Assembly: GCF_001007875.1 (NCBI RefSeq)
Contig: NZ_CP011412.1
Location: 2,852,001 to 2,916,000 of the forward strand
Direction: 5' to 3'
Source of the DNA: Sedimenticola thiotaurini
Lineage (GTDB): Bacteria > Pseudomonadota > Gammaproteobacteria > Chromatiales > Chromatiaceae
Length of the DNA stretch: 64,000 nt
Position numbers and translations under genes: made by a program. The notes beneath the pieces are model-generated. The model ran no database searches. It was not told where the DNA came from and worked only from the letters and a program-made list of their open reading frames with translations. This document shows, piece after piece, positions 1 to 64,000 of this stretch (position 1 is its first letter; every line of letters starts with the position of its first letter).

Positions 1-63
1 CCGCGCAAAACCCTCTACGACAAGATGAAGAAGTACGGCCTGGATAAAAGTAATTTCAAATAG
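1..63 (+). CDS. C-terminal end of a DctD/NtrC-family sigma-54 response regulator (partial)
   Basis: The window opens inside a gene; the last 20 residues and the stop codon are visible. The tail PRKTLYDKMKKYGL is the second half of the Fis-type helix-turn-helix that ends NtrC/DctD-family activators. Such proteins bind upstream sites and use their AAA+ domain to open promoters read by sigma-54 RNA polymerase. The assignment rests on this short tail plus context: the TRAP operon at 760-3841 has an exact -24/-12 promoter, so a DctD-type regulator next to it is the expected partner. The receiver and AAA+ domains lie outside the window, so NtrC or another relative remains possible. Confidence 0.7.
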   Translation, partial: PRKTLYDKMKKYGLDKSNFK

Positions 64-126
64 GGCGCTGCCTGCTCCACACATCAACCGACAGGATCGG
101 TTGCCGTGGGGCTTGGGCCAACAAAA

Positions 127-158
127 AAGGCGCAGCCCGCCGAAGCGGACCGCGCCTT
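127..158 (-). terminator. Intrinsic terminator downstream of the UspA gene
   Basis: AAGGCGC (127-133) pairs with GCGCCTT (152-158), and an inner CCGC/GCGG stem closes around CGAA. On the minus strand the stem is followed by a run of six T, so it terminates transcription coming from the universal stress protein gene. On the plus strand there is no T run. Confidence 0.75.
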
Positions 159-212
159 GTCGCCCCCATTGCCAACGGTTGCGCCTTGAAAGAGTGTTAG
201 CGGCAGCTTGAA

Positions 213-692
213 CTAACTCTTTACCGGTACGATCAAAACCGGTCGATCGGTCATATTGATCAGTTTTCTTGCAGTGGAGCCCAGCAGGGATGCACCGAAG
301 CTGTCATTGGTGTGGGTACCCATGACGATCAGATCCACATCGTGGGCGGCGGCATACTTGTTGATTTCGTCTGCAGGTCTGCCTGTAACCACGGTGACAT
401 CGGAAACCAGGTCTGAATCCTTACCCAACTCCTCGATATAGAATTTCTCCAGGCGCTGCTCCATCCTCCCGAGAATGCTCTTCAGTTCTTCATGTTCAAA
501 ATCCTCACTCATCTCGGGGACATAGAGCTCCAGCACCGCCATGCCGGTATTGCCGATCGGCTCCGCCACATGCAGCATGATGATCTTGGCCTGGTAATGC
601 TGTGCCAGGCTGATGGCGTGGCGAAATACCGGCCGCATATGTTTGCCCTGGTCGGTGGCGTAGAGAATGGTCTTGAATGTCGGGATGCTCAT
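213..692 (-). CDS. Universal stress protein, UspA family
   Basis: A single Usp domain of 159 residues, the usual size. Usp proteins are cytoplasmic dimers induced under starvation or stress; many bind ATP. The core strands are visible (KTILYATDQG at the start, KIIMLHV, VDLIVMGTH, PVLIVPV at the end). The nucleotide-binding signature G-2x-G-9x-G(S/T) is only partly kept: G125 and G138-S139 are present, but the second glycine is T128, so ATP binding is uncertain. It lies downstream of and in the same direction as the TRAP operon, 67 bp after dctM, so it may be cotranscribed; Usp genes or domains often accompany TRAP transporters. A terminator follows at 127-158. Confidence 0.92.
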   Translation of the reverse strand: MSIPTFKTILYATDQGKHMRPVFRHAISLAQHYQAKIIMLHVAEPIGNTGMAVLELYVPEMSEDFEHEELKSILGRMEQRLEKFYIEELGKDSDLVSDVTVVTGRPADEINKYAAAHDVDLIVMGTHTNDSFGASLLGSTARKLINMTDRPVLIVPVKS

Positions 693-720
693 GGCGTCAA
701 TCTCAATAGAGGTTGTGGAA

Positions 721-747
721 GGCGCAGGAGGTGATAGCTCCTGCGCC
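721..747 (-). other. Stem-loop between dctM and the UspA gene
   Basis: GGCGCAGGAG (721-730) and CTCCTGCGCC (738-747) form a perfect 10-bp stem with a 7-base loop, just after the dctM stop codon on the minus strand. There is no T run, so it is either a weak or factor-assisted terminator or a 3'-end protecting structure that separates transporter from stress-protein mRNA. Confidence 0.6.
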
Positions 748-759
748 GGTTTCCAGGTT

Positions 760-2118
760 TTACTTGGTGATGATCTCCGGACCCATCATCAGGGTGGGCA
801 GCCAGGTGGAGATCCAGGGCACATAGGTGACGATGATCAGGAACAGGAACATGATCGCCAGCCAGGGTGCCGCCGCCTTCACCACCCGCATCATGGACAT
901 GTGGGAGACACCGGCGGTTACGAACAGGTTGAGGCCAACCGGCGGCGTGATCATACCAATCTCCATGTTCACTACCATGATGATGCCGAGGTGAATCGGG
1001 TCGATCCCCAGGGTCATGGCGATCGGGAACACCAGGGGTGCCACGATAATCAGCAGACCGGAGGGTTCCATGAACTGGCCACCAATCAATAGCAGCACGT
1101 TCACCACGATCAGGAACATGATCGGCCCGAAGCCGGCGGAGAGCATGGCCTCGGTGATCATTTGCGGAATACGCTCTTCGGTCAGCACATGCTTGAGGAT
1201 CAGGGCGTTGGCGATGATGAACAGCAGCATGATGGTCAGCTTGCCCGCTTCGAACAGGGTATGCTTGGTATCCTTGTGCCAAAACACCGTGATCAGGCCG
1301 ACAAAAAAGTTGCTCCGGTTTTCGCCCGCCAGCGGTCCCATATCCTTGTAGATAAAGTTGGCGATAAAGAAGGCGTATACCGCTGCAACGGCAGCCGCTT
1401 CAGTGGGTGTGAAGATACCACCGTAGATACCGCCCAGGATGATCACAATCAGCATCAGGCCCCAACCGGCGTCCCGGGCCGAGGCAAATACCTCGCCCCA
1501 ACCGGCAAAGGGTTGGGACGGCAGGCCCTTGATGCGGGCCGCGATATAGATGCCGATCATCAGCATGATGCCGGCCAATGAACCGGGGATCACACCGGCC
1601 AGGAACATACGGCCCACCGACACATCGGTTGCTGCGGCGTAGACCACCATGACGATGGAGGGCGGTATCAGGATGCCCAGGGTACCGGCGTTACAGATCA
1701 CACCGGCGGCAAACTCCTTGGTGTATCCGGCGTTGACCATGCCGGCGATAACGATACTACCGATGGCCACCACGGTTGCCGGGGATGAACCCGACAGCGC
1801 GGCGAACATCATGCAGGCGAACACCGAGGCCATGGCCAGGCCACCCGGAAACCAGCCCACCACCGAGATGGCGAAACGGATGATGCGCCGTGCCACGCCG
1901 CCGGTAGACATGAAGCTGGAGGCCAGGATAAAGAACGGAATGGCCAACAGTGTGTAGTGTCCGGAGAAGGCGGAAAACAGGGTCTGTGCCACCGAGGCCA
2001 GAGAGGCGTCGGAGTGCATGAAGAGAAAAATCACACTGGAGAGGCCCAGGGAGATGGCGATCGGCACGCCGATCAGCATGAAGCCAACTACCATACCGAA
2101 GAGAATCAGAATATCCAT
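760..2118 (-). CDS. dctM: TRAP transporter large permease, DctM type
   Basis: A 452-residue, almost entirely hydrophobic protein with about 12 membrane segments, the expected form of the TRAP large (M) subunit, which carries the substrate and sodium path in the inner membrane. The N-terminus MDILILFGMVVGFMLIGVP and the later ATGTLGILIPPSIVMVVY-type block (here NAGTLGILIPPSIVMVVY) and ITPPVGLNLFVTAG are hallmarks of DctM. The start lies 2 bp after dctQ, so the two subunits are translationally coupled. With the DctP-like binding protein at 2840-3841 it should import C4-dicarboxylates such as succinate, fumarate or malate with sodium; the exact substrate is inferred from family only. Confidence 0.95.
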   Translation of the reverse strand: MDILILFGMVVGFMLIGVPIAISLGLSSVIFLFMHSDASLASVAQTLFSAFSGHYTLLAIPFFILASSFMSTGGVARRIIRFAISVVGWFPGGLAMASVFACMMFAALSGSSPATVVAIGSIVIAGMVNAGYTKEFAAGVICNAGTLGILIPPSIVMVVYAAATDVSVGRMFLAGVIPGSLAGIMLMIGIYIAARIKGLPSQPFAGWGEVFASARDAGWGLMLIVIILGGIYGGIFTPTEAAAVAAVYAFFIANFIYKDMGPLAGENRSNFFVGLITVFWHKDTKHTLFEAGKLTIMLLFIIANALILKHVLTEERIPQMITEAMLSAGFGPIMFLIVVNVLLLIGGQFMEPSGLLIIVAPLVFPIAMTLGIDPIHLGIIMVVNMEIGMITPPVGLNLFVTAGVSHMSMMRVVKAAAPWLAIMFLFLIIVTYVPWISTWLPTLMMGPEIITK

Positions 2119-2120
2119 GC

Positions 2121-2750
2121 TCAGTTCTCTCCCGCGTGATGGGTTGGGTGTTCACTGACCGCAGCTTCCGCTTCATGGCTGGCGATGATGGAGTCCTGCT
2201 CCCCCTTGATCACCTTCCAGGCCACTTCCAGAAAACGCAGGGTCAGCAGGCCCATGCCCAATGGCAAAGCGGCGTAGGGAATAAAGCGGGGCATCTTTTC
2301 GTAAAGTTCCCCCTCATTCAGCCAGGTGGCGAAAAACTGCAGGAAAGCGGGCATCGGCACGTCATTGGTCTCCAGGAAAGCGCGTTTGGTGGCAAAGGCA
2401 TACCAGTATTCCCAGGAGCCGATCAGCAGCAAAACAGCGAATGCCAGGCAGGCGGTAACCGATAACATGGCCATAATCCGCCGCGACTTGGGCGACACCA
2501 TGTTGATCACTACATCCACGCCGATGTGAAACTGTTTTTTGACACCGTAGGAGCAACCCATCAGTACCAGCCAGGCAAACAGAAACACCGTGGCTTCCAG
2601 AGCCCAGAGGATATTGTTATTAAACAGGTAACGGGCGATAACATTGGCAAAGGTGATCAGGGTCATGAGACCGAGGCAGACGGCGATCGCTGTCTCCTCT
2701 ATCTGGTCCATGGCTCTGGATAGTCGGGATGGGGGTAAGGGGTGCATCAC
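2121..2750 (-). CDS. dctQ: TRAP transporter small permease, DctQ type
   Basis: The 209-residue protein has four predicted membrane helices, starting with one near residues 20-40 (AVCLGLMTLITFANVIARYLF), the usual DctQ signature ending in N-V-x-x-R-Y. The W-A-x-E motif (ILWALEATVFLFAWLVLMG) opens helix 2. DctQ is the small membrane subunit needed for TRAP transport together with DctM. It is longer than a minimal DctQ because of a C-terminal cytoplasmic tail rich in Glu and Ala. The gene sits 89 bp after dctP, a gap filled by a strong stem-loop, and 2 bp before dctM. Confidence 0.93.
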   Translation of the reverse strand: MMHPLPPSRLSRAMDQIEETAIAVCLGLMTLITFANVIARYLFNNNILWALEATVFLFAWLVLMGCSYGVKKQFHIGVDVVINMVSPKSRRIMAMLSVTACLAFAVLLLIGSWEYWYAFATKRAFLETNDVPMPAFLQFFATWLNEGELYEKMPRFIPYAALPLGMGLLTLRFLEVAWKVIKGEQDSIIASHEAEAAVSEHPTHHAGEN

Positions 2751-2790
2751 AGCCTCCTCGAAGGCAGTTTAAGCCGGGGTTCTATCAAGT

Positions 2791-2820
2791 CCGGGCGACC
2801 GCCTGCTGGTGGTCGCCCGG
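2791..2820 (-). other. Intercistronic stem-loop between dctP and dctQ
   Basis: CCGGGCGACC (2791-2800) and GGTCGCCCGG (2811-2820) are a perfect 10-bp inverted repeat around a 10-base loop. It lies in the gap between the binding-protein gene and the permease genes and lacks a T run. Hairpins at this place in binding-protein operons commonly stabilise the upstream message so that the periplasmic protein is made in excess over the permease; that role is inferred here. Confidence 0.7.
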
Positions 2821-2839
2821 TGTTACGCGGAAAGGCTGC

Positions 2840-3841
2840 TTACTGCTTGTTGGACGCCATCGCTGCCTCGATCAGGTCAGCTCCGATATCGGCCTCAAAC
2901 TTTTTCCAGACCGGCTTCATGGCATCGACCCAGGCCTGACGCTGTTCCGGGGTCAGGGTGCGCACCACGCCACCGGCATCCTTGATCCGCTGCATCGCCT
3001 CAGCGTTGACCTTGGCGGATTCGGAGTTGCGTGCTTCGGTCACCTCTTTAAGAATCTGGGACAACTGCGCGCGGATATCAGCGGGCAGTCCTTCCCACCA
3101 CTCGTCGGAAGTCACCACCAGGTAGTCCAGAATACCGTGGTTACTGGCGGTTACACCGTCCTGTACTTCGAAGAACTTCTTACCGTAGATGTTGGACCAG
3201 CTGTTCTCCTGACCATCCACCACTTTGGTCTGCAGACCGCCGTACACCTCTTTGAAAGACATCTTCTGGGGGTTGGCACCAAGCTGGTTGAACTGGGCCA
3301 CCAGCACATCCGAGGCCATCACCCGGAACTTCAGTCCCCGGGCATCTTCCGGCTTGATCAGCGGCTTGTTGGCGGAGAGTTGCTTCATGCCATTGTGCCA
3401 GTAGGTCAGACCCAGCAGGCCCCGTCGCTTCATGGAGCTCTTCAATTTCTCACCGGCCGGTGAGTTCTGGAACCGGTCCACAGCATCCACATCCTCGAAC
3501 AGGAAGGGCAGATCAAAAATGCGGAACTTCTTGGTGAACTTCTCGAACTTGGAGAGTGAAGGGGCGGCCATCTGCACATCACCATTCAGCATGGCTTCCA
3601 ACACCTTGTCATCATCATAGAGAGTGGAGTTGGGGAACACCTGCATGCAGGCCTTGCCGTTCATCTCGGAGTTGACCCGGCTCTCCAGCAGGGAGGCGGC
3701 GATGCCCTTGGGATGTTTATCGGAATTGGTGACGTGGCTGAATTTGATGACGATTTCGCCGGGGTCACAGTTGGCAAAGGCGGTGGCTGACGAGATGGAG
3801 AGTGCTGCAGTAACGGCGAGGCCGATCAGAGCTTTGTGCAT
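2840..3841 (-). CDS. dctP: TRAP transporter substrate-binding protein, DctP family
   Basis: Periplasmic solute-binding subunit that captures the substrate and hands it to DctQM. I place the start at 3841: the ATG follows AGGAGG by 7 bases and begins a clear Sec signal peptide (HKALIGLAVTAALSISSATAFA). A longer reading back to 3946 would run through the -24/-12 promoter and is rejected. The 333-residue protein shows the DctP fold: IVIKFSHVTN at the start, the conserved LKFRVM block near the middle whose arginine binds the substrate carboxylate, and VDGQENSWSNIY. It is most like C4-dicarboxylate binding proteins. It is the first gene of a dctP-dctQ-dctM operon. Confidence 0.93.
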   Translation of the reverse strand: MHKALIGLAVTAALSISSATAFANCDPGEIVIKFSHVTNSDKHPKGIAASLLESRVNSEMNGKACMQVFPNSTLYDDDKVLEAMLNGDVQMAAPSLSKFEKFTKKFRIFDLPFLFEDVDAVDRFQNSPAGEKLKSSMKRRGLLGLTYWHNGMKQLSANKPLIKPEDARGLKFRVMASDVLVAQFNQLGANPQKMSFKEVYGGLQTKVVDGQENSWSNIYGKKFFEVQDGVTASNHGILDYLVVTSDEWWEGLPADIRAQLSQILKEVTEARNSESAKVNAEAMQRIKDAGGVVRTLTPEQRQAWVDAMKPVWKKFEADIGADLIEAAMASNKQ

Positions 3842-3930
3842 TGGATTCCTCCTGATTAGCATGTTTATCTTAGGTCCCTGCCGGTCACTGATAGAGACAG
3901 ATCGCGGGTCGAACCGGTCTTTTAAGGTTA

Positions 3931-3945
3931 GCAAAGGCGGTGCCA
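3931..3945 (-). promoter_or_regulatory. Sigma-54 (-24/-12) promoter of the dctPQM operon
   Basis: Read on the minus strand the site is TGGCAC-N5-TTGC, an exact match to the sigma-54 consensus, with GG at -24 and GC at -12. Transcription should start near 3919, giving a leader of about 78 bases before dctP. The adjoining DctD/NtrC-type gene at the window start would supply the required activator. Activator sites are expected further upstream (about 3980-4100), but I could not identify a convincing one. Confidence 0.85.
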
Positions 3946-4182
3946 ATTACTATTAAATCGGTGGTTGTCAGCTAACCTACTGATATACATGGATGTGGGG
4001 TGAAATCTGGAAAACGGCCTGATTGACCAAATGGGTAGAAATCCGCCCATCTGGCCGCCTGCTATGGTTGGCGATCCGCCAAAACCATGGTCTGAATGGG
4101 TGTTTAATGACGCTGATAGCCAGCAACATCCGGGCTCAGGGAAAATCCCGCTCCGCTTTAGTCAGTGGCGCGCTGCGGATGG

Positions 4183-4210
4183 TATACTCACGGGCCTCCT
4201 TACGGGAGGC
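4183..4210 (+). promoter_or_regulatory. Extended -10 promoter and 5'-leader hairpin of the FKBP gene
   Basis: TATACT at 4183-4188 preceded by TG forms an extended -10 element; no good -35 is seen. It is followed at once by GCCTCC (4194-4199) and GGAGGC (4205-4210), a 6-bp hairpin near the transcript's 5' end. The rest of the gap from 3946 to 4182 shows no gene. Confidence 0.45.
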
Positions 4211-4238
4211 TCTATTCACTCAAGCGGAGCAGTAAGTT

Positions 4239-4718
4239 ATGGCCAGCGAAGTCATCAAACCAGGAAAATTTGTCTCTCTCACCTACCACATTACCGACCT
4301 GGAAGGGAATGTGCTGGAGCAGAATGACATCCCGGTCAGCTATGTTCATGGCGGCGAGACCGAGTTGATCGGCAGCATGGACAAAGTGGTGGCCGGCAAA
4401 GGCGTCGGTGACGAAGTGGAGATGATCGTACCACCGGAAGATGGTTTCGGTGAGCATGATCCGGCGCTGACCTTCACCGACGATATCGAAAATGTGCCGC
4501 CCCAGTTTCGTCAGCTGGGAGCCGAGGTGCAGATGCAGAATGAAGATGGTGAGACCCGCACCTTCTACGTCAGCAAGATCGAAGACAACAAGCTGACCGT
4601 TGACGGGAATCACCCACTGGCGGGTAAGACCCTGAAAGTGATGATCAAGATTGTAGAAGTGCGTGACGCTACCATGGAAGATATGGCCCCGCCCACCGGT
4701 GGCTGTTCCATCAACTGA
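4239..4718 (+). CDS. SlyD-like FKBP-type peptidyl-prolyl isomerase
   Basis: The 159-residue protein catalyses cis-trans isomerisation of proline bonds and probably acts as a folding chaperone in the cytoplasm (no signal peptide). The first block VSLTYHITDLEGNVLEQ and the catalytic-site block GSMDKVVAGKGVGDE match the SlyD/FKBP family. The insert-in-flap chaperone domain spans roughly residues 75-125, and NHPLAGKTLKV marks the return to the FKBP core. Unlike E. coli SlyD it lacks the long His/Cys metal-binding tail, ending in TGGCSIN. It is followed after 44 bp by glmU on the same strand but has its own promoter-like element. Confidence 0.9.
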   Translation: MASEVIKPGKFVSLTYHITDLEGNVLEQNDIPVSYVHGGETELIGSMDKVVAGKGVGDEVEMIVPPEDGFGEHDPALTFTDDIENVPPQFRQLGAEVQMQNEDGETRTFYVSKIEDNKLTVDGNHPLAGKTLKVMIKIVEVRDATMEDMAPPTGGCSIN

Positions 4719-4762
4719 TCGGCACGTTGCCGAACAGCGCGCAATTTATAAGAGGGAGAGAT

Positions 4763-6127
4763 ATGAAGCTGGGTGTTGTGATCCTTGCAGCCGGACAGGG
4801 AACCAGGATGAAGTCCGCACAGCCGAAGGTGTTGCACCGCATCGCCGGACGACCGCTGGTTGGCCACGTGATCGATACGGCACGGGGGCTGGGTGCCGAC
4901 AAGGTGGCGGTGGTGTATGGTCATGGCGGCGATCTGGTCCGGCAGGCGATTGATGATCCCGCCCTGGTCTGGGCGGAGCAGGCGGAGCAACTGGGTACCG
5001 GCCACGCGGTTGAACAGGCGATGTTCGCCATGGCCGACATGGATCGGGTGCTGGTGCTTTATGGCGATGTGCCCCTCACTACCCAGACTACCCTGCACGG
5101 TCTGATAGAACAGGCCCGGGACAGTGCACTGGCCCTGCTCACCGTTACCCTGGACAACCCGGCCGGTTACGGCCGCATTGTGCGGGACGATGGCCGGGTG
5201 AAACGGATCGTGGAGCAGAAGGATGCGACCGAAGCCGAACTGCAGATCTGCGAAATCAACACCGGCATCCTGATTGCCGACCGGGCCCGGCTGGCCGACT
5301 GGCTCGACCGTCTGGATAGCAACAATGCCCAGGGCGAGTTCTACCTCACGGACATCGTCGCTATGGCGGTGGCGGAAGGGATCGAGGTGAAAACCGCCCA
5401 TCCGGCGGACGCCTTTGAAGTGGAAGGTGTGAATGACCGGGTACAGCTGGCGGCCCTGGAGCGCCGTTATCAACAGGTGCAGGCCGAACAGCTGATGCGC
5501 CAGGGCGTGACACTGCGCGATCCGGCCCGCTTCGACCTGCGCGGTCGCCTGCAGAGTGGCCAGGACGTGGAGCTGGACGTGAACGTGCTGATCGAGGGTG
5601 AGGTGACCCTGGGTAACGGTGTCCGGGTGGGCGCCAACACGGTGATCCGCAACAGCCGCATCGCCGATGGGGTCTGGATCAAGGAGAACTGTGTGATCGA
5701 GGATGCAGTGGTCGGTGCCGACTCCATTATCGGTCCCTTCGCCCGGCTGCGCCCCGCCACCACCCTGGCCGAGGGGGTGCACGTGGGCAACTTCGTGGAA
5801 CTGAAAAAGAGCGACGTGGCCGCCGGCAGCAAGATCAACCACCTCAGCTATATCGGCGATTGCAGTATCGGTCGCGCTGTGAATATCGGTGCCGGCACCA
5901 TCACCTGCAACTACGATGGCGTGAACAAGTTCCGCACCGTGATCGGTGACCACGCCTTTATCGGATCGGACACCCAGCTGGTGGCACCGGTTGAGGTGGG
6001 AGCCGGCGCCACCATCGGCGCGGGTTCCACCATCACCCGGGATACCCCGGCTGAGACCCTGACCCTGAGCCGCGCCAAGCAGGTCAGCCTGAAGGGTTGG
6101 AAACGACCGGAAAAGCAGGACAACTGA
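4763..6127 (+). CDS. glmU: Bifunctional GlmU: glucosamine-1-phosphate acetyltransferase / UDP-GlcNAc pyrophosphorylase
   Basis: It makes UDP-N-acetylglucosamine, precursor of peptidoglycan and lipopolysaccharide. The start at 4763 follows AGGGAG and begins MKLGVVILAAGQGTRM, the nucleotide-binding signature of the N-terminal uridyltransferase domain (about residues 1-230). The C-terminal half is a left-handed beta-helix acetyltransferase with hexapeptide repeats (LGNGVRVGANTVIRNSRI) and the acetyl-CoA region HLSYIGDCSIGRAVNIGAG. Its 454 residues are the usual length. glmS follows after 66 bp, so the two hexosamine enzymes form the classical glmU-glmS pair. Confidence 0.98.
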   Translation: MKLGVVILAAGQGTRMKSAQPKVLHRIAGRPLVGHVIDTARGLGADKVAVVYGHGGDLVRQAIDDPALVWAEQAEQLGTGHAVEQAMFAMADMDRVLVLYGDVPLTTQTTLHGLIEQARDSALALLTVTLDNPAGYGRIVRDDGRVKRIVEQKDATEAELQICEINTGILIADRARLADWLDRLDSNNAQGEFYLTDIVAMAVAEGIEVKTAHPADAFEVEGVNDRVQLAALERRYQQVQAEQLMRQGVTLRDPARFDLRGRLQSGQDVELDVNVLIEGEVTLGNGVRVGANTVIRNSRIADGVWIKENCVIEDAVVGADSIIGPFARLRPATTLAEGVHVGNFVELKKSDVAAGSKINHLSYIGDCSIGRAVNIGAGTITCNYDGVNKFRTVIGDHAFIGSDTQLVAPVEVGAGATIGAGSTITRDTPAETLTLSRAKQVSLKGWKRPEKQDN

Positions 6128-6193
6128 TTACCCAATCGATGTAGCGGGCGTCCTGATGACGCCGATGGAAGCGACAAAAAAGGAAAGCGAACT

Positions 6194-8020
6194 ATGTGTG
6201 GCATTGTGGGTGCCGTAGCCCGGCGAAACATTACCCCCATCCTGATTGAAGGTCTGCGTCGCCTGGAGTACCGGGGCTACGACTCCGCCGGAATCGCTAT
6301 TCGGGACAGCGCCGGCAGAATCCAGCGGATTCGTTCCGTGGGCAAAGTGGCCTCTTTGCAGCAGCGTATGGAGGAGAACCCTATCGAGGGTGAACTGGGT
6401 ATCGCCCACACCCGCTGGGCCACCCACGGCATGCCGGCTGAGCGCAACGCCCATCCCCACATGAGCGGTGAGCAGGTGGCGGTGGTGCACAACGGCATTA
6501 TCGAGAACCATGCCGAACTGCGTGAAGAGCTGATTGCCAAGGGCTACCGGTTCACCTCCGACACCGACACTGAAGTGATCGCCCACCTGATGGCGGATGC
6601 GGTGAAGGACGGTAATGATCTCTGTAATGCGTTCAAATCGGTGGTCAAGCGCCTAGTAGGTGCTTACTCCCTGGCGGTCGCCAGCCCCGATGATCCGGAC
6701 CGGATCGTAGTGGCCCGGGCCGGTTCGCCGCTGGTTGTCGGCCTGGGTGACGGGGAGAACTTTGTCGCCTCCGACGTGTTCGCCCTGCTCACTGAAACCC
6801 AGCGCTTTATCTTCCTGGAAGAGGGTGATCTGGCCGACGTGCGCCGCGAAGGGGTGCAGGTGTTCGACAGCGAAGGTAACCCGGTGGAACGGCCGGTGGT
6901 CTCATCCAAGCTGAACCCCACCGCTACCGACAAGGGCCCCTACCGTCACTACATGCTGAAGGAGATTTTCGAGCAGCCGGCCGTGGTGGCCGAGACCCTG
7001 GAGGGGCGCATCCACAAGGGACGCCTGCTGGAAGAGAGCTTCGGCTACGAAACCAAATCACTGCTGGACCGCACCAAGCGTATTCAGATCATCGCCTGCG
7101 GCACCTCCTATCACGCCGGCATGGTGGCCCGCTACTGGTTTGAAGAGATCGGTATCCCCTGCAACGTGGAAGTGGCCAGCGAATACCGCTACCGAAAATC
7201 GGTGGTATCGCCGGATACCCTGTTTGTCACCATCTCCCAGTCGGGTGAGACCGCCGATACCCTGGCCGCCCTGCGCGGCAGCCGGCAGCAGGGTTATATC
7301 GGCAGCCTGGTGATCTGCAATGTGCCGGAAAGCTCCCTGGTACGGGAGTCCGATGTGGCATTGATGACCCGTGCCGGCCCCGAGATCGGGGTCGCCTCCA
7401 CCAAGGCGTTCACCACCCAGCTGGTGGCCCTGCGCTTGCTGGTGTTGGCGCTGGCCCGTCGCCAGGGTGTCGATGCCGAACAGCTCAACACCTGGGTCGA
7501 AGAGCTGCACGCCCTGCCCCGCCAGATGGAAGTGGTGCTGAAACTGAATGACCAGATCGAGGAGATGGCCCAAGGTTTCGCTGAGCGCAGCCATGCCCTG
7601 TTCCTGGGTCGTGGCCCCTTCTACCCCATCGCCCTGGAAGGCGCCCTGAAACTGAAAGAGATCTCCTACATCCACGCGGAGGCCTACCCCGCCGGAGAAC
7701 TGAAACACGGTCCGCTGGCCCTGGTGGACGCCGAGATGCCGGTGGTCTGTGCCCTGCCCGATGACCCGCTGCTGGAGAAGGTGCTCTCCAACCTGCAGGA
7801 GGTACGGGCCCGGGGCGGCGAACTGTTCCTGTTCAGTGACAAGCGGGTAAAGATCGAACTGGATAACTACCAGAGCCTGACCCTGGACGACATCTGCCCC
7901 ACCACCGCCCCCATCGTCTACACCGTGCCGCTGCAGCTGCTCTCCTACCACGTCGCCCTGCTCAAGGGTACCGATGTGGACCAGCCCAGAAACCTGGCCA
8001 AATCGGTCACGGTGGAGTAG
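6194..8020 (+). CDS. glmS: Glutamine-fructose-6-phosphate aminotransferase (isomerizing)
   Basis: It converts fructose-6-phosphate and glutamine to glucosamine-6-phosphate, the first step toward UDP-GlcNAc. The 608 residues begin MCGIVGAV, so Cys2 becomes the N-terminal nucleophile of the glutaminase domain. RRLEYRGYDSAG follows, and two SIS domains carry CGTSYHAG and SQSGETADT. The C-terminus (PRNLAKSVTVE) is the region recognised by TnsD of Tn7-like elements, and an island with Tn7-like ends begins 24 bp after the stop codon. The antisense strand here gives the well-known false reading frame with YSTVTDLARF, which is not a gene. Confidence 0.98.
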   Translation: MCGIVGAVARRNITPILIEGLRRLEYRGYDSAGIAIRDSAGRIQRIRSVGKVASLQQRMEENPIEGELGIAHTRWATHGMPAERNAHPHMSGEQVAVVHNGIIENHAELREELIAKGYRFTSDTDTEVIAHLMADAVKDGNDLCNAFKSVVKRLVGAYSLAVASPDDPDRIVVARAGSPLVVGLGDGENFVASDVFALLTETQRFIFLEEGDLADVRREGVQVFDSEGNPVERPVVSSKLNPTATDKGPYRHYMLKEIFEQPAVVAETLEGRIHKGRLLEESFGYETKSLLDRTKRIQIIACGTSYHAGMVARYWFEEIGIPCNVEVASEYRYRKSVVSPDTLFVTISQSGETADTLAALRGSRQQGYIGSLVICNVPESSLVRESDVALMTRAGPEIGVASTKAFTTQLVALRLLVLALARRQGVDAEQLNTWVEELHALPRQMEVVLKLNDQIEEMAQGFAERSHALFLGRGPFYPIALEGALKLKEISYIHAEAYPAGELKHGPLALVDAEMPVVCALPDDPLLEKVLSNLQEVRARGGELFLFSDKRVKIELDNYQSLTLDDICPTTAPIVYTVPLQLLSYHVALLKGTDVDQPRNLAKSVTVE

Positions 8021-8044
8021 CACGGGCAGCCAATGGGCAACTGT

Positions 8045-8069
8045 TGTACGGAGAAAATAAAGTATTTAC
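8045..8069 (+). repeat. Left terminal inverted repeat of the glmS-associated island
   Basis: It begins TGTACGGAGAAAATAAAG and matches the reverse complement of 19169-19193 at 19 of 25 positions (16 of the first 19). A second similar AT-rich block (CTGGAAAATAAGG) follows within 20 bp, as might be expected of multiple transposase-binding sites, though I could not define a regular array. Confidence 0.6.
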
Positions 8070-8610
8070 CTGGAAAATAAGGAACCGGTTCGCAGTTGAT
8101 CGAGAAAAAGCAGGCCATCCCTTTGTACTGGGTTTTTCGTCTAGATTTCGGCCTTCCATCCGGTGATGCGCTGCTGCGTGGTTGCAGAGGCATGAACTTC
8201 ATTGCAACAACCTGTTCTCTCGTTGAGAAGTCTCCGAACTCCGCTCAGCAAATCACACAGGTCGAAAAAAGCCTCGGAATTGTCATCAGCTACCAGGGAT
8301 GATCAATATCAATCTGGAATTTCTGGGGCCTTTTAATTCCGCCGGAATCTACGTTCACCAGCAATCTGGATCGGAGTGTCTCGCCGGGGCTGAACACAGA
8401 CTATTCCGGATGCCCTTTAAAAGTATCGACCCGAGTCCGTTTAACGAGAGTATTGGGGGATACTGACCGGCTGATGTCATTGATTGAAACTTCCGAACCT
8501 ACACCCAACAAACGACTGGAAGCATCTGGATATCGACAAGCGAGCAATAGTGGCATTACTGCGCCGGCACTGAGGAGAGTGGGTAGGCAAAAGTAATTCG
8601 AAGTCAGTTA
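8070..8610. other. Non-coding stretch between island end and IS element
   Basis: About 540 bases with no convincing gene. A 68-codon open frame at 8096-8302 on the plus strand has no ribosome site and no recognisable family. In an intact Tn7-like element this is where the transposition genes would begin, so the stretch may be decayed sequence, but no tns-like motif can be read. The last four bases (GTTA, 8607-8610) are the target duplication of the IS. Confidence 0.6.
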
Positions 8611-8649
8611 GGTAATCCCCCCATTTTTAATGACGTTCAAAAGTAGAGG

Positions 8650-9477
8650 TCATGCAGCTCGGGTTAACTTCTGAATCGGGGTTATTCCACCAAGTGCCAT
8701 ATTAGGCCGTTCGTTATTGTAGCTCCAGAGCCATTTCGTTGCTGTATCCTGGGCATGAGCAATAGATTCAAACAGGTGTTGATCCAGCCACTCATGCCTG
8801 ACTGTCCGATTGAATCGTTCCACATAAGCATTCTGTTGTGGTTTTCCTGGCTGAATGTACTGAAGCTGAATGCGCTGCTTGTTGGCCCATTCCACTAGTT
8901 TGCCACTGAGATATTCCGGGCCATTGTCGCACCGGATCGCCTTGGGCTTTCCTCGCCATTCGATAATCCGCTCGAGGCTCCGGATGACTCGCAGCGCCGG
9001 GAGTGACAAATCCACTTCAATACCCAGCCCCTCCCGGTTGTAGTCATCGATCACATTGAAGGTGCGGAAGCTACGCCCATCTCTCAATTTGTCATGCATG
9101 AAATCCATTGACCACATATCATTGATCTGGCGTGGCACGGCCAGTTCATCCGGCCTATCCCGCCTCAAGCGCCGTTTTGGCTTGATTCGCAGGTTGAGTT
9201 CCAACTCCCGGTAGACCCTGTACACACGCTTGTGATTGTAGCCATAGCCCTTCACATTGCGCAGATACAGAAAACAGAGCCCGAAGCCCCAGGTCCGGTG
9301 AGTGGTCGTCAATCTCAGCAGCCAGTCCGCTATATGGGCATTTTCACCCGAAAGCTTGACCTGGTATCGATAGCAGGTTTCACTGATACCGAACAGGCGG
9401 CAGGCCATACGGATCGAAATCTGTCGCTGTTCAACCGCTTGCCTGGCCATCTCCCTGCGGCGAGATGGCCTTACCAC
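8650..9477 (-). CDS. IS3-family transposase OrfB (DDE integrase domain)
   Basis: The catalytic part of the transposase, 275 codons from the first in-frame GTG. It holds the rve integrase core: D in [10 protein letters not shown] in IRCDNGPEY and E in [15 protein letters not shown] give the DDE triad. An N-terminal HTH_21-like segment ([15 protein letters not shown]) precedes it. It is normally made as an OrfAB fusion by -1 frameshifting from OrfA, with which it overlaps by 7 bases. The WSMDF and [13 protein letters not shown] blocks fit the IS407-type branch. Confidence 0.95.
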
Positions 9478-9737
9478 TTTTTTTCAAGCGCTTCCTGGAT
9501 GATCTCTGCCTTCAGCCGCTCTTCAGCGTACATCTTCTTCAGGCGACGGTTCTCTTCTTCCAACTCCTTCATCCGTTTCATCATGGAGACGTCCATGCCC
9601 CCGAATTTGGAGCGCCAGTTATAGAAGGTAGCGTCGCTCATTCCGTGTTTTCGGCAGAGTTCAGCAACTGGTATACCGCTCTCGGATTCCTTCAGGATGC
9701 TGATGATCTGGGACTCACTGTAGCGGGATTTCTTCAT
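9471..9737 (-). CDS. IS3-family transposase OrfA (helix-turn-helix)
   Basis: An 88-residue protein with an HTH_Tnp_1 domain ([20 protein letters not shown], then [21 protein letters not shown]) and a C-terminal leucine-zipper coiled coil ([18 protein letters not shown]). It binds the element ends and can inhibit transposition. The ATG follows the ribosome site AAGGAGAATCTAC. The KFGGM block is typical of the IS407 group. It is the first frame of the frameshifted OrfAB transposase. Confidence 0.95.
9477..9483 (-). other. Probable -1 ribosomal frameshift site, A AAA AAG
   Basis: On the minus strand the end of orfA reads GAA AAA AAG TGG TAA. The heptamer A-AAA-AAG is the standard IS3 slippery site, and slipping back one base joins orfA to orfB, giving the fused transposase. 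The site and frames are seen; frameshifting itself is inferred from the family. Confidence 0.75.
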
Positions 9738-9930
9738 GTAGATTCTCCTTCAATCTCTATATTGGAAAATTCTACTTATAAACGCCACTATTTTTCGGGG
9801 GGATTACCGTTAGACCTGAATCTGAGTGATAGGTCTTGTCAGAATTTTTCTAAATTAATCCACCTAAAGGCAGCTATCGACATGGAGCGGACTTTGGGCC
9901 TGGAAAATAAATGCGTCCCCTTTTTTTGCA

Positions 9931-10119
9931 TTGGATAATGCCTTTGTCGAATCATTTTTTCACACTATGAAGGCGGAATTCATTCATCGCAGGCTATTTG
10001 AAAATGACATCAGTGCGGTGGCGCATCTGGTTGAGTATATTGAGTTTTATAACCGAGAGCGTTTACATTCAGGAATAGGCTACCAATCACCAGAGAATTA
10101 TGAAAAGCTATTCTTGTAA
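9931..10119 (+). pseudogene. Transposase fragment, IS3-family OrfB C-terminus
   Basis: A 62-codon frame with no real start codon keeps only the end of an IS3-type DDE domain: DNAFVESFFHTMKAE holds the catalytic glutamate, and HLVEYIEFYNRERLHSGIGY is the conserved tail of IS3/IS150-like transposases. It differs from the intact IS to its left and lies in the opposite orientation, so it is a relic of another element. About 50 bp of unassigned sequence separates it from the next gene. Confidence 0.85.
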
Positions 10120-10172
10120 AAGTGTCCAAAGTGGTGCTAGTTCACACCGACGTACAGGATGCGTTCTTTTGA

Positions 10173-12227
10173 TCAAAGGACGAGATAGCGCCTCACATAT
10201 GTATCAATCAACTTATTTAGCTCTTTGTTTGCTGCGTCATGTTTTTGAGGGCTTCTCAGTTTTGAGAGATGCTTAAGTAGATATTTTTCTGACAGTTTGA
10301 TGACGATTTTTTTATCATGGTTGAAGTAAAGTTCGCGTGCCCAATCTAATTCCTTTCCCTTTTCAAGATTATTATCTTGCGCGCGAGTAATTATGAATCC
10401 TAAGCGACCATAATCGTTGGCTAGATAAGTATTCATTTGCCTATACTCATTTGCACTTAGGTCGGAATAATTTTTTATTTCAAAAACTACTTGTCGCGTC
10501 CCATAATCAGAATGAATTCTCTTCCATACTGGTGCCGATGTCATATTTGTGGCTACTATATCTCGGCGTTGTCGTGCATTCTTATTCGGATGAAGTTCTA
10601 TATTTGAAAGTACACCTGCGAAAATCAATCTCACTGCCTGTAGGCACCATTCCTCAAACGAATAACAACCTTTCTCTCCCTTTTCAATCGCTTTTAGCTC
10701 TTCTAATATTTGGCCGATTCTGGCTTGTCTTTGCTCCTCGCTTATGGAGCTGATTTCAATATCATACTCATCATAAATATCTTCCGCTTGATCTGGATCA
10801 AGCGTATTTTCACTCAAATTCAAGGCTAACCAATAGCATGGATGTATTAGTAGTCTGGAGTCGTTCAAGATTTCTTTTGCGGGATCCCTACCATCATGGC
10901 AGAAAACAAATGAGCTGGCTTTTTCATCATACACTCCGATGAAGCCGATTCCGTAAAGGCGTTGGAGGACTTGTGTGGAATTCTCAAATATGGAAAGGTC
11001 CCTTTGTATATCTATAGAGTGATCATCTTTTTGCAAGATGGGGGAAATGTTTGATCTTGCATCTTTAATTGATAACTCAGACTTCCCTGAAGAAAAGGAT
11101 GCAGTAAAAAGATTCAGGGCTGGGAAAATTGTCTCGTATTCTTTGTGCAGGTCAACTAGGCGATTCTCTGATATTGATTTTGCGGAGGAATTTATATCTT
11201 CAAGAATAATTTCTTGCCGATTTTGTCCTACTGCATGAAGAAATGCATTATTTAGGAGTACCAATATATCTCGAGGTCTATACAAGGTTAGTCGTAGAGC
11301 AATTCGAAACCCTTCCCTCCCTTTGAGCTCCCGAGCGGTATGTGCATTCCAAACGCGCGTGTTATTTTCTTGGTCAGATTTTGTGGCCACTCTTAAACGA
11401 TTGCATACTAAATTAAAAAGTCCGTAATCATCCCAGTGAAGCCTTAGAACTTGGCCCTCTATGTTTCTTGTGAAATCAGGATCGTTTATCGAGATAGACC
11501 TGTACATATTGTCGCGCAAGAAAACTAAGCTTCTGGCAACTTGGGGTGAATGTGAATTGAGGTCTATAACTGCTTGTACGAATCCATCAACTAATGCTAC
11601 CCCCATCCCGTCTGGGGAGTACCCTTCATCCAATTTGTCAATCAATAAGACAAATTTCTGTTGGCTTCTTGCAAAAACATTCGATAGTGCTTCTTCGATT
11701 TCGTCTAAATCGAGATTTATGGACAGATCGGCAATATTTTCTTCTGCGGAAAGGTCGTCACGAATTACTGCACGAAGTTTCTGTCGTAGCTTAGTTGAAA
11801 TGTTTTTTTGGTTACCTGCCCACTCTTTTATATGTGGTGCTAGTGTGGCTTTTTCGACTAATTTACTAAGCTTGTAATGACCGCTCAATCTAGTGATTAG
11901 TTCCATGTATAAAGCGTACCGCCATGCTATTTTTGCGGTTGCTTTAATTTGCATGAAATTATGATCAAAGATTTTCATTAGGCCCCTCAAACCAATTATT
12001 TGGTCTTCCTGGGGGGTCACAACTATGACAAATGTTCGGCTCTGTTTTTGCCAATATTTGCTTAGCTTGTGGACTAGTGCACTTTTACCTGTTCCTCGCC
12101 TTCCTACGACAACACATCGGTCGGTAGACTCCAAGAGTGACTTATAATCTGAGGTTTCAAGAAAAGCTTGGTCGAGCATATTAATGTCGTGCTCGGCTCT
12201 AATATCCCCTAATAAGTTGCCTTTCAT
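10173..12227 (-). CDS. P-loop ATPase (Sll1717-like) with C-terminal PD-(D/E)XK-like nuclease
   Basis: A 684-residue protein. Residues 28-49 (YKSLLESTDRCVVVGRRG, then TGKS) contain the Walker A motif GRRGTGKS, preceded by a phrase typical of Sll1717-type P-loop ATPases. KFVLLIDKLDEG (191-202) is the probable Walker B. A middle helical part includes YRPRDILVLLN. Near the C-terminus D556 (RRDIVATN) and E583-x-K585 (VVFEIKN), followed by EYRQMNTYL, match the PD-(D/E)XK nuclease core. ATPase-nuclease fusions of this type are frequent in defence islands, so anti-phage activity is a reasonable inference, but it is not shown. The gene is AT-rich compared with glmS or oxyR and alone on the minus strand of the island cargo, apart from the IS. 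Confidence 0.8.
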   Translation of the reverse strand: MKGNLLGDIRAEHDINMLDQAFLETSDYKSLLESTDRCVVVGRRGTGKSALVHKLSKYWQKQSRTFVIVVTPQEDQIIGLRGLMKIFDHNFMQIKATAKIAWRYALYMELITRLSGHYKLSKLVEKATLAPHIKEWAGNQKNISTKLRQKLRAVIRDDLSAEENIADLSINLDLDEIEEALSNVFARSQQKFVLLIDKLDEGYSPDGMGVALVDGFVQAVIDLNSHSPQVARSLVFLRDNMYRSISINDPDFTRNIEGQVLRLHWDDYGLFNLVCNRLRVATKSDQENNTRVWNAHTARELKGREGFRIALRLTLYRPRDILVLLNNAFLHAVGQNRQEIILEDINSSAKSISENRLVDLHKEYETIFPALNLFTASFSSGKSELSIKDARSNISPILQKDDHSIDIQRDLSIFENSTQVLQRLYGIGFIGVYDEKASSFVFCHDGRDPAKEILNDSRLLIHPCYWLALNLSENTLDPDQAEDIYDEYDIEISSISEEQRQARIGQILEELKAIEKGEKGCYSFEEWCLQAVRLIFAGVLSNIELHPNKNARQRRDIVATNMTSAPVWKRIHSDYGTRQVVFEIKNYSDLSANEYRQMNTYLANDYGRLGFIITRAQDNNLEKGKELDWARELYFNHDKKIVIKLSEKYLLKHLSKLRSPQKHDAANKELNKLIDTYVRRYLVL

Positions 12228-12832
12228 TTATATCTCGCTATTCCCTTCACTCGAATCAATTTAGGGCTTATATTTTTAGTGAATTACATGCTAGTCCAAC
12301 TTTAGATGGTACTTGTTGAGGATAATCTTTCTTGAATTTGGTAGCAATGCTTCTGGTGGTAGATGGCTAAGTTTCAGAAAAGATTCTACGGATGTATGGA
12401 TGGTTTGTGCCGAAACGTCATGCTGTGTCGGGTTTTAAATGACGTTTTAAATTGATGGGTTTACTTGGAAGTGTCATTAAGTAGCGGTAAATATTAAGAA
12501 TTATGCTATCAATAGGCTTTTTGGGCTAGTAAAGGGACCGATCTATTCTCTACAGACAAGACGGACATCGATATGAACGGCAGCTTCTGGATGTCAGGCG
12601 ACGAAGGTATGCTGGCGACATGGAGCTGCCGTTCATTTGTGGCTATTCATCAGGATTATCGGCTGATAAACTCATAAATATTAAGGAATGAACTTCCATG
12701 GGTGGGATGCTTTGCGCCAATATTACTCCCGAAAATAGAACTTGGATGGAACGATAAGTCCAGTATTGCAATTGATTGTGCGAGTTTGCTGGTAATCAAA
12801 TTTTAAGTTTCGAAAGGAGCATGGAGAAATAT
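12228..12832. other. Non-coding gap with one inverted repeat
   Basis: About 600 bases between the divergent ATPase-nuclease gene and the next plus-strand gene. No coding frame is credible. The only strong structure is the 13-bp inverted repeat at 12573-12636. Promoters for both flanking genes should lie here, but none is clear enough to mark. Confidence 0.6.
12573..12636. repeat. Inverted repeat with 13-bp arms, sharing 16 bp with a site at 18814
   Basis: ATGAACGGCAGCT (12573-12585) and AGCTGCCGTTCAT (12624-12636) are perfect arms around 38 bases. The left arm continues into GGCAGCTTCTGGATGT (12579-12594), which recurs exactly at 18814-18829 in the same orientation. Similar dispersed palindromic repeats with AGCTTCTGG-like cores occur between genes in gammaproteobacteria, so it may be one copy of such a family. 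The two copies bracket all the plus-strand cargo genes of the island. Confidence 0.6.
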
Positions 12833-13282
12833 ATGTCCAATGAAATCTGGGCGGCGATTATCGGGGTTGCCGGAACATTGGCCGGTGTCTGGATTGGTGC
12901 TCGGTTATCGAGTAATACAGCTAAAAATCTTATGATACAACAAGCCAAAGCAGAATTCTGTGCTGCATTCACCGAAACAATGGTGCAACTCCATGCTCCG
13001 GTTGAAGAGCCAGGAATCGGGGAAGCATTGGAAATCCTTCAAAACAACTATTCCATTCATTTGGCTGCCTATCTAAAGTTAAAGGCAACCGTTCCATCGA
13101 AGCATGTTCAGGGCATTGAGGTCGCCTGGAAGCAATACAACAAGGATGGCAATTACGAATTACAGGAAGAACAAGAAATGTATCGATTTTCACACGTTCT
13201 AAATGGGAAAAATGAAGAGGAAATGCGAATGCTAGCCAGAAAGCACGTAAACACTCTTATCAATTCAGTGAAGAAAACCTAA
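12833..13282 (+). CDS. Membrane-anchored orphan protein
   Basis: Not recognised. The chosen start (12833) follows GGAG by 6 bases; upstream ATGs are possible but poorly spaced. The 149-residue protein starts with a single membrane helix (IWAAIIGVAGTLAGVWIGA, residues 4-22) and then a soluble part with charged helices, giving an N-in or N-out anchored cytoplasmic domain. This layout, one helix plus a short helical domain, is common among small proteins of mobile islands. Its stop codon is embedded in ACCTAAC, the possible start of an attC-like site. Confidence 0.65.
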   Translation: MSNEIWAAIIGVAGTLAGVWIGARLSSNTAKNLMIQQAKAEFCAAFTETMVQLHAPVEEPGIGEALEILQNNYSIHLAAYLKLKATVPSKHVQGIEVAWKQYNKDGNYELQEEQEMYRFSHVLNGKNEEEMRMLARKHVNTLINSVKKT

Positions 13283-13356
13283 CAAGTACTCATGTCGCTG
13301 CCTTTGGGCAGCTAGGATGTGCCACCGCTGCGTGGCGGCCAGCCCCATAGCTAAGT
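13277..13356 (+). repeat. Weak attC-like site upstream of the DUF4238 gene
   Basis: ACCTAAC (13277-13283) fits the attC R'' consensus RYYYAAC and overlaps the stop codon of the previous gene, as in many cassettes. GCTAAGT (13350-13356) fits R' (GTTRRRY) except for its second base. The 80-bp spacing is in the normal range and the middle can fold (GCCAC/GTGGC). The inner L-box pairing is poor, so this site is doubtful on its own; it gains weight only from the better site at 14284. Confidence 0.3.
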
Positions 13357-13373
13357 CCATCAGGGGGGAGGAT

Positions 13374-14276
13374 TTGTCAAAGTCAGTTAAACAGCATTGG
13401 GTTCCGCAGTTCTACTTGAAAGAGTTTTCTACTCCAGAAACTAGAGATGCCAAAATGAAAAAGGTTTGGGCATTCCATAGAGAGAAAGGTGATCCACTGT
13501 TAGTTAACGTGGAAGATATAGCTGCTCAGAGGCATCTATATACTCCCGCTTGTCCGGAAGGTAAAAGAGACTGGAAAACGGATGACAAGTTGACTGACTT
13601 AGAAGAATTGATCAGTAAGGTATGGCCGACGATTGCCCATGACTACGTAAATTTGTCAGATAAACACATAAGAATGGCTGTTTCCCTTTTTGTGGCCACA
13701 CTGATTTTACGCCACCCCTGTAAAATCGCAGAAGTTAAAAAAATACATGACATGATGGTGTCGGTTTGGGAAAAAGCTCCAAAAGATTCTGAAGGTAGGC
13801 CGTACGGGTCTTATATATATGAAGGGAAAGAATACGAGCTAGACAGCTCTGAATGGCATAACTATAAGAATGCAACAGATTATGACCATCAAATATTTTT
13901 TACTTCTCTTATTGAGTCTGAAACAGGCGTAATTGCTGAACTGCTCATTAAAAAGCGATGGTCAGTTGTTATTTCTGAGGCTCCGGTATTTATTACAACC
14001 GACAATCCTGTTATAGCAGAGAACCAGGAAAGGGAAAGGTTTGGTCTTGGAACAAAAGGAACGCTTATCACGTTTCCATTAAGTCCTACGCGAATACTAT
14101 GTATGGATGACAAATTCGAGGAGCCTGCCTCTCAGTATTATCCTCTCAAAGTCAAAAATGGGGCACCTTTCAATCAAGTTCAATGGGCTAAGGCATATAG
14201 ATTTATGATAAGTCCAAGGCATCCTGTTAATGTGTTGACGGAAATAATCGAGTATTCAGAGACTTTGGAGAAATGA
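13374..14276 (+). CDS. DUF4238 domain protein
   Basis: The sequence KQHWVPQFYLKEFS near the N-terminus and TTDNPV later are the signature of DUF4238, a widespread family of unknown function often found on mobile DNA. The start is probably TTG at 13374 behind a GGGGGGAGGA ribosome site, giving 300 residues beginning SKSVKQHW; no ATG lies before the conserved block. There is no signal peptide or membrane segment. The gene starts 23 bp after one attC-like core and ends 8 bp before another, the arrangement of a one-gene integron cassette. No biochemical role can be assigned. Confidence 0.8.
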   Translation: MSKSVKQHWVPQFYLKEFSTPETRDAKMKKVWAFHREKGDPLLVNVEDIAAQRHLYTPACPEGKRDWKTDDKLTDLEELISKVWPTIAHDYVNLSDKHIRMAVSLFVATLILRHPCKIAEVKKIHDMMVSVWEKAPKDSEGRPYGSYIYEGKEYELDSSEWHNYKNATDYDHQIFFTSLIESETGVIAELLIKKRWSVVISEAPVFITTDNPVIAENQERERFGLGTKGTLITFPLSPTRILCMDDKFEEPASQYYPLKVKNGAPFNQVQWAKAYRFMISPRHPVNVLTEIIEYSETLEK

Positions 14277-14283
14277 TCGCGGA

Positions 14284-14373
14284 TAACAATTGCATCCAGC
14301 TGACTGGTGTTTCGTTTGTGGCGAATACCACAAGCCTCACGCTGCTACGATGGTCGGCTGATGCTGGGAGTTA
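14284..14373 (+). repeat. attC-like recombination site after the DUF4238 gene
   Basis: TAAC (14284-14287) and GTTA (14370-14373) are the core-like ends. Inside them GCATCCAGCTGAC (14292-14304) pairs with GTCGGCTGATGC (14353-14364), leaving one unpaired C, which resembles the extrahelical bases that give attC sites their strand choice. A central stem TTGTGG/CCACAA (14316-14321, 14328-14333) closes the hairpin. Size (90 bp) and position just after a stop codon fit an integron attC. No integrase gene is in the window. Confidence 0.45.
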
Positions 14374-14582
14374 ACTGTCTGCTTTTGGATGGGGTCTGTC
14401 GTTTGAGCTATCAGCCGCTATTGACATCATATTTTCGTTCGCGATATGTAAATAGGTATTCTGACCAGACGAATATGGACAGTTACAGTGCCACAACTGT
14501 CAATATGAATTGTAGCGCTGCCGTTGTTTGGTTTGTGGAATTAATTATTGAATAAACACAACAAAACTATTGAACAAACAGC
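14374..14582. other. Short non-coding gap
   Basis: About 210 bases with no gene or strong structure, separating the attC-like site from the next operon. Together with the attC-like site, the gene-free stretch is 306 bases. A promoter for the 14583-16085 genes is expected but not evident. Confidence 0.5.
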
Positions 14583-15071
14583 ATGGATAACACAACTCAA
14601 ATTCCCTTAACAAAAATACCTAGAAAAATAATTAAAACTGCGTTTTTATTTATCGGGAAATCCATCCTCATTCTTTTTGGCTTTCTTGAGTTTATTAGTG
14701 TTATTTGGGAAGCGTTTGAGCAGAGTATAAGCTTCCTCGAAATATCCTCTCTTGAGATGTTCTTCTTTGTTGTTTTCTTTTTTCTTGTAAGGAGGCATAT
14801 CAACGCTGCTTCAGAATACAAGATGCCGTGGATCAAAGCTCTGTATCTGCCACTTAGAAACTTAGGGTGGCTTTTCTTGTTATTCTCGGTACCTATCATT
14901 TTTATTTCGGCTCAGCAAGAGAGTGTCAACTTTATTTCCAGGTACGAAAATATTCTGCAATTTATTGAATATATTGGCGTAGCAATCTGCACCTACCTTG
15001 CAGCTCCCGTAAAAAGCAAAAATAAGGGGTTGAACAACGGTGACGATGTTCCCGCGGAGGTGAGCAAATGA
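14583..15071 (+). CDS. Small integral membrane protein, unknown
   Basis: Not recognised. The 162 residues hold about four hydrophobic segments (near 20-42, 55-70, 92-110 and 125-142), including the very hydrophobic MFFFVVFFFLV. The C-terminus is charged and probably cytoplasmic. It starts a set of three overlapping genes: its stop codon overlaps the start of the next gene in ATGA. AT-rich codon use differs from the chromosomal genes on either side of the island. Confidence 0.65.
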   Translation: MDNTTQIPLTKIPRKIIKTAFLFIGKSILILFGFLEFISVIWEAFEQSISFLEISSLEMFFFVVFFFLVRRHINAASEYKMPWIKALYLPLRNLGWLFLLFSVPIIFISAQQESVNFISRYENILQFIEYIGVAICTYLAAPVKSKNKGLNNGDDVPAEVSK

Positions 15072-15418
15072 CTACTTCCCGTATCACAATGTTGCTGACT
15101 AAGTTTACTGTTGTAACAACGCTATTATCAGCACCATTCGCTGGAGCTCAAGCAGGGTCAATTACAGCAGAAGCGCTTGCAATAAACTGCCAAGAACTCA
15201 TCGCTATATACAACAAGAAAGGTGAGCAGCGATTTATTGCTGGTATGTCTACCTCAGTTGCCGAGGCAATGAGAGCAGGCATATGTCGCGGTATGATTGA
15301 AGAGCATACCAACCACAACAGCTGTTATAGAAACTGGTATGACATAGCATCGACCATAGCAGAACTGGATGCTTACTCTAATGTGGAAAGAATGCTGGAT
15401 CATGCCTGTGCCAAATAA
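15068..15418 (+). CDS. Small secreted four-cysteine protein, possibly Rap1a/Tai immunity-like
   Basis: The 116 residues begin with a clear Sec signal peptide (TTLLSAPFAGAQA), so the mature protein of about 87 residues is periplasmic. It has four cysteines (NCQELI, ICRGMI, SCYRNW, HACAK), probably forming two disulfides. The pattern of a small helical periplasmic protein with a C-x-G-x-I turn recalls Rap1a/Tai-type immunity proteins, but the similarity is weak. It overlaps its neighbours on both sides, so the three genes are made together. Confidence 0.65.
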   Translation: MTTSRITMLLTKFTVVTTLLSAPFAGAQAGSITAEALAINCQELIAIYNKKGEQRFIAGMSTSVAEAMRAGICRGMIEEHTNHNSCYRNWYDIASTIAELDAYSNVERMLDHACAK

Positions 15419-16085
15419 TGAAAATCGCATGTCTATTCCGGAGGTAATTAGCCTGCTTTTCGGGATTAAACTGTCCAGACATAAAAAGATAAAGGACTGT
15501 CTGGATAATTTTACCCGAGAGAAGAGCGGTTTCATTCCTGTACATCGCGATACAGTGGTCCATAAAGACAATATAACTATCAGCCATGACCAACATACGA
15601 CTCTTTTTAACGCCGTTGTATTACAGGGACTGTTCAGTGAAACGCGCACTGTTCGCAGGCTATTGACCGAGAACAACCACGATTTCCGCAAACAAATGGC
15701 GGAGTTGGCAGAAATCATACTGATAGGCCGTAATACGCTATTAGGTATAAGCCTACTACCCACTGAAACCCTGGAATTTATCGAGGTGCTTGGTAGTGAT
15801 GTTGATCTCACTCAAGTACGCCTCAAGAACCCTTTTGAGACGCTTCCACAGATCGTGTTAGAGAGTGGAATGAACACCATTCAAGCCTTTCTGGCACAAA
15901 CCGCCGCATTGTCGGCTTCGGACAGCATGATGGCCCACTATTTGGCCGGTGATATCGAAATGGCGTGGAAAGCAGCACAACAGGTCTCTTCAGGCAATGA
16001 GACCGTCAATAAATATAAGTCACTGATTAAAAAAGAATATGAAGAAGCATCAGAGTTTGACGAACTGTTAGCTTCACTAGAGTAA
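15402..16085 (+). CDS. Orphan cytoplasmic protein
   Basis: Not recognised. The most likely start is ATG 15402 (MPVPNNENRM), inside the end of the preceding gene; ATG 15429 (MSIPEV) is an alternative, and neither has a strong ribosome site. The protein is about 227 residues, mainly helical, without signal peptide or membrane segment, and ends in an acidic tail. Its overlap with the secreted protein suggests translational coupling. It could be a cytoplasmic partner of the membrane and periplasmic proteins upstream, but nothing in the sequence proves this. Confidence 0.6.
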   Translation: MPVPNNENRMSIPEVISLLFGIKLSRHKKIKDCLDNFTREKSGFIPVHRDTVVHKDNITISHDQHTTLFNAVVLQGLFSETRTVRRLLTENNHDFRKQMAELAEIILIGRNTLLGISLLPTETLEFIEVLGSDVDLTQVRLKNPFETLPQIVLESGMNTIQAFLAQTAALSASDSMMAHYLAGDIEMAWKAAQQVSSGNETVNKYKSLIKKEYEEASEFDELLASLE

Positions 16086-16096
16086 AAACATGTTGT

Positions 16097-16111
16097 TTGC
16101 GTAATACGCAA
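16097..16111. promoter_or_regulatory. Palindromic operator-like site TTGCGTAATACGCAA
   Basis: A perfect 7-1-7 palindrome 38 bp upstream of the small basic protein at 16150. TTGCGTA-like dyads are typical operators of self-regulated toxin-antitoxin operons, and no coding frame covers it. No antitoxin-like repressor is encoded next door, so the binding protein is unknown. Confidence 0.5.
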
Positions 16112-16149
16112 CCCGAAACTGGCCCTGTACCTAAACAAAGGAGCCAGTT

Positions 16150-16416
16150 ATGCAAACACTACAAGACATTCTCAATACCTGCTCTGCGCAGGTTCCATTC
16201 TGTTACTTACAAAAAGCCCTTGAGCTAGATAAAAAGCTATCTGAGGGAACGCCCTACACCGAACTAGGCGGGAAGCGTATCCGCCATAACCCTAACCTCA
16301 TCCGTTTCAAAATAGGTCGTAGATTCCGGCTGCTCTACTTTCGCGCAATGGGAGTGATGGTGCCGTATTGTCTGATCACGCGTCAACAGTTACAAAAAAT
16401 CCTTATGCGAAGGTGA
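16150..16416 (+). CDS. Small basic protein, possibly ParE/RelE-like
   Basis: An 88-residue protein with a good ribosome site (AAAGGAGCCAGTT before ATG). Its C-terminal half (GGKRIRHNPNLIRFKIGRRF, then RLLYF and LITRQQLQKILMRR) is basic and has the strand-rich R-F-K-I-G-R-x-x-R-L-L-Y pattern seen in ParE/RelE-fold proteins, but the match is loose and no antitoxin gene is adjacent. The palindrome 38 bp upstream suggests tight regulation. It could also be a small phage-derived nucleic-acid-binding protein. Confidence 0.6.
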   Translation: MQTLQDILNTCSAQVPFCYLQKALELDKKLSEGTPYTELGGKRIRHNPNLIRFKIGRRFRLLYFRAMGVMVPYCLITRQQLQKILMRR

Positions 16417-16463
16417 TGTCATCGATAACTTTTTGTTTATTCGATATTTTTAAGGAAATTAAT

Positions 16464-16958
16464 ATGAGTAAGAAAACTGTTGACACAAGCATTTCAATAG
16501 TTGCAGCGAATGTGGAGCTGGATGACACCTCAGGCTTACCTGTTGTGGTACAGGCGCTGGATTTCGAACGCCTTAAACACAAGTTCACAGCCACAAGTGA
16601 TGCAGAGATGACTCCAGAGGAATGGTATAGCACCGAACATGAATACCGCCGTTTTCTTGCCCTGAAGCTCTTCTATCCGGGTATATCACTGATACCCAGC
16701 AATGACGTAGACAAGCTCTGGCATTTTCATATCCTTGATACTCGCGCTTACCGTGAGGATTGCGAGAAGGTATTTGGCCGATTTATAGATCACTACCCCT
16801 ACTTCGGTATCTATGGGAAGGAGGACTACCGTGAACAACAAATCCGCTTTGCCTTGACCGTCGAATTATATGAGCGCCACTTTGGCCCTTACCCAAAGGC
16901 AAGTACTGCGTTGGCAAACCGCTGGCAGGACGATGCATGCCAGGAGGTTGCACCATGA
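16464..16958 (+). CDS. GRDP-like (glycine-rich domain-containing protein-like) protein
   Basis: The 164-residue protein contains DKLWHFHILDTRAYREDCEK followed by VFGRFIDHYPYFG, the conserved W-H-x-H-I-L-x-T and H-x-P blocks of the GRDP-like family (PF07173). The histidines suggest a metal or cofactor site, but the biochemical function is unknown. The start follows AAGGAAATTAAT. Its stop codon overlaps the start of the radical SAM gene (ATGA), so it is coupled to it and is probably its partner or substrate rather than an independent gene. No signal peptide is seen. Confidence 0.7.
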   Translation: MSKKTVDTSISIVAANVELDDTSGLPVVVQALDFERLKHKFTATSDAEMTPEEWYSTEHEYRRFLALKLFYPGISLIPSNDVDKLWHFHILDTRAYREDCEKVFGRFIDHYPYFGIYGKEDYREQQIRFALTVELYERHFGPYPKASTALANRWQDDACQEVAP

Positions 16959-18184
16959 AGTCGGTCATTCTTGTTTCTATGGAGTATCCACGTCCACAGG
17001 ACGGCAAGTACGGTCTGGGAATCAGCTCAATCGCCGCAGCTCTCGAAGATGCTGGAGTATCTTGGCGGATCATCGATGCCCAGATCAACAGCCCCGATTT
17101 CTCCCTGGCTAACGTGCGTGACGAACTGTTTCAGGCCATTGAGGAGGTAGGCGAAGGTTGTCTGGTCGGCTTCAGTACTTACGTATGGAACGATCTGGAG
17201 GTTTGTAACTTGATCCGTCAATTAAGAGGTGCGGGCGTAGAGATCGTGCTGGGGGGGCCACAGATCTCCAATACGCCTAAAGGTCAGCTGGAGGATTTGT
17301 ATCCGGATGCAGACTATTTCGTCCGTGGCCATGGAGAGATGGCTATGGTGGGCCTCGCTAGTGAAATACTGCCCGATAACAGTGGGATCCACGTCGCTGG
17401 TGAACCCGATCTGGGTGTTAAGGTGGAACTTGAGCTGCTGGACTTGCCCTCACCCTATCTGCTTGGGACGGCCGAAATTCGCGAAAGCATTCGGTGGGAG
17501 ACCCAACGTGGCTGTCCATACGAGTGTTCCTTTTGCCAGCACAGGGAGCTAGGTAAGTGGCAAAAGGACCGGTGCTTCTTCGGTGAGCAACGCCTTGAGC
17601 GGGAGCTGGCACTGTTTGCTACCGCAGGTGTGAAACGAATTTCTGTTCTTGATCCGGTCTTTCATGTCGACCAAACACGAACTATCCGCATACTGAACAG
17701 CATCAAGACTGCTGGTGTGGGTGCCCAGATTTCATTGCAGTGCCGCTTTGAGGCGTGTACTCCCCAGTTTCTGGATGCGCTCGAAGGTCTTAACGTGACC
17801 CTGGAGTTCGGTTTGCAGACGATCATAGAGGGCGAATATCGTTCTATCGGTCGCCCAAACAGCATGAAGAAAGTTAGCAGCGTTATCCGAGAGTTACATG
17901 AGCGACAGATCGATTTCGAGGTATCTCTGATCTATGGCTTGCCAAAACAGACATTGAAAAGCTTTCTGGAGAGCGTTGACTGGTGCAAGCAACAGAAAAT
18001 CCCGCGGATACGTGCATGGCCATTGATGCTGCTGCGCGGCACGCCCCTCTACGAGCAGAAAGAGCGCTATGGGTTCAAGGAGAGTTCAGATCAGCCTATT
18101 CCCATCGTGGTTTCCAGCAACACCTTTTCCGAAGAAGATCATGTCGAGATGGCCCGCATTGCACGTGAGTTGGAGGAGAATTGA
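16955..18184 (+). CDS. B12-binding-type radical SAM protein
   Basis: 409 residues starting behind AGGAGG. Residues 1-145 look like the cobalamin-binding fold found in class B radical SAM enzymes (GLGISSIAAALEDAG, VLGGPQIS, and GHGEMA near 125-130), but the D-x-H-x-x-G cobalt-ligand motif is not evident, so B12 may be bound base-off or not at all. C187, C191 and C194 (RGCPYECSFC) bind the 4Fe-4S cluster that splits S-adenosylmethionine. IYGLPKQT is the usual later radical SAM block. It is coupled to a GRDP-like gene upstream and a nucleotide kinase downstream. The substrate is unknown. Confidence 0.9.
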   Translation: MKSVILVSMEYPRPQDGKYGLGISSIAAALEDAGVSWRIIDAQINSPDFSLANVRDELFQAIEEVGEGCLVGFSTYVWNDLEVCNLIRQLRGAGVEIVLGGPQISNTPKGQLEDLYPDADYFVRGHGEMAMVGLASEILPDNSGIHVAGEPDLGVKVELELLDLPSPYLLGTAEIRESIRWETQRGCPYECSFCQHRELGKWQKDRCFFGEQRLERELALFATAGVKRISVLDPVFHVDQTRTIRILNSIKTAGVGAQISLQCRFEACTPQFLDALEGLNVTLEFGLQTIIEGEYRSIGRPNSMKKVSSVIRELHERQIDFEVSLIYGLPKQTLKSFLESVDWCKQQKIPRIRAWPLMLLRGTPLYEQKERYGFKESSDQPIPIVVSSNTFSEEDHVEMARIARELEEN

Positions 18185-18185
18185 G

Positions 18186-18770
18186 ATGGGATACTTTATT
18201 GCTGTAGAAGGGTTGGATGGCATTGGTAAATCCACACTGGTCGAGCAACTGGCAAGAGAGTTTTCCGGCCTTGCCATGAGTACACCGGGCGAAGCGCTAC
18301 ACGATAGTCGCAGGGTGATCATGAATGATTTTTCGGACGATGAGCTGGCTAAGGCATTGTTTTATGCGGCCAGTGTTTCCAGCCAGGGCAGGAAGGCACG
18401 CAAAAAGGTAGAGAGTGGCAAATGGGTCTTCATGGATCGCTATTGGGCCTCGACGATAGCGTATGCGAAGGCTCGTGGTGTCACAGCCGAATTAGATCAA
18501 CTCAGCAAGAGCTTGATTCAGCCAGATTTGAGCGTATTGCTGATACTCAACGAGTCGGAACGACAAAGGCGCCTTCATGCCCGTGGTACCACAGTGGAGG
18601 ATATAGATACACTGGATCCAGGCTTTCGCCAGTGCGTGCTCGAAGAACTCCAGACGCATGCCAACCTGGTGGTCAATATAAGTGGCTACGATCTGCTGGC
18701 TGCAACTCAGATGCTTGAAAAGGTTATTCGCAAAAAGGTTAAAAGTACCAAGAGTTTTGGCCGTGCCTAG
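18186..18770 (+). CDS. Thymidylate-kinase-like P-loop kinase
   Basis: The 194-residue protein has VEGLDGIGKST (Walker A, residues 8-18), DRYWASTIAYAKARG (the nucleotide-binding D-R-Y block), VLLILNESERQRRLHARG (Lid arginines) and the general length of dTMP kinase. TMP kinases phosphorylate dTMP to dTDP; this copy lies on an island, so it is unlikely to be the essential chromosomal enzyme and may act on another nucleotide. It starts 1 bp after the radical SAM gene behind GGAGGAG, so the two are cotranscribed. A nucleotide kinase beside a radical SAM enzyme recalls prokaryotic viperin loci, but the radical SAM protein here is of a different class. Confidence 0.85.
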   Translation: MGYFIAVEGLDGIGKSTLVEQLAREFSGLAMSTPGEALHDSRRVIMNDFSDDELAKALFYAASVSSQGRKARKKVESGKWVFMDRYWASTIAYAKARGVTAELDQLSKSLIQPDLSVLLILNESERQRRLHARGTTVEDIDTLDPGFRQCVLEELQTHANLVVNISGYDLLAATQMLEKVIRKKVKSTKSFGRA

Positions 18771-19168
18771 CCCTAGGGATGTACTTTTTTTGGTACTAAA
18801 TATGGCGGTAAATGGCAGCTTCTGGATGTTTTCAGCCTGTGAAGTCGTTTAACCGGAAGTCTTCTTTTGGCTGTCAGATGTCTGTTCATCGGCATCCTAC
18901 TTTTTCATAGCAGCAAGGAAGGTATCTGGGTGGAAATTATTTGCTATAGGGCTCGATTTCCCTACCGAAAAGTGGTAATCCGGTAATGTGTATCTGGGCA
19001 TATGCCGTGCGGCCAAATATTTTGTAAAAATAATTAGATAGAGATTTGGTACGATCTTTATTATTTGATATTACGGTTTAATATGAGCTTTGCTCTGCTG
19101 AAGGTAGAGACTTTACCGGGATATGGTTATTGAGATGGCAGTAAATCAATAATTTAGAGAGGACTTAA
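18771..19168. other. Non-coding right part of the island
   Basis: About 400 AT-rich bases with no credible gene between the kinase gene and the right terminal repeat. It contains the second 16-bp repeat at 18814 and GTACTTTTTTTGGTAC just before it, a short hairpin with a T-rich loop that might weakly terminate the kinase operon. Confidence 0.55.
18814..18829 (+). repeat. Second copy of GGCAGCTTCTGGATGT
   Basis: Identical over 16 bp to 12579-12594, in the same orientation. Unlike the first copy it has no perfect opposite arm, only a degenerate GGCTGTCAGATGTCTGTTCAT further on. The pair brackets the plus-strand cargo genes. Confidence 0.6.
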
Positions 19169-19193
19169 GTAGCAACATTATTTCCTTCGTACA
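19169..19193 (-). repeat. Right terminal inverted repeat of the glmS-associated island
   Basis: Read inward on the minus strand it begins TGTACGAAGGAAATAATG, matching the left end at 19 of 25 positions. ACTGA follows at 19194-19198, against ACTGT before the left end. Alternatively the shared flank may be AACTG (8039-8043, 19193-19197), which shifts the exact boundary by one or two bases. Confidence 0.6.
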
Positions 19194-19223
19194 ACTGACC
19201 TTGCCAACCCGGCACAAGGTTGA

Positions 19224-20117
19224 TCATAACTGCTTCAGTTGATCCCGGAACAGCTGCATCAAAAGCTCGATATTCTTAAGCCCGGGGTAGTTGGGCCTCA
19301 CCACAAAGGCGATTTCACGGTGCGGGCCAGGTTCAGCCAAGGGTACCTTGGCGATTCTGGGATTGCTCTCCACCAGTTGCGGTAGTGCCATTTCCGGCAC
19401 CAGGGTGGTACCCAGGCCGTTCGCCACCAACTGGACTAGGGTGTTGAGACTGGTGGCGCTGAGGTGGTCTGCCGAGACTTCCTGGAGGTGGCAAACCGCC
19501 AGTGCGTGATCCTTCAGGCAGTGTCCCTCCTTGAGCAGCATCAGCCGCTGCGGATCCAGCTCGTCTTTGCTCAGCTGCTGTTTGCGGGCCAGATCATCGT
19601 CAACATGGGTGATCCAATAGAAGTTTTCCGCCCAGAATGTGAAGGTCAGCAGGCCATCGCATCTGAATGGCAGGGCGAGGATGGCGGCATCCAGATCGCC
19701 ATGGCGTACCTGTTCCACCAGCACATGGGATTGTTCTTCGGAAATATGCAGCTGTAGCCGGGGATAACGGGCCTGCAGGGTCGGCAGTACCACCGGCAGC
19801 AGATAGGGACAGATGGTGGGGATGATCCCCAGTGACATGGTGGTATTGAGTGGTTCCTGTTGTGCTTCGCCCAGTTTCTCAATGTCATCCATCAGGAACT
19901 TGATCTGCTGTGCCTTCTCCAGCACCTGTTTTCCAAGTGGCGTGACCAGGACCTGCTTGTTGTTGCGTTCGAATATCTGAAAACCCAACTGCTTTTCCAT
20001 CTCAGAAAGCGCAGTGCTGAGCGCTGACTGGGAAACGGCGCAGGCCTCGGCTGCCTTTTTAAAATGCAGTGTGCGTTCAACCGCCAGGGCGTAGTGGATC
20101 TGTTTCAGGGAGATCAT
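19224..20117 (-). CDS. oxyR: OxyR, peroxide-sensing LysR-family regulator
   Basis: A 297-residue LysR-type activator of peroxide defence genes. The N-terminal winged helix (ACAVSQSALSTALSEMEKQL) binds DNA; the C-terminal domain senses peroxide. GHCLKDHALAVC shows two cysteines spaced C-x8-C near residues 199-208, the redox pair that forms the activating disulfide in E. coli OxyR. It is divergent from ahpC-ahpF, its classical target, with 168 bp between. Its 3' end lies 30 bp from the right end of the glmS island. Confidence 0.95.
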   Translation of the reverse strand: MISLKQIHYALAVERTLHFKKAAEACAVSQSALSTALSEMEKQLGFQIFERNNKQVLVTPLGKQVLEKAQQIKFLMDDIEKLGEAQQEPLNTTMSLGIIPTICPYLLPVVLPTLQARYPRLQLHISEEQSHVLVEQVRHGDLDAAILALPFRCDGLLTFTFWAENFYWITHVDDDLARKQQLSKDELDPQRLMLLKEGHCLKDHALAVCHLQEVSADHLSATSLNTLVQLVANGLGTTLVPEMALPQLVESNPRIAKVPLAEPGPHREIAFVVRPNYPGLKNIELLMQLFRDQLKQL

Positions 20118-20155
20118 GGGTTCAGTCTACTCCGGCCCAATCCATTATTCAATTT

Positions 20156-20185
20156 ATTAGAACATTATTATCAATACAATCTAAT
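20156..20185. promoter_or_regulatory. Probable OxyR-controlled promoter region of ahpC
   Basis: An AT-rich dyad, ATTAG (20156-20160) and CTAAT (20181-20185), lies in the divergent oxyR-ahpC gap, followed by TATCAT (20192-20197) as a possible -10 for ahpC. OxyR is known to bind long AT-rich dyads at such places. The match to the four-part OxyR consensus is only partial. Confidence 0.4.
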
Positions 20186-20285
20186 TTACGGTATCATGCC
20201 CTATCCGTACAGTATTGCCATCTGCTCTTAACGACGCAGGATTAAATTTTATAACCCGATGACTTCATTCCGTAGGAGATTAGAG

Positions 20286-20855
20286 ATGTCTGTAATTAAC
20301 ACCAAGATCAAGCCGTTTACCGCCACCGCATTCAAAGCCGGTGAGAAAGACTTCTTCCAGGTCACTGAAAAAGACCTTGAGGGTAAATGGGCTGTGTTCT
20401 TCTTCTACCCGGCCGACTTTACTTTCGTCTGCCCGACCGAGCTGGGCGATCTGGCCGATCACTACGAAGAGTTCCAAAAGCGTGACGTGGAGATCTACGC
20501 AGTATCCACCGATACCCACTTCACCCACAAGGCGTGGCACGAGGCTTCCGAGACCATTGGCAAGATCAAGTACCCCATGCTGGGCGACCAGATGGGCATC
20601 ATCACCCGCAATTTTGAGAACATGCGGGAAGATCAGGGTCTGGCTGATCGCGGTACTTTCCTGGTCGACCCGGATGGCATCATCCAGGCCGTGGAGATCA
20701 CCGCCGAGGGTATCGGTCGTGATGCCGAGAACCTGCTGAACAAGGTCAAGGCCGCCCAATATGTGCGCAACCACCCGGGTGAAGTCTGCCCGGCGGCCTG
20801 GAAAGAGGGTGAGGCCACCCTGGCGCCTTCCCTGGACCTGGTCGGCAAGATCTAA
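20286..20855 (+). CDS. ahpC: Alkyl hydroperoxide reductase subunit C (2-Cys peroxiredoxin)
   Basis: It reduces hydrogen peroxide, organic hydroperoxides and peroxynitrite in the cytoplasm. The 189 residues start behind [21 protein letters not shown] holds the peroxidatic cysteine (about residue 47) and [10 protein letters not shown] the resolving cysteine (about 166); the length and [11 protein letters not shown] start match E. coli AhpC. It is followed by ahpF, its dedicated reductase, after 66 bp that contain a stable hairpin. OxyR control is expected from the divergent regulator. Confidence 0.98.
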
Positions 20856-20867
20856 ATCATCGCATTA

Positions 20868-20896
20868 CCGGGTGCCCTGCTGGTCAGGGCGCCCGG
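20868..20896 (+). other. Stem-loop between ahpC and ahpF
   Basis: CCGGGTGCCCTG (20868-20879) and CAGGGCGCCCGG (20885-20896) form a 12-bp stem with one G-T pair and a 5-base loop. There is no T run. It probably protects the ahpC message or partly stops transcription so that the abundant peroxiredoxin outnumbers its reductase. Confidence 0.65.
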
Positions 20897-20921
20897 CCCA
20901 AAAAGAATACGGAGCTGTATC

Positions 20922-22499
20922 ATGATCACCCCCGAAATAAAACAGGCCCTCAGCGGATACTTCGCCAATATGCAGAAACCGGTCACCCTGGTGCTGCAGA
21001 CCGGCGACCACCCAAAGCGTGGCGAACAGGCCGGTTTCCTGGCCGACATAAGCGGCATCTCTGACAACGTCAATTTCGAGGAGCGTGATGCCGGACTGCG
21101 TAGCCCAATGAGTTTTTCGCTGGAGGTTGATGGCCAACCGACCGGCATAGTCTTCTCCGGTATTCCCGGTGGCCACGAATTCAACTCCCTGATCCTTGCC
21201 ATCCTGCACGCCTCCGGTAGCGATATGAAGCTGGATGACAGTATCGCCAACCTGATCAAGCAGGTACGCAAGCCTTTGCAGTTCGAGGTGTTCATCAGTC
21301 TCAGCTGCCACAACTGCCCGGACGTGGTGCAGGCACTTAACCAGTTCGCCCTGCTGAATCCGGACATCTCCTCGGAGATGCTTGACGGCGGACTGTTTCC
21401 CGAAATTATCGAAGAGCGGGATATTCAGGGCGTTCCCACGGTATACCTGAACGGGGAGTTGTTCGCCAACGGTAAGGTGGATGCGGCGCAACTGCTCGAC
21501 AAGTTGATCGAGCATGAACCGGAGATCACCCAGGCCGTGGACCAACCGGCACTTCCACTGCAGGATGTCACCGTGATCGGTGGCGGACCGGCCGGTGTGG
21601 CTGCTGCCATCTACAGTGCACGTAAAGGTTTAAAAGTGACCCTGATCGCAGAGCGTCTTGGTGGTCAGGTGAAGGACACGATGGGTATTGAGAATCTGAT
21701 CTCGGTACCCAAAACGACCGGCCCGGAGCTGGCCGGTGCCCTGCAGACCCACCTCAATGACTACGACATCACTGTCAAGGAGCACTTGCGGGTGACCGGC
21801 GTTGAGCAGGGTAATGTAAAAAAGGTGACCCTCACCAGCGGTGAGGTGATCTCGACCCGCACTCTGATCGTCGCAACCGGTGCGCGCTGGCGGGAACTGG
21901 GTGTTCCCGGCGAGAAGGAGAATATTGGAAACGGAGTGGCCTACTGCCCCCACTGTGACGGCCCCTTCTTCAAAGGCAGGGACGTGGCGGTGATCGGTGG
22001 TGGTAACTCTGGTATCGAAGCGGCGTTGGATCTGGCCGGTATTGTCCACTCGGTGACGGTGTTCGAATTCCTGCCGCAACTCAAGGCCGACCAGGTATTG
22101 ATCGACCAGGCGATCGCCCGGGACAACATCACCATTATCAGCAATGCTGCCACCAGGCAGATTCTGGCTGAAGATGGAAAAGTGGTCGGCGTTGAATATG
22201 AGGACCGGGAAACCGGCGAAGTGAAACAGGAAGAGCTGGCCGGCGTGTTTGTGCAGATTGGTCTGGTCCCCAACAGCCAGGTGGTTGCCGACCTGGTCGA
22301 GACCAAGCCCTGGGGTGAGATCGTGATCAATGAAAAGTGTGAAACCTCTGCGCCCGGCATCTACGCCTGTGGTGACGTGACCACGGTGCCCTACAAGCAG
22401 ATCGTGATTGCCATGGGCGAAGGGGCCAAGGCGTCACTGGCGGCGTTCGAGTACCTGCTGACCCACAACGTGGAAACGGCTGAAAGTGCCGCCGCCTAA
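20922..22499 (+). CDS. ahpF: Alkyl hydroperoxide reductase subunit F
   Basis: This flavoprotein passes electrons from NADH to AhpC. The 525 residues contain an N-terminal double thioredoxin-like domain with the active pair SCHNCP (about residues 128-131), an FAD-binding GGGPAG motif near 215, the thioredoxin-reductase-like disulfide YCPHCDGP near 345, a nucleotide-binding GGGNSG just after it, and the C-terminal FAD block CGDVTTVPYKQI. All redox centres are present. It forms an operon with ahpC. Confidence 0.98.
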   Translation: MITPEIKQALSGYFANMQKPVTLVLQTGDHPKRGEQAGFLADISGISDNVNFEERDAGLRSPMSFSLEVDGQPTGIVFSGIPGGHEFNSLILAILHASGSDMKLDDSIANLIKQVRKPLQFEVFISLSCHNCPDVVQALNQFALLNPDISSEMLDGGLFPEIIEERDIQGVPTVYLNGELFANGKVDAAQLLDKLIEHEPEITQAVDQPALPLQDVTVIGGGPAGVAAAIYSARKGLKVTLIAERLGGQVKDTMGIENLISVPKTTGPELAGALQTHLNDYDITVKEHLRVTGVEQGNVKKVTLTSGEVISTRTLIVATGARWRELGVPGEKENIGNGVAYCPHCDGPFFKGRDVAVIGGGNSGIEAALDLAGIVHSVTVFEFLPQLKADQVLIDQAIARDNITIISNAATRQILAEDGKVVGVEYEDRETGEVKQEELAGVFVQIGLVPNSQVVADLVETKPWGEIVINEKCETSAPGIYACGDVTTVPYKQIVIAMGEGAKASLAAFEYLLTHNVETAESAAA

Positions 22500-22536
22500 G
22501 TTGGTTCCAGGAGACGAATCGTCACGCAGATAAGCG

Positions 22537-22568
22537 GTTGGGTTGCGTCGATAGTGACGTAACCCAAC
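22537..22568 (+). terminator. Stem-loop after ahpF
   Basis: GTTGGGTT (22537-22544) pairs with AACCCAAC (22561-22568), with an inner CGTC/GACG stem. No T run follows, so it is a terminator-like 3'-end structure; a second hairpin lies 55 bp further on. Confidence 0.55.
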
Positions 22569-22622
22569 TCCTCTCTCCATTCACCAGCGGAAGAACCGGG
22601 GGCACGATCCGGTTTGACTCAT

Positions 22623-22660
22623 CGGACCGGAAAAAGGGCCATCCGAAGCCGGTCCGTTTT
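22623..22660 (+). terminator. Possible intrinsic terminator of the ahpCF operon
   Basis: CGGACCGG (22623-22630) and CCGGTCCG (22649-22656) pair over 8 bp and are followed by TTTT. The loop is long (18 bases), so termination may be partial. Confidence 0.5.
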
Positions 22661-22978
22661 CCCGCCAGCGGGTGACATGTCAAGTTGTCTGGTGTGGGTG
22701 GCCCATCACGCTCGTCCGACTAACTCCTCGGCACCACCGCTTATCAAAGCGACCCGGTTCTCTCCCGGCAATGGCCAGGTCGCCATGCCGATACCGCAAC
22801 AACGCCACATTCCATTCAAACAGGCCAGGGAACGGTTACTCACAAGTCCCACAGCGCCACCGGCTGGCAGCACACTGCATCGGAAGAATCCATCTGCTCC
22901 AGGTGAGCAGATGAGCGGAATAATCGAGTGCTGCCTCTTTTTCATATACGATTTAATGAATATGCAATAAAACAGATA
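22661..22978. other. Non-coding gap upstream of the arsenic operon
   Basis: Around 320 bases without a credible gene; open frames on both strands lack ribosome sites and known families. Its last 50 bases become AT-rich and should hold the operon promoter and ArsR operator. Confidence 0.55.
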
Positions 22979-22984
22979 TATACT
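22979..22984 (+). promoter_or_regulatory. Possible -10 element of the arsenic operon
   Basis: TATACT lies 30 bp before the arsC-arsR start, in an AT-rich stretch (ATACGATTTAATGAATATGC and on) that could bind the ArsR domain. No -35 of good quality is visible. Confidence 0.4.
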
Positions 22985-23013
22985 GCCCGGCAAATCAACC
23001 GCAGGGTGGGCGT

Positions 23014-23790
23014 GTGAAAAAAGTTCTCTTTGTCTGTACCGAAAACTCGGCCCGTTCCCAGATGGCCGAAGCGCTGCTGCGCCACTACGGGGAGGGTCAA
23101 TTCCAGGTGTTCAGTGCTGGCACCGAGCCGGATCAGGTGGACCCCCGGGTGCTGGAGGCGCTGCAAGAGCTGGGTATCAGTAGCAACGGTTTACATGCCA
23201 AACCGTTGGACCGGTTTGCTGACCAGTCATTTGATTTCGTCATCACCCTGTGCAGCAAAGCCCGCCAGGAGTGCGGTAACTGGCCCGGTAGCGGTGTGGT
23301 ACTGGCCTGGGATTTCGATGACCCCAGGAGCAGCAGTGATCCCCAGGCCATCCCCAAGACCCTCCAGGCAATCATTCAGCGTATCCGGCTGTTCATTGAG
23401 GTGAACAGCAAGGCGACCGGCACGCTCTATCCAAGCCTGTCACCCCTGGAGTTCTACAAGGCCCTGGCTGATGAGGTGCGCCTGAAAACCCTCCTGCTGC
23501 TGCGGGACCAGGAGCTGTGTGTCTGTGAATTGGTTGAAGCCCTGCAGCAGCCGCAACCGAAGATTTCCCGCAACCTGGCCCAGCTGCGCAAGACGGGCCT
23601 GTTGCTGGACCGGCGCCAGGGTCAGTGGGTCTTCTACCGATTGCATCCCCTGATGAGTGACTGGATGAAAGCGGTGATCCGCACCACAGCGGAAAATAAC
23701 CAGGAGTTTTTCGCTGCCGCCAGCGCCCGTCTGGAGGCGATGGCGCACCGTCCCGCCGCCGGTGAAGCCTGTTTAACCGGGTGCGGTTGA
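23014..23790 (+). CDS. Arsenate reductase (LMW-phosphatase type) fused to ArsR repressor
   Basis: 258 residues made of two domains. Residues 1-130 are a low-molecular-weight tyrosine-phosphatase-fold arsenate reductase: VLFVCTENSARSQMAEALL carries the P-loop cysteine at about residue 8, and WDFDDP the later acidic loop. Residues 145-235 are an ArsR/SmtB winged helix (SPLEFYKALADEVRLKTLLL, then LCVCELVEALQQPQPKISRN), whose C-V-C pair is the usual arsenite sensor. The start is a GTG. The fusion would couple sensing with arsenate reduction. It heads an operon-like row with a GAPDH and ArsJ, 155 bp upstream of the former. Confidence 0.93.
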   Translation: MKKVLFVCTENSARSQMAEALLRHYGEGQFQVFSAGTEPDQVDPRVLEALQELGISSNGLHAKPLDRFADQSFDFVITLCSKARQECGNWPGSGVVLAWDFDDPRSSSDPQAIPKTLQAIIQRIRLFIEVNSKATGTLYPSLSPLEFYKALADEVRLKTLLLLRDQELCVCELVEALQQPQPKISRNLAQLRKTGLLLDRRQGQWVFYRLHPLMSDWMKAVIRTTAENNQEFFAAASARLEAMAHRPAAGEACLTGCG

Positions 23791-23945
23791 TGCAGCAGCG
23801 CGGTTTCTATCCGCCCGGGTGGGGCATCCTTGCGATGGGCAAGGCGTTATACCGTGCCGGCATTGTGACAGACACCACTAACCCGGGAACCAGTGATGGT
23901 CCCCCCTATTCCTATAGCCAGAGATAAATATCGGGAGCAAATAGT

Positions 23946-24959
23946 ATGTCCATCAAAATCGGCATCAATGGTTTTGGCCGCATGGGGCGGCTCTCCATGC
24001 GGGCGCTGTTCGAGCAGTCCGATGTGCAGATTGTGCAGATCAATGACCCGGCCGGCGATGCCACCATCCTGGCCCACCTGCTCAATTTCGACTCCGTACA
24101 TGGTCGCTGGCAGCATGAGGCCAGGACCGAAGGGGAGACCCTGCTGATCGGCGAAACCTCAATCAGTGTCACTCGTAACACCGCCATTGCCGAAACCGAC
24201 TGGTCCGGCTGTGATCTGGTGATCGAAGCCTCTGGCAAGATGAAGACCCGGTCGTTACTGCAAGCCTACCTGGATCAGGGAGTGCGGCGCGTAGTGGTGA
24301 CGGCGCCGGTGAAGGAAGAGGGGGTGCTGAATGTGGTCATGGGGGTGAACGATGATCGCTACGATCCGGCTCAGCACCCGATTGTGACGGCGGCATCCTG
24401 CACCACCAACTGTCTGGCGCCGGTGGTGAAGGTGATCCATGAGGGGCTGGGCATCCGCCACGGCTCCATGACCACCATTCACGATATCACCAATACCCAG
24501 ACCATCCTGGACGCACCCCACAAGGATCTGCGGCGTGCCCGCGCCTGCGGCATGAGCCTGATCCCCACCACCACCGGTTCGGCCACCGCCATCACCCACA
24601 TTTTCCCCGAGCTGCAGGGCAAGCTCAACGGACATGCCATCCGTGTACCCCTGGCCAACGCGTCTATCACTGACTGTGTCTTCGAAGTGGCCCGTGAGAC
24701 CACTGTTGAAGAGGTCAACGGCCTGCTTAAGGCGGCGGCGGAATCGGAACTGAAGGATATCCTCGGCTACGAGGAGCGCCCGCTGGTCTCGGTCGACTAC
24801 AGGACCGACCCCCGCTCCAGCATTATTGACGCCCTCTCCACCCTGGTGGTGAACGGCACCCAGGTAAAGATCTATGCCTGGTATGACAATGAATGGGGCT
24901 ACGCCAACCGGACCGCGGAGCTGGCACTGAAAGTGGCGCGACTGGATAAGGGCGCCTGA
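23946..24959 (+). CDS. Arsenic-associated glyceraldehyde-3-phosphate dehydrogenase
   Basis: The 337 residues show [10 protein letters not shown] (NAD-binding), [20 protein letters not shown] with the catalytic cysteine, and [11 protein letters not shown]. In ArsJ operons this paralogue uses arsenate in place of phosphate to make 1-arseno-3-phosphoglycerate, which ArsJ then exports, giving arsenate resistance. The 2-bp gap to arsJ and the arsenate-reductase gene upstream support this role over glycolysis. The start follows GGGAGCAAATAGT. Confidence 0.93.
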
Positions 24960-24961
24960 GC

Positions 24962-26200
24962 ATGCTGAAACAGCTCTCCCCGGCGGTTCGCCAATACCTG
25001 CTGGTGACCGGCAACTACTGGGCCTTCACCCTGACCGATGGCGCCCTGCGAATGCTGGTGGTGCTGCATTTCCACGGGCTGGGTTACACGCCGCTGGAGA
25101 TCGCCCTGCTGTTCCTGTTCTACGAGATCTTCGGGGTGATTACCAACCTGGTGGGGGGCTGGCTCGGTGCCCACCTGGGCCTGAATCGCACCATGAATAT
25201 CGGTCTGTTCCTGCAGGTAGTGGCGCTCTCAATGCTGTTGGTGCCGGCGACCCTGCTCACCGTGCCCTGGGTGATGGCAGCGCAGGCGTTGTCGGGGATC
25301 GCCAAGGATCTGAACAAGATGAGCGCCAAAAGCGCCATCAAGTTGCTGGTGCCGGGTGACGCCCAGGGCACTCTGTACAAGTGGGTGGCGATCCTGACCG
25401 GCTCCAAGAACGCCCTCAAGGGGGCCGGTTTCTTCATGGGTGGCGGGCTGCTGATGTGGATCGGTTTTCGTGGTGCGGTGGTCGCCATGGCGGTGATGCT
25501 GACACTGGTCTGGCTGCTCAGCCTGGTGCTGCTGAAAAAGTCCCTGGGTAAGGCAACAACCAAGCCCCGCTTCCGGGACATCCTGTCCAAAAGCCGTGCG
25601 ATCAACCTGCTCTCGGCAGCCCGTATGTTCCTGTTCGGCTCCCGGGATGTCTGGTTTGTGGTGGCGTTGCCGGTTTTCCTGTCCGGAACACTGGGTTGGG
25701 ACTACTGGCAGACCGGTGGATTCCTTGCCCTCTGGGTGATCGGCTACGGCCTGGTACAGGCGTTTGCGCCGCGCATTACCGGGAAGGCGGCGGGCCGGGT
25801 GCCGGATGGGCGGGCTGCCATTATCTGGGCTGCACTGCTGACCCTGCTGCCGGTGTTGATTGCCGTTGGACTGTCTACTGAACTGGACCGGGCAACCGTG
25901 CTGATCGCTGGCCTGCTGCTGTTCGGCGCGGTGTTCGCGGTCAACTCTTCGCTGCACAGCTACCTGATCGTGAGCTATGCCAGTAGTGACGGCGTCTCGC
26001 TGGACGTGGGTTTCTACTACATGGCCAACGCCATGGGGCGGTTGATCGGTACCCTTCTGTCCGGCTGGGTGTTCCAGATGGCCGGCCAGGGGAGCGCCGG
26101 ATTAGCGGCCTGTCTCTGGATCTCCGGTGCCATGTTGGCCCTGACCGTTCTGATATCCTTTGGACTGCCCCGCTTCCGTGTCGAAAAGGAGACGGCTTGA
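24962..26200 (+). CDS. arsJ: ArsJ, organoarsenical efflux MFS transporter
   Basis: A 412-residue major facilitator protein with about 12 membrane segments. LVTGNYWAFTLTDGALRMLVV near the N-terminus and the LNKMSAKSAIKLLVP block after helix 4 are typical of ArsJ. It exports 1-arseno-3-phosphoglycerate made by the adjoining GAPDH; outside the cell this breaks down to arsenate. It starts 2 bp after the GAPDH stop codon. Family and pairing are well established; activity here is inferred. Confidence 0.93.
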   Translation: MLKQLSPAVRQYLLVTGNYWAFTLTDGALRMLVVLHFHGLGYTPLEIALLFLFYEIFGVITNLVGGWLGAHLGLNRTMNIGLFLQVVALSMLLVPATLLTVPWVMAAQALSGIAKDLNKMSAKSAIKLLVPGDAQGTLYKWVAILTGSKNALKGAGFFMGGGLLMWIGFRGAVVAMAVMLTLVWLLSLVLLKKSLGKATTKPRFRDILSKSRAINLLSAARMFLFGSRDVWFVVALPVFLSGTLGWDYWQTGGFLALWVIGYGLVQAFAPRITGKAAGRVPDGRAAIIWAALLTLLPVLIAVGLSTELDRATVLIAGLLLFGAVFAVNSSLHSYLIVSYASSDGVSLDVGFYYMANAMGRLIGTLLSGWVFQMAGQGSAGLAACLWISGAMLALTVLISFGLPRFRVEKETA

Positions 26201-26317
26201 CCTGCGGGTAATCCGGGTCAAACTGGTAACCGGTGTGGCGGCTGGGCCTCGCCGGTTAACGAACGGCGGTTTTTGGGGTCGAATGGCAGAACGGCAGTCA
26301 GCGACGAAGAGGAGATT

Positions 26318-27025
26318 ATGGCAAAAGACAAACTGGTCAAAACATCCAACCGTTCCGAAATTGACGCCTTCCTGAAAAAAGTGGCCACTACACCGGTGCG
26401 AAAGCCAACCGGTCGCACCGGGCGCCTGATCTTCGCCATGGACGCCACGGCCAGCCGGGAGCCTACCTGGGACCACGCCTGCCACATCCAGGCCCAGATG
26501 TTCGAAGAGACCGCGGCGCTCGGTGGTCTCAGCATCCAGTTGTGCTTCTACCGGGGGTTCAACGAATTCAGCGCCAGTGACTGGTTATCCAATAAAACCG
26601 ATCTGCAGCAGCGCATGCTGGCGGTACACTGCCTCGGTGGCCATACCCAGATTCGCAAGGTTCTGCGCCATGCCATTCGTGAAACCCGTGAGAAGCCGGT
26701 GGACGCAGTGGTATTCGTCGGCGATTGCCTGGAGGAAGAGGTGGACGAGTTGTGCCAGTTGGCGGGTGAACTGGCGCTGCACAATGTGCCGGTATTCCTG
26801 TTCCAGGAGGGGAACCAGCCCGCCGCAAAGCGGGCCTTTAAACAGATCGCCCGGCTGACCGATGGCGCCTACTGTCCGTTCGATGCCAGCAGTGCCCAGC
26901 AACTCCGTGACCTGCTGAGTGCGGTGGCGGTCTACGCGGCGGGTGGCCGCCGTGCACTGGAAAACTTCAGCAAGACCCGGGGAGGTGTGACCAAGCTGCT
27001 CACCAGCCAGATCAACAAGGGTTAG
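26318..27025 (+). CDS. VWA-domain-like protein
   Basis: The start at 26318 follows GAGGAGATT and gives 235 residues. RLIFAMDATASREPTWDHAC contains a D-x-T-x-S sequence like the metal-ion site of von Willebrand factor A domains, and VDAVVFVGDCLEEEVDEL corresponds to a later VWA strand with an acidic residue. There is no signal peptide, so it is cytoplasmic. VWA proteins usually act as assembly factors, often with AAA+ ATPases or chaperones; here the next gene is a J-domain protein. Its function is unknown and its link to the arsenic genes may only be positional. Confidence 0.75.
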   Translation: MAKDKLVKTSNRSEIDAFLKKVATTPVRKPTGRTGRLIFAMDATASREPTWDHACHIQAQMFEETAALGGLSIQLCFYRGFNEFSASDWLSNKTDLQQRMLAVHCLGGHTQIRKVLRHAIRETREKPVDAVVFVGDCLEEEVDELCQLAGELALHNVPVFLFQEGNQPAAKRAFKQIARLTDGAYCPFDASSAQQLRDLLSAVAVYAAGGRRALENFSKTRGGVTKLLTSQINKG

Positions 27026-27164
27026 CCACCGGGTCGACCTGCCCCATGCGGCGGGTAGTCCACGGCCAGACAAAAGCGCAAGCTTTCTCACCGGCGACTG
27101 GTTAGAATAAATCGGCAAACGGCGGTAACACCGTCTGGCTATGTTTCGGTAACAAGGCGTTTGA

Positions 27165-27908
27165 GTGCCCGTGCGAATACTGATTATTCTGGCGGCGATT
27201 GTCGGTTGCTATCTCGCCTTTCGCTGGTTTTTCAAACAACCCCCCAAGACCCGGTTGCAGGCAGCGGCCATTACCTTTGGCCTGCTGTTCATCGCGCTGG
27301 CCGCCACCGGTCGCCTGAACTGGGTGTTCGCCCTGGTGGGTGCGCTGCTACCTTTTGTCCAGCGTCTGCTGCTGCTGTTGTTACGATATGCGCCTTTTCT
27401 GCAGCGCATCTATCAGCTGTACAAGGGTGCCCAGGTGGGCCGGGCAACCGGGCCATCCAGCGGCCAGCAGTCGGTGGTGGAGAGCCGTTTTTTACGCATG
27501 ACTCTGGATCACGACACTGGCGAGATGAGCGGCGCGGTGCTGGAGGGGACTTTTGCCGGTCGGCGTCTGGATCAGCTGACCATGGAGCAGCTGATGGAAC
27601 TGCTGGCCCAATGTGCCCGGGAAGATGAGGAGTCTGCGCAGCTGTTGCGCGCCTACCTGGACCGGGTGCATGGGGATGAGTGGCAGGACGCCCAGGCATC
27701 GCAGGGAGAATCCGCTTCAACGGCAGCGTCCGGCGGCATGACTCGACAGGAGGCTTACGAGATTCTCGGCCTGGATGAGGGCGCCAGCGAGGAGGAGATC
27801 CGTGCCGCCCATCGCAGTCTGATGCAGAAACTGCACCCGGATCGTGGCGGTTCCACTTATCTGGCTTCGAAGATCAATCAGGCCAAGGATCTGCTGCTGA
27901 ACGACTAG
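27165..27908 (+). CDS. Membrane-anchored J-domain protein
   Basis: 247 residues from a GTG start behind AACAAGGCG. Two or three N-terminal hydrophobic segments ([50 protein letters not shown]) anchor it in the membrane. The C-terminal J domain (residues 190-245) has the H-P-D motif in [12 protein letters not shown], needed to stimulate DnaK ATPase. A C-terminal J domain with the HPDRGGS loop resembles the Pam18/DjlA-like group rather than DnaJ itself. It probably recruits DnaK to the membrane, maybe for the VWA-like neighbour; client unknown. Confidence 0.85.
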
Positions 27909-27928
27909 CCGGCAGCAAGGGTATCGCC

Positions 27929-28618
27929 TCAGAGGTCAACGCCAAACAGTCGCCCTACCCCGGCAGTCAGTGCCATGGCGAGGGCGCCCCAGAAGGTTAC
28001 CCGGACCGCGCCAACCGTTATCGATGCGCCACCCACCCGGGCCGCAATACCCCCCAGCAGGGCCAGAAACAGCAGTGAAAACAGCGCCACAAAGAGAATC
28101 AGCTGATCCCCCGGCAGGCTCCAGGCGACCAGCAGCGGCAGGGCTGCCCCGATGGTGAAAGTGGCGGCGGAAGCGAACGCCGCCTGAACTGGCCGGGCGT
28201 TACCGGTTACCGAGATGCCTATCTCATCCCGGGCATGGGCATCCAGGGCATCGTGGGCCATGAGCTGTTCAGCCACCTGGCGTGCCAGGGTCGGCTCAAG
28301 GCCCCGTCCTTCATAGATGCTTGCCAGTTCGGCCTGTTCAAACTCGACATCCTGCTCCAGGGATCGCTTCTCCATGGCCAGATCGGCCTTTTCCGTATCG
28401 GACTGGGAACTGACCGAGACATACTCTCCGGCTGCCATGGACATGGCGCCGGCGACCAGTCCCGCCACGCCGGCCAGCAGAATCCCTTCCTGGCTGGTGC
28501 TGGCCGCGGCCACACCGATAATCAGACTGGCGGTGGAGACGATGCCGTCGTTGGCGCCCAACACGGCGGCCCTTAACCAGCCCGATCGGTGTGAGCGGTG
28601 CGCTTCACTGTGACTCAT
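27929..28618 (-). CDS. CCC1/VIT1-family iron or manganese transporter
   Basis: A 229-residue membrane protein. RAAVLGANDGIVSTASLIIG and MSMAAGEYVSVSSQSD (helices 1 and 2 of the family) are hallmark VIT1/CCC1 blocks, and the charged middle part (KADLAMEKRSLEQ and following) is the cytoplasmic metal-binding helix region. Three further helices follow. Eukaryotic relatives move iron or manganese into vacuoles; bacterial ones export or store metal across the inner membrane. Substrate is inferred. It is convergent with the J-domain gene, 20 bp apart. Confidence 0.9.
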   Translation of the reverse strand: MSHSEAHRSHRSGWLRAAVLGANDGIVSTASLIIGVAAASTSQEGILLAGVAGLVAGAMSMAAGEYVSVSSQSDTEKADLAMEKRSLEQDVEFEQAELASIYEGRGLEPTLARQVAEQLMAHDALDAHARDEIGISVTGNARPVQAAFASAATFTIGAALPLLVAWSLPGDQLILFVALFSLLFLALLGGIAARVGGASITVGAVRVTFWGALAMALTAGVGRLFGVDL

Positions 28619-28674
28619 AAACGTTCCCGATAAAACCCGATTACCTGTTCTGTAAAGTCCCGGCCGAATCCCGG

Positions 28675-28922
28675 TCAGGTGCCAGCCACACCAATCAGCA
28701 GTTTGCCAAAGTTGTGTCCCTCCAGCAGGCCGACCACGGCTGGTGGTGTCTGCTTCAGACTGTCCACCAAAGACTCTCTGATACTAACCCATGCCCTCTA
28801 GGCGGGCGTATCGCTCATGGGGCCCGACTAGAGGGATCAAGCCTGAGATAGCGTACCCGCGCCAGCGGCGCACCCCGGCCAGGTTGGGGAATGGCGTTTT
28901 CCAGCCGCTGGGTGGTGGCCAT
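28675..28922 (-). pseudogene. Remnant of a medium-chain NADP-dependent oxidoreductase
   Basis: Read on the minus strand the sequence starts MATTQRLENAIPQPG, runs to RVRYLRLDPSSRAP and a stop, continues in another frame as MSDTPA, and after a stop ends TPPAVVGLLEGHNFGKLLIG-VAGT. These are the first 45 and last 25 or so residues of zinc-type (MDR) NADP oxidoreductases such as curcumin/2-alkenal reductases, normally about 340 residues. The middle is deleted and the frame broken. It lay 1 bp downstream of yqhD, so the intact pair once formed an aldehyde/enal detoxification operon. Confidence 0.75.
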
Positions 28923-28923
28923 T

Positions 28924-30081
28924 TCAGAGTGCCCCTTCAAGGATGGTGCGGCTCACCTCGGGGGTGATGGATTTTTGTTCACCGAGCGCCGTCATGCCGT
29001 GGGCGATCAGTTGATCCACGACCTTATCGATGGTGTCCGGCCCCAGATCGTAGTCAGACAGACGGGTCTTGATGCCGAGGGATTCGAAGAACTGCACGGT
29101 GCGGCGGATCGCCGCGTCGATACGCTCATTCTCATCACCCTCGTTAAGCTGCCAGACGCGGCTGGCGTATTGCAGCAGCTTGGCGCGCTTCTGCTCCCGC
29201 TGCACATTGAGCAGGGACGGCAGGACAATGGCCAGGGTGCGGGCGTGGTCAATGCCGTGCAGTGCGGTCAGTTCGTGGCCGATCATATGGGTGGCCCAGT
29301 CCTGGGGTACGCCGGCGCCGATCAGTCCGTTCAACGCCAGGGTGGCGGTCCACATCAGGTTGGCCCGGGCGTCGGCATCCTGTGGCGTCTCCAGCGCCAG
29401 GGGCCCCACCTCAATCAGGGTCTGCAGCAGGCCTTCGGCAAACCGGTCCTGGACCCGACCGCCCACCGGGTAGGTCAGGTACTGCTCGACGATATGGACA
29501 AAGGCATCCACCACGCCGTTGGCGATCTGCCGGGGTGGCAGGGTGTAGGTCTTGGTCGGATCGAGGATGGAGAATTGCGGGAACACATGGTGGCTCAGGA
29601 ACGCCAGCTTGGCCTGGGTCTCCCGACGTGTGATGACAGAACCGCAGTTCATCTCCGAGCCGGTGGCGGGCAGGGTGAGCACGGTGCCGAAAGGCAAGGC
29701 GCCCGCCACGTTGGTGCCGTGGTTCAGCAGGATCTCCCAGGGATCGCCGGCAAAGTTGACCGCCGCGGCGACGAACTTGGTGCCGTCAATGACCGAGCCA
29801 CCACCCACCGCCAGCAGAAAATCCAGGTTCTCATTGCGGACCAGGGTGACCGCTTCCATCAGCGTCTCGTAGGAGGGGTTGGGCTCGATGCCGCCGAACT
29901 GGTGGACGGTTCGGCTCCCAAGCGCTTCTGTGACCTCATTCAGGGTGCCGTTTTTCCGGGCGCTGCTGCCGCCGAACAGTACCAGGACGCGGGCGTCGGC
30001 CGGCACCAGGTCGGATAGCCGGGCGATGGTGTCATCACCAAAGACAATTTTGGTGGGGTTGTAAAATTCAAAATTCAGCAT
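28924..30081 (-). CDS. yqhD: YqhD-like NADPH-dependent aldehyde reductase (iron-type ADH)
   Basis: 385 residues of the group III alcohol dehydrogenase family. MLNFEFYNPTKIVFG, GGIEPNPSYETL, LLAVGGGSVIDGTKF, TLPATGSEMN and TLPPRQIANGVVDAFVHIVEQY match E. coli YqhD closely, with metal-binding D and H residues in the last block and in HELTALHGIDHA. It reduces toxic short-chain aldehydes such as methylglyoxal or acrolein to alcohols with NADPH. A TetR/NemR-type regulator lies upstream in the same direction, and operator-like sites precede both genes. Confidence 0.93.
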   Translation of the reverse strand: MLNFEFYNPTKIVFGDDTIARLSDLVPADARVLVLFGGSSARKNGTLNEVTEALGSRTVHQFGGIEPNPSYETLMEAVTLVRNENLDFLLAVGGGSVIDGTKFVAAAVNFAGDPWEILLNHGTNVAGALPFGTVLTLPATGSEMNCGSVITRRETQAKLAFLSHHVFPQFSILDPTKTYTLPPRQIANGVVDAFVHIVEQYLTYPVGGRVQDRFAEGLLQTLIEVGPLALETPQDADARANLMWTATLALNGLIGAGVPQDWATHMIGHELTALHGIDHARTLAIVLPSLLNVQREQKRAKLLQYASRVWQLNEGDENERIDAAIRRTVQFFESLGIKTRLSDYDLGPDTIDKVVDQLIAHGMTALGEQKSITPEVSRTILEGAL

Positions 30082-30096
30082 GGGTTCCTCAATTAT

Positions 30097-30111
30097 CGGA
30101 CCAGTTGTCTA
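30097..30111. promoter_or_regulatory. Probable TetR/NemR operator upstream of yqhD
   Basis: CGGAC-cagtt-GTCTA keeps one perfect half and three of five bases of the other half of the TAGAC-N5-GTCTA palindrome found before the regulator gene. It lies 16 bp upstream of the yqhD start, where bound repressor would block transcription. Confidence 0.55.
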
Positions 30112-30186
30112 GCATTTGGATAAATCAGGTGCTGCAAACGCAACCAGATTCGAGGGTTTGTGGTTAAGTATAGAGTGACTGGCGGT

Positions 30187-30780
30187 TCAACCCGTCTGTC
30201 TGAGCAGTTGCCGGGTGGTGGCCATGGCCGCTTCCAGGGCAGTCTGGTCGTGGCGGATCTTGGTCAGCACCGTGGCCCCGAGCCACAGGTTGTAGAGTGT
30301 CAGGGCACTGTTGGCCGCATCCAGATTCCCGGGCAGAGAGCCATCCGCCTGTCCCTCCTCGATACATTCGCTGATCAGTTGAATAATGCGGCTGGTGCCC
30401 CGCTCCAGGGCGGTGCGCATCGATTCAGAGAGGTCGGACACTTCACTGCCCAGCTTTACCGCCAGGCATTTGCCTGCGGTCCCCTCACCGGACTGGGTCT
30501 CCAGCCACAACTGCCAGTACTGCATCAGGCGTTCCGCGCCGCTGCCCTGGCCGCTCTTCAGCAGTGTTCTCAGGCGTGCTTCGTAGTCGGTAAAGTAATC
30601 CTCCAGCAACGCCTCGCCGAATGCTTCCTTGGACTTGAAGTAGTGATAGAACGACCCCTTGGGTACGCCGGCCGCCGCCAGCAGTTCACTCAGCCCGACG
30701 GCGGTAAACCCCTTACCCAGAATCAGGGGGTTGGCGGTATCGATTATATGTTGGCGTATGTCAGTCGGTTCGGTAACCAT
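30187..30780 (-). CDS. NemR/AcuR-like TetR-family repressor
   Basis: 197 residues with an N-terminal TetR helix-turn-helix (TAVGLSELLAAAGVPKGSFYHYF). The central GKCLAVKLGSEVSDLSESMR is a hallmark of NemR/AcuR-type regulators; the cysteine in it corresponds to the electrophile-sensing position of this group. Such repressors release DNA when modified by aldehydes, quinones or hypochlorite. Context agrees: it stands in front of yqhD, and palindromic sites precede both genes. It is likely to control itself and yqhD. Confidence 0.85.
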   Translation of the reverse strand: MVTEPTDIRQHIIDTANPLILGKGFTAVGLSELLAAAGVPKGSFYHYFKSKEAFGEALLEDYFTDYEARLRTLLKSGQGSGAERLMQYWQLWLETQSGEGTAGKCLAVKLGSEVSDLSESMRTALERGTSRIIQLISECIEEGQADGSLPGNLDAANSALTLYNLWLGATVLTKIRHDQTALEAAMATTRQLLRQTG

Positions 30781-30800
30781 GGGTGTACCCTACTCTCAAT

Positions 30801-30815
30801 TAGACCGGTCGTCTA
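30801..30815. promoter_or_regulatory. Perfect TetR-type operator TAGAC-CGGTC-GTCTA
   Basis: A 15-bp palindrome with 5-bp perfect arms, 21 bp upstream of the NemR-like gene. A second, weaker copy lies before yqhD. Repetition upstream of both genes makes it the probable binding site of this repressor. Confidence 0.7.
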
Positions 30816-30922
30816 GAGATGTGTGGCAGCGATCTGTCATGGCGAGGGCACCGGCCTATCCGGCTGGCCGTTTGCTGCCGGATCGGGTTCCGCTATGATC
30901 AACGGGATCAGGCGGAGAACCA

Positions 30923-31375
30923 ATGATGATGAAAGACGAGCTATTCGGGAAACTGCACGGCTACTACCTGGAAGATATCACGGTGGGTATGGAGGCGGTT
31001 GTCTCCAAGACCATCAGCGAGGCCGACGTGCTGATGTTCAGCGCTGTCTCCGGTGACGATAATCCACTGCATATGAACCGGGAGTTTGCCGAATGCACCC
31101 GCTTTAAAGAGCGTATTGTGCATGGTATGTTGACCACCAGTCTCTGGTCGACTCTGGTGGGGACGCGGCTGCCGGGCCCCGGTTGTGCCTACCTGGGGCA
31201 GCAGATCAATTTTCTCAAGCCGGTACATATCGGCGATACGGTAACGGCCAGTCTGACCGTCACCCGTATTGAGCCGGACAAGCAGCGTGTCTACCTGGAT
31301 GCGGCGGCGTGGGTTGGCGAGACGCTGGTGGCGAATGGCGAGACACGCACCTGGGTGCCCCGTCGAAATAGCTGA
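30923..31375 (+). CDS. MaoC-like hot-dog-fold hydratase
   Basis: 150 residues of a single hot-dog domain. SGDDNPLHMNREFAECTRF contains the D-x-x-x-x-H hydratase motif, and ERIVHGMLTTSLWSTLVGT and QINFLKPVHIGDTV are conserved (R)-enoyl-CoA hydratase blocks. It probably hydrates trans-2-enoyl-CoA to (R)-3-hydroxyacyl-CoA, linking beta-oxidation to polyhydroxyalkanoate or another pathway. The ATG follows GGAGAACC; two more ATGs follow directly and could be used. No PHA genes are adjacent, but an acyl-CoA synthetase lies 3.4 kb on. Confidence 0.9.
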   Translation: MMMKDELFGKLHGYYLEDITVGMEAVVSKTISEADVLMFSAVSGDDNPLHMNREFAECTRFKERIVHGMLTTSLWSTLVGTRLPGPGCAYLGQQINFLKPVHIGDTVTASLTVTRIEPDKQRVYLDAAAWVGETLVANGETRTWVPRRNS

Positions 31376-31540
31376 TTATGCTAACCCGGTGGCAAGGATC
31401 ACCACTCACTGGAACCGCCGTTCGGCACCCCCCATGCGCTGTACCGGTGGTTATGGTGGTGCGGCGGGGACATCTGTGCCGGGCGTTTTTTCAAGACCGG
31501 GTCCGATCAACCATTGAGTTCCAATCTGAAGGAGTAGCAA

Positions 31541-32260
31541 GTGCAATCAACCGGTAGGAGCAGCGCCTTTATTCTCGGTGCGTTCATCTGCGTCGGTCTG
31601 GCCCTATTGGGTTATCTGCTGGCGAATGCGGCGATTCAATACAAGCAGTTTGATCGCAGTGTGACGGTGAAGGGGTTGTCGGAGCGGGAGTATGACGCCG
31701 ATATCGTGATCTGGCCGATCCAGTTCTCGGCCGCCAGCAATGATCTGGAGAGCCTCTACGATGTGATGGAGGGTAATGCCGGGAAGATCAAGAATTTTCT
31801 GGTTGAAAACGGTATCGCTGCCGAAGAGGTCTCCTTCACTTCCCCCGCTATCACGGACAAATCCGCGCAGCAGTACGGTAACAGTGCCCGGCCCGAGTTC
31901 CGCTATACGGCCTCGCAAACCGTGACGGTCTATTCGAAGAATATTCCGGCGGTGCGAAATTTGATGGGTTCCCTGTCAGAACTGGGGAAGCAGGGTATTG
32001 TCTTCACCGGGGATCTCTACCAGTCCCAGACCGAGTATATCTTCACCCGGCTGAATGAGATCAAACCGGCCATGATTGAAGAGGCCACCACCAAGGCCCG
32101 GGAAGTCGCCGAGAAGTTTGCGTCGGACTCCCGCAGCAGCCTGGGCAAGATCAAGCGGGCATCCCAGGGCCAGTTCAGCATCTCTGCACGGGATAAGAAC
32201 AATCCCCATATCAAGAAGATCAGGGTGGTCTCAACGGTCGAGTATTACCTGTCCGACTAG
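31541..32260 (+). CDS. SIMPL-domain (DUF541) membrane-anchored protein
   Basis: 239 residues from GTG behind GAAGGAG. One N-terminal helix (FILGAFICVGLALLGYLLA) anchors a periplasmic SIMPL domain, seen in RSVTVKGLSEREYDADI and in the repeating beta-alpha units that follow. SIMPL proteins form oligomeric periplasmic assemblies, some linked to oxidative stress protection; their molecular role is unclear. No operon partner is obvious. Confidence 0.85.
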   Translation: MQSTGRSSAFILGAFICVGLALLGYLLANAAIQYKQFDRSVTVKGLSEREYDADIVIWPIQFSAASNDLESLYDVMEGNAGKIKNFLVENGIAAEEVSFTSPAITDKSAQQYGNSARPEFRYTASQTVTVYSKNIPAVRNLMGSLSELGKQGIVFTGDLYQSQTEYIFTRLNEIKPAMIEEATTKAREVAEKFASDSRSSLGKIKRASQGQFSISARDKNNPHIKKIRVVSTVEYYLSD

Positions 32261-32392
32261 GGCGCAGGTTGTTACTCAGCAGCGGTGGTTGACGGGCCCG
32301 CCGGGGGCTGTGAGTATGGATGGCCACTACAATCAGGCGATCAAGTCGGTCGTTCGCTGATCACCAGAGATACAAGGAAACAGGGGGATATC

Positions 32393-32989
32393 TTGAACTG
32401 GAGTGATATCGCAGCAGCGGCGGTGACGCTGTTTTTGATCATGGACCCTCTGGGGAATGTGCCGGTATTCAATGCCGTGCTGTCCAAACTGGAGCGGCGC
32501 CGCCGCAGCCTGGTGATGGTCCGGGAGCTGCTGATCGCCCTGGTGATCCTGCTCGCTTTCCTGCTCGCCGGTAATAGCATTCTCGGGTTTCTTGGTCTGA
32601 CCCAGCCGTCCCTGAGTATCGCCGGCGGTATCCTGCTGTTTATTATCTCCCTGCGCATGATTTTTCCGGCCCAGACCGGGGATGATGATAGCGAGTATGA
32701 AGACCCCTTCATCGTGCCGCTGGCGGTTCCGCTCATCGCCGGACCGTCCACCATTGCGGTCCTGCTGTTGTTGAGCTCCAATCAACCCGGCCAGATCCTC
32801 GAGTGGAGCGTGGCGCTGTTTATCGCCTGGCTCGGTTCAACCCTGCTGCTGGTGGCCTCCCCCTACCTGCTGAGTGTGATTGGTAACCGGGGGACCCGGG
32901 CGCTGGTTCGCCTGATGGGTATGATCCTGGTGATACTCGCCACCCAGATGCTCCTGGATGGTATCCGGGCCTTTATCGCAACGCTCTGA
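32393..32989 (+). CDS. MarC-family integral membrane protein
   Basis: About 198 residues and six membrane helices. The probable start is TTG 32393 behind AGGGGGATATC, because the family signature begins directly (LFLIMDPLGNVPVFNAVLSK); an upstream ATG would add a hydrophilic stretch foreign to the family. PFIVPLAVPLIAGPSTIAV is the second MarC repeat. Once thought to affect antibiotic resistance, MarC proteins have no settled function. Confidence 0.88.
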   Translation: MNWSDIAAAAVTLFLIMDPLGNVPVFNAVLSKLERRRRSLVMVRELLIALVILLAFLLAGNSILGFLGLTQPSLSIAGGILLFIISLRMIFPAQTGDDDSEYEDPFIVPLAVPLIAGPSTIAVLLLLSSNQPGQILEWSVALFIAWLGSTLLLVASPYLLSVIGNRGTRALVRLMGMILVILATQMLLDGIRAFIATL

Positions 32990-33036
32990 ACAGGTAGTTA
33001 ATCCATTCAGCCCTATTGCCGATCAGATATCCGACC

Positions 33037-33564
33037 ATGCCGGCCAGCGAGACCAGCCAACAGGAGAAGATCCGACTGGAGCACCAGGCGGCCAAGCTCT
33101 TCATGCGCTGGTACGAACATGACACGGGCAAACCGATCCGGCACATCTGGCATAACCGGCCGATCAAACCGGACGTCTCCTGTCAGTTTGAAGGGGAGCG
33201 GCTCGATCTGGAAATCGCCCATCTGTACGGTACGGAACAGGAGGCGATGAAAATACTGGGTCGCAACCTGAGCAGGAAAACCCGCCAGGAGTTGCGCAAA
33301 ATGGAGCAGGATACCGATCCCCACCACCGTCTGCTCAATGCGCTGAACCGCATCCTCGCTAACAAGGCCACCAAACGGTATAAAACCCGGCGGGTCTGGC
33401 TGGTTATACGGAATGCACACCCGGCCTGGAATTCCAACGTCATAGCGGCCATGCAGCACCGCATCCAGGTGCCGCGCAAGCATCCATTTGAGCAGATCTG
33501 GATCGTGGGTGATTTTAACGGCAAGAGTGGTATTGTGCAGTTGTATCCCCGGAACCGGGAGTAG
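33037..33564 (+). CDS. Uncharacterised protein, possibly nuclease-like
   Basis: 175 residues from ATG 33037 (an in-frame TTG at 33016 is possible; neither has a clear ribosome site). The soluble, basic protein contains KPDVSCQFEGERLDLEIAH, a P-D-x(n)-E-x-A arrangement that faintly resembles PD-(D/E)XK folds, but the lysine is replaced by alanine, so I do not claim nuclease activity. There is no signal peptide. It lies between marC and a thioredoxin-like gene without clear linkage. Confidence 0.65.
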   Translation: MPASETSQQEKIRLEHQAAKLFMRWYEHDTGKPIRHIWHNRPIKPDVSCQFEGERLDLEIAHLYGTEQEAMKILGRNLSRKTRQELRKMEQDTDPHHRLLNALNRILANKATKRYKTRRVWLVIRNAHPAWNSNVIAAMQHRIQVPRKHPFEQIWIVGDFNGKSGIVQLYPRNRE

Positions 33565-33610
33565 TCACAGGTTGTTGATCAGGTATTGGAACAATCAGGA
33601 TGGGTAACGG

Positions 33611-33967
33611 ATGAAAACAGTCTCCACGCTGGAGGAGTTCCAACAACAGCAGCGCAGCGGCGCCCTGCTGGCGCTGTTTGGTGGCCCCCATTGCGGTGTC
33701 TGTCAGGCACTCAAACCAAAGCTTTCTGAACTGGTGGCATCCCGTTTTCCGGAGATTGTGCTGCTCTATGTGGATTGTGAACAGAGCCGGGAGATCTGTG
33801 CGCAGCAGGGGGTGTTCAGCTTACCGGTGGTGAAACTGTTTATCGAAGGTCAGATGCACCTGGAACTGGCGGGGAGTTTCAGCCTGCAGGCGCTCGCTTC
33901 GCGGATCGAGCGAGCCTACGGATTGTGGATCACCCTGCGCCAGGGGGGAAATCCTCCCGGCCAGTGA
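33611..33967 (+). CDS. Thioredoxin-family protein with CGVC active site
   Basis: 118 residues with a thioredoxin fold and no signal peptide, so cytoplasmic. ALLALFGGPHCGVCQALKPK contains the redox pair C-G-V-C at the usual place, and FSLPVVKLF supplies the cis-proline loop. The W before the active site of true thioredoxins is missing, so it is a divergent member, probably a disulfide reductase for unknown clients. Confidence 0.85.
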   Translation: MKTVSTLEEFQQQQRSGALLALFGGPHCGVCQALKPKLSELVASRFPEIVLLYVDCEQSREICAQQGVFSLPVVKLFIEGQMHLELAGSFSLQALASRIERAYGLWITLRQGGNPPGQ

Positions 33968-34083
33968 AGATCCCGGCAAACCGGAGAAGAGCCGGGACAC
34001 GCCGGGGCATCTGGTCTTATAATCAGCAGAGAACCTATTCGACCGGATCGCCTGCCGATCTGGTCAACACAGTGAGGCCCATT

Positions 34084-34644
34084 ATGAACAACCCGATGCA
34101 ATGGATTCTGATCCTGGCCACATCGCTCCTGCTGGCCGCCTGTACCCCGGCTGCAGTGCGGGACCCCGCCTCCCCCTTCTACCAGGTGCCGGTCGGTAGC
34201 CAGATTATTCTGCACCAGCCTTTGGAGATCCGGCCGGGACATACCCGGGTGTTTATCCAGCGGGGTGAAGTGACCCGCTTCAAAGATCTGGACCAGTATT
34301 GGCCCCACTGCAATTTCGAGGTCCGTTATCTGGTACAGGAACCCCAGCAGATTGCACCGGATACCTTTACTGTTGAGCGGGTACAGCAGGGCCAGACCGA
34401 GATTGTCGGTTGGCCCCGTGTGCAGGTTGCCGCGCTCAATCTGTTGGCCTTCAGCCGCGAGGGCGGTGGTCCACCTTCGGTGGCGCGTTACTACGATCTC
34501 TGGCTCTCGTCGCAACAGCAACCCAACGTGATGCGCCTGCGCTGCTTCGATGCCATGGACGATCTGCCCCGGGCCAATCTGCCGCGCTATAGCGATATTG
34601 AGGCCACTTTGGGAGCCATCGCTACGATCCAGCCGGCGCAATGA
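34084..34644 (+). CDS. Lipoprotein, unknown
   Basis: The 186-residue protein starts MNNPMQWILILATSLLLAACT, a lipoprotein signal with lipobox LAAC (Cys20), so it is anchored to a periplasm-facing membrane. The residue after Cys is threonine, favouring the outer membrane. The mature part is beta-rich with no known motif; it resembles small conserved gammaproteobacterial lipoproteins of unknown role. It stands alone between a thioredoxin-like gene and an acyl-CoA synthetase. Confidence 0.8.
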   Translation: MNNPMQWILILATSLLLAACTPAAVRDPASPFYQVPVGSQIILHQPLEIRPGHTRVFIQRGEVTRFKDLDQYWPHCNFEVRYLVQEPQQIAPDTFTVERVQQGQTEIVGWPRVQVAALNLLAFSREGGGPPSVARYYDLWLSSQQQPNVMRLRCFDAMDDLPRANLPRYSDIEATLGAIATIQPAQ

Positions 34645-34791
34645 GGAGAATCGGCACAGGCTTCTGTGTTAGATTAGCCCCAAAAGACCTGTGTTGTTTT
34701 CAGCCCGCCCGTGTTGGTTAACCCCTGCGCAAAAAAGAAATGGGGCTGTCTCAGGGGTCACTGTTAACCAAGTGGCAGGCCAGTCCCAGAA

Positions 34792-36357
34792 ATGTTGATT
34801 ACCGAAATTTTGGCCCGTAACGGGCGCATGTATGCCGAAGAAATTGCCCTGGTGGAGCGTGACCCTGCCACCGGCTTGCGGCGGGAGATCAGTTGGCGAT
34901 CGTTCGACCAGGAGGCCAATCGCCTGGCCAACGCGCTACTGGCGCAGGGGGTGAAACGGGGCGATCGGGTGTTGCACCTGATGATGAACTCCCTGGAGTG
35001 GCTGCCCTGCTATTTCGGCATACTGCGGGCGGGTGCCATAGCCGCTCCGCTCAACTTCCGCTTTGAAGCCGGGATTATCCAGACCTGCAACGAGATTGCC
35101 GAAGCCCGTGTACTGCTGTTCGGGCCGGAATTCATCGAGCGGATCGAGGCGGTTAAAACGGCACTGGATGAGACTATCCGGCACTACGTCTACGTCGGCC
35201 CGGAGAGTGATTGTCCCGCCTTCGCCACACCCTACGCCGGTTTTGTTGATGGAGCGGATGCCCGGCAGCCTGACGTGTCGATGGAGATCACCGACAGTGC
35301 GGCGCTCTACTTCACCTCCGGCACCACCGGTACGCCCAAGGCGGTCAGCCTGACCCATCGCAATCTGGAACACGCCTGCTATGTGGAGAATCAACACCAC
35401 CGGCAGACCCACGAAGATAACTTCCTCTGCATCCCGCCGCTCTACCACACCGGCGCCAAGATGCACTGGTTCGGCAATTTTGTCGTGGGGGCCAAGGCGG
35501 TGCTGCTGAAGGGGGCGCGGCCGGAGTGGATTCTGGAGGCGGTCTCGGAAGAGCAGGCGACTATTGTCTGGCTGCTGGTGCCCTGGGCCCACGATATTTT
35601 GATCGCCTGGGAGAACGGCGAGCTGGATTTCGGTCGCTACCGGCTCGATCAGTGGCGACTTATGCATATCGGCGCCCAGCCGGTGCCACCCAATCTGATC
35701 AAGGCGTGGCGCAAGCTGTTTCCGCACCACGAGTACGATACCAACTACGGCTTGACCGAAAGCAGTGGCCCCGGCTGTGTCCACCTGGGAGTGTCGAACG
35801 GTCACAAGGTAGGCGCTATCGGCAAGCCCGGTTTTGACTGGGAGGCCTGTATTGTGGACCCGGAGGGTAACCGGTTACCCCCGGGCGAGGCGGGTGAGCT
35901 GTTGGTGAAAGGGCCCGGGGTGATGGAGTGTTACTACCGCAATCCCGAGGCAACGGCTGAGTCACTCCAGGATGGCTGGCTGTTTACCGGTGATATTGCC
36001 CGCCAGGATGAAGAGGGCTTTATCTGGCTGGTGGATCGCAAAAAGGATCTCATTATCACCGGCGGTGAGAATGTCTCGCCGGTAGAAGTGGAGCACTATT
36101 TTCTGGAGCACCCGGATATTCAGGATATTGCGGTGATCGGCACGCCGGACCAGCGACTGGGAGAGCTGGTCACTGCCATTATCCAGATGAAGGAGGGACG
36201 CTCCCTGACGGAACAGGAGCTGCTCGCCTATGCAGAGCGACTGCCCCGCTATAAACGACCCCGACGGTTCCACTTCGACAAGGTGCCGCGTAATGCCACC
36301 GGCAAGATCGAGAAGCCCCGGTTGCGCAAGCGTTATGGGGCCATGAGCGAAGCGTGA
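34792..36357 (+). CDS. AMP-binding acyl-CoA synthetase
   Basis: 521 residues of the ANL superfamily. Motif A5-like YFTSGTTGTPKAVSLTH is the P-loop that binds ATP, NYGLTESSG the adenylate motif, GWLFTGDIARQDEEGFIWLV the hinge aspartate region, and PRNATGKIEK holds the C-terminal catalytic lysine. It activates a carboxylic acid as an acyl-AMP and then an acyl-CoA; substrate chain length cannot be read. It may supply the MaoC-like hydratase. The ribosome site before 34792 is weak, but the frame has no better start. Confidence 0.92.
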   Translation: MLITEILARNGRMYAEEIALVERDPATGLRREISWRSFDQEANRLANALLAQGVKRGDRVLHLMMNSLEWLPCYFGILRAGAIAAPLNFRFEAGIIQTCNEIAEARVLLFGPEFIERIEAVKTALDETIRHYVYVGPESDCPAFATPYAGFVDGADARQPDVSMEITDSAALYFTSGTTGTPKAVSLTHRNLEHACYVENQHHRQTHEDNFLCIPPLYHTGAKMHWFGNFVVGAKAVLLKGARPEWILEAVSEEQATIVWLLVPWAHDILIAWENGELDFGRYRLDQWRLMHIGAQPVPPNLIKAWRKLFPHHEYDTNYGLTESSGPGCVHLGVSNGHKVGAIGKPGFDWEACIVDPEGNRLPPGEAGELLVKGPGVMECYYRNPEATAESLQDGWLFTGDIARQDEEGFIWLVDRKKDLIITGGENVSPVEVEHYFLEHPDIQDIAVIGTPDQRLGELVTAIIQMKEGRSLTEQELLAYAERLPRYKRPRRFHFDKVPRNATGKIEKPRLRKRYGAMSEA

Positions 36358-36403
36358 GACGACCGGCCCGTTTGGAGCAGGCGGCTGGCTGCTTTGCCCT
36401 GAC

Positions 36404-36437
36404 AAAAAAAGACGGGCATGACGCGATCAATGCCCGT
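36404..36437 (-). terminator. Strong intrinsic terminator on the minus strand
   Basis: ACGGGCAT (36412-36419) and ATGCCCGT (36430-36437) are perfect arms around 10 bases; on the minus strand CTTTTTTTG follows. There is no minus-strand protein gene upstream: the next gene to the right, uvrD, is on the plus strand. On the plus strand it lacks a T run and would only be a hairpin after the acyl-CoA synthetase. Confidence 0.7.
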
Positions 36438-36540
36438 GAGCTTCCTTCCCGGATCCCTGTTGCGTGACTCCCTGCACGCGGGTTTGTTGTTAACCGAATG
36501 CAGCGGCTGGTTGGCGATCTTTTGGCTGCATTCGACTTCT
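36404..36540 (-). ncRNA. Candidate small RNA ending at the orphan terminator
   Basis: The 303-bp gap between the acyl-CoA synthetase and uvrD holds two hairpins on the minus strand: CGAATGCAGC/GCTGCATTCG (10-bp arms, 36495-36504 and 36525-36534), then 57 bases, then the intrinsic terminator. Hairpin, single strand, terminator is a common small-RNA plan. TTGACC lies upstream on the minus strand near 36576-36581, but a matching -10 is not clear. Size about 130-140 bases. This is a structure-based guess; no known RNA family was recognised. Confidence 0.3.
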
Positions 36541-36660
36541 TTATAAAACAGGAAGATCCATATGGGTATGACAGTGGTCAACTAAAGCACCTTTGTTCCA
36601 CTGGGGTTTACCGCCACACAACAGGTCGTGATCCAGGGCAACCACTGTTAAGATAATCCG

Positions 36661-38829
36661 ATGGACGTTTCACATATTCTCGAAGGTTTGAACGATGCCC
36701 AGCGGGAGGCGGTCTCCGCCCCGCCGGGCGGTATGCTGGTGCTGGCCGGGGCAGGCAGTGGCAAAACCCGGGTGCTGGTGCACCGGATCGCCTGGTTGTT
36801 GCAGGTGGTGGGTGCGTCGCCCTGGAACATCCTGGCTGTCACCTTTACCAACAAGGCAGCCCGGGAGATGAAGGGGCGTATTGAAGATCTGCTCGGCCAG
36901 CCGGTGGGTGGTATGTGGGTCGGTACCTTCCATGGTCTGGCCCATCGTCTGCTGCGGGCGCACTGGAAGGATGCCAATCTGCCGCAGAGTTTTCAGATTC
37001 TGGACTCTGACGATCAGTACCGCATGATCAAACGGCTGCTCAAGGCCATGGATCTGGACGAGGCACGCTGGCCACCGCGGCAGGCCCAGTGGTTTATCAA
37101 CGGCCGCAAGGATGAGGGAGTACGGCCCCAGCACATGGATGATGGAGGCGATCCCTATCTGCGCACCATGATCCGTATCTACGCCGAGTACCAGTCCACT
37201 TGTGATCGTGGTGGCGTGGTGGATTTTGCCGAACTGCTGCTGCGTGCCCATGAACTGCTGCGCGACCGACCGGATATTCTGCACCACTATCGTGAGCGCT
37301 TTCAGCATATCCTGGTGGATGAGTTCCAGGACACCAACACTATTCAGTACGCCTGGTTGCGACTGCTGGCCGGGGAACATAACCGCCTGTTTGCCGTGGG
37401 TGATGATGACCAGTCCATCTACGGCTGGCGCGGCGCCCGGGTGGAACATATCCGGGATTTCCGCAAACACTTCCCCGATGCGCCGTTGCTGCGACTGGAA
37501 CAGAACTACCGCTCCACCGCCACCATCCTGAAGGCGGCCAATGCGGTGATCGCCAACAACCCGTCCCGGCTGGGCAAGGAGCTCTGGACTGACGGCAGCG
37601 AGGGTGAGCCGATTCTGCTCTATAACGCCTTCAATGAGGTGGATGAGGCGCGCTTCGTGGTGGAGCGGATTCGCCATTTCACCGAAGAGGGTCACCGCCG
37701 GGATGAGTGTGCCATCCTGTACCGCTCCAACGCCCAGTCGCGGCAGTTTGAAGAGGCCCTGATCCAGGCCCAGCTGCCCTACCGGGTCTATGGCGGTCTG
37801 CGATTCTTCGAGCGGGCAGAGATCAAGGATGCCCTCGCCTACCTGCGCCTGGTGGCGAATCCGGAAGAAGATCCCTCTTTTGAGCGGGCGGTGAATCAGC
37901 CGCCGCGGGGTATCGGCCCGCGCACCCTGGATGCGGTCCGCGCCCACGCCCGGGATTTCGGCTGCTCCCTGTGGCAGGCATCCCGGGAGCTGGTTGAAGG
38001 TGGTGCCATGGCCAAGCGGGCGGCCGGTGCGTTAAACGGATTCCTGGAGCTGATCGCCGAGCAACAGGCCAGTACCCAGGGGCTGGCGCTGCACGAAATC
38101 GCCGACCAGGTGATCTCGTCCTCCGGGCTGGCAGAGCATTTCCGCAAAAGTCGTGACGGCAAGGGGCAGGACCGGGTGGAGAACCTGGAGGAGTTGGTTA
38201 ACGCGGCGCGCCAGTTCACCTACGAGACGGTTCCGGAAGAAGATGAGCTGGATCCGTTGACCGCGTTCTTATCCCATGCGGCTTTGGAGGCCGGGGAGAA
38301 CCAGGGCGACCAGTTCGAGGATTGTGTGCAGCTGATGACCCTCCACTCGGCCAAGGGGCTGGAGTTTCCGCTGGTGTTCATGGCCGGGGTGGAGGAGAAG
38401 TTGTTCCCGCACAGCATGTCGGCGGAAGATCCCGAGCGGCTGGAGGAGGAGCGGCGACTCTGCTACGTGGGGATGACCCGGGCTATGGAGCAGCTATACC
38501 TTACCTACGCCGAGAGTCGGCGCCTGCATGGCAGTGAATCCTATCCCCTGCCCTCCCGGTTCCTGCGCGAGATCCCTGCTGAACTGGTACGGGAGATTCG
38601 CTCCCGTCCGCAGGTGAGTCGTCCGGTCTATGGGGGGGCGGTATCCAGTGGATTCGCCGATGAAGCCTGTGGTTTCCAGCTGGGCCAGCGGGTACTGCAT
38701 CCGAAATTTGGTGAAGGGGTGGTGCTGAATGCCGAGGGTCAGGGCGGCAGCGCCCGGGTACAGGTGAACTTTGAACAGGCGGGTGCCAAGTGGCTGGTGG
38801 TCGCCTACGCCAACCTGCAACAGATCTAG
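36661..38829 (+). CDS. uvrD: DNA helicase II, UvrD
   Basis: 722 residues, the length of E. coli UvrD (720). It unwinds DNA 3'-5' in nucleotide excision and mismatch repair. LVLAGAGSGKTRVLVHRIAW is the Walker A motif I; AVTFTNKAAREMKGRI motif Ia; ILVDEFQDTNTIQYAWLRL motif II (DEFQD); VGDDDQSIYGWRGA motif III; LEQNYRSTATIL motif IV; and LMTLHSAKGLEFPLVF and VGMTRAMEQLYL motifs V and VI. The C-terminal tail (QRVLHPKFGEGVVLN) is the UvrD-type Tudor-like region that binds RNA polymerase. It is convergent with the receiver-domain gene, 12 bp apart. Confidence 0.98.
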   Translation: MDVSHILEGLNDAQREAVSAPPGGMLVLAGAGSGKTRVLVHRIAWLLQVVGASPWNILAVTFTNKAAREMKGRIEDLLGQPVGGMWVGTFHGLAHRLLRAHWKDANLPQSFQILDSDDQYRMIKRLLKAMDLDEARWPPRQAQWFINGRKDEGVRPQHMDDGGDPYLRTMIRIYAEYQSTCDRGGVVDFAELLLRAHELLRDRPDILHHYRERFQHILVDEFQDTNTIQYAWLRLLAGEHNRLFAVGDDDQSIYGWRGARVEHIRDFRKHFPDAPLLRLEQNYRSTATILKAANAVIANNPSRLGKELWTDGSEGEPILLYNAFNEVDEARFVVERIRHFTEEGHRRDECAILYRSNAQSRQFEEALIQAQLPYRVYGGLRFFERAEIKDALAYLRLVANPEEDPSFERAVNQPPRGIGPRTLDAVRAHARDFGCSLWQASRELVEGGAMAKRAAGALNGFLELIAEQQASTQGLALHEIADQVISSSGLAEHFRKSRDGKGQDRVENLEELVNAARQFTYETVPEEDELDPLTAFLSHAALEAGENQGDQFEDCVQLMTLHSAKGLEFPLVFMAGVEEKLFPHSMSAEDPERLEEERRLCYVGMTRAMEQLYLTYAESRRLHGSESYPLPSRFLREIPAELVREIRSRPQVSRPVYGGAVSSGFADEACGFQLGQRVLHPKFGEGVVLNAEGQGGSARVQVNFEQAGAKWLVVAYANLQQI

Positions 38830-38841
38830 CTGCGCTATTTG

Positions 38842-39222
38842 CTATATCTTCTCTGCCAGGGTTGTGTCTTTCGGGTGCAGGATATTGTTTACCGCTTCAA
38901 TCAGCACATCAGCCGAAAGTGGCTTGATAAAGGTGGCAACCACCACCGGCTTGGCGAACTGGATGAATTCCGGGTAGGCGGAGATCACGATCACCGGGAT
39001 CTTGCACTGATCGATCAGTTTGAAGATCCCTTCCAGTCCGTCGTGATCCGGCATTACCAGATCGGTAATGATCAGGGCCGGTTGGTGCTGTGTGACCAGA
39101 TTCAGGATGTCCCGGCTGTCCTCCGCCTGGATCACTGCGTAGCCCCGGGCCTCCAGCGACAGACTGTAGTACTCCCGCAGCGGGACATCATCCTCCAGTA
39201 GCAATAGGGTCTGTTCAGCCAT
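38842..39222 (-). CDS. Single-domain response regulator (CheY-like receiver)
   Basis: 126 residues, just one receiver domain. LLLLEDDVPLREYY provides the acidic pocket, ALIITDLVMPDHDGLEG the phosphorylated aspartate (D54), VIVISAYPE the switch serine and ATFIKPLSADVL the conserved lysine. There is no output domain, so it acts by protein contact or in a phosphorelay. No kinase is adjacent, so partner and pathway are unknown. Confidence 0.92.
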   Translation of the reverse strand: MAEQTLLLLEDDVPLREYYSLSLEARGYAVIQAEDSRDILNLVTQHQPALIITDLVMPDHDGLEGIFKLIDQCKIPVIVISAYPEFIQFAKPVVVATFIKPLSADVLIEAVNNILHPKDTTLAEKI

Positions 39223-39330
39223 GAACTTGTCTTCCTTGTGTGGCCGCCGGTGGCGTGACCCGACGTTATTACGCTCTATGGTGTAATTATGGCAGAGTTT
39301 GGCCGGGTCGAAAATCGGGCCGTTATCCGG

Positions 39331-40002
39331 TCAAAAGGGGGGCTCGGAAGTAAAGCGCAGCGGCTCGCCAGTCAGCGGATGACGCAGGGAGAGTTCACTG
39401 GCATGCAGTAGCAGGCGTGGCGCCCGTTGACGGTTTTCCCCCTCGGCGTACAGGTTGTCGCCCAGGATCACGTGTCCCAGAGCCAGCATGTGCACCCGCA
39501 GCTGGTGCGAGCGGCCGGTCTCCGGGATCAGTTCCACCCGGCTGCACACCTGCTCCGGCTGGTAGCTCAGCAATCGATAGTGGGTCACGGAGGGTTTACC
39601 CAAGCGGTGATCCACCTTCTGCCTGGGCCGGTTCGGCCAGTCGGTTATCAACGGCAGGCGGATGGTCCCGGTGGGTGGGTCGAGCCGGCCGGCCACCAGG
39701 GCAATATAGCGCTTGCCGATCTCCCGTTGCTGGAACAGGCGGTTCAGGGCGCGATGCATGTCAGCACCCCGGGCCATGATCATGATGCCGGAGGTGTCCA
39801 TGTCCAGGCGGTGTACGATCATGGCGTCCGCTATTCTGGCCTGCACCCGCCGGGCCAGGCAGTCCTGCTTGTCTACCCCCCGGCCGGGCACCGACAACAG
39901 GCCGCTGGGCTTGTTCAGGATCAGCAACGCCTCATCCTGGTAGATGATATCGAGACCGGTATCGGGTGGCGGCTGGTAGGTTCCGGGGTCGGCTGGCTTC
40001 AT
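39331..40002 (-). CDS. rluA: Pseudouridine synthase RluA (23S rRNA U746 / tRNA U32)
   Basis: The 223-residue protein lacks an S4 domain, as RluA does. MIVHRLDMDTSGIMIMARG holds the catalytic aspartate in the R-L-D-x-x-T-S-G motif, and IPETGRSHQLRVHMLALGH is the second signature block. RluA modifies U746 of 23S rRNA and U32 of some tRNAs. The assignment to RluA over RluC/D rests on the short length and missing S4 domain. It lies 4 bp from the alanyl-tRNA editing gene on the same strand, so both RNA-quality genes are cotranscribed. Confidence 0.88.
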   Translation of the reverse strand: MKPADPGTYQPPPDTGLDIIYQDEALLILNKPSGLLSVPGRGVDKQDCLARRVQARIADAMIVHRLDMDTSGIMIMARGADMHRALNRLFQQREIGKRYIALVAGRLDPPTGTIRLPLITDWPNRPRQKVDHRLGKPSVTHYRLLSYQPEQVCSRVELIPETGRSHQLRVHMLALGHVILGDNLYAEGENRQRAPRLLLHASELSLRHPLTGEPLRFTSEPPF

Positions 40003-40006
40003 CTGG

Positions 40007-40645
40007 TCACTCCAGCCGGATCTCGATACGCTCTTTACCTTTACCGGGATTTTTGCGTTTCAGGATTACCGTGCCGATCTCGCCGGTCCGTTTCAGATGG
40101 GTGCCGCCACAGGGCACAGGGGAGAAGCCGTCGATCGCCCAGAAGCGTTTTTCGGTGGCGCGGTCGCTGAAGTCGCTGATGATTGCCCGATCCTCTTCCC
40201 CTAGGGCATTCACCTGGGCGGCCACCTCCGGCAACAGGCTGGCCAGACTTTCGCCGCTGAGAAAATCGATCCGCGCCTTCTCCTCGGCGATATGGGCGCC
40301 GATTTTTTCAATCCCGGGGTGCGCCCGGTAAACCAGTTCCAGCACCAGTTCACAGGCAAAATGCAGACGCATCAGTCGATAGCGACGTGGCCAGTCGATT
40401 TCGATCCCTACCAGGTCACCCGGTTTAAGCCCATGCCCGGCATCCAGGGTGTAGATAATCTCATGCCCCTGTTTGCCGGCGCTCACAACCGGCCGGCCGC
40501 CTATCGTGCCCCGGTCACTCTCCTGGCCGCCGGAGAAGGCGTAGAAGATGGTGCGATCCAGGGTGATATGGTTGTCCCGGACGGAAGCCACTGTTGCTTC
40601 CAGCCGTGACAGATAGGGATCCTGCCAGAATATTTTTTCAACCAT
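40007..40645 (-). CDS. Alanyl-tRNA editing protein (AlaX-like)
   Basis: From ATG 40645 the protein has 212 residues, a free-standing editing domain that hydrolyses mischarged Ser- or Gly-tRNA-Ala. TIFYAFSGGQESDRGTIGG is the conserved glycine-rich block, and VPCGGTHLKRTGEIG supplies the C-x3-H zinc ligands. The usual H-x3-H motif reads LHFACEL, with glutamate in place of the second histidine; this may be a trait of this proteobacterial subgroup. An upstream in-frame start to 40729 adds unrelated residues and is not preferred; the ribosome site at 40645 is weak. Confidence 0.88.
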   Translation of the reverse strand: MVEKIFWQDPYLSRLEATVASVRDNHITLDRTIFYAFSGGQESDRGTIGGRPVVSAGKQGHEIIYTLDAGHGLKPGDLVGIEIDWPRRYRLMRLHFACELVLELVYRAHPGIEKIGAHIAEEKARIDFLSGESLASLLPEVAAQVNALGEEDRAIISDFSDRATEKRFWAIDGFSPVPCGGTHLKRTGEIGTVILKRKNPGKGKERIEIRLE

Positions 40646-40806
40646 CAGTGGGTTCGGCCCATGTGCAGTGGAATTGGTCAGCGGAATTCTGGACCACAAC
40701 CGGATTGCCGTAAAGCGCTGCCGTGGCACGGCTTCTGTGAGGTTGGCCCGAAGGTGGTGTCCGGTCGTTGAATCTTGTATTGTTCAGGGGCTTAAGCGCA
40801 GTGCAG

Positions 40807-40812
40807 TATAAT
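40807..40812 (+). promoter_or_regulatory. -10 element of the second TRAP operon
   Basis: TATAAT, a perfect -10 hexamer, lies 31 bp before the small-permease start. The -35 region is poor (possible TTGTTC at a spacing of about 21), suggesting an activator-dependent sigma-70 promoter, in contrast to the sigma-54 promoter of the first TRAP system. Confidence 0.5.
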
Positions 40813-40837
40813 AATTACCCCGAGGGGACTTCACTCT

Positions 40838-41395
40838 ATGCAAATGCTTTTACGTTTTTCCGGCATGATCGATGCCGTGAATGAACGGGTTGGGCGGCTG
40901 ATATCCTGGTTGGTTCTGATCATGGTTCTGCTGGGCGTCTATAACGCTGTCACGCGCAAGTTGAGCCAGACCATCGGTATGGATTTCAGTTCCAATGCCT
41001 ATATTGAAGCGCAGTGGTTTATGTTCAGTCTGGTGTTTCTGTGGGGCGCCGGTTACGCCCTGAAGCATCAGGCCCACGTGCGGGTCGATATTCTCTATTC
41101 GCGGGTTTCGGAACGAACCAAGGCGTGGATCGATATCATTGGTACCTGCCTGTTCCTGCTGCCCCTGTCGGTTCTGATTGTCTGGGTCAGCTACAGCTAT
41201 GCGGCGGACTCCTGGGCCATCCTGGAAGGTTCTCCCGATCCGGGCGGATTGCCGCGCTACCTGATCAAGAGCGCCATACCCACCGCTTTCGTATTGCTGA
41301 TTTTTCAGGGGCTGAGTGAGCTGATTAAACAGATCGCTTTCCTCAGGGGCCTGATCCCCTACCCCCGCCAGGTAAAAGAGGAGGATGGGATATGA
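40838..41395 (+). CDS. TRAP transporter small permease, DctQ-like
   Basis: 185 residues, four membrane helices. The NAYIEAQWFMFSLVFLWGAGY block (E-x-Q-W) and AHVRVDILYSR are typical of the small subunit of TRAP systems for keto acids and similar substrates. It works with the large permease that overlaps it by ATGA. The matching binding protein is probably the TakP-like gene on the opposite strand at 43312-44385. Confidence 0.92.
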   Translation: MQMLLRFSGMIDAVNERVGRLISWLVLIMVLLGVYNAVTRKLSQTIGMDFSSNAYIEAQWFMFSLVFLWGAGYALKHQAHVRVDILYSRVSERTKAWIDIIGTCLFLLPLSVLIVWVSYSYAADSWAILEGSPDPGGLPRYLIKSAIPTAFVLLIFQGLSELIKQIAFLRGLIPYPRQVKEEDGI

Positions 41396-42771
41396 ATCCG
41401 GATCTGCTGGGCCCCATCATGTTCGGGGGAGCGCTGTTATTGATCTTTATGGGCTATCCGGTGGCTTTTGCCCTGGGTGGCACCGCCCTGGGTTTTGCCG
41501 TCATTGGTATCAACATGGAGCTGTTCGATTTCGTGCTGCTGCAGGCCATGTCGCAACGCATTTTCGGCGTAATGCAGAACTATACCCTGCTGGCGGTGCC
41601 GTTCTTTATTCTGATGGGCATGCTTTTGGAGCGAACCGGCTTGGCCGAGGATCTGCTCAAGACCATGGGTATCGCCTTCGGTCGGGTGCGGGGCGGACTC
41701 GGTTTCTCGGTGGTAATCGTGGGCACGCTGCTGGCGGCTGCCACTGGCGTGGTGGGTGCCACAGTGGTGGCCATGGGACTGATCGCCCTGCCGATCATGC
41801 TGGAGTATCGCTACTCCAAATCCCTCGCCTGCGGCATCATCTCCGCCTCCGGTACCCTCGGCCAGGTGATTCCGCCCAGTATTGTGCTGATTGTCCTGGC
41901 GGATCAGCTCGGTGCGCCGGTGGGTGATCTGTTTGTCGGCTCACTGATTCCGGGTCTGCTGTTGTCGGCCATGTATATGGCCTATATCGGTCTGGTGGCG
42001 ATGTTCCGCCCGGCCATGGCGCCGGCCATGCCGAAAGAGGCGCGCGCAATGGAAGGCAAAAAGCTGAGCCGTGAAATCAGCCTGGTGATGATTCCGCCGC
42101 TGGCGCTCATTGTGGTGGTGCTGGGCAGTATCTTTGGCGGCTGGGCAACGCCCACCGAGGCGGGCGCATTCGGCGCAGTGGGTGCCATGATTCTGGCCCT
42201 CATGAAACGGCGCCTGACCCTCAAGTCGATGCTGGACAGTATGACCGAAACAGCCAAGCTGACCAGTATGGTGATGTTTATCCTGGTCGGTTCCCAGGCA
42301 TTCTCCCTGGTGTTCCGGGGTCTGTATGGCGATCTCTGGGTGGAGGACCTGCTCACCTCTCTGCCCGGCGGTGTGGTGGGTTTCCTTATCCTGGTGAATC
42401 TGGCCGTGTTCGTGCTGGGCTTCTTTATCGACTTCTTTGAGATCGCCTTTATTATCGTGCCCCTGCTGGCGCCGGTGGTGGTGCGGATCCTGGCACCGAT
42501 GTTTGCCGAGTTTGACGAACCGGGACGCATGGCTCTGGTCTGGTTCGGTGTGATGATCGGCATGAATCTACAGACGTCCTTCCTGACGCCGCCGTTCGGA
42601 TTCTCTCTGTTCTATCTGCGTGGCGTGGCGCCGAGGTCGGTGACTACGGCGGATATCTATCGGGGGGCCATCCCGTTTATCGTGATTCAGCTGATCGGTC
42701 TGCTGGCGCTGTTCTACTATCCTCAACTGGTGACCGGTTTGTTGAGTCAAGGGGTCGGTCAATCCTATTAG
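41392..42771 (+). CDS. TRAP transporter large permease, DctM-like
   Basis: 459 residues, about 12 membrane helices. FGGALLLIFMGYPVAFALGG near the start, SGTLGQVIPPSIVLIVLADQ and LTPPFGFSLFYLRGVAP are TRAP large-subunit blocks; the last form (L-T-P-P-F-G-F-S-L-F-Y-L) is typical of the mannitol/chloroaromatic-type branch, which takes organic acids. It overlaps the small permease start-to-stop (ATGA). Sodium-driven import of a 2-oxo acid is inferred from the neighbouring TakP-like binding protein. Confidence 0.93.
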   Translation: MNPDLLGPIMFGGALLLIFMGYPVAFALGGTALGFAVIGINMELFDFVLLQAMSQRIFGVMQNYTLLAVPFFILMGMLLERTGLAEDLLKTMGIAFGRVRGGLGFSVVIVGTLLAAATGVVGATVVAMGLIALPIMLEYRYSKSLACGIISASGTLGQVIPPSIVLIVLADQLGAPVGDLFVGSLIPGLLLSAMYMAYIGLVAMFRPAMAPAMPKEARAMEGKKLSREISLVMIPPLALIVVVLGSIFGGWATPTEAGAFGAVGAMILALMKRRLTLKSMLDSMTETAKLTSMVMFILVGSQAFSLVFRGLYGDLWVEDLLTSLPGGVVGFLILVNLAVFVLGFFIDFFEIAFIIVPLLAPVVVRILAPMFAEFDEPGRMALVWFGVMIGMNLQTSFLTPPFGFSLFYLRGVAPRSVTTADIYRGAIPFIVIQLIGLLALFYYPQLVTGLLSQGVGQSY

Positions 42772-43258
42772 CTGACCGCTGCCGCCCTATCGGTCGGGTC
42801 ACAGTCGCCTGTGTTGTCATAAAAAAGTTTCTCCGCAGGTGACGGTGAAGAGAGGATTGAGCTGTTAAAGGAACTTCGCCCGGCCTGACGGTTTTGGGCG
42901 AAGTACTTTTGTAGCCAACACTGCCCCAAAGCCTCTCCCCGGTCAGCCTGCCCTTCCGGTACTCTGCGCTTCTCGGTCTGAGCGGCTCAGACAATTTCGC
43001 GCCTGTTTCCGTTCACTCCTGTGATGCTCGACAGGCTGAACGGGGAAGTGCACTGTCATGCAGCTCACCAATCGGGTTGTTCATCATAAAAGACGTTATT
43101 CAGGGTTTGGATTCCGCAGAGTGATCCGACTTCCGCGCGCCCCGGTGCCGGCGAGAACCGCAGGGAACTCCGCCGGGGTGGCTTGGTGGCGCGAGGGTTG
43201 TGGTTACTTTTTCCCGAAAAGTAATCCAGTGAAGGGGACGGGGCTCTCGTTTAAAAAA
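42772..43258. other. Gene-free stretch containing a probable dispersed intergenic repeat
   Basis: Almost 490 bases between convergent TRAP genes. No frame has a ribosome site or known family. The part from about 43120 to 43240 (CCGGTGCCGGCGAGAACCGC, then GTGGCGCGAGGGTTGTGG and a TACTTTTTCCCGAAAAGTA palindrome) resembles a repeat that recurs between genes in several gammaproteobacteria and yields false ORFs. I recognise it from memory only. Confidence 0.4.
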
Positions 43259-43284
43259 GCCCCGGTTCCATGCGGTACCGGGGC
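43259..43284 (-). terminator. Bidirectional terminator between the TRAP permease and binding-protein genes
   Basis: GCCCCGGT (43259-43266) and ACCGGGGC (43277-43284) form an 8-bp stem. On the minus strand TTTTTT follows, terminating the TakP-like gene; on the plus strand CTCTTT follows, weaker. Confidence 0.8.
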
Positions 43285-43311
43285 CTCTTTCAGTTTCTAC
43301 GCCAGGGCCGC

Positions 43312-44385
43312 TTATTTGTAGTTGAAGCGGGCGTAGGAGGTTTCATTGGAACTGAACCAGGTGTCCGAGTCCGTCTTGAAGGCGCGCCAATCGGCATAAA
43401 TCTTCTTGAACCGGGCGTTTTCCGCCGACAGTTCATCATAGAGTGCGAGAGACTCCTTCCGTGCCGCCTCCAGAATCTCGGTGCTGTATTCGCGGATCTT
43501 GGTGCCCTTCTCCACCAGCCGCTTCAACGCTGCCGAGTTATGGGTGTCGTATTCCGACATCATATTCAGATTGGATTCCGCTGCGGCGGAGGCGACGATC
43601 TCCTGATACTCCTTGGGCAGGCTGTCCCACGCCTTCTGATTGATATAGAGGCTCAGGGTCGGTGCCGGCTCCCACCAGCCGGGATAGTAGTAATAGGGGG
43701 CAACTTTGTAGAAGCCGGCCTTTTCGTCATCGTAGGGACCGACCCACTCGGTGGCGTCGATCACACCCCGTTCCAGGGCCGGATAGATCTCCGCGCCGGC
43801 CATCACCTGCACGGTGACGCCGAGGCGACTCATCACTTTGCCGCCCAGTCCCGGGATACGCATTTTCAGACCCTTCAGGTCGTCGAGGGAATTGACCTCT
43901 TTACGGAACCAGCCGCCCATCTGGACACCGGTGTTACCGGCCGGGAAGTTGACAATATTGTGTTCGGCGAAAATCTCGCGCATCGCTTCACGACCACCAC
44001 CCTGGTAGAACCAGGCGTTCTGCTGGCGGAAGGTGAGACCAAAGGGCACGGCTGCGTCGAATGCCAGGGCGGGATCCTTGCCAATGTAATAGTAGGAGGC
44101 GGTATGGCCCATCTGCACCGTACCCTGGGACACCGCATCAAATACCTCCAGACCACCGACCAGTTCACCGCCGGCGTAGGGGATGATTTCAAACTGGCCA
44201 CCGGTCATGGCTTTGACTCTTGCTGCGACCGATTCGGCACCGCCGAAGATAATGTCAAACGCCTTCGGCCAGCTGGTGGCCATACGCCAGCGGATCCGCT
44301 TTTTGCTTTGGGCGAGTACCGCCGGAGCAGCGCTCGCGGCAGCCGCGCCAACCGCGGCTTTTTTCAGAAAATCACGACGTTTCAT
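43312..44385 (-). CDS. TRAP substrate-binding protein, TakP (2-oxo acid) type, Tat-exported
   Basis: 357 residues. MKRRDFLKKAAVGAAAASAA is a twin-arginine signal (RRDFLK), unusual for binding proteins but known in the TakP group, which folds or dimerises before export. RIRWRMATSWPKAFDIIFGG opens the mature part; LKMRIPGLGGKV holds the carboxylate-binding arginine, and ATEWVGPYDDEKAGFYKVA the second ligand loop. TakP binds pyruvate and other 2-oxo acids with sodium. The gene faces the permease genes tail to tail rather than leading their operon. Confidence 0.92.
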   Translation of the reverse strand: MKRRDFLKKAAVGAAAASAAPAVLAQSKKRIRWRMATSWPKAFDIIFGGAESVAARVKAMTGGQFEIIPYAGGELVGGLEVFDAVSQGTVQMGHTASYYYIGKDPALAFDAAVPFGLTFRQQNAWFYQGGGREAMREIFAEHNIVNFPAGNTGVQMGGWFRKEVNSLDDLKGLKMRIPGLGGKVMSRLGVTVQVMAGAEIYPALERGVIDATEWVGPYDDEKAGFYKVAPYYYYPGWWEPAPTLSLYINQKAWDSLPKEYQEIVASAAAESNLNMMSEYDTHNSAALKRLVEKGTKIREYSTEILEAARKESLALYDELSAENARFKKIYADWRAFKTDSDTWFSSNETSYARFNYK

Positions 44386-44600
44386 CTGGAGCTCCTCTGT
44401 CTGGGTGATGTTATTATTGGAACAGCATAGGAGATCTATATATAGGCGATTGATTCAGTGAGTGCAAACTGAATCGTGATTCAACCGTTGCCACGTTGTG
44501 GGTAGTTCGGCCGGGCAAAGGTTTATCCGGCTACTGATTTAGCAGTTACATCTGCAAGCATTTTTATCTGGCCCGGTACGGACCATTGGAGCCGGATACA

Positions 44601-44640
44601 AGCAGGGGGCGCAACGGCCTCAACCGTTGTGCCCCCTGCT
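44601..44640 (-). terminator. Long stem-loop after maeB
   Basis: AGCAGGGGGCGCAACGG (44601-44617) pairs with CCGTTGTGCCCCCTGCT (44624-44640), 17 bp with one G-T pair and a 6-base loop, 27 bp after the maeB stop. No T run follows on the minus strand, so it is either a protecting 3' structure or a weak terminator. Confidence 0.65.
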
Positions 44641-44666
44641 GATGAGGTGCGATCTGTTAAAGCGGA

Positions 44667-46955
44667 TTAACCGGCCTCTTGTGCGGCCTTCCAATCCAGT
44701 GCATCAACCACCGCCACAGCACTCATGTTGACAATGCCGCGTACCGTGATTGAATCGGATACCGCATGGGCCGGATATTTCAAGCCGGTCAGCATGGGCC
44801 CCACCGGCACCGCATCACCCAGCATCTTGACCATGTTGTAGGCGATGTTGGCCGAGTCCAGGCTGGGCATCACCAGCAGGTTGGCGGCACCCTTGAAACG
44901 CGAGTGCGGGAAAATCTTGTCACGGATCTCGTCGGAGAGGGCCGAGTCGGCATGCATCTCACCCTCCACCACCACGCCGGGATACTGTTCGTGCAGAATA
45001 CGGCGAGCCTCCTTCATCTTGCGGGAGAAGACGTTGTCCCGGCTGCCGAAGTTGGAGTGCGACAGCAGCGCCGCCTTGGGTGCCATGCCGAAGCGCCGCA
45101 CCACGTCGGCTGCCATGGCGGTCTTCTTGGCAATCTGTTTCGGCGTGGGATCCGGGGTCACGTGGGTGTCGGTCAGGAAGAAGGTACCCTTGGACAGAAT
45201 CAGCATAGTAATGGCGGAGCAGTCAGTGGTGTCGGCCCGCATGCCGATAATGCTGCGCAGATATTTCAGGTGCTGGATGTAGGCCCCTTCCACACCGCAG
45301 ATCATCGCATCCGCATCCCCCTGACGCGTCAGCAACGCGGCCAGTACGGTGGAGCGGGTGCGCACGACACCGCGGGCGAAGGCCGGGGAGACACCGTTGC
45401 GCCCTTCGATCTCATGATAATGCTGCCAGTCCCGTTCGAAGTTCGGGTTGTCGTTCATGTTGACGACCTTGACCTCTTCTCCCAGCTTGAAGCGCAAGCC
45501 GAGGTTCCTGGCCTTCTCGGCGATCACTTCCGGGCGTCCGATGAGAATCGGTTTGCAGATGCCGTCATCCACCAGCACCTGTACCGCCTGCAGCACCCGG
45601 GTCGCCTCACCTTCAGCGAATACCACCCGTTGCGGATTGGCAATGGCCCGTTCGAACACCGGTTTCATAACCAGGCCCGAGCGGAACACGAACATACGCA
45701 GAGTGCGGCGATATTCGTGGAAATCCTGGATCGGTCGGGTAGCCACGCCTGAGTCCATGGCGGCCTTGGCCACCTTCATCGGCAGCTCGGTCATCAGTCT
45801 TGGGTCGAACGGTTTGGGAATCAGGTACTCGCGACCAAAGTGGAGCGCCTGGCCACCGTAGGCAGCCTGCACCTGATCGGAAGCCTCTTTCATGGCCAGA
45901 TCGGAGAGCGCTTCCACACAGGCGATTTTCATCTCCTCATTAATCGTGGTGGCACCCACATCCAGTGCGCCCCGGAACAGGAACGGGAAACAGAGCACAT
46001 TGTTCACCTGGTTCGGATAGTCTGAACGGCCGGTGGCGATGATCGCGTCCGGCGCCACTTCGAGCACCTCTTCAGGAGTGATCTCAGGGGTTGGGTTAGC
46101 CAGGGCCAAAATGAATGGCGGACTGGCCATCTCTTTGACCTGGTGCTGTTTCAAGACGCCCGGTCCCGACAGACCCATGAAAATGTCGGCGCCCTTGATT
46201 ACGTCATCCAGGGTGCGTTCGTCGGTTTCAACCGCATAGGCCTCTTTATAGGGGTCCATGTCGGCCTTGCGCCCTTTGTAGACTACGCCGTCCCGGTCAA
46301 CGACCCGGATATTCTCTTTTTTCAGCCCCATGCTCACCAGCAGGTTGAGGCAGGCCAGCGCTGCGGCGCCGGCGCCGGTGCAGACCAGTCGCACCTCTTC
46401 GATATTCTTACCGGCCACCCGCAGGCCGTTGCGCACGGCTGCCGCCACTACGATAGCTGTACCGTGCTGATCATCATGGAACACCGGAATTTTCATGCGT
46501 TCGCGCAGTCTGCGCTCGATCTCGAAACACTCCGGCGACTTGATGTCCTCCAGGTTGATGCCGCCGAAGGTCGGCTCCATGGCGGCAACGGTCTCGATGA
46601 TCTGCTCCGGGTCACTCAGATTGAGTTCGATATCGAAAACATCCACCCCGGCAAACTTTTTGAACAGAACCGCTTTACCTTCCATTACCGGTTTGGCCGC
46701 CAGCGGGCCGATGGCACCAAGACCGAGCACGGCGGTTCCGTTGGTGATAACGCCTACCAGGTTACCGCGGGAAGTGAGGTTAGCCACCTCGTTCGGGTCG
46801 CGGACGATCTCTTCACAAGCCGCCGCCACACCGGGTGAATAAGCGAGCGCGAGATCGCGCTGATTGACCATTTTCTTGGTCGCAACGATCTCCATCTTTC
46901 CGGGTTTGGGAAAACGGTGATAATCAAGTGACGCTTCGCGTAACTCGTCTGTCAT
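44667..46955 (-). CDS. maeB: NADP-dependent malic enzyme, MaeB
   Basis: 762 residues: an N-terminal malic enzyme (about 1-430) and a C-terminal phosphotransacetylase-like domain (about 431-762) that senses acetyl-CoA but is usually inactive. [29 protein letters not shown] and [20 protein letters not shown] hold the malate and metal site; [13 protein letters not shown] binds NADP. It decarboxylates malate to pyruvate with NADPH production. It is divergent from mdh, the other malate enzyme, across an AT-rich control region, and close to the dicarboxylate and keto-acid transporters. Confidence 0.97.
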
Positions 46956-47271
46956 GTTCGATACCTTTTATATATACAGGATTGTAAATTTCGGACTAAA
47001 TAAAAATATGGATTAAAAAAACCAATAATGAATATAGATTTATCGAATAGGTTATACCAATACAATTAAATAGTAACCTGAATTATGGCAGTTATTAGTT
47101 ATTTTTTTGGCATTCTCAACGGAAAATAATTTAAAAATAGTATAATCATCCTATTATTCGTGCGGTTTTTTCTATCGAACATGGATTCTTATCTGGAAAT
47201 GCCGTACTATTTTGTCCGATTTTTCAGCTATTCTAAGTTAACTCTTAACACTACTGCAGAGGATTAATCTC
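46956..47271. promoter_or_regulatory. AT-rich divergent control region of maeB and mdh
   Basis: 316 bases, far richer in A+T than its surroundings, with many A/T runs (for example TTATTTTTTTGG near 47100). It must carry the promoters for both malate genes. Candidate -10 boxes such as TATAAT (47140-47145) occur, but -35 partners are not decisive. The composition suggests binding of a nucleoid protein or global regulator; no operator is clear. Confidence 0.5.
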
Positions 47272-48204
47272 ATGAAGGTATCTGTTCTTGGCGCTGCCGG
47301 CGGCATCGGCCAGCCATTGGCTCTCCTACTTAAAAATGCCATGCCCGCCGGTTCAGAGCTGGCGTTGTACGATGTTAATCCGATGGTGCCTGGCGTCGCG
47401 GCAGATCTGAGCCATATCCCGACCCCGGTGAAAGTAACCGGTCATGGGGCTGATCAATTGGAAGCAGCGATGGCGGATAGCGATATCGTGATTATTCCGG
47501 CAGGTGTGCCACGTAAACCGGGTATGTCCCGTGATGACCTGTTCAACGTCAACGCAGGTATCGTGAAATCGCTGGTCGAAACCGGTGCCAAAGTCTGTCC
47601 CAATGCCTGCTACGGCATTATTACCAATCCGGTCAACTCCACTGTGCCAATTGCCGCCGAGGTACTGAAGAAAGCCGGCGTTTATGACAAGCGCAAGCTG
47701 TTTGGTATCACCACCCTGGATGTTATCCGTTCCAACACTTTCGTAGCCGAATTAAAAGGGCTGGATCCCACCAGCCTGGATATTCCGGTGATCGGTGGCC
47801 ACAGTGGCAACACTATTCTGCCGCTGTTGTCCCAGATCGGTATTGAATTCACCCAGGAAGAGATCGAGAGTCTGACTCCACGGATTCAGAATGCAGGTAC
47901 CGAGGTGGTGGAAGCCAAGGCGGGTGGCGGATCGGCAACCCTCTCTATGGCGGATGCGGGCGCGCGGTTCGCGCTGGTTCTGCTGGATGCATTGAATGGT
48001 AAGGAGTCAGTCATCTGCACCTACGTTGAGGTTGAGAATCAGCCGACCCGCTTCCTCTCCCTGCCGGTTCGCCTGGGCAAGAACGGCGTTGAGGAGATTC
48101 TGCCGGCCGGTACCCTGAGTGCCTATGAGCAGAAGCTGTTTGATGAGATGCTGCCTACCCTGGAAGGCAATATTGCCAAGGGTGTGGAGTTTGCCAACAG
48201 TTAA
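47272..48204 (+). CDS. mdh: Malate dehydrogenase
   Basis: 310 residues of the E. coli/mitochondrial-type NAD-dependent malate dehydrogenase. [17 protein letters not shown] is the NAD-binding loop; [18 protein letters not shown] holds the substrate-binding arginines, [15 protein letters not shown] the catalytic aspartate and [16 protein letters not shown] the catalytic histidine. It oxidises malate to oxaloacetate in the TCA cycle. The ATG follows AGAGGATTAATCTC. A perfect terminator follows. Confidence 0.97.
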
Positions 48205-48220
48205 TAGCTGTTCACTGCGC

Positions 48221-48252
48221 AAAAAAGCCCGGGTTTAACCCGGGCTTTTTTA
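48221..48252. terminator. Bidirectional intrinsic terminator of mdh and aspartate aminotransferase genes
   Basis: AAAAAAGCCCGGGTT and AACCCGGGCTTTTTT form a GC-rich core extended by A/T tracts on both sides, a textbook two-way terminator. It ends mdh on the plus strand and the minus-strand aminotransferase gene. Confidence 0.95.
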
Positions 48253-48378
48253 TTCTGGTTCATAATCGGTTGTTGCTGATCGGGCCGGCTCACCAGATGG
48301 AGCTGTGTTTCCCCTCCTCCCCCCGGGACCACACCCGGCAAACGCAGGTGAGTGGGTCATCCCGGGGAAAGGCCCTTT

Positions 48379-49569
48379 TTACAGCACCTGAGCAATGGCG
48401 CTGCAGAGGGCGTCCATATTATTGCGCGTCATGCCGGCAACACTGATCCGGCCGGAACCGACGATGTAGATGGCGAACTCGTCTTTCAGCCGCTTCACCT
48501 GATCCGGATTGAGCCCGGAGAAAGAGAACATACCGCACTGGCGGCTGATGAAGCTGAAGTCCTGGCTGACTCCCTTCTCTTTCAGGGTGTCCACGAACAG
48601 ATCGCGCATTCCCTGGATGCGGTCCCGCATCTCGGCCACCTCTTTCTCCCACTCGGCGTAAAGGGAGGCGTTGTTGAGAACGGTGGTGACGATGCCGCCA
48701 CCATGGAACGGTGGGTTGGAGTAGTTGGCGCGGATGATCGATTTCACCTGACTGAATGCGTTATCCGCCTGGGTTGCATCCCTGGCGACCAGTGTGAAGC
48801 CGCCCACCCGTTCGTTATAGAGACCGAAGTTTTTCGAGAAGGAGCTGGCTATCAGCAGCTCCGGGTTGTGCTCTGCAAAGATACGCAGACCGGCAGCATC
48901 CTCTTCAATGCCTTTGCCGAATCCCTGGTAAGCGAAGTCGAACAAGGGTAGCCAGCCGCCGGCGGCGGAAAGCCTGGCCAGCTCTTCCCACTCTTCGGCG
49001 GTCGGATCGATGCCGGTCGGGTTATGGCAGCAGCCGTGGAACAGTACGGTATCACCCGCAGCGACCTGCTGCAGGGAGTTTTTCATGGCCGCGAAGTCCT
49101 TGTCCTTGGCTTCTGCATCGTAGTAGTCGTAGGTGACCACTTCCAGGCCGGCCGCCTTGAACACATTGCCATGGTTGGCCCAGGTGGGGTTGCTGACCCA
49201 GATGCGCTTGCTGGGCAGGTGGCGAGCAATGAATTCGGCACAGACACGCAGTGCGCCGGTGCCGCCGGGGGCATGGGCCGAACGGGCGCGGCCAGCGCTG
49301 ATGATATCGCTGTCGCTGCCGAACAGCAGGCGTTGCACGCCCAGGCCATATTCTGGCGTGCCTTCGATGCTCAGGTAGCTTTTGGTGGTCTCCTGGGACA
49401 GCAGTTGCTCTTCAGCTTTTTTCACGCATGAGAGTATAGGTGTAGTGCCCGCCTCATCTTTGTATATTCCGACGCCGAGGTTGATTTTGCCGGTACGGGT
49501 ATCCTTCTTGAAGGCTTCCGTCAAACCAAGGATGGGATCGGCCGGGGCGGCGCTGAGCTGTTCAAACAT
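48379..49569 (-). CDS. Aspartate/aromatic aminotransferase (AspC/TyrB type)
   Basis: 396 residues from ATG 49569 (GAGGGTAACA ribosome site), the length of E. coli Asp[21 protein letters not shown] is the family start, [12 protein letters not shown] and [14 protein letters not shown] the cofactor region; the lysine of SFSKNF binds pyridoxal phosphate. It converts oxaloacetate and glutamate to aspartate and 2-oxoglutarate. Whether it also uses aromatic amino acids (TyrB) cannot be decided from sequence alone. It faces mdh, which supplies oxaloacetate. Confidence 0.94.
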
Positions 49570-49699
49570 TGTTACCCTCATGCGAGTTATTTATTGACAA
49601 ATGGGCCATTATGCTACTCCCTGTGGGTAGTGTTGCAAAGTGGTTAATGTTGATGGGGCGAAAACCTGTTTTGATGGTGCGGATGGAGAGAAAAAACCG

Positions 49700-50863
49700 A
49701 TGAGTGGCTGGTCGTCATTGCCGCCCCTGGGGCTTTATATACACCTGCCCTGGTGTGTGCAGAAGTGCCCTTATTGTGATTTCAATTCCCATGAGTTGAG
49801 GTTGGATATGTCAGAGGCCGGTTATATCACTGCCCTGCTTGCCGATCTGGATTTTGAATTGTCGTTGGCTGCAATTCAGGGGCGCGAGTTGCAGAGCCTG
49901 TTTATCGGCGGCGGTACGCCCAGTCTGTTCTCCGCCGATTCGATAGATCAACTGCTGGAGGGGGTTCGGCAGCGTATTACCTGTGCGCCAGGAATGGAGG
50001 TAACCCTGGAGGCGAATCCCGGTACCCTGGAGCAGGGGCGCTATCAGGGATATCGGCAGGCAGGTGTGAACCGGCTCTCTATCGGTGTACAGAGTTTCCA
50101 TTCGGACTCGTTGGCGCGATTGGGGCGGATTCATGGTCGGGATGAGGTGTTCGAGGCGATTGAGAGTGCCCGTGGAGCCAGGTTTGACTCCATCAATCTG
50201 GACCTGATGTGTGGTCTGCCGGGGCAGAGCATGGCGATGGCCTGCGCCGATGTGGAGTTGGCATTGGCCGCGGCTCCCGAACATCTCTCCTATTATCAGC
50301 TGACCATCGAACCGAATACGGCGTTCCACCATAAGCTACCCCGGGCCATGCCGAGTGATGATACGGCCGGTGATATCCAGGCTGCCGGGTGCCGGTTGCT
50401 GGAGGCGGCCGGTTATATACAGTATGAAGTCTCTGCCTATATGCGGGAGGGGTATGCCTGTCAGCACAATCTCAACTATTGGCGTTTCGGCGATTACATC
50501 GGGATTGGTGCGGGCGCCCACGGCAAGCTGACGAATGCCCTGACCGGCTGCATAGAGCGGAGCTGGCGGGTGAAGCGTCCGGAAGCCTATATGGCGGGTG
50601 CTGGCAGCGCTGCCGCCGTATCGGGACGCAGGGAGCTTGACTCGAGTGACCGGTTGATTGAGTTCCTGATGAATGCCCTGCGTTTAAAAGCAGGCTTTGA
50701 GGTGGGGCTTTTTACCGAGCGGACCGGGCTGGTGGAAGCTGACCTCTGGTCACGACTGGAAGGTCTGTTGGAGCAGGGGTTGCTGGTTCATCACGATGGC
50801 AGGGTGAAAACCTCTGAAACGGGATGGATTTTTCTGGATGATGTGGTGGCTGCGTTATTGTGA
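49700..50863 (+). CDS. hemW: HemW-like radical SAM heme chaperone
   Basis: 387 residues from ATG 49700 behind GGAGAGAAAAA. GLYIHLPWCVQKCPYCDFNS has the C-x3-C-x2-C iron-sulfur triad plus the extra cysteine spacing of HemN-like proteins; LFIGGGTPSLF, IGVQSFHSDSLARLGRIHG and LDLMCGLPGQS are HemW blocks. HemW binds heme and inserts it into respiratory enzymes; it lacks the coproporphyrinogen oxidase activity of HemN. The C-terminal HemN_C winged region (RLIEFLMNALRLKAG) is present. Confidence 0.92.
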   Translation: MSGWSSLPPLGLYIHLPWCVQKCPYCDFNSHELRLDMSEAGYITALLADLDFELSLAAIQGRELQSLFIGGGTPSLFSADSIDQLLEGVRQRITCAPGMEVTLEANPGTLEQGRYQGYRQAGVNRLSIGVQSFHSDSLARLGRIHGRDEVFEAIESARGARFDSINLDLMCGLPGQSMAMACADVELALAAAPEHLSYYQLTIEPNTAFHHKLPRAMPSDDTAGDIQAAGCRLLEAAGYIQYEVSAYMREGYACQHNLNYWRFGDYIGIGAGAHGKLTNALTGCIERSWRVKRPEAYMAGAGSAAAVSGRRELDSSDRLIEFLMNALRLKAGFEVGLFTERTGLVEADLWSRLEGLLEQGLLVHHDGRVKTSETGWIFLDDVVAALL

Positions 50864-50988
50864 AGGCGCCACTGACCGGGAAGTGCGACTCACGGCAGTA
50901 GTTGCATCTGTGTGCTAGGATTTCATTGACAGACTACAAGCCTGTAACTGTGGCAAGGCTGTTCCCTTACCGGGAAGGAGGGATGGGG

Positions 50989-51357
50989 ATGCAACCGGCA
51001 GTTCATCAACAGAAAGTGGATTTCGATCAGTGGCTGAAGCTGGCCAGTACCGACATGCCGGCCTTTGAAGCCTTACGTCGTACCCTGATCAACCAGGTTA
51101 TCGAGCAGGCATCGGAAGAGCAGCGGGACCGGCTGCGGCGCCTGCAATGGCGTATTGACCAGGAGCGACGTCGCTGTAAGAGCCCAATGGGTGCTTGCGT
51201 ACGGATCTCCCGAATGATGTGGGATCGCCTGATGGGCCGGGATGGTTTATTGGAACGGCTGCAAGAACTGACCGAGGAAGGTTTCCCCCGCTCCAGTCGT
51301 ATAACAGCGCGTGCCAAGGTGATTCCCCTGGCGAAAGACAGAACCCCCGGAGATTAA
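50989..51357 (+). CDS. DUF3135 family protein
   Basis: 122 residues from the second of two ATGs, 7 bases after GGAAGGAGGG. FDQWLKLASTDMPAFEALRR near the start and the highly charged helical middle (RDRLRRLQWRIDQERRRCKS) match the DUF3135 family of small gammaproteobacterial proteins. It is soluble and basic; function unknown. It lies between hemW and rpmE without evident coupling. Confidence 0.8.
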   Translation: MQPAVHQQKVDFDQWLKLASTDMPAFEALRRTLINQVIEQASEEQRDRLRRLQWRIDQERRRCKSPMGACVRISRMMWDRLMGRDGLLERLQELTEEGFPRSSRITARAKVIPLAKDRTPGD

Positions 51358-51446
51358 GGGGGGTTGCGCCCAGGGTTATCCATAATTATAATGCCCCGTT
51401 CACCCCGTCCTGATTGCGGGTAGTTTGAGTTCATTTAGAGGCTGTC

Positions 51447-51650
51447 ATGAAAGCGGAAATCCACCCCAAGTACGAAGAGATTAAAGTGGCTTGCAGCTGC
51501 GGGAACGAATTTACCACCCGTTCCACGCTGTGTGAGGATCTGCAAGTGGAAGTCTGCTCAGCCTGCCATCCATTCTTCACCGGAAAGCAGAAGATTATGG
51601 ATACCGCCGGTCGTGTAGATAAGTTCCGTAAGCGTTACTCACGCGGTTAA
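51447..51650 (+). CDS. rpmE: 50S ribosomal protein L31
   Basis: 67 residues. [20 protein letters not shown] and [16 protein letters not shown] contain the four-cysteine zinc site of the C+ type of L31. A zinc-free paralogue would be expected elsewhere if zinc control exists; none is in the window. A strong terminator follows 20 bp after the stop. Confidence 0.97.
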
Positions 51651-51670
51651 GCGTAACGCATGCAGAAGTA

Positions 51671-51698
51671 AATAAAAGGCACCTCGGTGCCTTTTATT
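51671..51698 (+). terminator. Intrinsic terminator of rpmE
   Basis: AATAAAAGGCACC (51671-51683) and GGTGCCTTTTATT (51686-51698) pair over 13 bp with a 2-base loop in the repeat (4-base in practice), followed by TTG; T-rich arm ends the rpmE transcript. Confidence 0.9.
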
Positions 51699-52143
51699 TT
51701 GTCCGGGATGGGTTGAAAAAGTAAGGCTGCAGGTGGTCCGGAGCGCAGCCAGGGTTTGTCAGTCTGGGCACCTTGATAACAAAACGCGTATGCCCTCAAG
51801 GGTGGTCTATGCTTAACGCGTTCGCGTAGTGAGCTCGATCGGTTTCCACTCGTTTTTTTGCTATTCAGTAGTATTCATTATTTCAATGTACTGTATTAAA
51901 TAATGCAGTCATTGCGTCCAAATATGGTTTTGATAGCATTTCGGCGCCTGTAAAATCGATAGGTTTCCTGCTTTGCGGGGCAATATGGCGCAGTTTTGGC
52001 GTATAAACGGACTAATAATCAGGCGAAAAAGGTGAAGTATCGTTAGGATGGTCGTCCTATTATTTGCTTCAGGGGTTGTTCTGATCGTCTGACTGTTATA
52101 TAAAAGGGGGATTAGCCAGTTTATGGCAGGAGAAAGTGAACTT
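51699..52143. other. Long leader/control region of gltA
   Basis: About 445 bases with no gene. Its second half is AT-rich (TATTCAGTAGTATTCATTAT and on). The promoter of gltA must lie here, with a possible -10 TATAAA near 52098-52103. I see no riboswitch or clear operator. Confidence 0.45.
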
Positions 52144-53439
52144 ATGTCAGATAAAAAAGTAACCTTAACCAACACTGCGGATGGAACCTCTGTAGATCTA
52201 CCCGTGTATAAGGGCACTGAAGGGCCGGAAGTCGCAGATATCTCGACCCTTTACAAGCACACCGGGATGTTTACCTACGATCCCGGGTTTGTCGCCACGG
52301 CTAGTTGCCGGAGTGCCATCACCTATATCGATGGTGATAAGGGTATCCTTCGTTATCGTGGTTATCCCATTGAGCAGCTGGCCAAAGAGGCGAGTTTTAT
52401 CGAAGTTGCTTATTTGCTGATTTATGGTGAATTGCCGACAGCTGTCGAGTTGACGAAATTCGAGAGCACTATCCGTCATCACACCATGATCAAGGAGACC
52501 CTGAAGAATTTCTTCGATGGTTTCCAGTACGATGCCCATCCCATGGGTATTATGGTTGGCGTAGTCGGCTCTCTGTCAGCTTTCTATCACGATTCCCTGG
52601 ATATCAATAATCCACGGCATCGGGAAATTTCCGCCCACCGCCTGATTGCAAAAATGCCGACCATTGCGGCAGCCAGCTACAAGCATAATGTTGGCGAGCC
52701 CATTGTCTATCCGCGTAACGATCTCGATTATTGTGAAAACTTCCTGCACATGATGTTCAGTAATCCGTGTGAGGAGTATACCCCTGACCCAGTTGCGGTG
52801 AAGGCGATCAATACGCTGTTCATCCTGCATGCTGATCACGAGCAGAACGCCAGTACTTCCACCGTGCGTCTGTCCGGTAGTTCCCAGGCCAACCCGTTCG
52901 CCTGTATTGCTGCCGGTATTGCGTCCCTCTGGGGGCCTTCACACGGCGGTGCCAATGAAGCCGTGCTGGATATGCTGAACGAGATCGGCGACGTTTCCCA
53001 GATCGACAAATACATCGCCAAGGCCAAGGATAAGGATGATCCATTCCGTCTGATGGGCTTTGGTCATCGTGTCTACAAGAACTTTGATCCGCGCGCTACG
53101 CTGATCCGCGAAGTGTGTCATGAAGTGCTTGAGAACATGAAGGATAATGACAATCCTCTGTTCGAGCTGGCGCTGGAGCTTGAAAAAGTGGCGTTGGAGG
53201 ATGAGTATTTCGTTGAGCGCAAGCTGTATCCGAATGTCGATTTCTACTCCGGTATCATCTATCAGGCATTGGGGATTCCCACCAGCATGTTCACGGTGAT
53301 GTTTGCCGTGGCCAGGACGGTTGGCTGGGTTGCCCACTGGCTGGAAATGATGAACGATCCGGAGTTCCGGATTGGTCGTCCACGACAGCTCTACACCGGT
53401 GCGCCCATGCGTGATTATGTGCCGGTAGCCAAACGTTAA
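52144..53439 (+). CDS. gltA: Citrate synthase, type II
   Basis: 431 residues from ATG 52144, which follows AGGAG by about 11 bases; an ATG 21 bases earlier has no ribosome site. [26 protein letters not shown] is typical; catalytic histidines lie in [15 protein letters not shown] and [16 protein letters not shown], and the catalytic aspartate in [14 protein letters not shown]. It condenses acetyl-CoA and oxaloacetate to citrate; the hexameric, NADH-inhibited Gram-negative type is expected. Its 3' end overlaps the opposing gene by 4 bases. Confidence 0.97.
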
Positions 53440-54041
53440 TCCTGCTCCAGCAGTGCTAACAACTGGTTCAATGACGCCCCCTTCTGGGGGCGTTCTTCTA
53501 TAGGGTCCAATGGCAGGTTGTGTCGATCGGTGTTCGGTAGTACCAGAAGGTCCACCTGGTGGGTACCCGCCTGAAAGCTGAAAACAGTCCTGGCAATCCT
53601 TTTTTTATGGCTGTAGTCCAGCAGCACATCCCGTTGTTGACAGGGAATTTTCCAATCCATCAGGGAAATCGCCACCGTTTCGACCGTATCTGAAAAGAGT
53701 ACAAGGGTGATCGGGGTGTGCCGGTTGGCGATACCGGTCAGAACCGGGCCGATCAGGCGTGGTTGGTACTGGCTGAATAGGCGCATGGCACCGACTGCGC
53801 TCTCCCGCAGATGGTGCAGTTCCGTGGCTTGCGAGGATGCCTGAAAAAGTTCCAGGTGGCTCTTCAGAGCCTGTTCAATTTCATGGTTTTCCGGTAATTG
53901 CCGCTGATCAGTGCACCGCAGTCGTTTGGCCGCCTTGTTGCGTGCCTGAGCGAAACTGAGGTCGCTCTGTTCAGCGATCAATTGAGCCGCCGCAATGGCG
54001 ATCTGGTGTCTGAGCCCACGGGGCGCTGAGCGACGGGCCAT
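53436..54041 (-). CDS. Conserved gammaproteobacterial protein of unknown function
   Basis: 201 residues, soluble. [20 protein letters not shown] and a central [20 protein letters not shown] match a conserved family often mislabelled as a UDP-N-acetylmuramate-alanine ligase; nothing in it resembles a Mur ligase. The G-x-x-x-x-x-H-x-x-I-x-L-x-L-F part weakly recalls a nucleotidyltransferase fold. It ends inside the 3' end of gltA (4-base convergent overlap) and lies 14 bp downstream of mrcA on the same strand, so it is probably cotranscribed with it. Confidence 0.75.
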
Positions 54042-54055
54042 GTGGCTGCTCCTGG

Positions 54056-56464
54056 TTAAAAAATCTGCTCCTCATTGGCAGCATCCTTGGAAGGTGCGCC
54101 TGGGCCGGGATTGGTTCTGTTGTCCCTGGGGAGTTCCTTGGGGGCGTTTTCGCTGCGGAACACCTCAAAGATAGCGTCTTTTTGGTCAACGCTGGCGCGC
54201 ATGCCTGTGCGCGGATCGATGCGTACCGTGACCATGCCGGTGGGCACTTTTAGTGGTTGTTCCGGGATGTCCTTCAGGGCGGTTTGCATGAATTCGATCC
54301 AGGCAGGTAACGCAGCACGTCCTCCCACTTCGCCCCGACCGAGCGGTTTGGCTGAATCGAACCCGACCCAGGTAATGGCGACCAGGGAGCGGTTAAAACC
54401 ATCAAACCAGGCGTCACGTTGGTCATTGGTGGTGCCGGTTTTGCCTGCCAGATCCCTGCGGCCCAGCGAGCGGGCCTTGATTCCGGTACCGCGGGTAATA
54501 ACGTCGCGCATCATCGAGTTCATCAAATAGTGATTTTGTGGCGAGATAACCCTTGGTGCAATTGGTAGTTCAGTTGACTCGGACTCTTCACATGCTTCAC
54601 AAACAGTGGCCGGAGTGGCCTGAAACAGCAGTTCCCCGTTATCTCTCTCAATACGTTCAATAAAGTAAGGCTCCACTTTGTAGCCACCATTGGCCAGAAT
54701 GGCGTAGGCCGCGGCCATCTGCAGAGGGGTGACGGCGGCGCTGCCCAGTGCCAGCGAAAGATTGTGGGGTAGGTCGTCCGGGTTGAAGCCGAATTTTCCG
54801 GCGTGCTCCAGGGCGTGTTCAATACCCATGGAGCGTAACAGGCGGATGGAGACCAGGTTACGTGATTTGGTTAGTGCATACCGCAGCCGGGTGGGGCCAA
54901 AGAACTTGCCGCTGTAGTTCTCCGGTCGCCAGGCGCCCTCCAGGCTGGGGTCGTCAAACACTACCGGCGCGTCGTTAATCAGGCTGGCAGCGGTGAAGCC
55001 CGCCTCCAGGGCGGCCGAGTAGATGATGGGTTTGAAGCCAGAGCCGGGCTGGCGCAGCGCCTGTGTGACCCGGTTGAATTTACTGTGGTAAAAATCGTAA
55101 CCCCCGACCAGCGTCTGAATGGCACCATTATCTGGATTCAGCGACACAAAGGCGCTTTCAGCAGCCGGTATCTGGGCTAGCCGTAAACCGGGCCCACTGT
55201 CAGTTTCCGTTGTCAATACCCGCACCAAGTCCCCCGGTGTGATGATTTCATCGGTCTTCTTGGGTTTTGCGCCTACCCGGTTTTCGTTTACGAACCGTCT
55301 GGCCCAGGACAAGCCTTCCCAGGGAAGGGTTTCATAACGTCCTTCGCCAAGATAGAGCGTGGCGCTCTTCTCGTCGATACCGGTGACGATAGCAGGCATC
55401 AGATCGCCCACAATACGGTGATCCCGGAGCAGTGCATCCAACTCATCGGTTGTCTCGTCTCCGGAAAGATCGAAGTGTTGTTCGGCGCCCCGATAGCCGT
55501 GCCGAAGATCGTACGCCTGCAAGTTATTCCTGACGGCCCGTTTGGCAGCCGATTGCAAATGGCTGTCAATCGTCGTGTAGACATTAAAGCCGGTGGTATA
55601 GGCTTCGTTGCCATAACGCTCAAACATTTCCGCCCGGACCATCTCGGCGATATAGGGGGCATCGGCTTCGGTCTGGGCAGTATGCAGGGAAGCGGTCACC
55701 GGGGTTGCCTTGGCCTCTTCCCTCTCCTGATCGGTGATGAAGCCGAGTTTGGCCATCCGACCAAGCACATAGTCGCGTCGCTCCAGCGCCCGCTCGGGGT
55801 CTGCCAATGGATTATACCGGGAGGGTGCTTTGGGCAGACCGGCGATCATCGCCACCTGGGGCAGTGTCAGCTGATCAACCGATTTGCCGTAGTAGACCAT
55901 GGCGGCAGCGCCGACCCCGTAGGCCCGGTTGCCCATATAGATCTTATTCAGATAGAGTTCCAGAATCTCGTGTTTAGTCAGTTCATGCTCGATCCTGAGT
56001 GAGAGGAATATCTCGCTGAACTTGCGCGTAAAGGTCTTTTCGCTGGAAAGAAAGAAGTTTCGTGCCACCTGCATGGTGATCGTACTGCCGCCCTGACGGC
56101 GTTCCCCCGTGAGCAGCAATTGATAGGCGGCCCGCATGAGGCCTCGGTAATCCACACCCGGGTGCTCAAAAAAGCGATCATCCTCGGCGGCTAAAAATGC
56201 CTGAATCATGGGCTCTGGTATGGCATCATACTCCAGGGGAATGCGGCGCATTTCGCCAAACTCGGCGATTAGCTTGTTGTCGTGGGAGTAGACGCGCAGT
56301 GGAACCTGGAATTTGACACTCTTCAGGTTCTCAATGGAAGGGAGAGTCGGCTCCAGGTAATAGTAGAGTGACGCTACGGTGATAGCGCCGGCGACGGATC
56401 CCAGTAGGCCGAGCCAAAGGAAGAGCCTGATTAGTTTCATTAACCACTTCATGAGCCAGTTCAC
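54056..56464 (-). CDS. mrcA: Penicillin-binding protein 1A (bifunctional)
   Basis: 802 residues. A membrane helix (residues 12-34) is followed by a GT51 glycosyltransferase with EDDRFFEHPGVDYRGLMRA (catalytic glutamate), GGSTITMQVARNFFLS and KIYMGNRAYGVGAAA. An OB-like insert follows, then the transpeptidase with SGFK (S-x-x-K nucleophile in PGSGFKPIIYSAALE), SRN and KTGTTNDQRDAWFDG. It polymerises and cross-links peptidoglycan. It is divergent from pilM, an order conserved across gammaproteobacteria. An alternative start 12 or 27 bases downstream is possible. Confidence 0.97.
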   Translation of the reverse strand: MNWLMKWLMKLIRLFLWLGLLGSVAGAITVASLYYYLEPTLPSIENLKSVKFQVPLRVYSHDNKLIAEFGEMRRIPLEYDAIPEPMIQAFLAAEDDRFFEHPGVDYRGLMRAAYQLLLTGERRQGGSTITMQVARNFFLSSEKTFTRKFSEIFLSLRIEHELTKHEILELYLNKIYMGNRAYGVGAAAMVYYGKSVDQLTLPQVAMIAGLPKAPSRYNPLADPERALERRDYVLGRMAKLGFITDQEREEAKATPVTASLHTAQTEADAPYIAEMVRAEMFERYGNEAYTTGFNVYTTIDSHLQSAAKRAVRNNLQAYDLRHGYRGAEQHFDLSGDETTDELDALLRDHRIVGDLMPAIVTGIDEKSATLYLGEGRYETLPWEGLSWARRFVNENRVGAKPKKTDEIITPGDLVRVLTTETDSGPGLRLAQIPAAESAFVSLNPDNGAIQTLVGGYDFYHSKFNRVTQALRQPGSGFKPIIYSAALEAGFTAASLINDAPVVFDDPSLEGAWRPENYSGKFFGPTRLRYALTKSRNLVSIRLLRSMGIEHALEHAGKFGFNPDDLPHNLSLALGSAAVTPLQMAAAYAILANGGYKVEPYFIERIERDNGELLFQATPATVCEACEESESTELPIAPRVISPQNHYLMNSMMRDVITRGTGIKARSLGRRDLAGKTGTTNDQRDAWFDGFNRSLVAITWVGFDSAKPLGRGEVGGRAALPAWIEFMQTALKDIPEQPLKVPTGMVTVRIDPRTGMRASVDQKDAIFEVFRSENAPKELPRDNRTNPGPGAPSKDAANEEQIF

Positions 56465-56641
56465 GGATTGAGGATTGATGGGGATCCAGAATAATATTGA
56501 CCGGGATATGTGGCTATTTTAACAAAAATGTGTTGTTGTGACAGTCTCAGAGAAAAAATACTTCACAAGAAAATCATTTGCTGCTATATAGTTAACTATT
56601 CTAATTAAAGGAAAACCTAAAAGTTCTCCGTAAAGCCATAA

Positions 56642-57742
<1,101 letters not shown>

Positions 57743-57743
57743 T

Positions 57744-58301
57744 ATGGCTCATATTAATCTACTTCCCTGGCGGGAAAATCTCAGAAAAAAACGCCAAAAG
57801 GATTTTGGCATGTCGGTGCTGCTTGCACTGATTCTGACCGGTGCTGCCGCTGGTGGTGTGCATTTTTTCATCGAAGATATGATCAGTCATCAGGAGGCTC
57901 GCAACAGCTATCTGGGACAAGAGATCGCGATTGTTGATAAGAAGATCAAAGAGATTAAAGATCTGGAGAAGCAGAAGGCCCAACTGATTGCCCGTATGAA
58001 CGTCATTCAGTCACTGCAGGGCAGTCGGCCGCAGATTGTCCATCTGTTTGATGAGCTGGTATCGACCATCCCGGATGGTACTTACCTCACCAAGCTTGAG
58101 CAGAAAGGTAATGGGGTGACCATGGATGGGGTGGCTGAATCCAATGCCCGGGTCTCCGCCTACATGCGTAACATCGATGCATCCGAGTGGATGGGAGATC
58201 CATCGCTAAAGGTGATCGAGAGCACCGATAACTCGAAGGGTACGTTCACTTTGATGGCGAAACAGATTGATCCCAACAAGGACAAGGAGGGTCAGGAATG
58301 A
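57744..58301 (+). CDS. pilN: Type IV pilus assembly protein PilN
   Basis: 185 residues. The N-terminal INLLPWRENLRKKRQKDFG is the conserved PilM-binding peptide, followed by one membrane helix (MSVLLALILTGAAAGGVHFF) and a periplasmic ferredoxin-like domain preceded by a coiled coil. It pairs with PilO in the inner membrane. It starts 1 bp after pilM and overlaps pilO by 4 bases. Confidence 0.96.
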   Translation: MAHINLLPWRENLRKKRQKDFGMSVLLALILTGAAAGGVHFFIEDMISHQEARNSYLGQEIAIVDKKIKEIKDLEKQKAQLIARMNVIQSLQGSRPQIVHLFDELVSTIPDGTYLTKLEQKGNGVTMDGVAESNARVSAYMRNIDASEWMGDPSLKVIESTDNSKGTFTLMAKQIDPNKDKEGQE

Positions 58302-58882
58302 ACCTTCAAGAGTTGAACGAGCTTGACCTAAATAATATCGGGAACTGGCCGACACCAGTAAAGGGATTGGTGATCCTGCTGCTCTGCGTTGCGGTTGCTG
58401 TTGGTTGGTACTATTTCAATACGGAAGATCAGCTGCTCAATCTGGAGACGGCAGAGAAGAAGGAGCTGGCGCTGCGGACAGAGTTTGAAAGCAAACAGGC
58501 CAAAGCGGTAAACCTTGAGAAGTACAAAAAGCAGCTGGAGGAGATGAAACAGTCCTTTGGCGCCATGCTGCGGCAGTTGCCGAACAAGACCGAAGTTGCT
58601 GACCTGTTGGTCGATGTGTCGCAAACCGGTTTGGCTTCCGGGTTGGAATTTGAACTGTTTGAGCCACAGGAAGAGGTGCCACGGGAGTTTTATGCTGAAC
58701 TTCCTATTCAGTTACGGGTGTTTGGTGATTATCACGAGCTGGGCAATTTTATCAGCGGCCTGGCCGCGTTGCCGCGCATTGTCACCATACACGATGTATC
58801 GGTTACCCCCCGTGAGGATGGTGAGTTGGAGATGTCCGCAACCGCAAAGACTTATCGATATTTGGAAGAGGAGGCGAATTGA
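58298..58882 (+). CDS. pilO: Type IV pilus assembly protein PilO
   Basis: 194 residues: short cytoplasmic start (LQELNELDLNNIGNWPTPVK), one membrane helix (GLVILLLCVAVAVGWYYF), coiled coil and a periplasmic domain with FELFEPQEEVPREFYAELPI and the beta-rich end. It forms heterodimers with PilN that link PilM to PilP. The start overlaps the pilN stop (ATGA), and its own stop overlaps the pilP start. Confidence 0.96.
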   Translation: MNLQELNELDLNNIGNWPTPVKGLVILLLCVAVAVGWYYFNTEDQLLNLETAEKKELALRTEFESKQAKAVNLEKYKKQLEEMKQSFGAMLRQLPNKTEVADLLVDVSQTGLASGLEFELFEPQEEVPREFYAELPIQLRVFGDYHELGNFISGLAALPRIVTIHDVSVTPREDGELEMSATAKTYRYLEEEAN

Positions 58883-59415
58883 TGCTGTATAAAAAGATCA
58901 TTCGTCTGATCGTACCGCTGATGTCGGTATTGTTGTTGTCCGCCTGTGCAGATCGAAGTATGCATGATCTGAAAAGCTACGTGGATGAGGTTAAGTCGAG
59001 AAAGGCTGGGCATATCGAGCCGTTGCCTGAGATTAAACCCATAGAAACCTTCACCTATATTAGTGATGGGCGGCGTAGCCCGTTTGAATCCCAGGATCAG
59101 GGTGAGGAGACGATGGGGCAGGTGGCCTCAAATGGTCTGCAGCCCGATTTTAACCGTCCCAAGGAGGAGTTGGAGAGTTATCCACTTGATTCGCTGCGGA
59201 TGGTTGGGCTGCTTGAGCAGATGGGTGTCACCTGGGCGTTGATACAGACACAAGAGAAGACGATTCACCGGGTAAAAACGGGCAATTATCTCGGTTCCAA
59301 CTATGGACAGATTACCCAGATTACTGAGAACCAGGTGGACTTGACGGAGATTATTCCGGACGGTCAGGGCGGCTACCGCGAGCGGCAGGCCTCGCTGGCA
59401 TTGGCAGGAGAATAA
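58882..59415 (+). CDS. pilP: Type IV pilus lipoprotein PilP
   Basis: 177 residues from ATG 58882 (ribosome site GAGGAGGCG); it overlaps the pilO stop by one base. The signal VPLMSVLLLSACADRS has a lipobox ending at Cys. The middle part is extended, and the C-terminal beta domain (MVGLLEQMGVTWALIQTQE to the end) binds the N0 domain of PilQ. It bridges inner-membrane PilNO and the outer-membrane secretin. Confidence 0.95.
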   Translation: MLYKKIIRLIVPLMSVLLLSACADRSMHDLKSYVDEVKSRKAGHIEPLPEIKPIETFTYISDGRRSPFESQDQGEETMGQVASNGLQPDFNRPKEELESYPLDSLRMVGLLEQMGVTWALIQTQEKTIHRVKTGNYLGSNYGQITQITENQVDLTEIIPDGQGGYRERQASLALAGE

Positions 59416-59422
59416 CAGGGCT

Positions 59423-61612
59423 ATGTTGATGAATACTAAACCACTTAATTTTAAACGGTGGACCCATGCTGAGGGCACTATGCGCGGTTCAATGAATCCC
59501 CTGCGGATGTTCTGGGCTGTTTTTCTCCTGTTCGCCACCTTCTTAACTTCCGTTCAGGCGGCTGAAAATACGTTGAAGGAACTGACCTTCTCCGCATTGC
59601 CGGGTGATGATGTTGTCATCACCCTCCGGGCGGATGGGCCCATTGAGAAGCCGCAGATGTTTACTACTGATAACCCAGCGCGCATCGCGTTGGATTTTTT
59701 CGGTATGTCGAATGGTCTGGATAAAAAGACCCAGGCGATCGGAATCGGTATGGCGCGCAGTGTGACCGCCATCGAAGCTGGGGATCGTACCCGGGTGGTA
59801 GTCAATCTGATAGAGGCTACTGGTCACGATGTGGCGGTTAATGGAAATCAGCTTGAAATCACCATAAAAGGTGGCGCTGCTGTTGCGTCGAGCAGCGCTT
59901 CCGGTGGATCCATGGCCAGTACTGTAGCCAGGGCCACCGGTGGTGGCGAAGGGTCTACAGACAGTCTACGTAATGTGGATTTTCGGCGGGGTGATGGCGG
60001 TGAAGGACAGGTGATTCTGACCTTGGGTAATCCGGCAGCGGCAGTGGACCTGCGTGAGGAAGGTGGGCGAGTGGTACTGGATATTCTGGATACCTCGTTG
60101 CCGGAAAACCTGATGCGTAAGTTCGATGTGGGCGATTTTGCCACTCCGGTAAAGCAGTTCGAAGTTACCAGCCAGGGTGACAACGTCCATATTGAGATAA
60201 CCACCAAGGGTGAGTATGAACATCTTGCCTACCAGGCAAACGACCTCTTTACGGTGGAGTTCCGTGCTCTGACTAAAGAGGAAAGAGAGGAGATACAGCG
60301 TCGCAAGGAGACTTTCACCGGTGAGCGCTTGTCACTTAATTTCCAGGATATTGAGGTGCGTGCCGTGTTGCAGTTGCTGGCGGACTTTACCGGTCTGAAC
60401 CTGGTGACGTCAGACACGGTGACTGGCAACATTACACTGCGGCTGAAGAATGTCCCTTGGGATCAGGCGCTGAGCATTATCATGAAGACCCGTGGTCTCT
60501 CAATGCGTCAGAATGGCAATGTGTTGCTGATTGCGCCGACCGAGGAGATCGCAGCCCGGGAGAAGCTGGAACTGGAGTCCCAGCGGCAGATCGAGGAGCT
60601 GGCACCGCTGTTTTCAGAATATATTCAGCTCAATTACGCTAAGGCGGAAGATATTCAGAAACTGCTGAAAGCGGAAGGCAACCAGCTGCTGACGCCGGAA
60701 CGGGGTAATGTCACCTATGATGAGCGGACCAACACCCTGCTGGTGCGTGATACAGCGGCCAAGCTGGATGATATCCGTCGACTGATCAACCGACTGGATA
60801 TTGCAGTACGACAGGTGCTGATCGAGTCCAGGGTTGTTATTGCCAATGATGACTTTGCCCGGGATATCGGTGTTCGCTTCGGCCTCAGTACTCAATTGAA
60901 GCAGGATGGTAATTTCCTTGCTATCAACGGTACAGAAGAGGGCTATATCGGCAATACTGCCGGGCTACACGAAGGCTCTCTGGAGTCTCCTGCCGGAGAT
61001 GGCATGGAGGGGCTGTTAGTAAATCTGCCCCAGACGTTGAGCACCGATCGAGGTGGCGCCTTGAACTTCATCGCCGGCAAGATTGGTTCTTACTTGCTAC
61101 AGCTGGAACTGTCGGCCATGCAGCAGGAGGGCAAGGGTGAGATTGTATCCAGTCCTCGGGTAGTGACCTCGGATCAGAGTACCGCCGTGATCAAGCAGGG
61201 TGTGGAGATCCCCTACCAGGAGGCCAGCTCCAGTGGTGCTACTTCCGTGTCCTTTAAAGAGGCGGTCCTGAAGCTGGAAGTAACGCCCCACATCACTCCG
61301 GATGACCGGGTGATCATGGATCTGAGTATCAACAAGGATAATGCCGACTTCACTCGCTCGATACTGGGTGTGCCGCCGTTAGATACCCGCTCCATTGAGA
61401 CCTCTGTATTAGTGGAAAATGGTGAGACCGTGGTGCTGGGTGGCGTATTCGAGCGCGAGGAGACGGTGGGTAGTGAGCGCATACCGTTCTTCGGAGATCT
61501 ACCCTATGTCGGCTTCATGTTTAAGCAGGAGTTACGCACAGACAACAACAAGGAGTTGTTGATTTTCGTAACCCCGAAAATCCTCAAGGATACGCTCTCC
61601 GCCGCCCGTTGA
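59423..61612 (+). CDS. pilQ: Type IV pilus secretin PilQ
   Basis: 729 residues. After a signal peptide (MFWAVFLLFATFLTSVQA) come two AMIN domains (about 45-150 and 180-270) that bind peptidoglycan, an STN/N0 domain (LSLNFQDIEVRAVLQLLADF), an N1 domain and the secretin pore (VGVRF-type block, IVSSPRVVTSDQSTAVIKQG, then VPFFGDLPYVGFMFK-like end IPFFGDLPYVGFMFK). It forms the outer-membrane ring through which the pilus passes. ATG 59423 is annotated; ATG 59480 behind GAGGGCACT is a realistic alternative. Last gene of the pil operon. Confidence 0.97.
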   Translation: MLMNTKPLNFKRWTHAEGTMRGSMNPLRMFWAVFLLFATFLTSVQAAENTLKELTFSALPGDDVVITLRADGPIEKPQMFTTDNPARIALDFFGMSNGLDKKTQAIGIGMARSVTAIEAGDRTRVVVNLIEATGHDVAVNGNQLEITIKGGAAVASSSASGGSMASTVARATGGGEGSTDSLRNVDFRRGDGGEGQVILTLGNPAAAVDLREEGGRVVLDILDTSLPENLMRKFDVGDFATPVKQFEVTSQGDNVHIEITTKGEYEHLAYQANDLFTVEFRALTKEEREEIQRRKETFTGERLSLNFQDIEVRAVLQLLADFTGLNLVTSDTVTGNITLRLKNVPWDQALSIIMKTRGLSMRQNGNVLLIAPTEEIAAREKLELESQRQIEELAPLFSEYIQLNYAKAEDIQKLLKAEGNQLLTPERGNVTYDERTNTLLVRDTAAKLDDIRRLINRLDIAVRQVLIESRVVIANDDFARDIGVRFGLSTQLKQDGNFLAINGTEEGYIGNTAGLHEGSLESPAGDGMEGLLVNLPQTLSTDRGGALNFIAGKIGSYLLQLELSAMQQEGKGEIVSSPRVVTSDQSTAVIKQGVEIPYQEASSSGATSVSFKEAVLKLEVTPHITPDDRVIMDLSINKDNADFTRSILGVPPLDTRSIETSVLVENGETVVLGGVFEREETVGSERIPFFGDLPYVGFMFKQELRTDNNKELLIFVTPKILKDTLSAAR

Positions 61613-61637
61613 TACGCAGGGCAGTTGGTTGAACCGG

Positions 61638-61670
61638 GAAGGGTCTGTCTTGGATAGACCCTTCTTAGTT
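61638..61670 (+). terminator. Terminator of the pilMNOPQ operon
   Basis: GAAGGGTCT (61638-61646) and AGACCCTTC (61655-61663) form a 9-bp stem with an 8-base loop, followed by the T-rich TTAGTTT. Confidence 0.75.
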
Positions 61671-61788
61671 TGGGTCCTAAATATTCAGCTCCAAGAGCGG
61701 CCCTGGTGGCTATAATATGGGCTAATATGGCTGAATTGCCCTTTTTCTAATTGTCTGTCGATGGAAAATCTGTCATACCTGGCGCTCT

Positions 61789-62307
61789 ATGAATCAACCT
61801 AACAACATTTTTCTGATCGGGCCCATGGGGGCAGGAAAAAGCACTATTGGGCGCCAGGTCGCATCGTTGCTGGGTCTTGAATTTGATGACACGGATCATG
61901 AGATACAGCGTCGAACCGGTGTTGATATCCCAACTATCTTTGACTACGAGGGCGAAGAGGGATTCCGTCGGCGGGAGAGTGCCGTCATTGATGAGCTGAC
62001 CCAGCGTGGCAGTCTGGTATTGGCAACCGGAGGAGGGTCTATCCTGAATTCGGAAAATCGGCGCAACCTGAGTAGCCGCGGTTTCGTCGTCTATCTTTAC
62101 TGTAGCCCTGAGCAGCAGTATGAGCGTACATTACGGGATCGTAACCGACCACTGCTGCAGACCGCGGATCCATTAGGTACCCTACAGGCTTTGATGGCAG
62201 AACGGGACCCGTTATACCGGGAGACGGCCGATATCGTCATTACTTCAGAGAAGCGCAGTGCATCGGCCGTGGCCAATGAAATTGTCAAAAAACTCAGATC
62301 CGATTGA
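61789..62307 (+). CDS. aroK: Shikimate kinase I
   Basis: 172 residues. IFLIGPMGAGKSTIGRQVAS is the Walker A; DTDHEIQRRTGVDIPTIF the shikimate-binding D-x-D region; ATGGGSILN the Walker-B-like G-G-G motif; and RDRNRPLL the Lid arginine. It phosphorylates shikimate for aromatic amino acid synthesis. It is followed by aroB after 215 bp, the conserved gammaproteobacterial order pilQ-aroK-aroB-damX. Confidence 0.97.
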   Translation: MNQPNNIFLIGPMGAGKSTIGRQVASLLGLEFDDTDHEIQRRTGVDIPTIFDYEGEEGFRRRESAVIDELTQRGSLVLATGGGSILNSENRRNLSSRGFVVYLYCSPEQQYERTLRDRNRPLLQTADPLGTLQALMAERDPLYRETADIVITSEKRSASAVANEIVKKLRSD

Positions 62308-62522
62308 TCGTGGGCGATTGTTGCACATGCATAACCGGCCACACGCCTGTCTGCCCGGAATCATCCGGAAACGTGTTCGCCAACCTGGTTAACCGGTAAG
62401 CGATTAATAGGAATGTTATGAGGCCTATGGTCCTGTCATGTTAGGGCTGTTTGCCTGATTGCCCGCTGTCGGGTATTACCATTGCAGGCGATTCTGTAAG
62501 AGATGGAAGAAACAGTTAGTCA

Positions 62523-63623
62523 ATGAATAATCCAACCAGTATCCTGAAAGTAGATCTTGCAGAGCGATCATACCCTATCTACATTGGTTCAGATCTCGTT
62601 GGAGATAGCGCCATATATCGTCCCCATATCCATGGGCAGCAAGTGCTGGTGGTCAGCAACTCCACGGTAGCTCCACTCTATCTGGACAAGGTTAAATCAG
62701 CGCTCCAGGATTATCAGGTTGAGACCGTCATACTGCCCGATGGTGAGCAGTATAAAACGCTGGAAGTGTGGCAGCAGATCATTGATTCGCTACTGGAAAA
62801 TCGCTTCGACCGACACTGCACGGTGGTTGGTCTTGGTGGGGGCGTAGTGGGTGATATGGCTGGATTTGCAGCCGCCTGTTATCAGCGTGGCGTCTATTTT
62901 ATACAGGTGCCTACTACCCTTCTGGCTCAAGTGGATTCGTCAGTGGGAGGAAAAACTGGCGTTAACCATCCGTTGGGTAAAAATATGATCGGCGCCTTTT
63001 ATCAGCCCCAGTGCGTTATTGCTGATATTCAGACCCTGTCGACCCTGGATGACCGACAACTCTCCGCCGGGCTGGCAGAGGTGATCAAGTACGGTTTGAT
63101 CGGCGACCCGGAGTTTTTCGTCTGGTTGGAAAAAAATATGGATGGGCTGATGGCCCGTGACCGGGAACTACTTGCCTATGCCATTGAACGATCCTGTCAG
63201 GACAAGGCAGACGTAGTTGCGGCTGATGAGCGGGAGGCGGGTAATCGCGCCCTGCTCAACCTGGGACACACCTTTGGGCATGCCATCGAAAACGGTATGG
63301 GATATGGTGAATGGCTACACGGTGAGGCGGTCGGCGCAGGCATCTGTATGGCGGCCGATCTGTCCCGCCGACTGGGTTGGATTAGTGAGGCGGATCAAGC
63401 ACGGGTCGAGGCTCTGGTCGCCCGGGCTGGCCTTCCTATCCTCCCACCAGAGGAGATAGGTGCTGAACAGTTTCTTCAGATCATGTCGGTGGATAAAAAA
63501 GTGCTGGCCCGGAAAATACGCCTGGTTCTGATGCAGCGGTTGGGCTATGCGACAGTCACTGACGATTTTGATGCGAATCTATTGCAGGTAACTCTGAATG
63601 AGTATGGAAGAGCTTCCGGCTGA
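62523..63623 (+). CDS. aroB: 3-dehydroquinate synthase
   Basis: 366 residues. [21 protein letters not shown] is the NAD-binding glycine-rich block; [20 protein letters not shown] and [14 protein letters not shown] hold substrate and metal residues; [10 protein letters not shown] and [10 protein letters not shown] contain the zinc histidines. It converts DAHP to 3-dehydroquinate, the second shikimate-pathway step. Its 3' end overlaps the next gene by 26 bases in another frame. Confidence 0.97.
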
Positions 63624-64000
63624 CGCCGAAGAGCGTGCCGCACTATTTCATCCGCATGGCGCTGATCCCGCCTCGCAAGTGACTTCGACCTTTTTTTCCA
63701 CACCTGAACTCAGACAGCGCCTGGATCTGCTGCGACATCTCACCGATAACAGCGAAAAAATCCTCTTGATCAAGGGTGTGGAGGGTGCCGGAAAGAGTAC
63801 CCTGTTGCAGCAATATCGCATTCTGGCCCGTGATGAATGGATGGTGAGTTGTTTGACAGCGGACCCCATGCTGCAACCTGATCAGTTCTACTCCCTGCTG
63901 TTTCGCCGATTTGGTCTAATCGACCCTACCACCGCGAATATCAATGGATTGCTGAAGCGTTTTGAAATGCTGCATGCGGCAGGACGGTTACCTGTAATCG
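63598..64000 (+). CDS. DamX-like AAA ATPase, N-terminal part (runs off the window)
   Basis: 134 codons are visible, from ATG 63598 (or 63604) inside the end of aroB, with no stop before the window end. [20 protein letters not shown] and [20 protein letters not shown] form the start of an ExeA/GspA-like AAA domain with Walker [10 protein letters not shown]. In gammaproteobacteria the gene after aroB is damX, whose product carries a C-terminal SPOR domain and acts at the division septum; the SPOR part would lie beyond the window. The overlap with aroB suggests translational coupling. Confidence 0.8.

Follow-up and report, generated by a model that had tools for sequence, protein, structure and literature searches.

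The DNA that follows glmS in Sedimenticola thiotaurini raises the question of whether it is a mobile element of the Tn7 family and, if so, how such an element came to stand there with no transposition genes of its own. The 3' end of glmS is attTn7, the target of TnsD, and Tn7 relatives insert approx. 25 bp beyond this gene, carry TGT...ACA termini and generate 5-bp duplications. In the window, i.e., the whole stretch of 64,000 nucleotides that was analysed (NZ_CP011412.1, positions 2,852,001 to 2,916,000), the sequence TGTACGGAGAAAATAAAG begins at position 8045, 24 bp after the end of the glmS stop codon at 8020, and its inverted relative finishes at 19193 with 19 of 25 bases matching. The 11,149 bp enclosed (8045–19193) have a GC fraction of 0.447 versus 0.572 for the remainder of the window, and the flanking 5-mers, ACTGT and ACTGA, form a near-duplication identical in four of five positions. 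These features had been pointed out in a preliminary description of this DNA, and all of them held when letters and coordinates were re-read. The stretch is very probably a Tn7-like element without tns genes, placed at attTn7 by TnsABC and TnsD-type machinery; GlmS itself has a protein match in 53 of 55 relatives.

Taken alone, the inverted match between the ends is suggestive: 19/25 was reached in 2 of 300 dinucleotide shuffles (approx. 0.7%), a control that the earlier claim withstood, and the next-best match to the left end is 16/25 on the minus strand of 8101–34000 and 17/25 in the whole window. The evidence of end match and flank combined is stronger, as a match of at least 17 together with a 4/5 flank was reached in none of 300 dinucleotide shuffles. 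The reading as inverted ends is more firmly supported because the left end is 20/28 identical to a genuine Tn7 right end, that of E. coli, and because the right end shows an arrangement of TGT, TnsB-like site and IHF site. The identity to Tn7R is the best in the window and was not reached in 20000 shuffles (mononucleotide, as for the end pairs of the relatives described below). The TnsB-type site of this end lies in the Tn7 register and scores 12.1 versus 9.3 for the 99% null; the weaker repeat that follows it is not above the null under the Tn7 model or the relatives' model. The end proximal to glmS is of the R type, as in Tn7, and the element has the place proposed for it from the outset.

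TnsB repeats of 20–22 bp had been expected inside both termini. The left has one strong site and a weaker second repeat; the right has a weak site in register at +10, scoring 2.0, and a candidate second at +75, scoring 4.9, both under the 95% shuffle level of 5.6, and nothing there exceeds the null with the Tn7 TnsB model. This L-type end does have the terminal TGT and an IHF consensus, which occurred at 30–45 from the terminus in 16 of 5000 shuffles, and the L ends of four related genomes show the same consensus at +38 (here +37). A scan for TGT, TnsB site and IHF site found a single place in the window, 19193, and five distinct ends, including this one, in the relatives' loci (1.19 Mb, overlapping loci counted twice); the background in shuffles was 0.012 per 100 kb per strand, a scan that is partly post hoc since the IHF spacing and the score threshold were set after the resemblance to the relatives' ends had been noticed. 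From this arrangement, a TnsD-type protein would have read the 3' end of glmS, choosing attTn7, TnsB would have bound the element ends while IHF bent the L end, and the TnsABC and TnsD-type machinery would have inserted the 11,149-bp element with its R end beside glmS.

Table 1. Features of the glmS-linked island and its boundaries (window coordinates).
Feature	Position	Strand	Evidence
glmS	6194..8020	+	ORF; 3' end is attTn7, the known TnsD target
Left flank ACTGT, putative 5-bp target duplication	8040..8044	.	4/5 to ACTGA at 19194-19198
R-type terminus next to glmS; TnsB-type site, offset 8	8045..8072	+	20/28 to Tn7R; site score 12.1
Possible second, weaker TnsB-type repeat	8065..8086	+	20 bp from first; sequence
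IS3-family IS	8611..9808	-	orfA 9471-9737, orfB 8650-9477; inverted ends GGTAATCCCCCC; GTTA each side
Remnant of another IS3-type transposase, 61 aa	9934..10119	+	Pfam rve_2 4e-13, rve_3 1e-12
P-loop ATPase, Sll1717 family, 684 aa	10173..12227	-	NF047389 1e-80
Orphan, 168 aa	12776..13282	+	no Pfam match at E<=0.1; one NCBIfam match far under cut-off
DUF4238 protein	13317..14276	+	PF14022 4e-28; PADLOC DUF4238-Pers 1.5e-5
Orphan, 162 aa, membrane-like by eye	14583..15071	+	no Pfam match at E<=0.01; one NCBIfam match far under cut-off
Orphan ORFs of 116 and 238 aa, overlapping each other	15068..16085	+	weak sub-cut-off matches only
ParE-like toxin-domain protein	16150..16416	+	PF24732 5e-12
GRDP-like protein, 196 aa (longest ORF)	16368..16958	+	PF07173 2e-4, 22.2 bits vs cut-off 22.7
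B12-binding/radical SAM protein, phage-defence candidate PDC-M51A	16955..18184	+	PDLC04689 2e-178
Thymidylate-kinase-like protein, phage-defence candidate PDC-M51B	18186..18770	+	PDLC04690 8e-76
Candidate second TnsB-type site (L2), CGGTAAAGTCTCTACC	19103..19118	-	score 4.9, 95% null 5.6
IHF consensus within L-type end	19144..19156	.	+37 from terminus
L-type, glmS-distal terminus TGTACGAAGGAAATAATGTTGCTAC	19169..19193	-	19/25 to left end; sole such end in window
Right flank ACTGA	19194..19198	.	read from sequence

The cargo had been described as mostly orphan or defence-like, and profile searches of the ORFs agree with this (Table 1). The set of PDC-M51AB, the Sll1717 ATPase, the DUF4238 protein and the ParE-like protein is predicted from these matches to be defence-like; PDC-M51AB is the strong match and the others are weak or belong to candidate families. 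The Sll1717-family ATPase has matches in 433 plasmid records, with at least 80% coverage in 198 of them. The true start of the GRDP-like ORF is likely further downstream, as the ORF overlaps the ParE-like one. The insertion sequence matches IS3 profiles (NCBIfam transpos_IS3, 5e-63; HTH_Tnp_1, 1e-25). A candidate attC at 14278–14381 was not supported (fold z -1.15), and an Rfam search of 7900–20400 gave nothing at E<=1.

As far as the searches reached, the preliminary description was also right about the absence of transposition genes: TnsA, TnsB and TnsD have no match in the genome of S. thiotaurini, and a search of the window for tns remnants, including TnsC, gave a best E of 0.039, at the IS3 integrase. 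An autonomous Tn7-like element would comprise the tnsB/tnsC core plus tnsA and a TnsD or TniQ gene; this combination was not found here, and the searches for TnsA, TnsB and TnsD were positive elsewhere. TnsA matched in 14 of 210 genomes, with seven exceeding the family cut-off, and among five loci inspected those of G199 and G106 adjoin a TnsB-like and a comM-like gene, the other three seeming unrelated to Tn7. The TnsB profile matched in six of 210 genomes of the family (it replaced a search with Tn7 TnsB that gave no match in any of 12 genomes), and TnsD in six of 369. The TniQ search, run with no positive control, had no match anywhere and carries no weight alone; the tblastn queries came from six elements and are distant, so that divergent tns genes could be missed. 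With no transposition genes found in it, the element should not move by itself. A second copy of its ends was not found in its own genome, where the end motif at up to three mismatches gave 10 matches versus four in a read-backwards control, and fewer than two mismatches only at the two termini. Across 210 genomes of the order, at most one mismatch was found solely at these two ends and at one place in G072, inside an ORF.

Similar patterns are found in relatives. A Tn7R-like end was found downstream of glmS in 15 of 107 other regions, and in 2% of control windows. The 107 regions, mostly from Chromatiaceae with a few from other families of the class, are 110 minus the window, E. coli Tn7 and G545, the last two having been picked for their Tn7-type genes; 80 regions were fetched from a search with a match in at least 195 of 210 genomes. 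All 15 are from Chromatiaceae, and they represent fewer than 15 events, as the sister species G158 and G159 are among them. No tns match was detected in the examined stretches of these regions; the short-range check covered 18 loci, in three of which the sequence available after glmS was just 268, 492 and 978 bp, and the long-range check covered 12.7–26 kb in 12 relatives (11 of the 15, and G545) and the window. Such an end is borne by 15 of 107 glmS regions, versus six of 210 genomes with a TnsB relative; G199 and G158 have both, their TnsB match lying elsewhere than at glmS. Matched ends delimit cargo-only elements in G149 (3.6 kb), G014 (5.0 kb) and G213 (2.55 kb; its R end has three sites and its L end an IHF consensus), and the window island resembles these few elements of its family. 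A 19/25 pair in G030 (0/300 shuffles) has no IHF site and was kept out of the core set; position 17161 of G212 was rejected as the partner of the R end at glmS in that genome, since 16/25 was reached in 100 of 300 shuffles and this L end pairs with an inner end of its own type.

Two histories may account for an element at attTn7 with no tns genes. It could have arrived with tnsABCD that were later deleted, its ends being now fossils and the island fixed, to which we give an even chance. This agrees with the DNA inside the R end, where Tn7 has its tns genes and where approx. 550 bp with no notable ORF are followed by the IS3 and the IS3 remnant, with the lower strength of the element's sites compared with the elements of G149 and G213, and with the absence of an L-type end, by the scan, from eight of the 11 glmS flanks (12.7–20 kb read) that have an R-like end and no tns match. 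No tns fragment survives in the window, however, relatives have cargo-only elements with near-perfect ends, and the IS3 is intact with a clean GTTA duplication and therefore deleted nothing itself, all of which count against decay. The other history, in which cargo between Tn7-type ends is mobilised in trans by the TnsABCD of another element, is plausible but falls clearly short of even. The elements of G149, G014 and G213 and the inner pair of G212 have common end letters and different interiors, their blastn-shared blocks being short and mostly at the ends; the R end lies 16 bp from glmS in G149 and 20 bp in G014; and in G213, where TnsB has no match, glmS is followed by an R-like end and the complete copy lies on another contig, away from glmS. 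Against it, six fetched TnsB-positive regions, plasmids (two partial matches to the left end, E 0.6) and IMG/VR (36 contigs with the end motif, all of them lacking a glmS end, a tns match and a correctly spaced IHF site) yielded no element with both tns genes and matching ends. Also, a 5-bp duplication is absent at the G149 and G014 ends, and the only flush repeat around G213 is the 4-bp CAGT. The pattern of same ends with different cargo is seen for G149, G014 and G213, whereas the window element is single-copy in its genome, has no block in common with the other four by blastn and gives no sign of having their end type. For the window copy itself, loss of tns after insertion is put at slightly better than even, and insertion by a helper of an element already tns-less at slightly worse.

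That the island was built by other means, such as recombination or IS activity, with coincidental termini, or at any rate a coincidental right terminus, is very unlikely. The 2/300 shuffle result of the end match alone and the weak right-end sites would fit it, as would the DNA not common to congeners that extends past 19193, through oxyR-ahpC-ahpF and arsenic-type genes to approx. 26.3 kb; the window OxyR reaches no more than 45% identity with proteins of the congeners, and from oxyR to that point blastn gave no match in the fetched flanks of glmS from the four of eight congeners with long enough contigs (G002, G003, G007 and G008). Nevertheless, chance would have to bring together the attTn7 spacing, the 20/28 match to Tn7R, the 4/5 flank and the IHF position. 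The reading as a Tn7-like element has to accommodate the presence of PDC-M51AB in two Pseudomonas loci with no such bounding ends (one loose motif match in L084 lies within an ORF), and the lack of an empty site, second copy or helper in the places searched, including a glmS-oxyR junction in the fetched flanks of the same four congeners. We still favour a Tn7-family element at attTn7 with no transposition genes, as first proposed, given its ends, place, orientation and the gene searches.

Surveys of Tn7-like elements tend to begin with transposition genes, and would thus miss tns-less elements. In one study, boundaries were delineated on contigs already known to hold a Tn7-like transposon (PMC8649781). 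A more doubtful proposal is that Tn7-like transposition in Chromatiaceae proceeds largely via cargo-only elements with interchangeable gene sets, the window island being one cassette. Short ends (an R array, and L1-IHF-L2) would bound cargoes as small as one methyltransferase gene or as large as 11 kb of defence-like genes, and proteins supplied in trans from transient elements would deliver them to attTn7, sometimes elsewhere. If cargo-only elements do move in trans, the share of Tn7 in the spread of defence genes is underestimated, and the arrangement of their ends (TGT, a TnsB site at +8 to +10 and IHF at +37/38) allows transposase-free searching for them.

Compared with E. coli Tn7 (L085/L102, NZ_CP033762.1), in which Tn7R starts 25 bp after glmS, with the tns genes immediately interior to the R end, the window element has the same orientation and practically the same spacing by glmS, the TGT...ACA ends, the R-terminus similarity and the register of the TnsB-type site; it differs in lacking tnsABCDE, in its terminal letters (TGTACG versus TGTGGG) and in the IHF consensus of its L end, absent from the first 160 bp of Tn7L or Tn7R. 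In type I-F CRISPR-associated transposons (VchCAST), the left end is described as having an IHF consensus, WATCARNNNNTTR, between its first two TnsB sites (PMC10201428), a position that the window element shares with respect to its candidate sites; its target, in contrast, is glmS and not RNA-guided, and tns genes were not found in it. The elements of G149, G014 and G213 and the G212 inner pair likewise have a Tn7-like R end, which in G149 and G014 is at glmS, IHF at +38 in the L end and no tns match, but they have the end letters TGTTGnGCGGGAATAAAGTCCGTCA, stronger sites and other cargo. Finally, the glmS-linked element of G545 (L096) has its R end 22 bp past glmS, 17/28 identical to Tn7R, and differs from the window element in its AAAGTTTGTAATT-type sites and in carrying tnsABC and two TniQ/TnsD-type genes.

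The island between 8045 and 19193 is very probably a Tn7-like element, placed at attTn7, in which no tns (Tn7 transposition) genes were found. The preliminary description had drawn its boundaries 24 bp past glmS and at 19193, with flanks ACTGT and ACTGA, and these were confirmed; if both are right, the element measures 11,149 bp. Its GC content is indeed lower, as had been stated (0.447 versus 0.572 over the remaining window). The proposed membership of the Tn7 family is borne out by the left end: 20 of its first 28 bases are identical to Tn7R, the top site on both strands of the entire window (the runner-up has 18), and the maximum reached in 20,000 shuffles was 19. The reference was the Tn7 of E. 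coli NZ_CP033762.1, where Tn7R lies 25 bp past glmS. A TnsB-type site is located at offset 8, matching the Tn7 register; its score of 12.1 exceeds the 9.3 that marks the 99% level in shuffles (9.5 against 9.2 under a model from relatives only). Therefore, the glmS-proximal end is R-type, like that of Tn7. The TnsB repeats expected inside both ends were found only in part: this left-end site exceeds the null, the second left-end repeat, 20 bp further inward, does not, and the right end shows no site above the shuffle level with the Tn7 or the relatives' models, being weak by this criterion.

Layout of the putative element (window positions) and of the cargo-only elements of three relatives
Feature	Position	Remarks
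glmS stop	8020	
Left terminus, starting TGTACGGAGAAAATAAAG	8045	24 bp past glmS
Right terminus, inverted relative of the left	ends 19193	
Flanks of the element		ACTGT left, ACTGA right
IS3-family element, intact	8611-9808	GTTA flanking each side
Remnant of another IS3-family element	inside element	61 aa
Sll1717-family P-loop ATPase		cargo
DUF4238 protein		cargo
ParE-like protein		cargo
Several orphan ORFs		cargo
Radical SAM / thymidylate-kinase-like pair	distal end of element	match to PADLOC candidate system PDC-M51AB
G149 cargo-only element	at glmS	3.6 kb; ends 24/25, reached by 0/300 shuffles
G014 cargo-only element	at glmS	5.0 kb; ends 23/25, reached by 0/300 shuffles
G213 mini Tn7-like element, no tns	L248:8092-10642	2.55 kb; contig other than that of glmS

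Judged from their sequences, the cargo genes suggest anti-phage roles. Relatives of the PDC-M51AB pair (66-67% identity) occur in two Pseudomonas loci without these bounding ends, therefore the cargo travels by other routes too; one of these loci, L084, has a single loose end-motif match, within an ORF. In both loci (L083 and L084) a gene of 731-750 aa that is absent beside the window's pair precedes the pair, and L084 also has an IS3 element 70% identical to that of the window. An inverted repeat, GAACGGCAGCTTC...GAGCTGCCGTTC, lies at 12575-12637 (fold z of -3.66 over 12555-12660); its arm GGCAGCTTCTGGATGT is found again at 18810-18830, as a small repeat element. An attC-like stretch downstream of the DUF4238 gene (14278-14381) was unsupported by folding.

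Similar arrangements exist in relatives. When 110 glmS-downstream regions were scored against Tn7R at offsets 15-35, 18 reached the threshold of 15/28, including Tn7 itself, the tns-bearing element of genome G545 and the element of the window; excluding these three, 15 of 107 regions have a Tn7R-like end, versus 2.0% of 2201 control windows. Among the 18 loci, only G545 showed a tns match past glmS in the DNA examined, and stretches of 12.7-20 kb past glmS gave none in 11 of the 15 loci, nor in the window. Elsewhere in the genome, TnsB was matched in two of the 15: in G199, where the match adjoins a comM-like gene, and in G158, where it is a fragment with an internal stop (G158:C1:62312-62707, in locus L257). 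The G213 element has three R sites, and its sole gene encodes a methyltransferase (Pfam 1e-15); a flush 4-bp CAGT repeat flanks it on each side. Genome G212 holds an inner pair of the end type found in G149, G014 and G213. Blastn blocks common to these cargo-only elements span 24-89 bp and are nearly all at the ends, the exception being a 57-bp block internal in G014. Past the L end of G014 another R-like end follows directly, as stacked insertions would give. In loci L183 and L047, second R-like ends (TGTTCnnGACAATnAAAGTCGAAAAC) were seen by eye near the first, within 140 bp downstream of glmS and on the far side of the L end; these are probably stacked Tn7-like insertions as well. Two observations speak against mobility of the cargo-only elements: no 5-bp duplication surrounds those of G149 and G014, and a search of six TnsB-positive regions, plasmids and IMG/VR revealed no tns-bearing element with such ends; two of the six regions contain isolated single site matches.

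The glmS flank is variable within the genus. Downstream of glmS, the first part of the window with a match starts at window position 26,318 for G003 (GlmS 96% identical) and at approx. 33.7-34.2 kb for G002, G007 and G008, the four congeners on which this comparison rests, the contigs of the other four being too short. Among the proteins found in the eight congeners, none exceeds 45% identity to the OxyR that adjoins the right end, and unshared DNA continues beyond 19193. This is not in conflict with the boundary, since a Tn7-like element can insert at glmS even where the adjoining DNA had been acquired before. The segment 19224-26200, which separates the island from the first DNA in common with G003, contains oxyR-ahpC-ahpF, a phosphatase/arsR fusion, a GAPDH gene and an MFS gene, the last three forming what we infer to be an arsenic-type cluster.

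TnsD reads the 3' end of glmS, according to passages of PMC11406308. From what is known of Tn7, TnsD and TnsC would have picked the site beside glmS and TnsAB would have joined the ends, R end proximal to glmS; a 5-bp target duplication, of which four positions still match, may have resulted, and the element would then have remained fixed. As already noted in the preliminary description, no transposition genes were found. Among 210 genomes searched in the order, TnsA (E<=1e-3) was matched in 14, seven of them over the cut-off, and in neither the own genome nor the eight congeners; TnsB (six-sequence profile, E<=1e-6) was found in six of 210 genomes of the family, and Tn7 TnsD in six of 369 of the class, the own genome being among neither. 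Tns proteins from six elements gave a best E of 0.039 in the window, on the IS3 integrase. The suggested genome-wide search for ends (up to one mismatch) recovered both termini and no further copy. Deletion of tns within the element after arrival is marginally favoured; that tns never travelled with it is nearly as credible. PMC10293859 raises the prospect that elements without a target selector could obtain one in trans. It is improbable that the termini are coincidental and the island was built otherwise. No blastn block is common to the window's element and those of G149, G014, G212 and G213, which slightly raises the probability of chance ends and slightly lowers that of a Tn7-like element; the 19/25 identity between the two ends, for which a shuffle test had been proposed, was equalled in two of 300 dinucleotide shuffles, and none of 300 combined an end match of at least 17 with a 4/5 flank.

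The Tn7-like reading also draws on the right end. An IHF consensus (WATCARNNNNTTR) begins 38 bases from the L terminus in G149, G014, G212 and G213 (L end at +38 in the mini-element), and 37 from the terminus in the window. Across both strands of 22 sequences totalling 405 kb, a scan for TGT, a TnsB-like site and IHF at 28-50 gave four matches, each of them inverted and the window's end included, versus 0.012 per 100 kb per strand in shuffles; over the whole window the sole match was 19193, and 1.19 Mb of relatives' loci (overlaps double-counted) gave five distinct ends, including the window's. This evidence is strong yet partly post hoc, because the spacing window and threshold were fixed after the resemblance was noticed. 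A full-text search, with subscription papers mostly outside it, returned no account of a cargo-only, tns-less Tn7-like family in the text it covered (PMC10201428, PMC8649781, PMC11406308, PMC6360697 and PMC10293859 were among the papers compared, in part), so novelty is claimed with care. Unlike the window's L end, Tn7L and Tn7R have no IHF consensus in their first 160 bp; the site is comparable to that of type I-F CRISPR-associated transposons, in whose left end IHF is described as having its site between TnsB sites one and two (PMC10201428).
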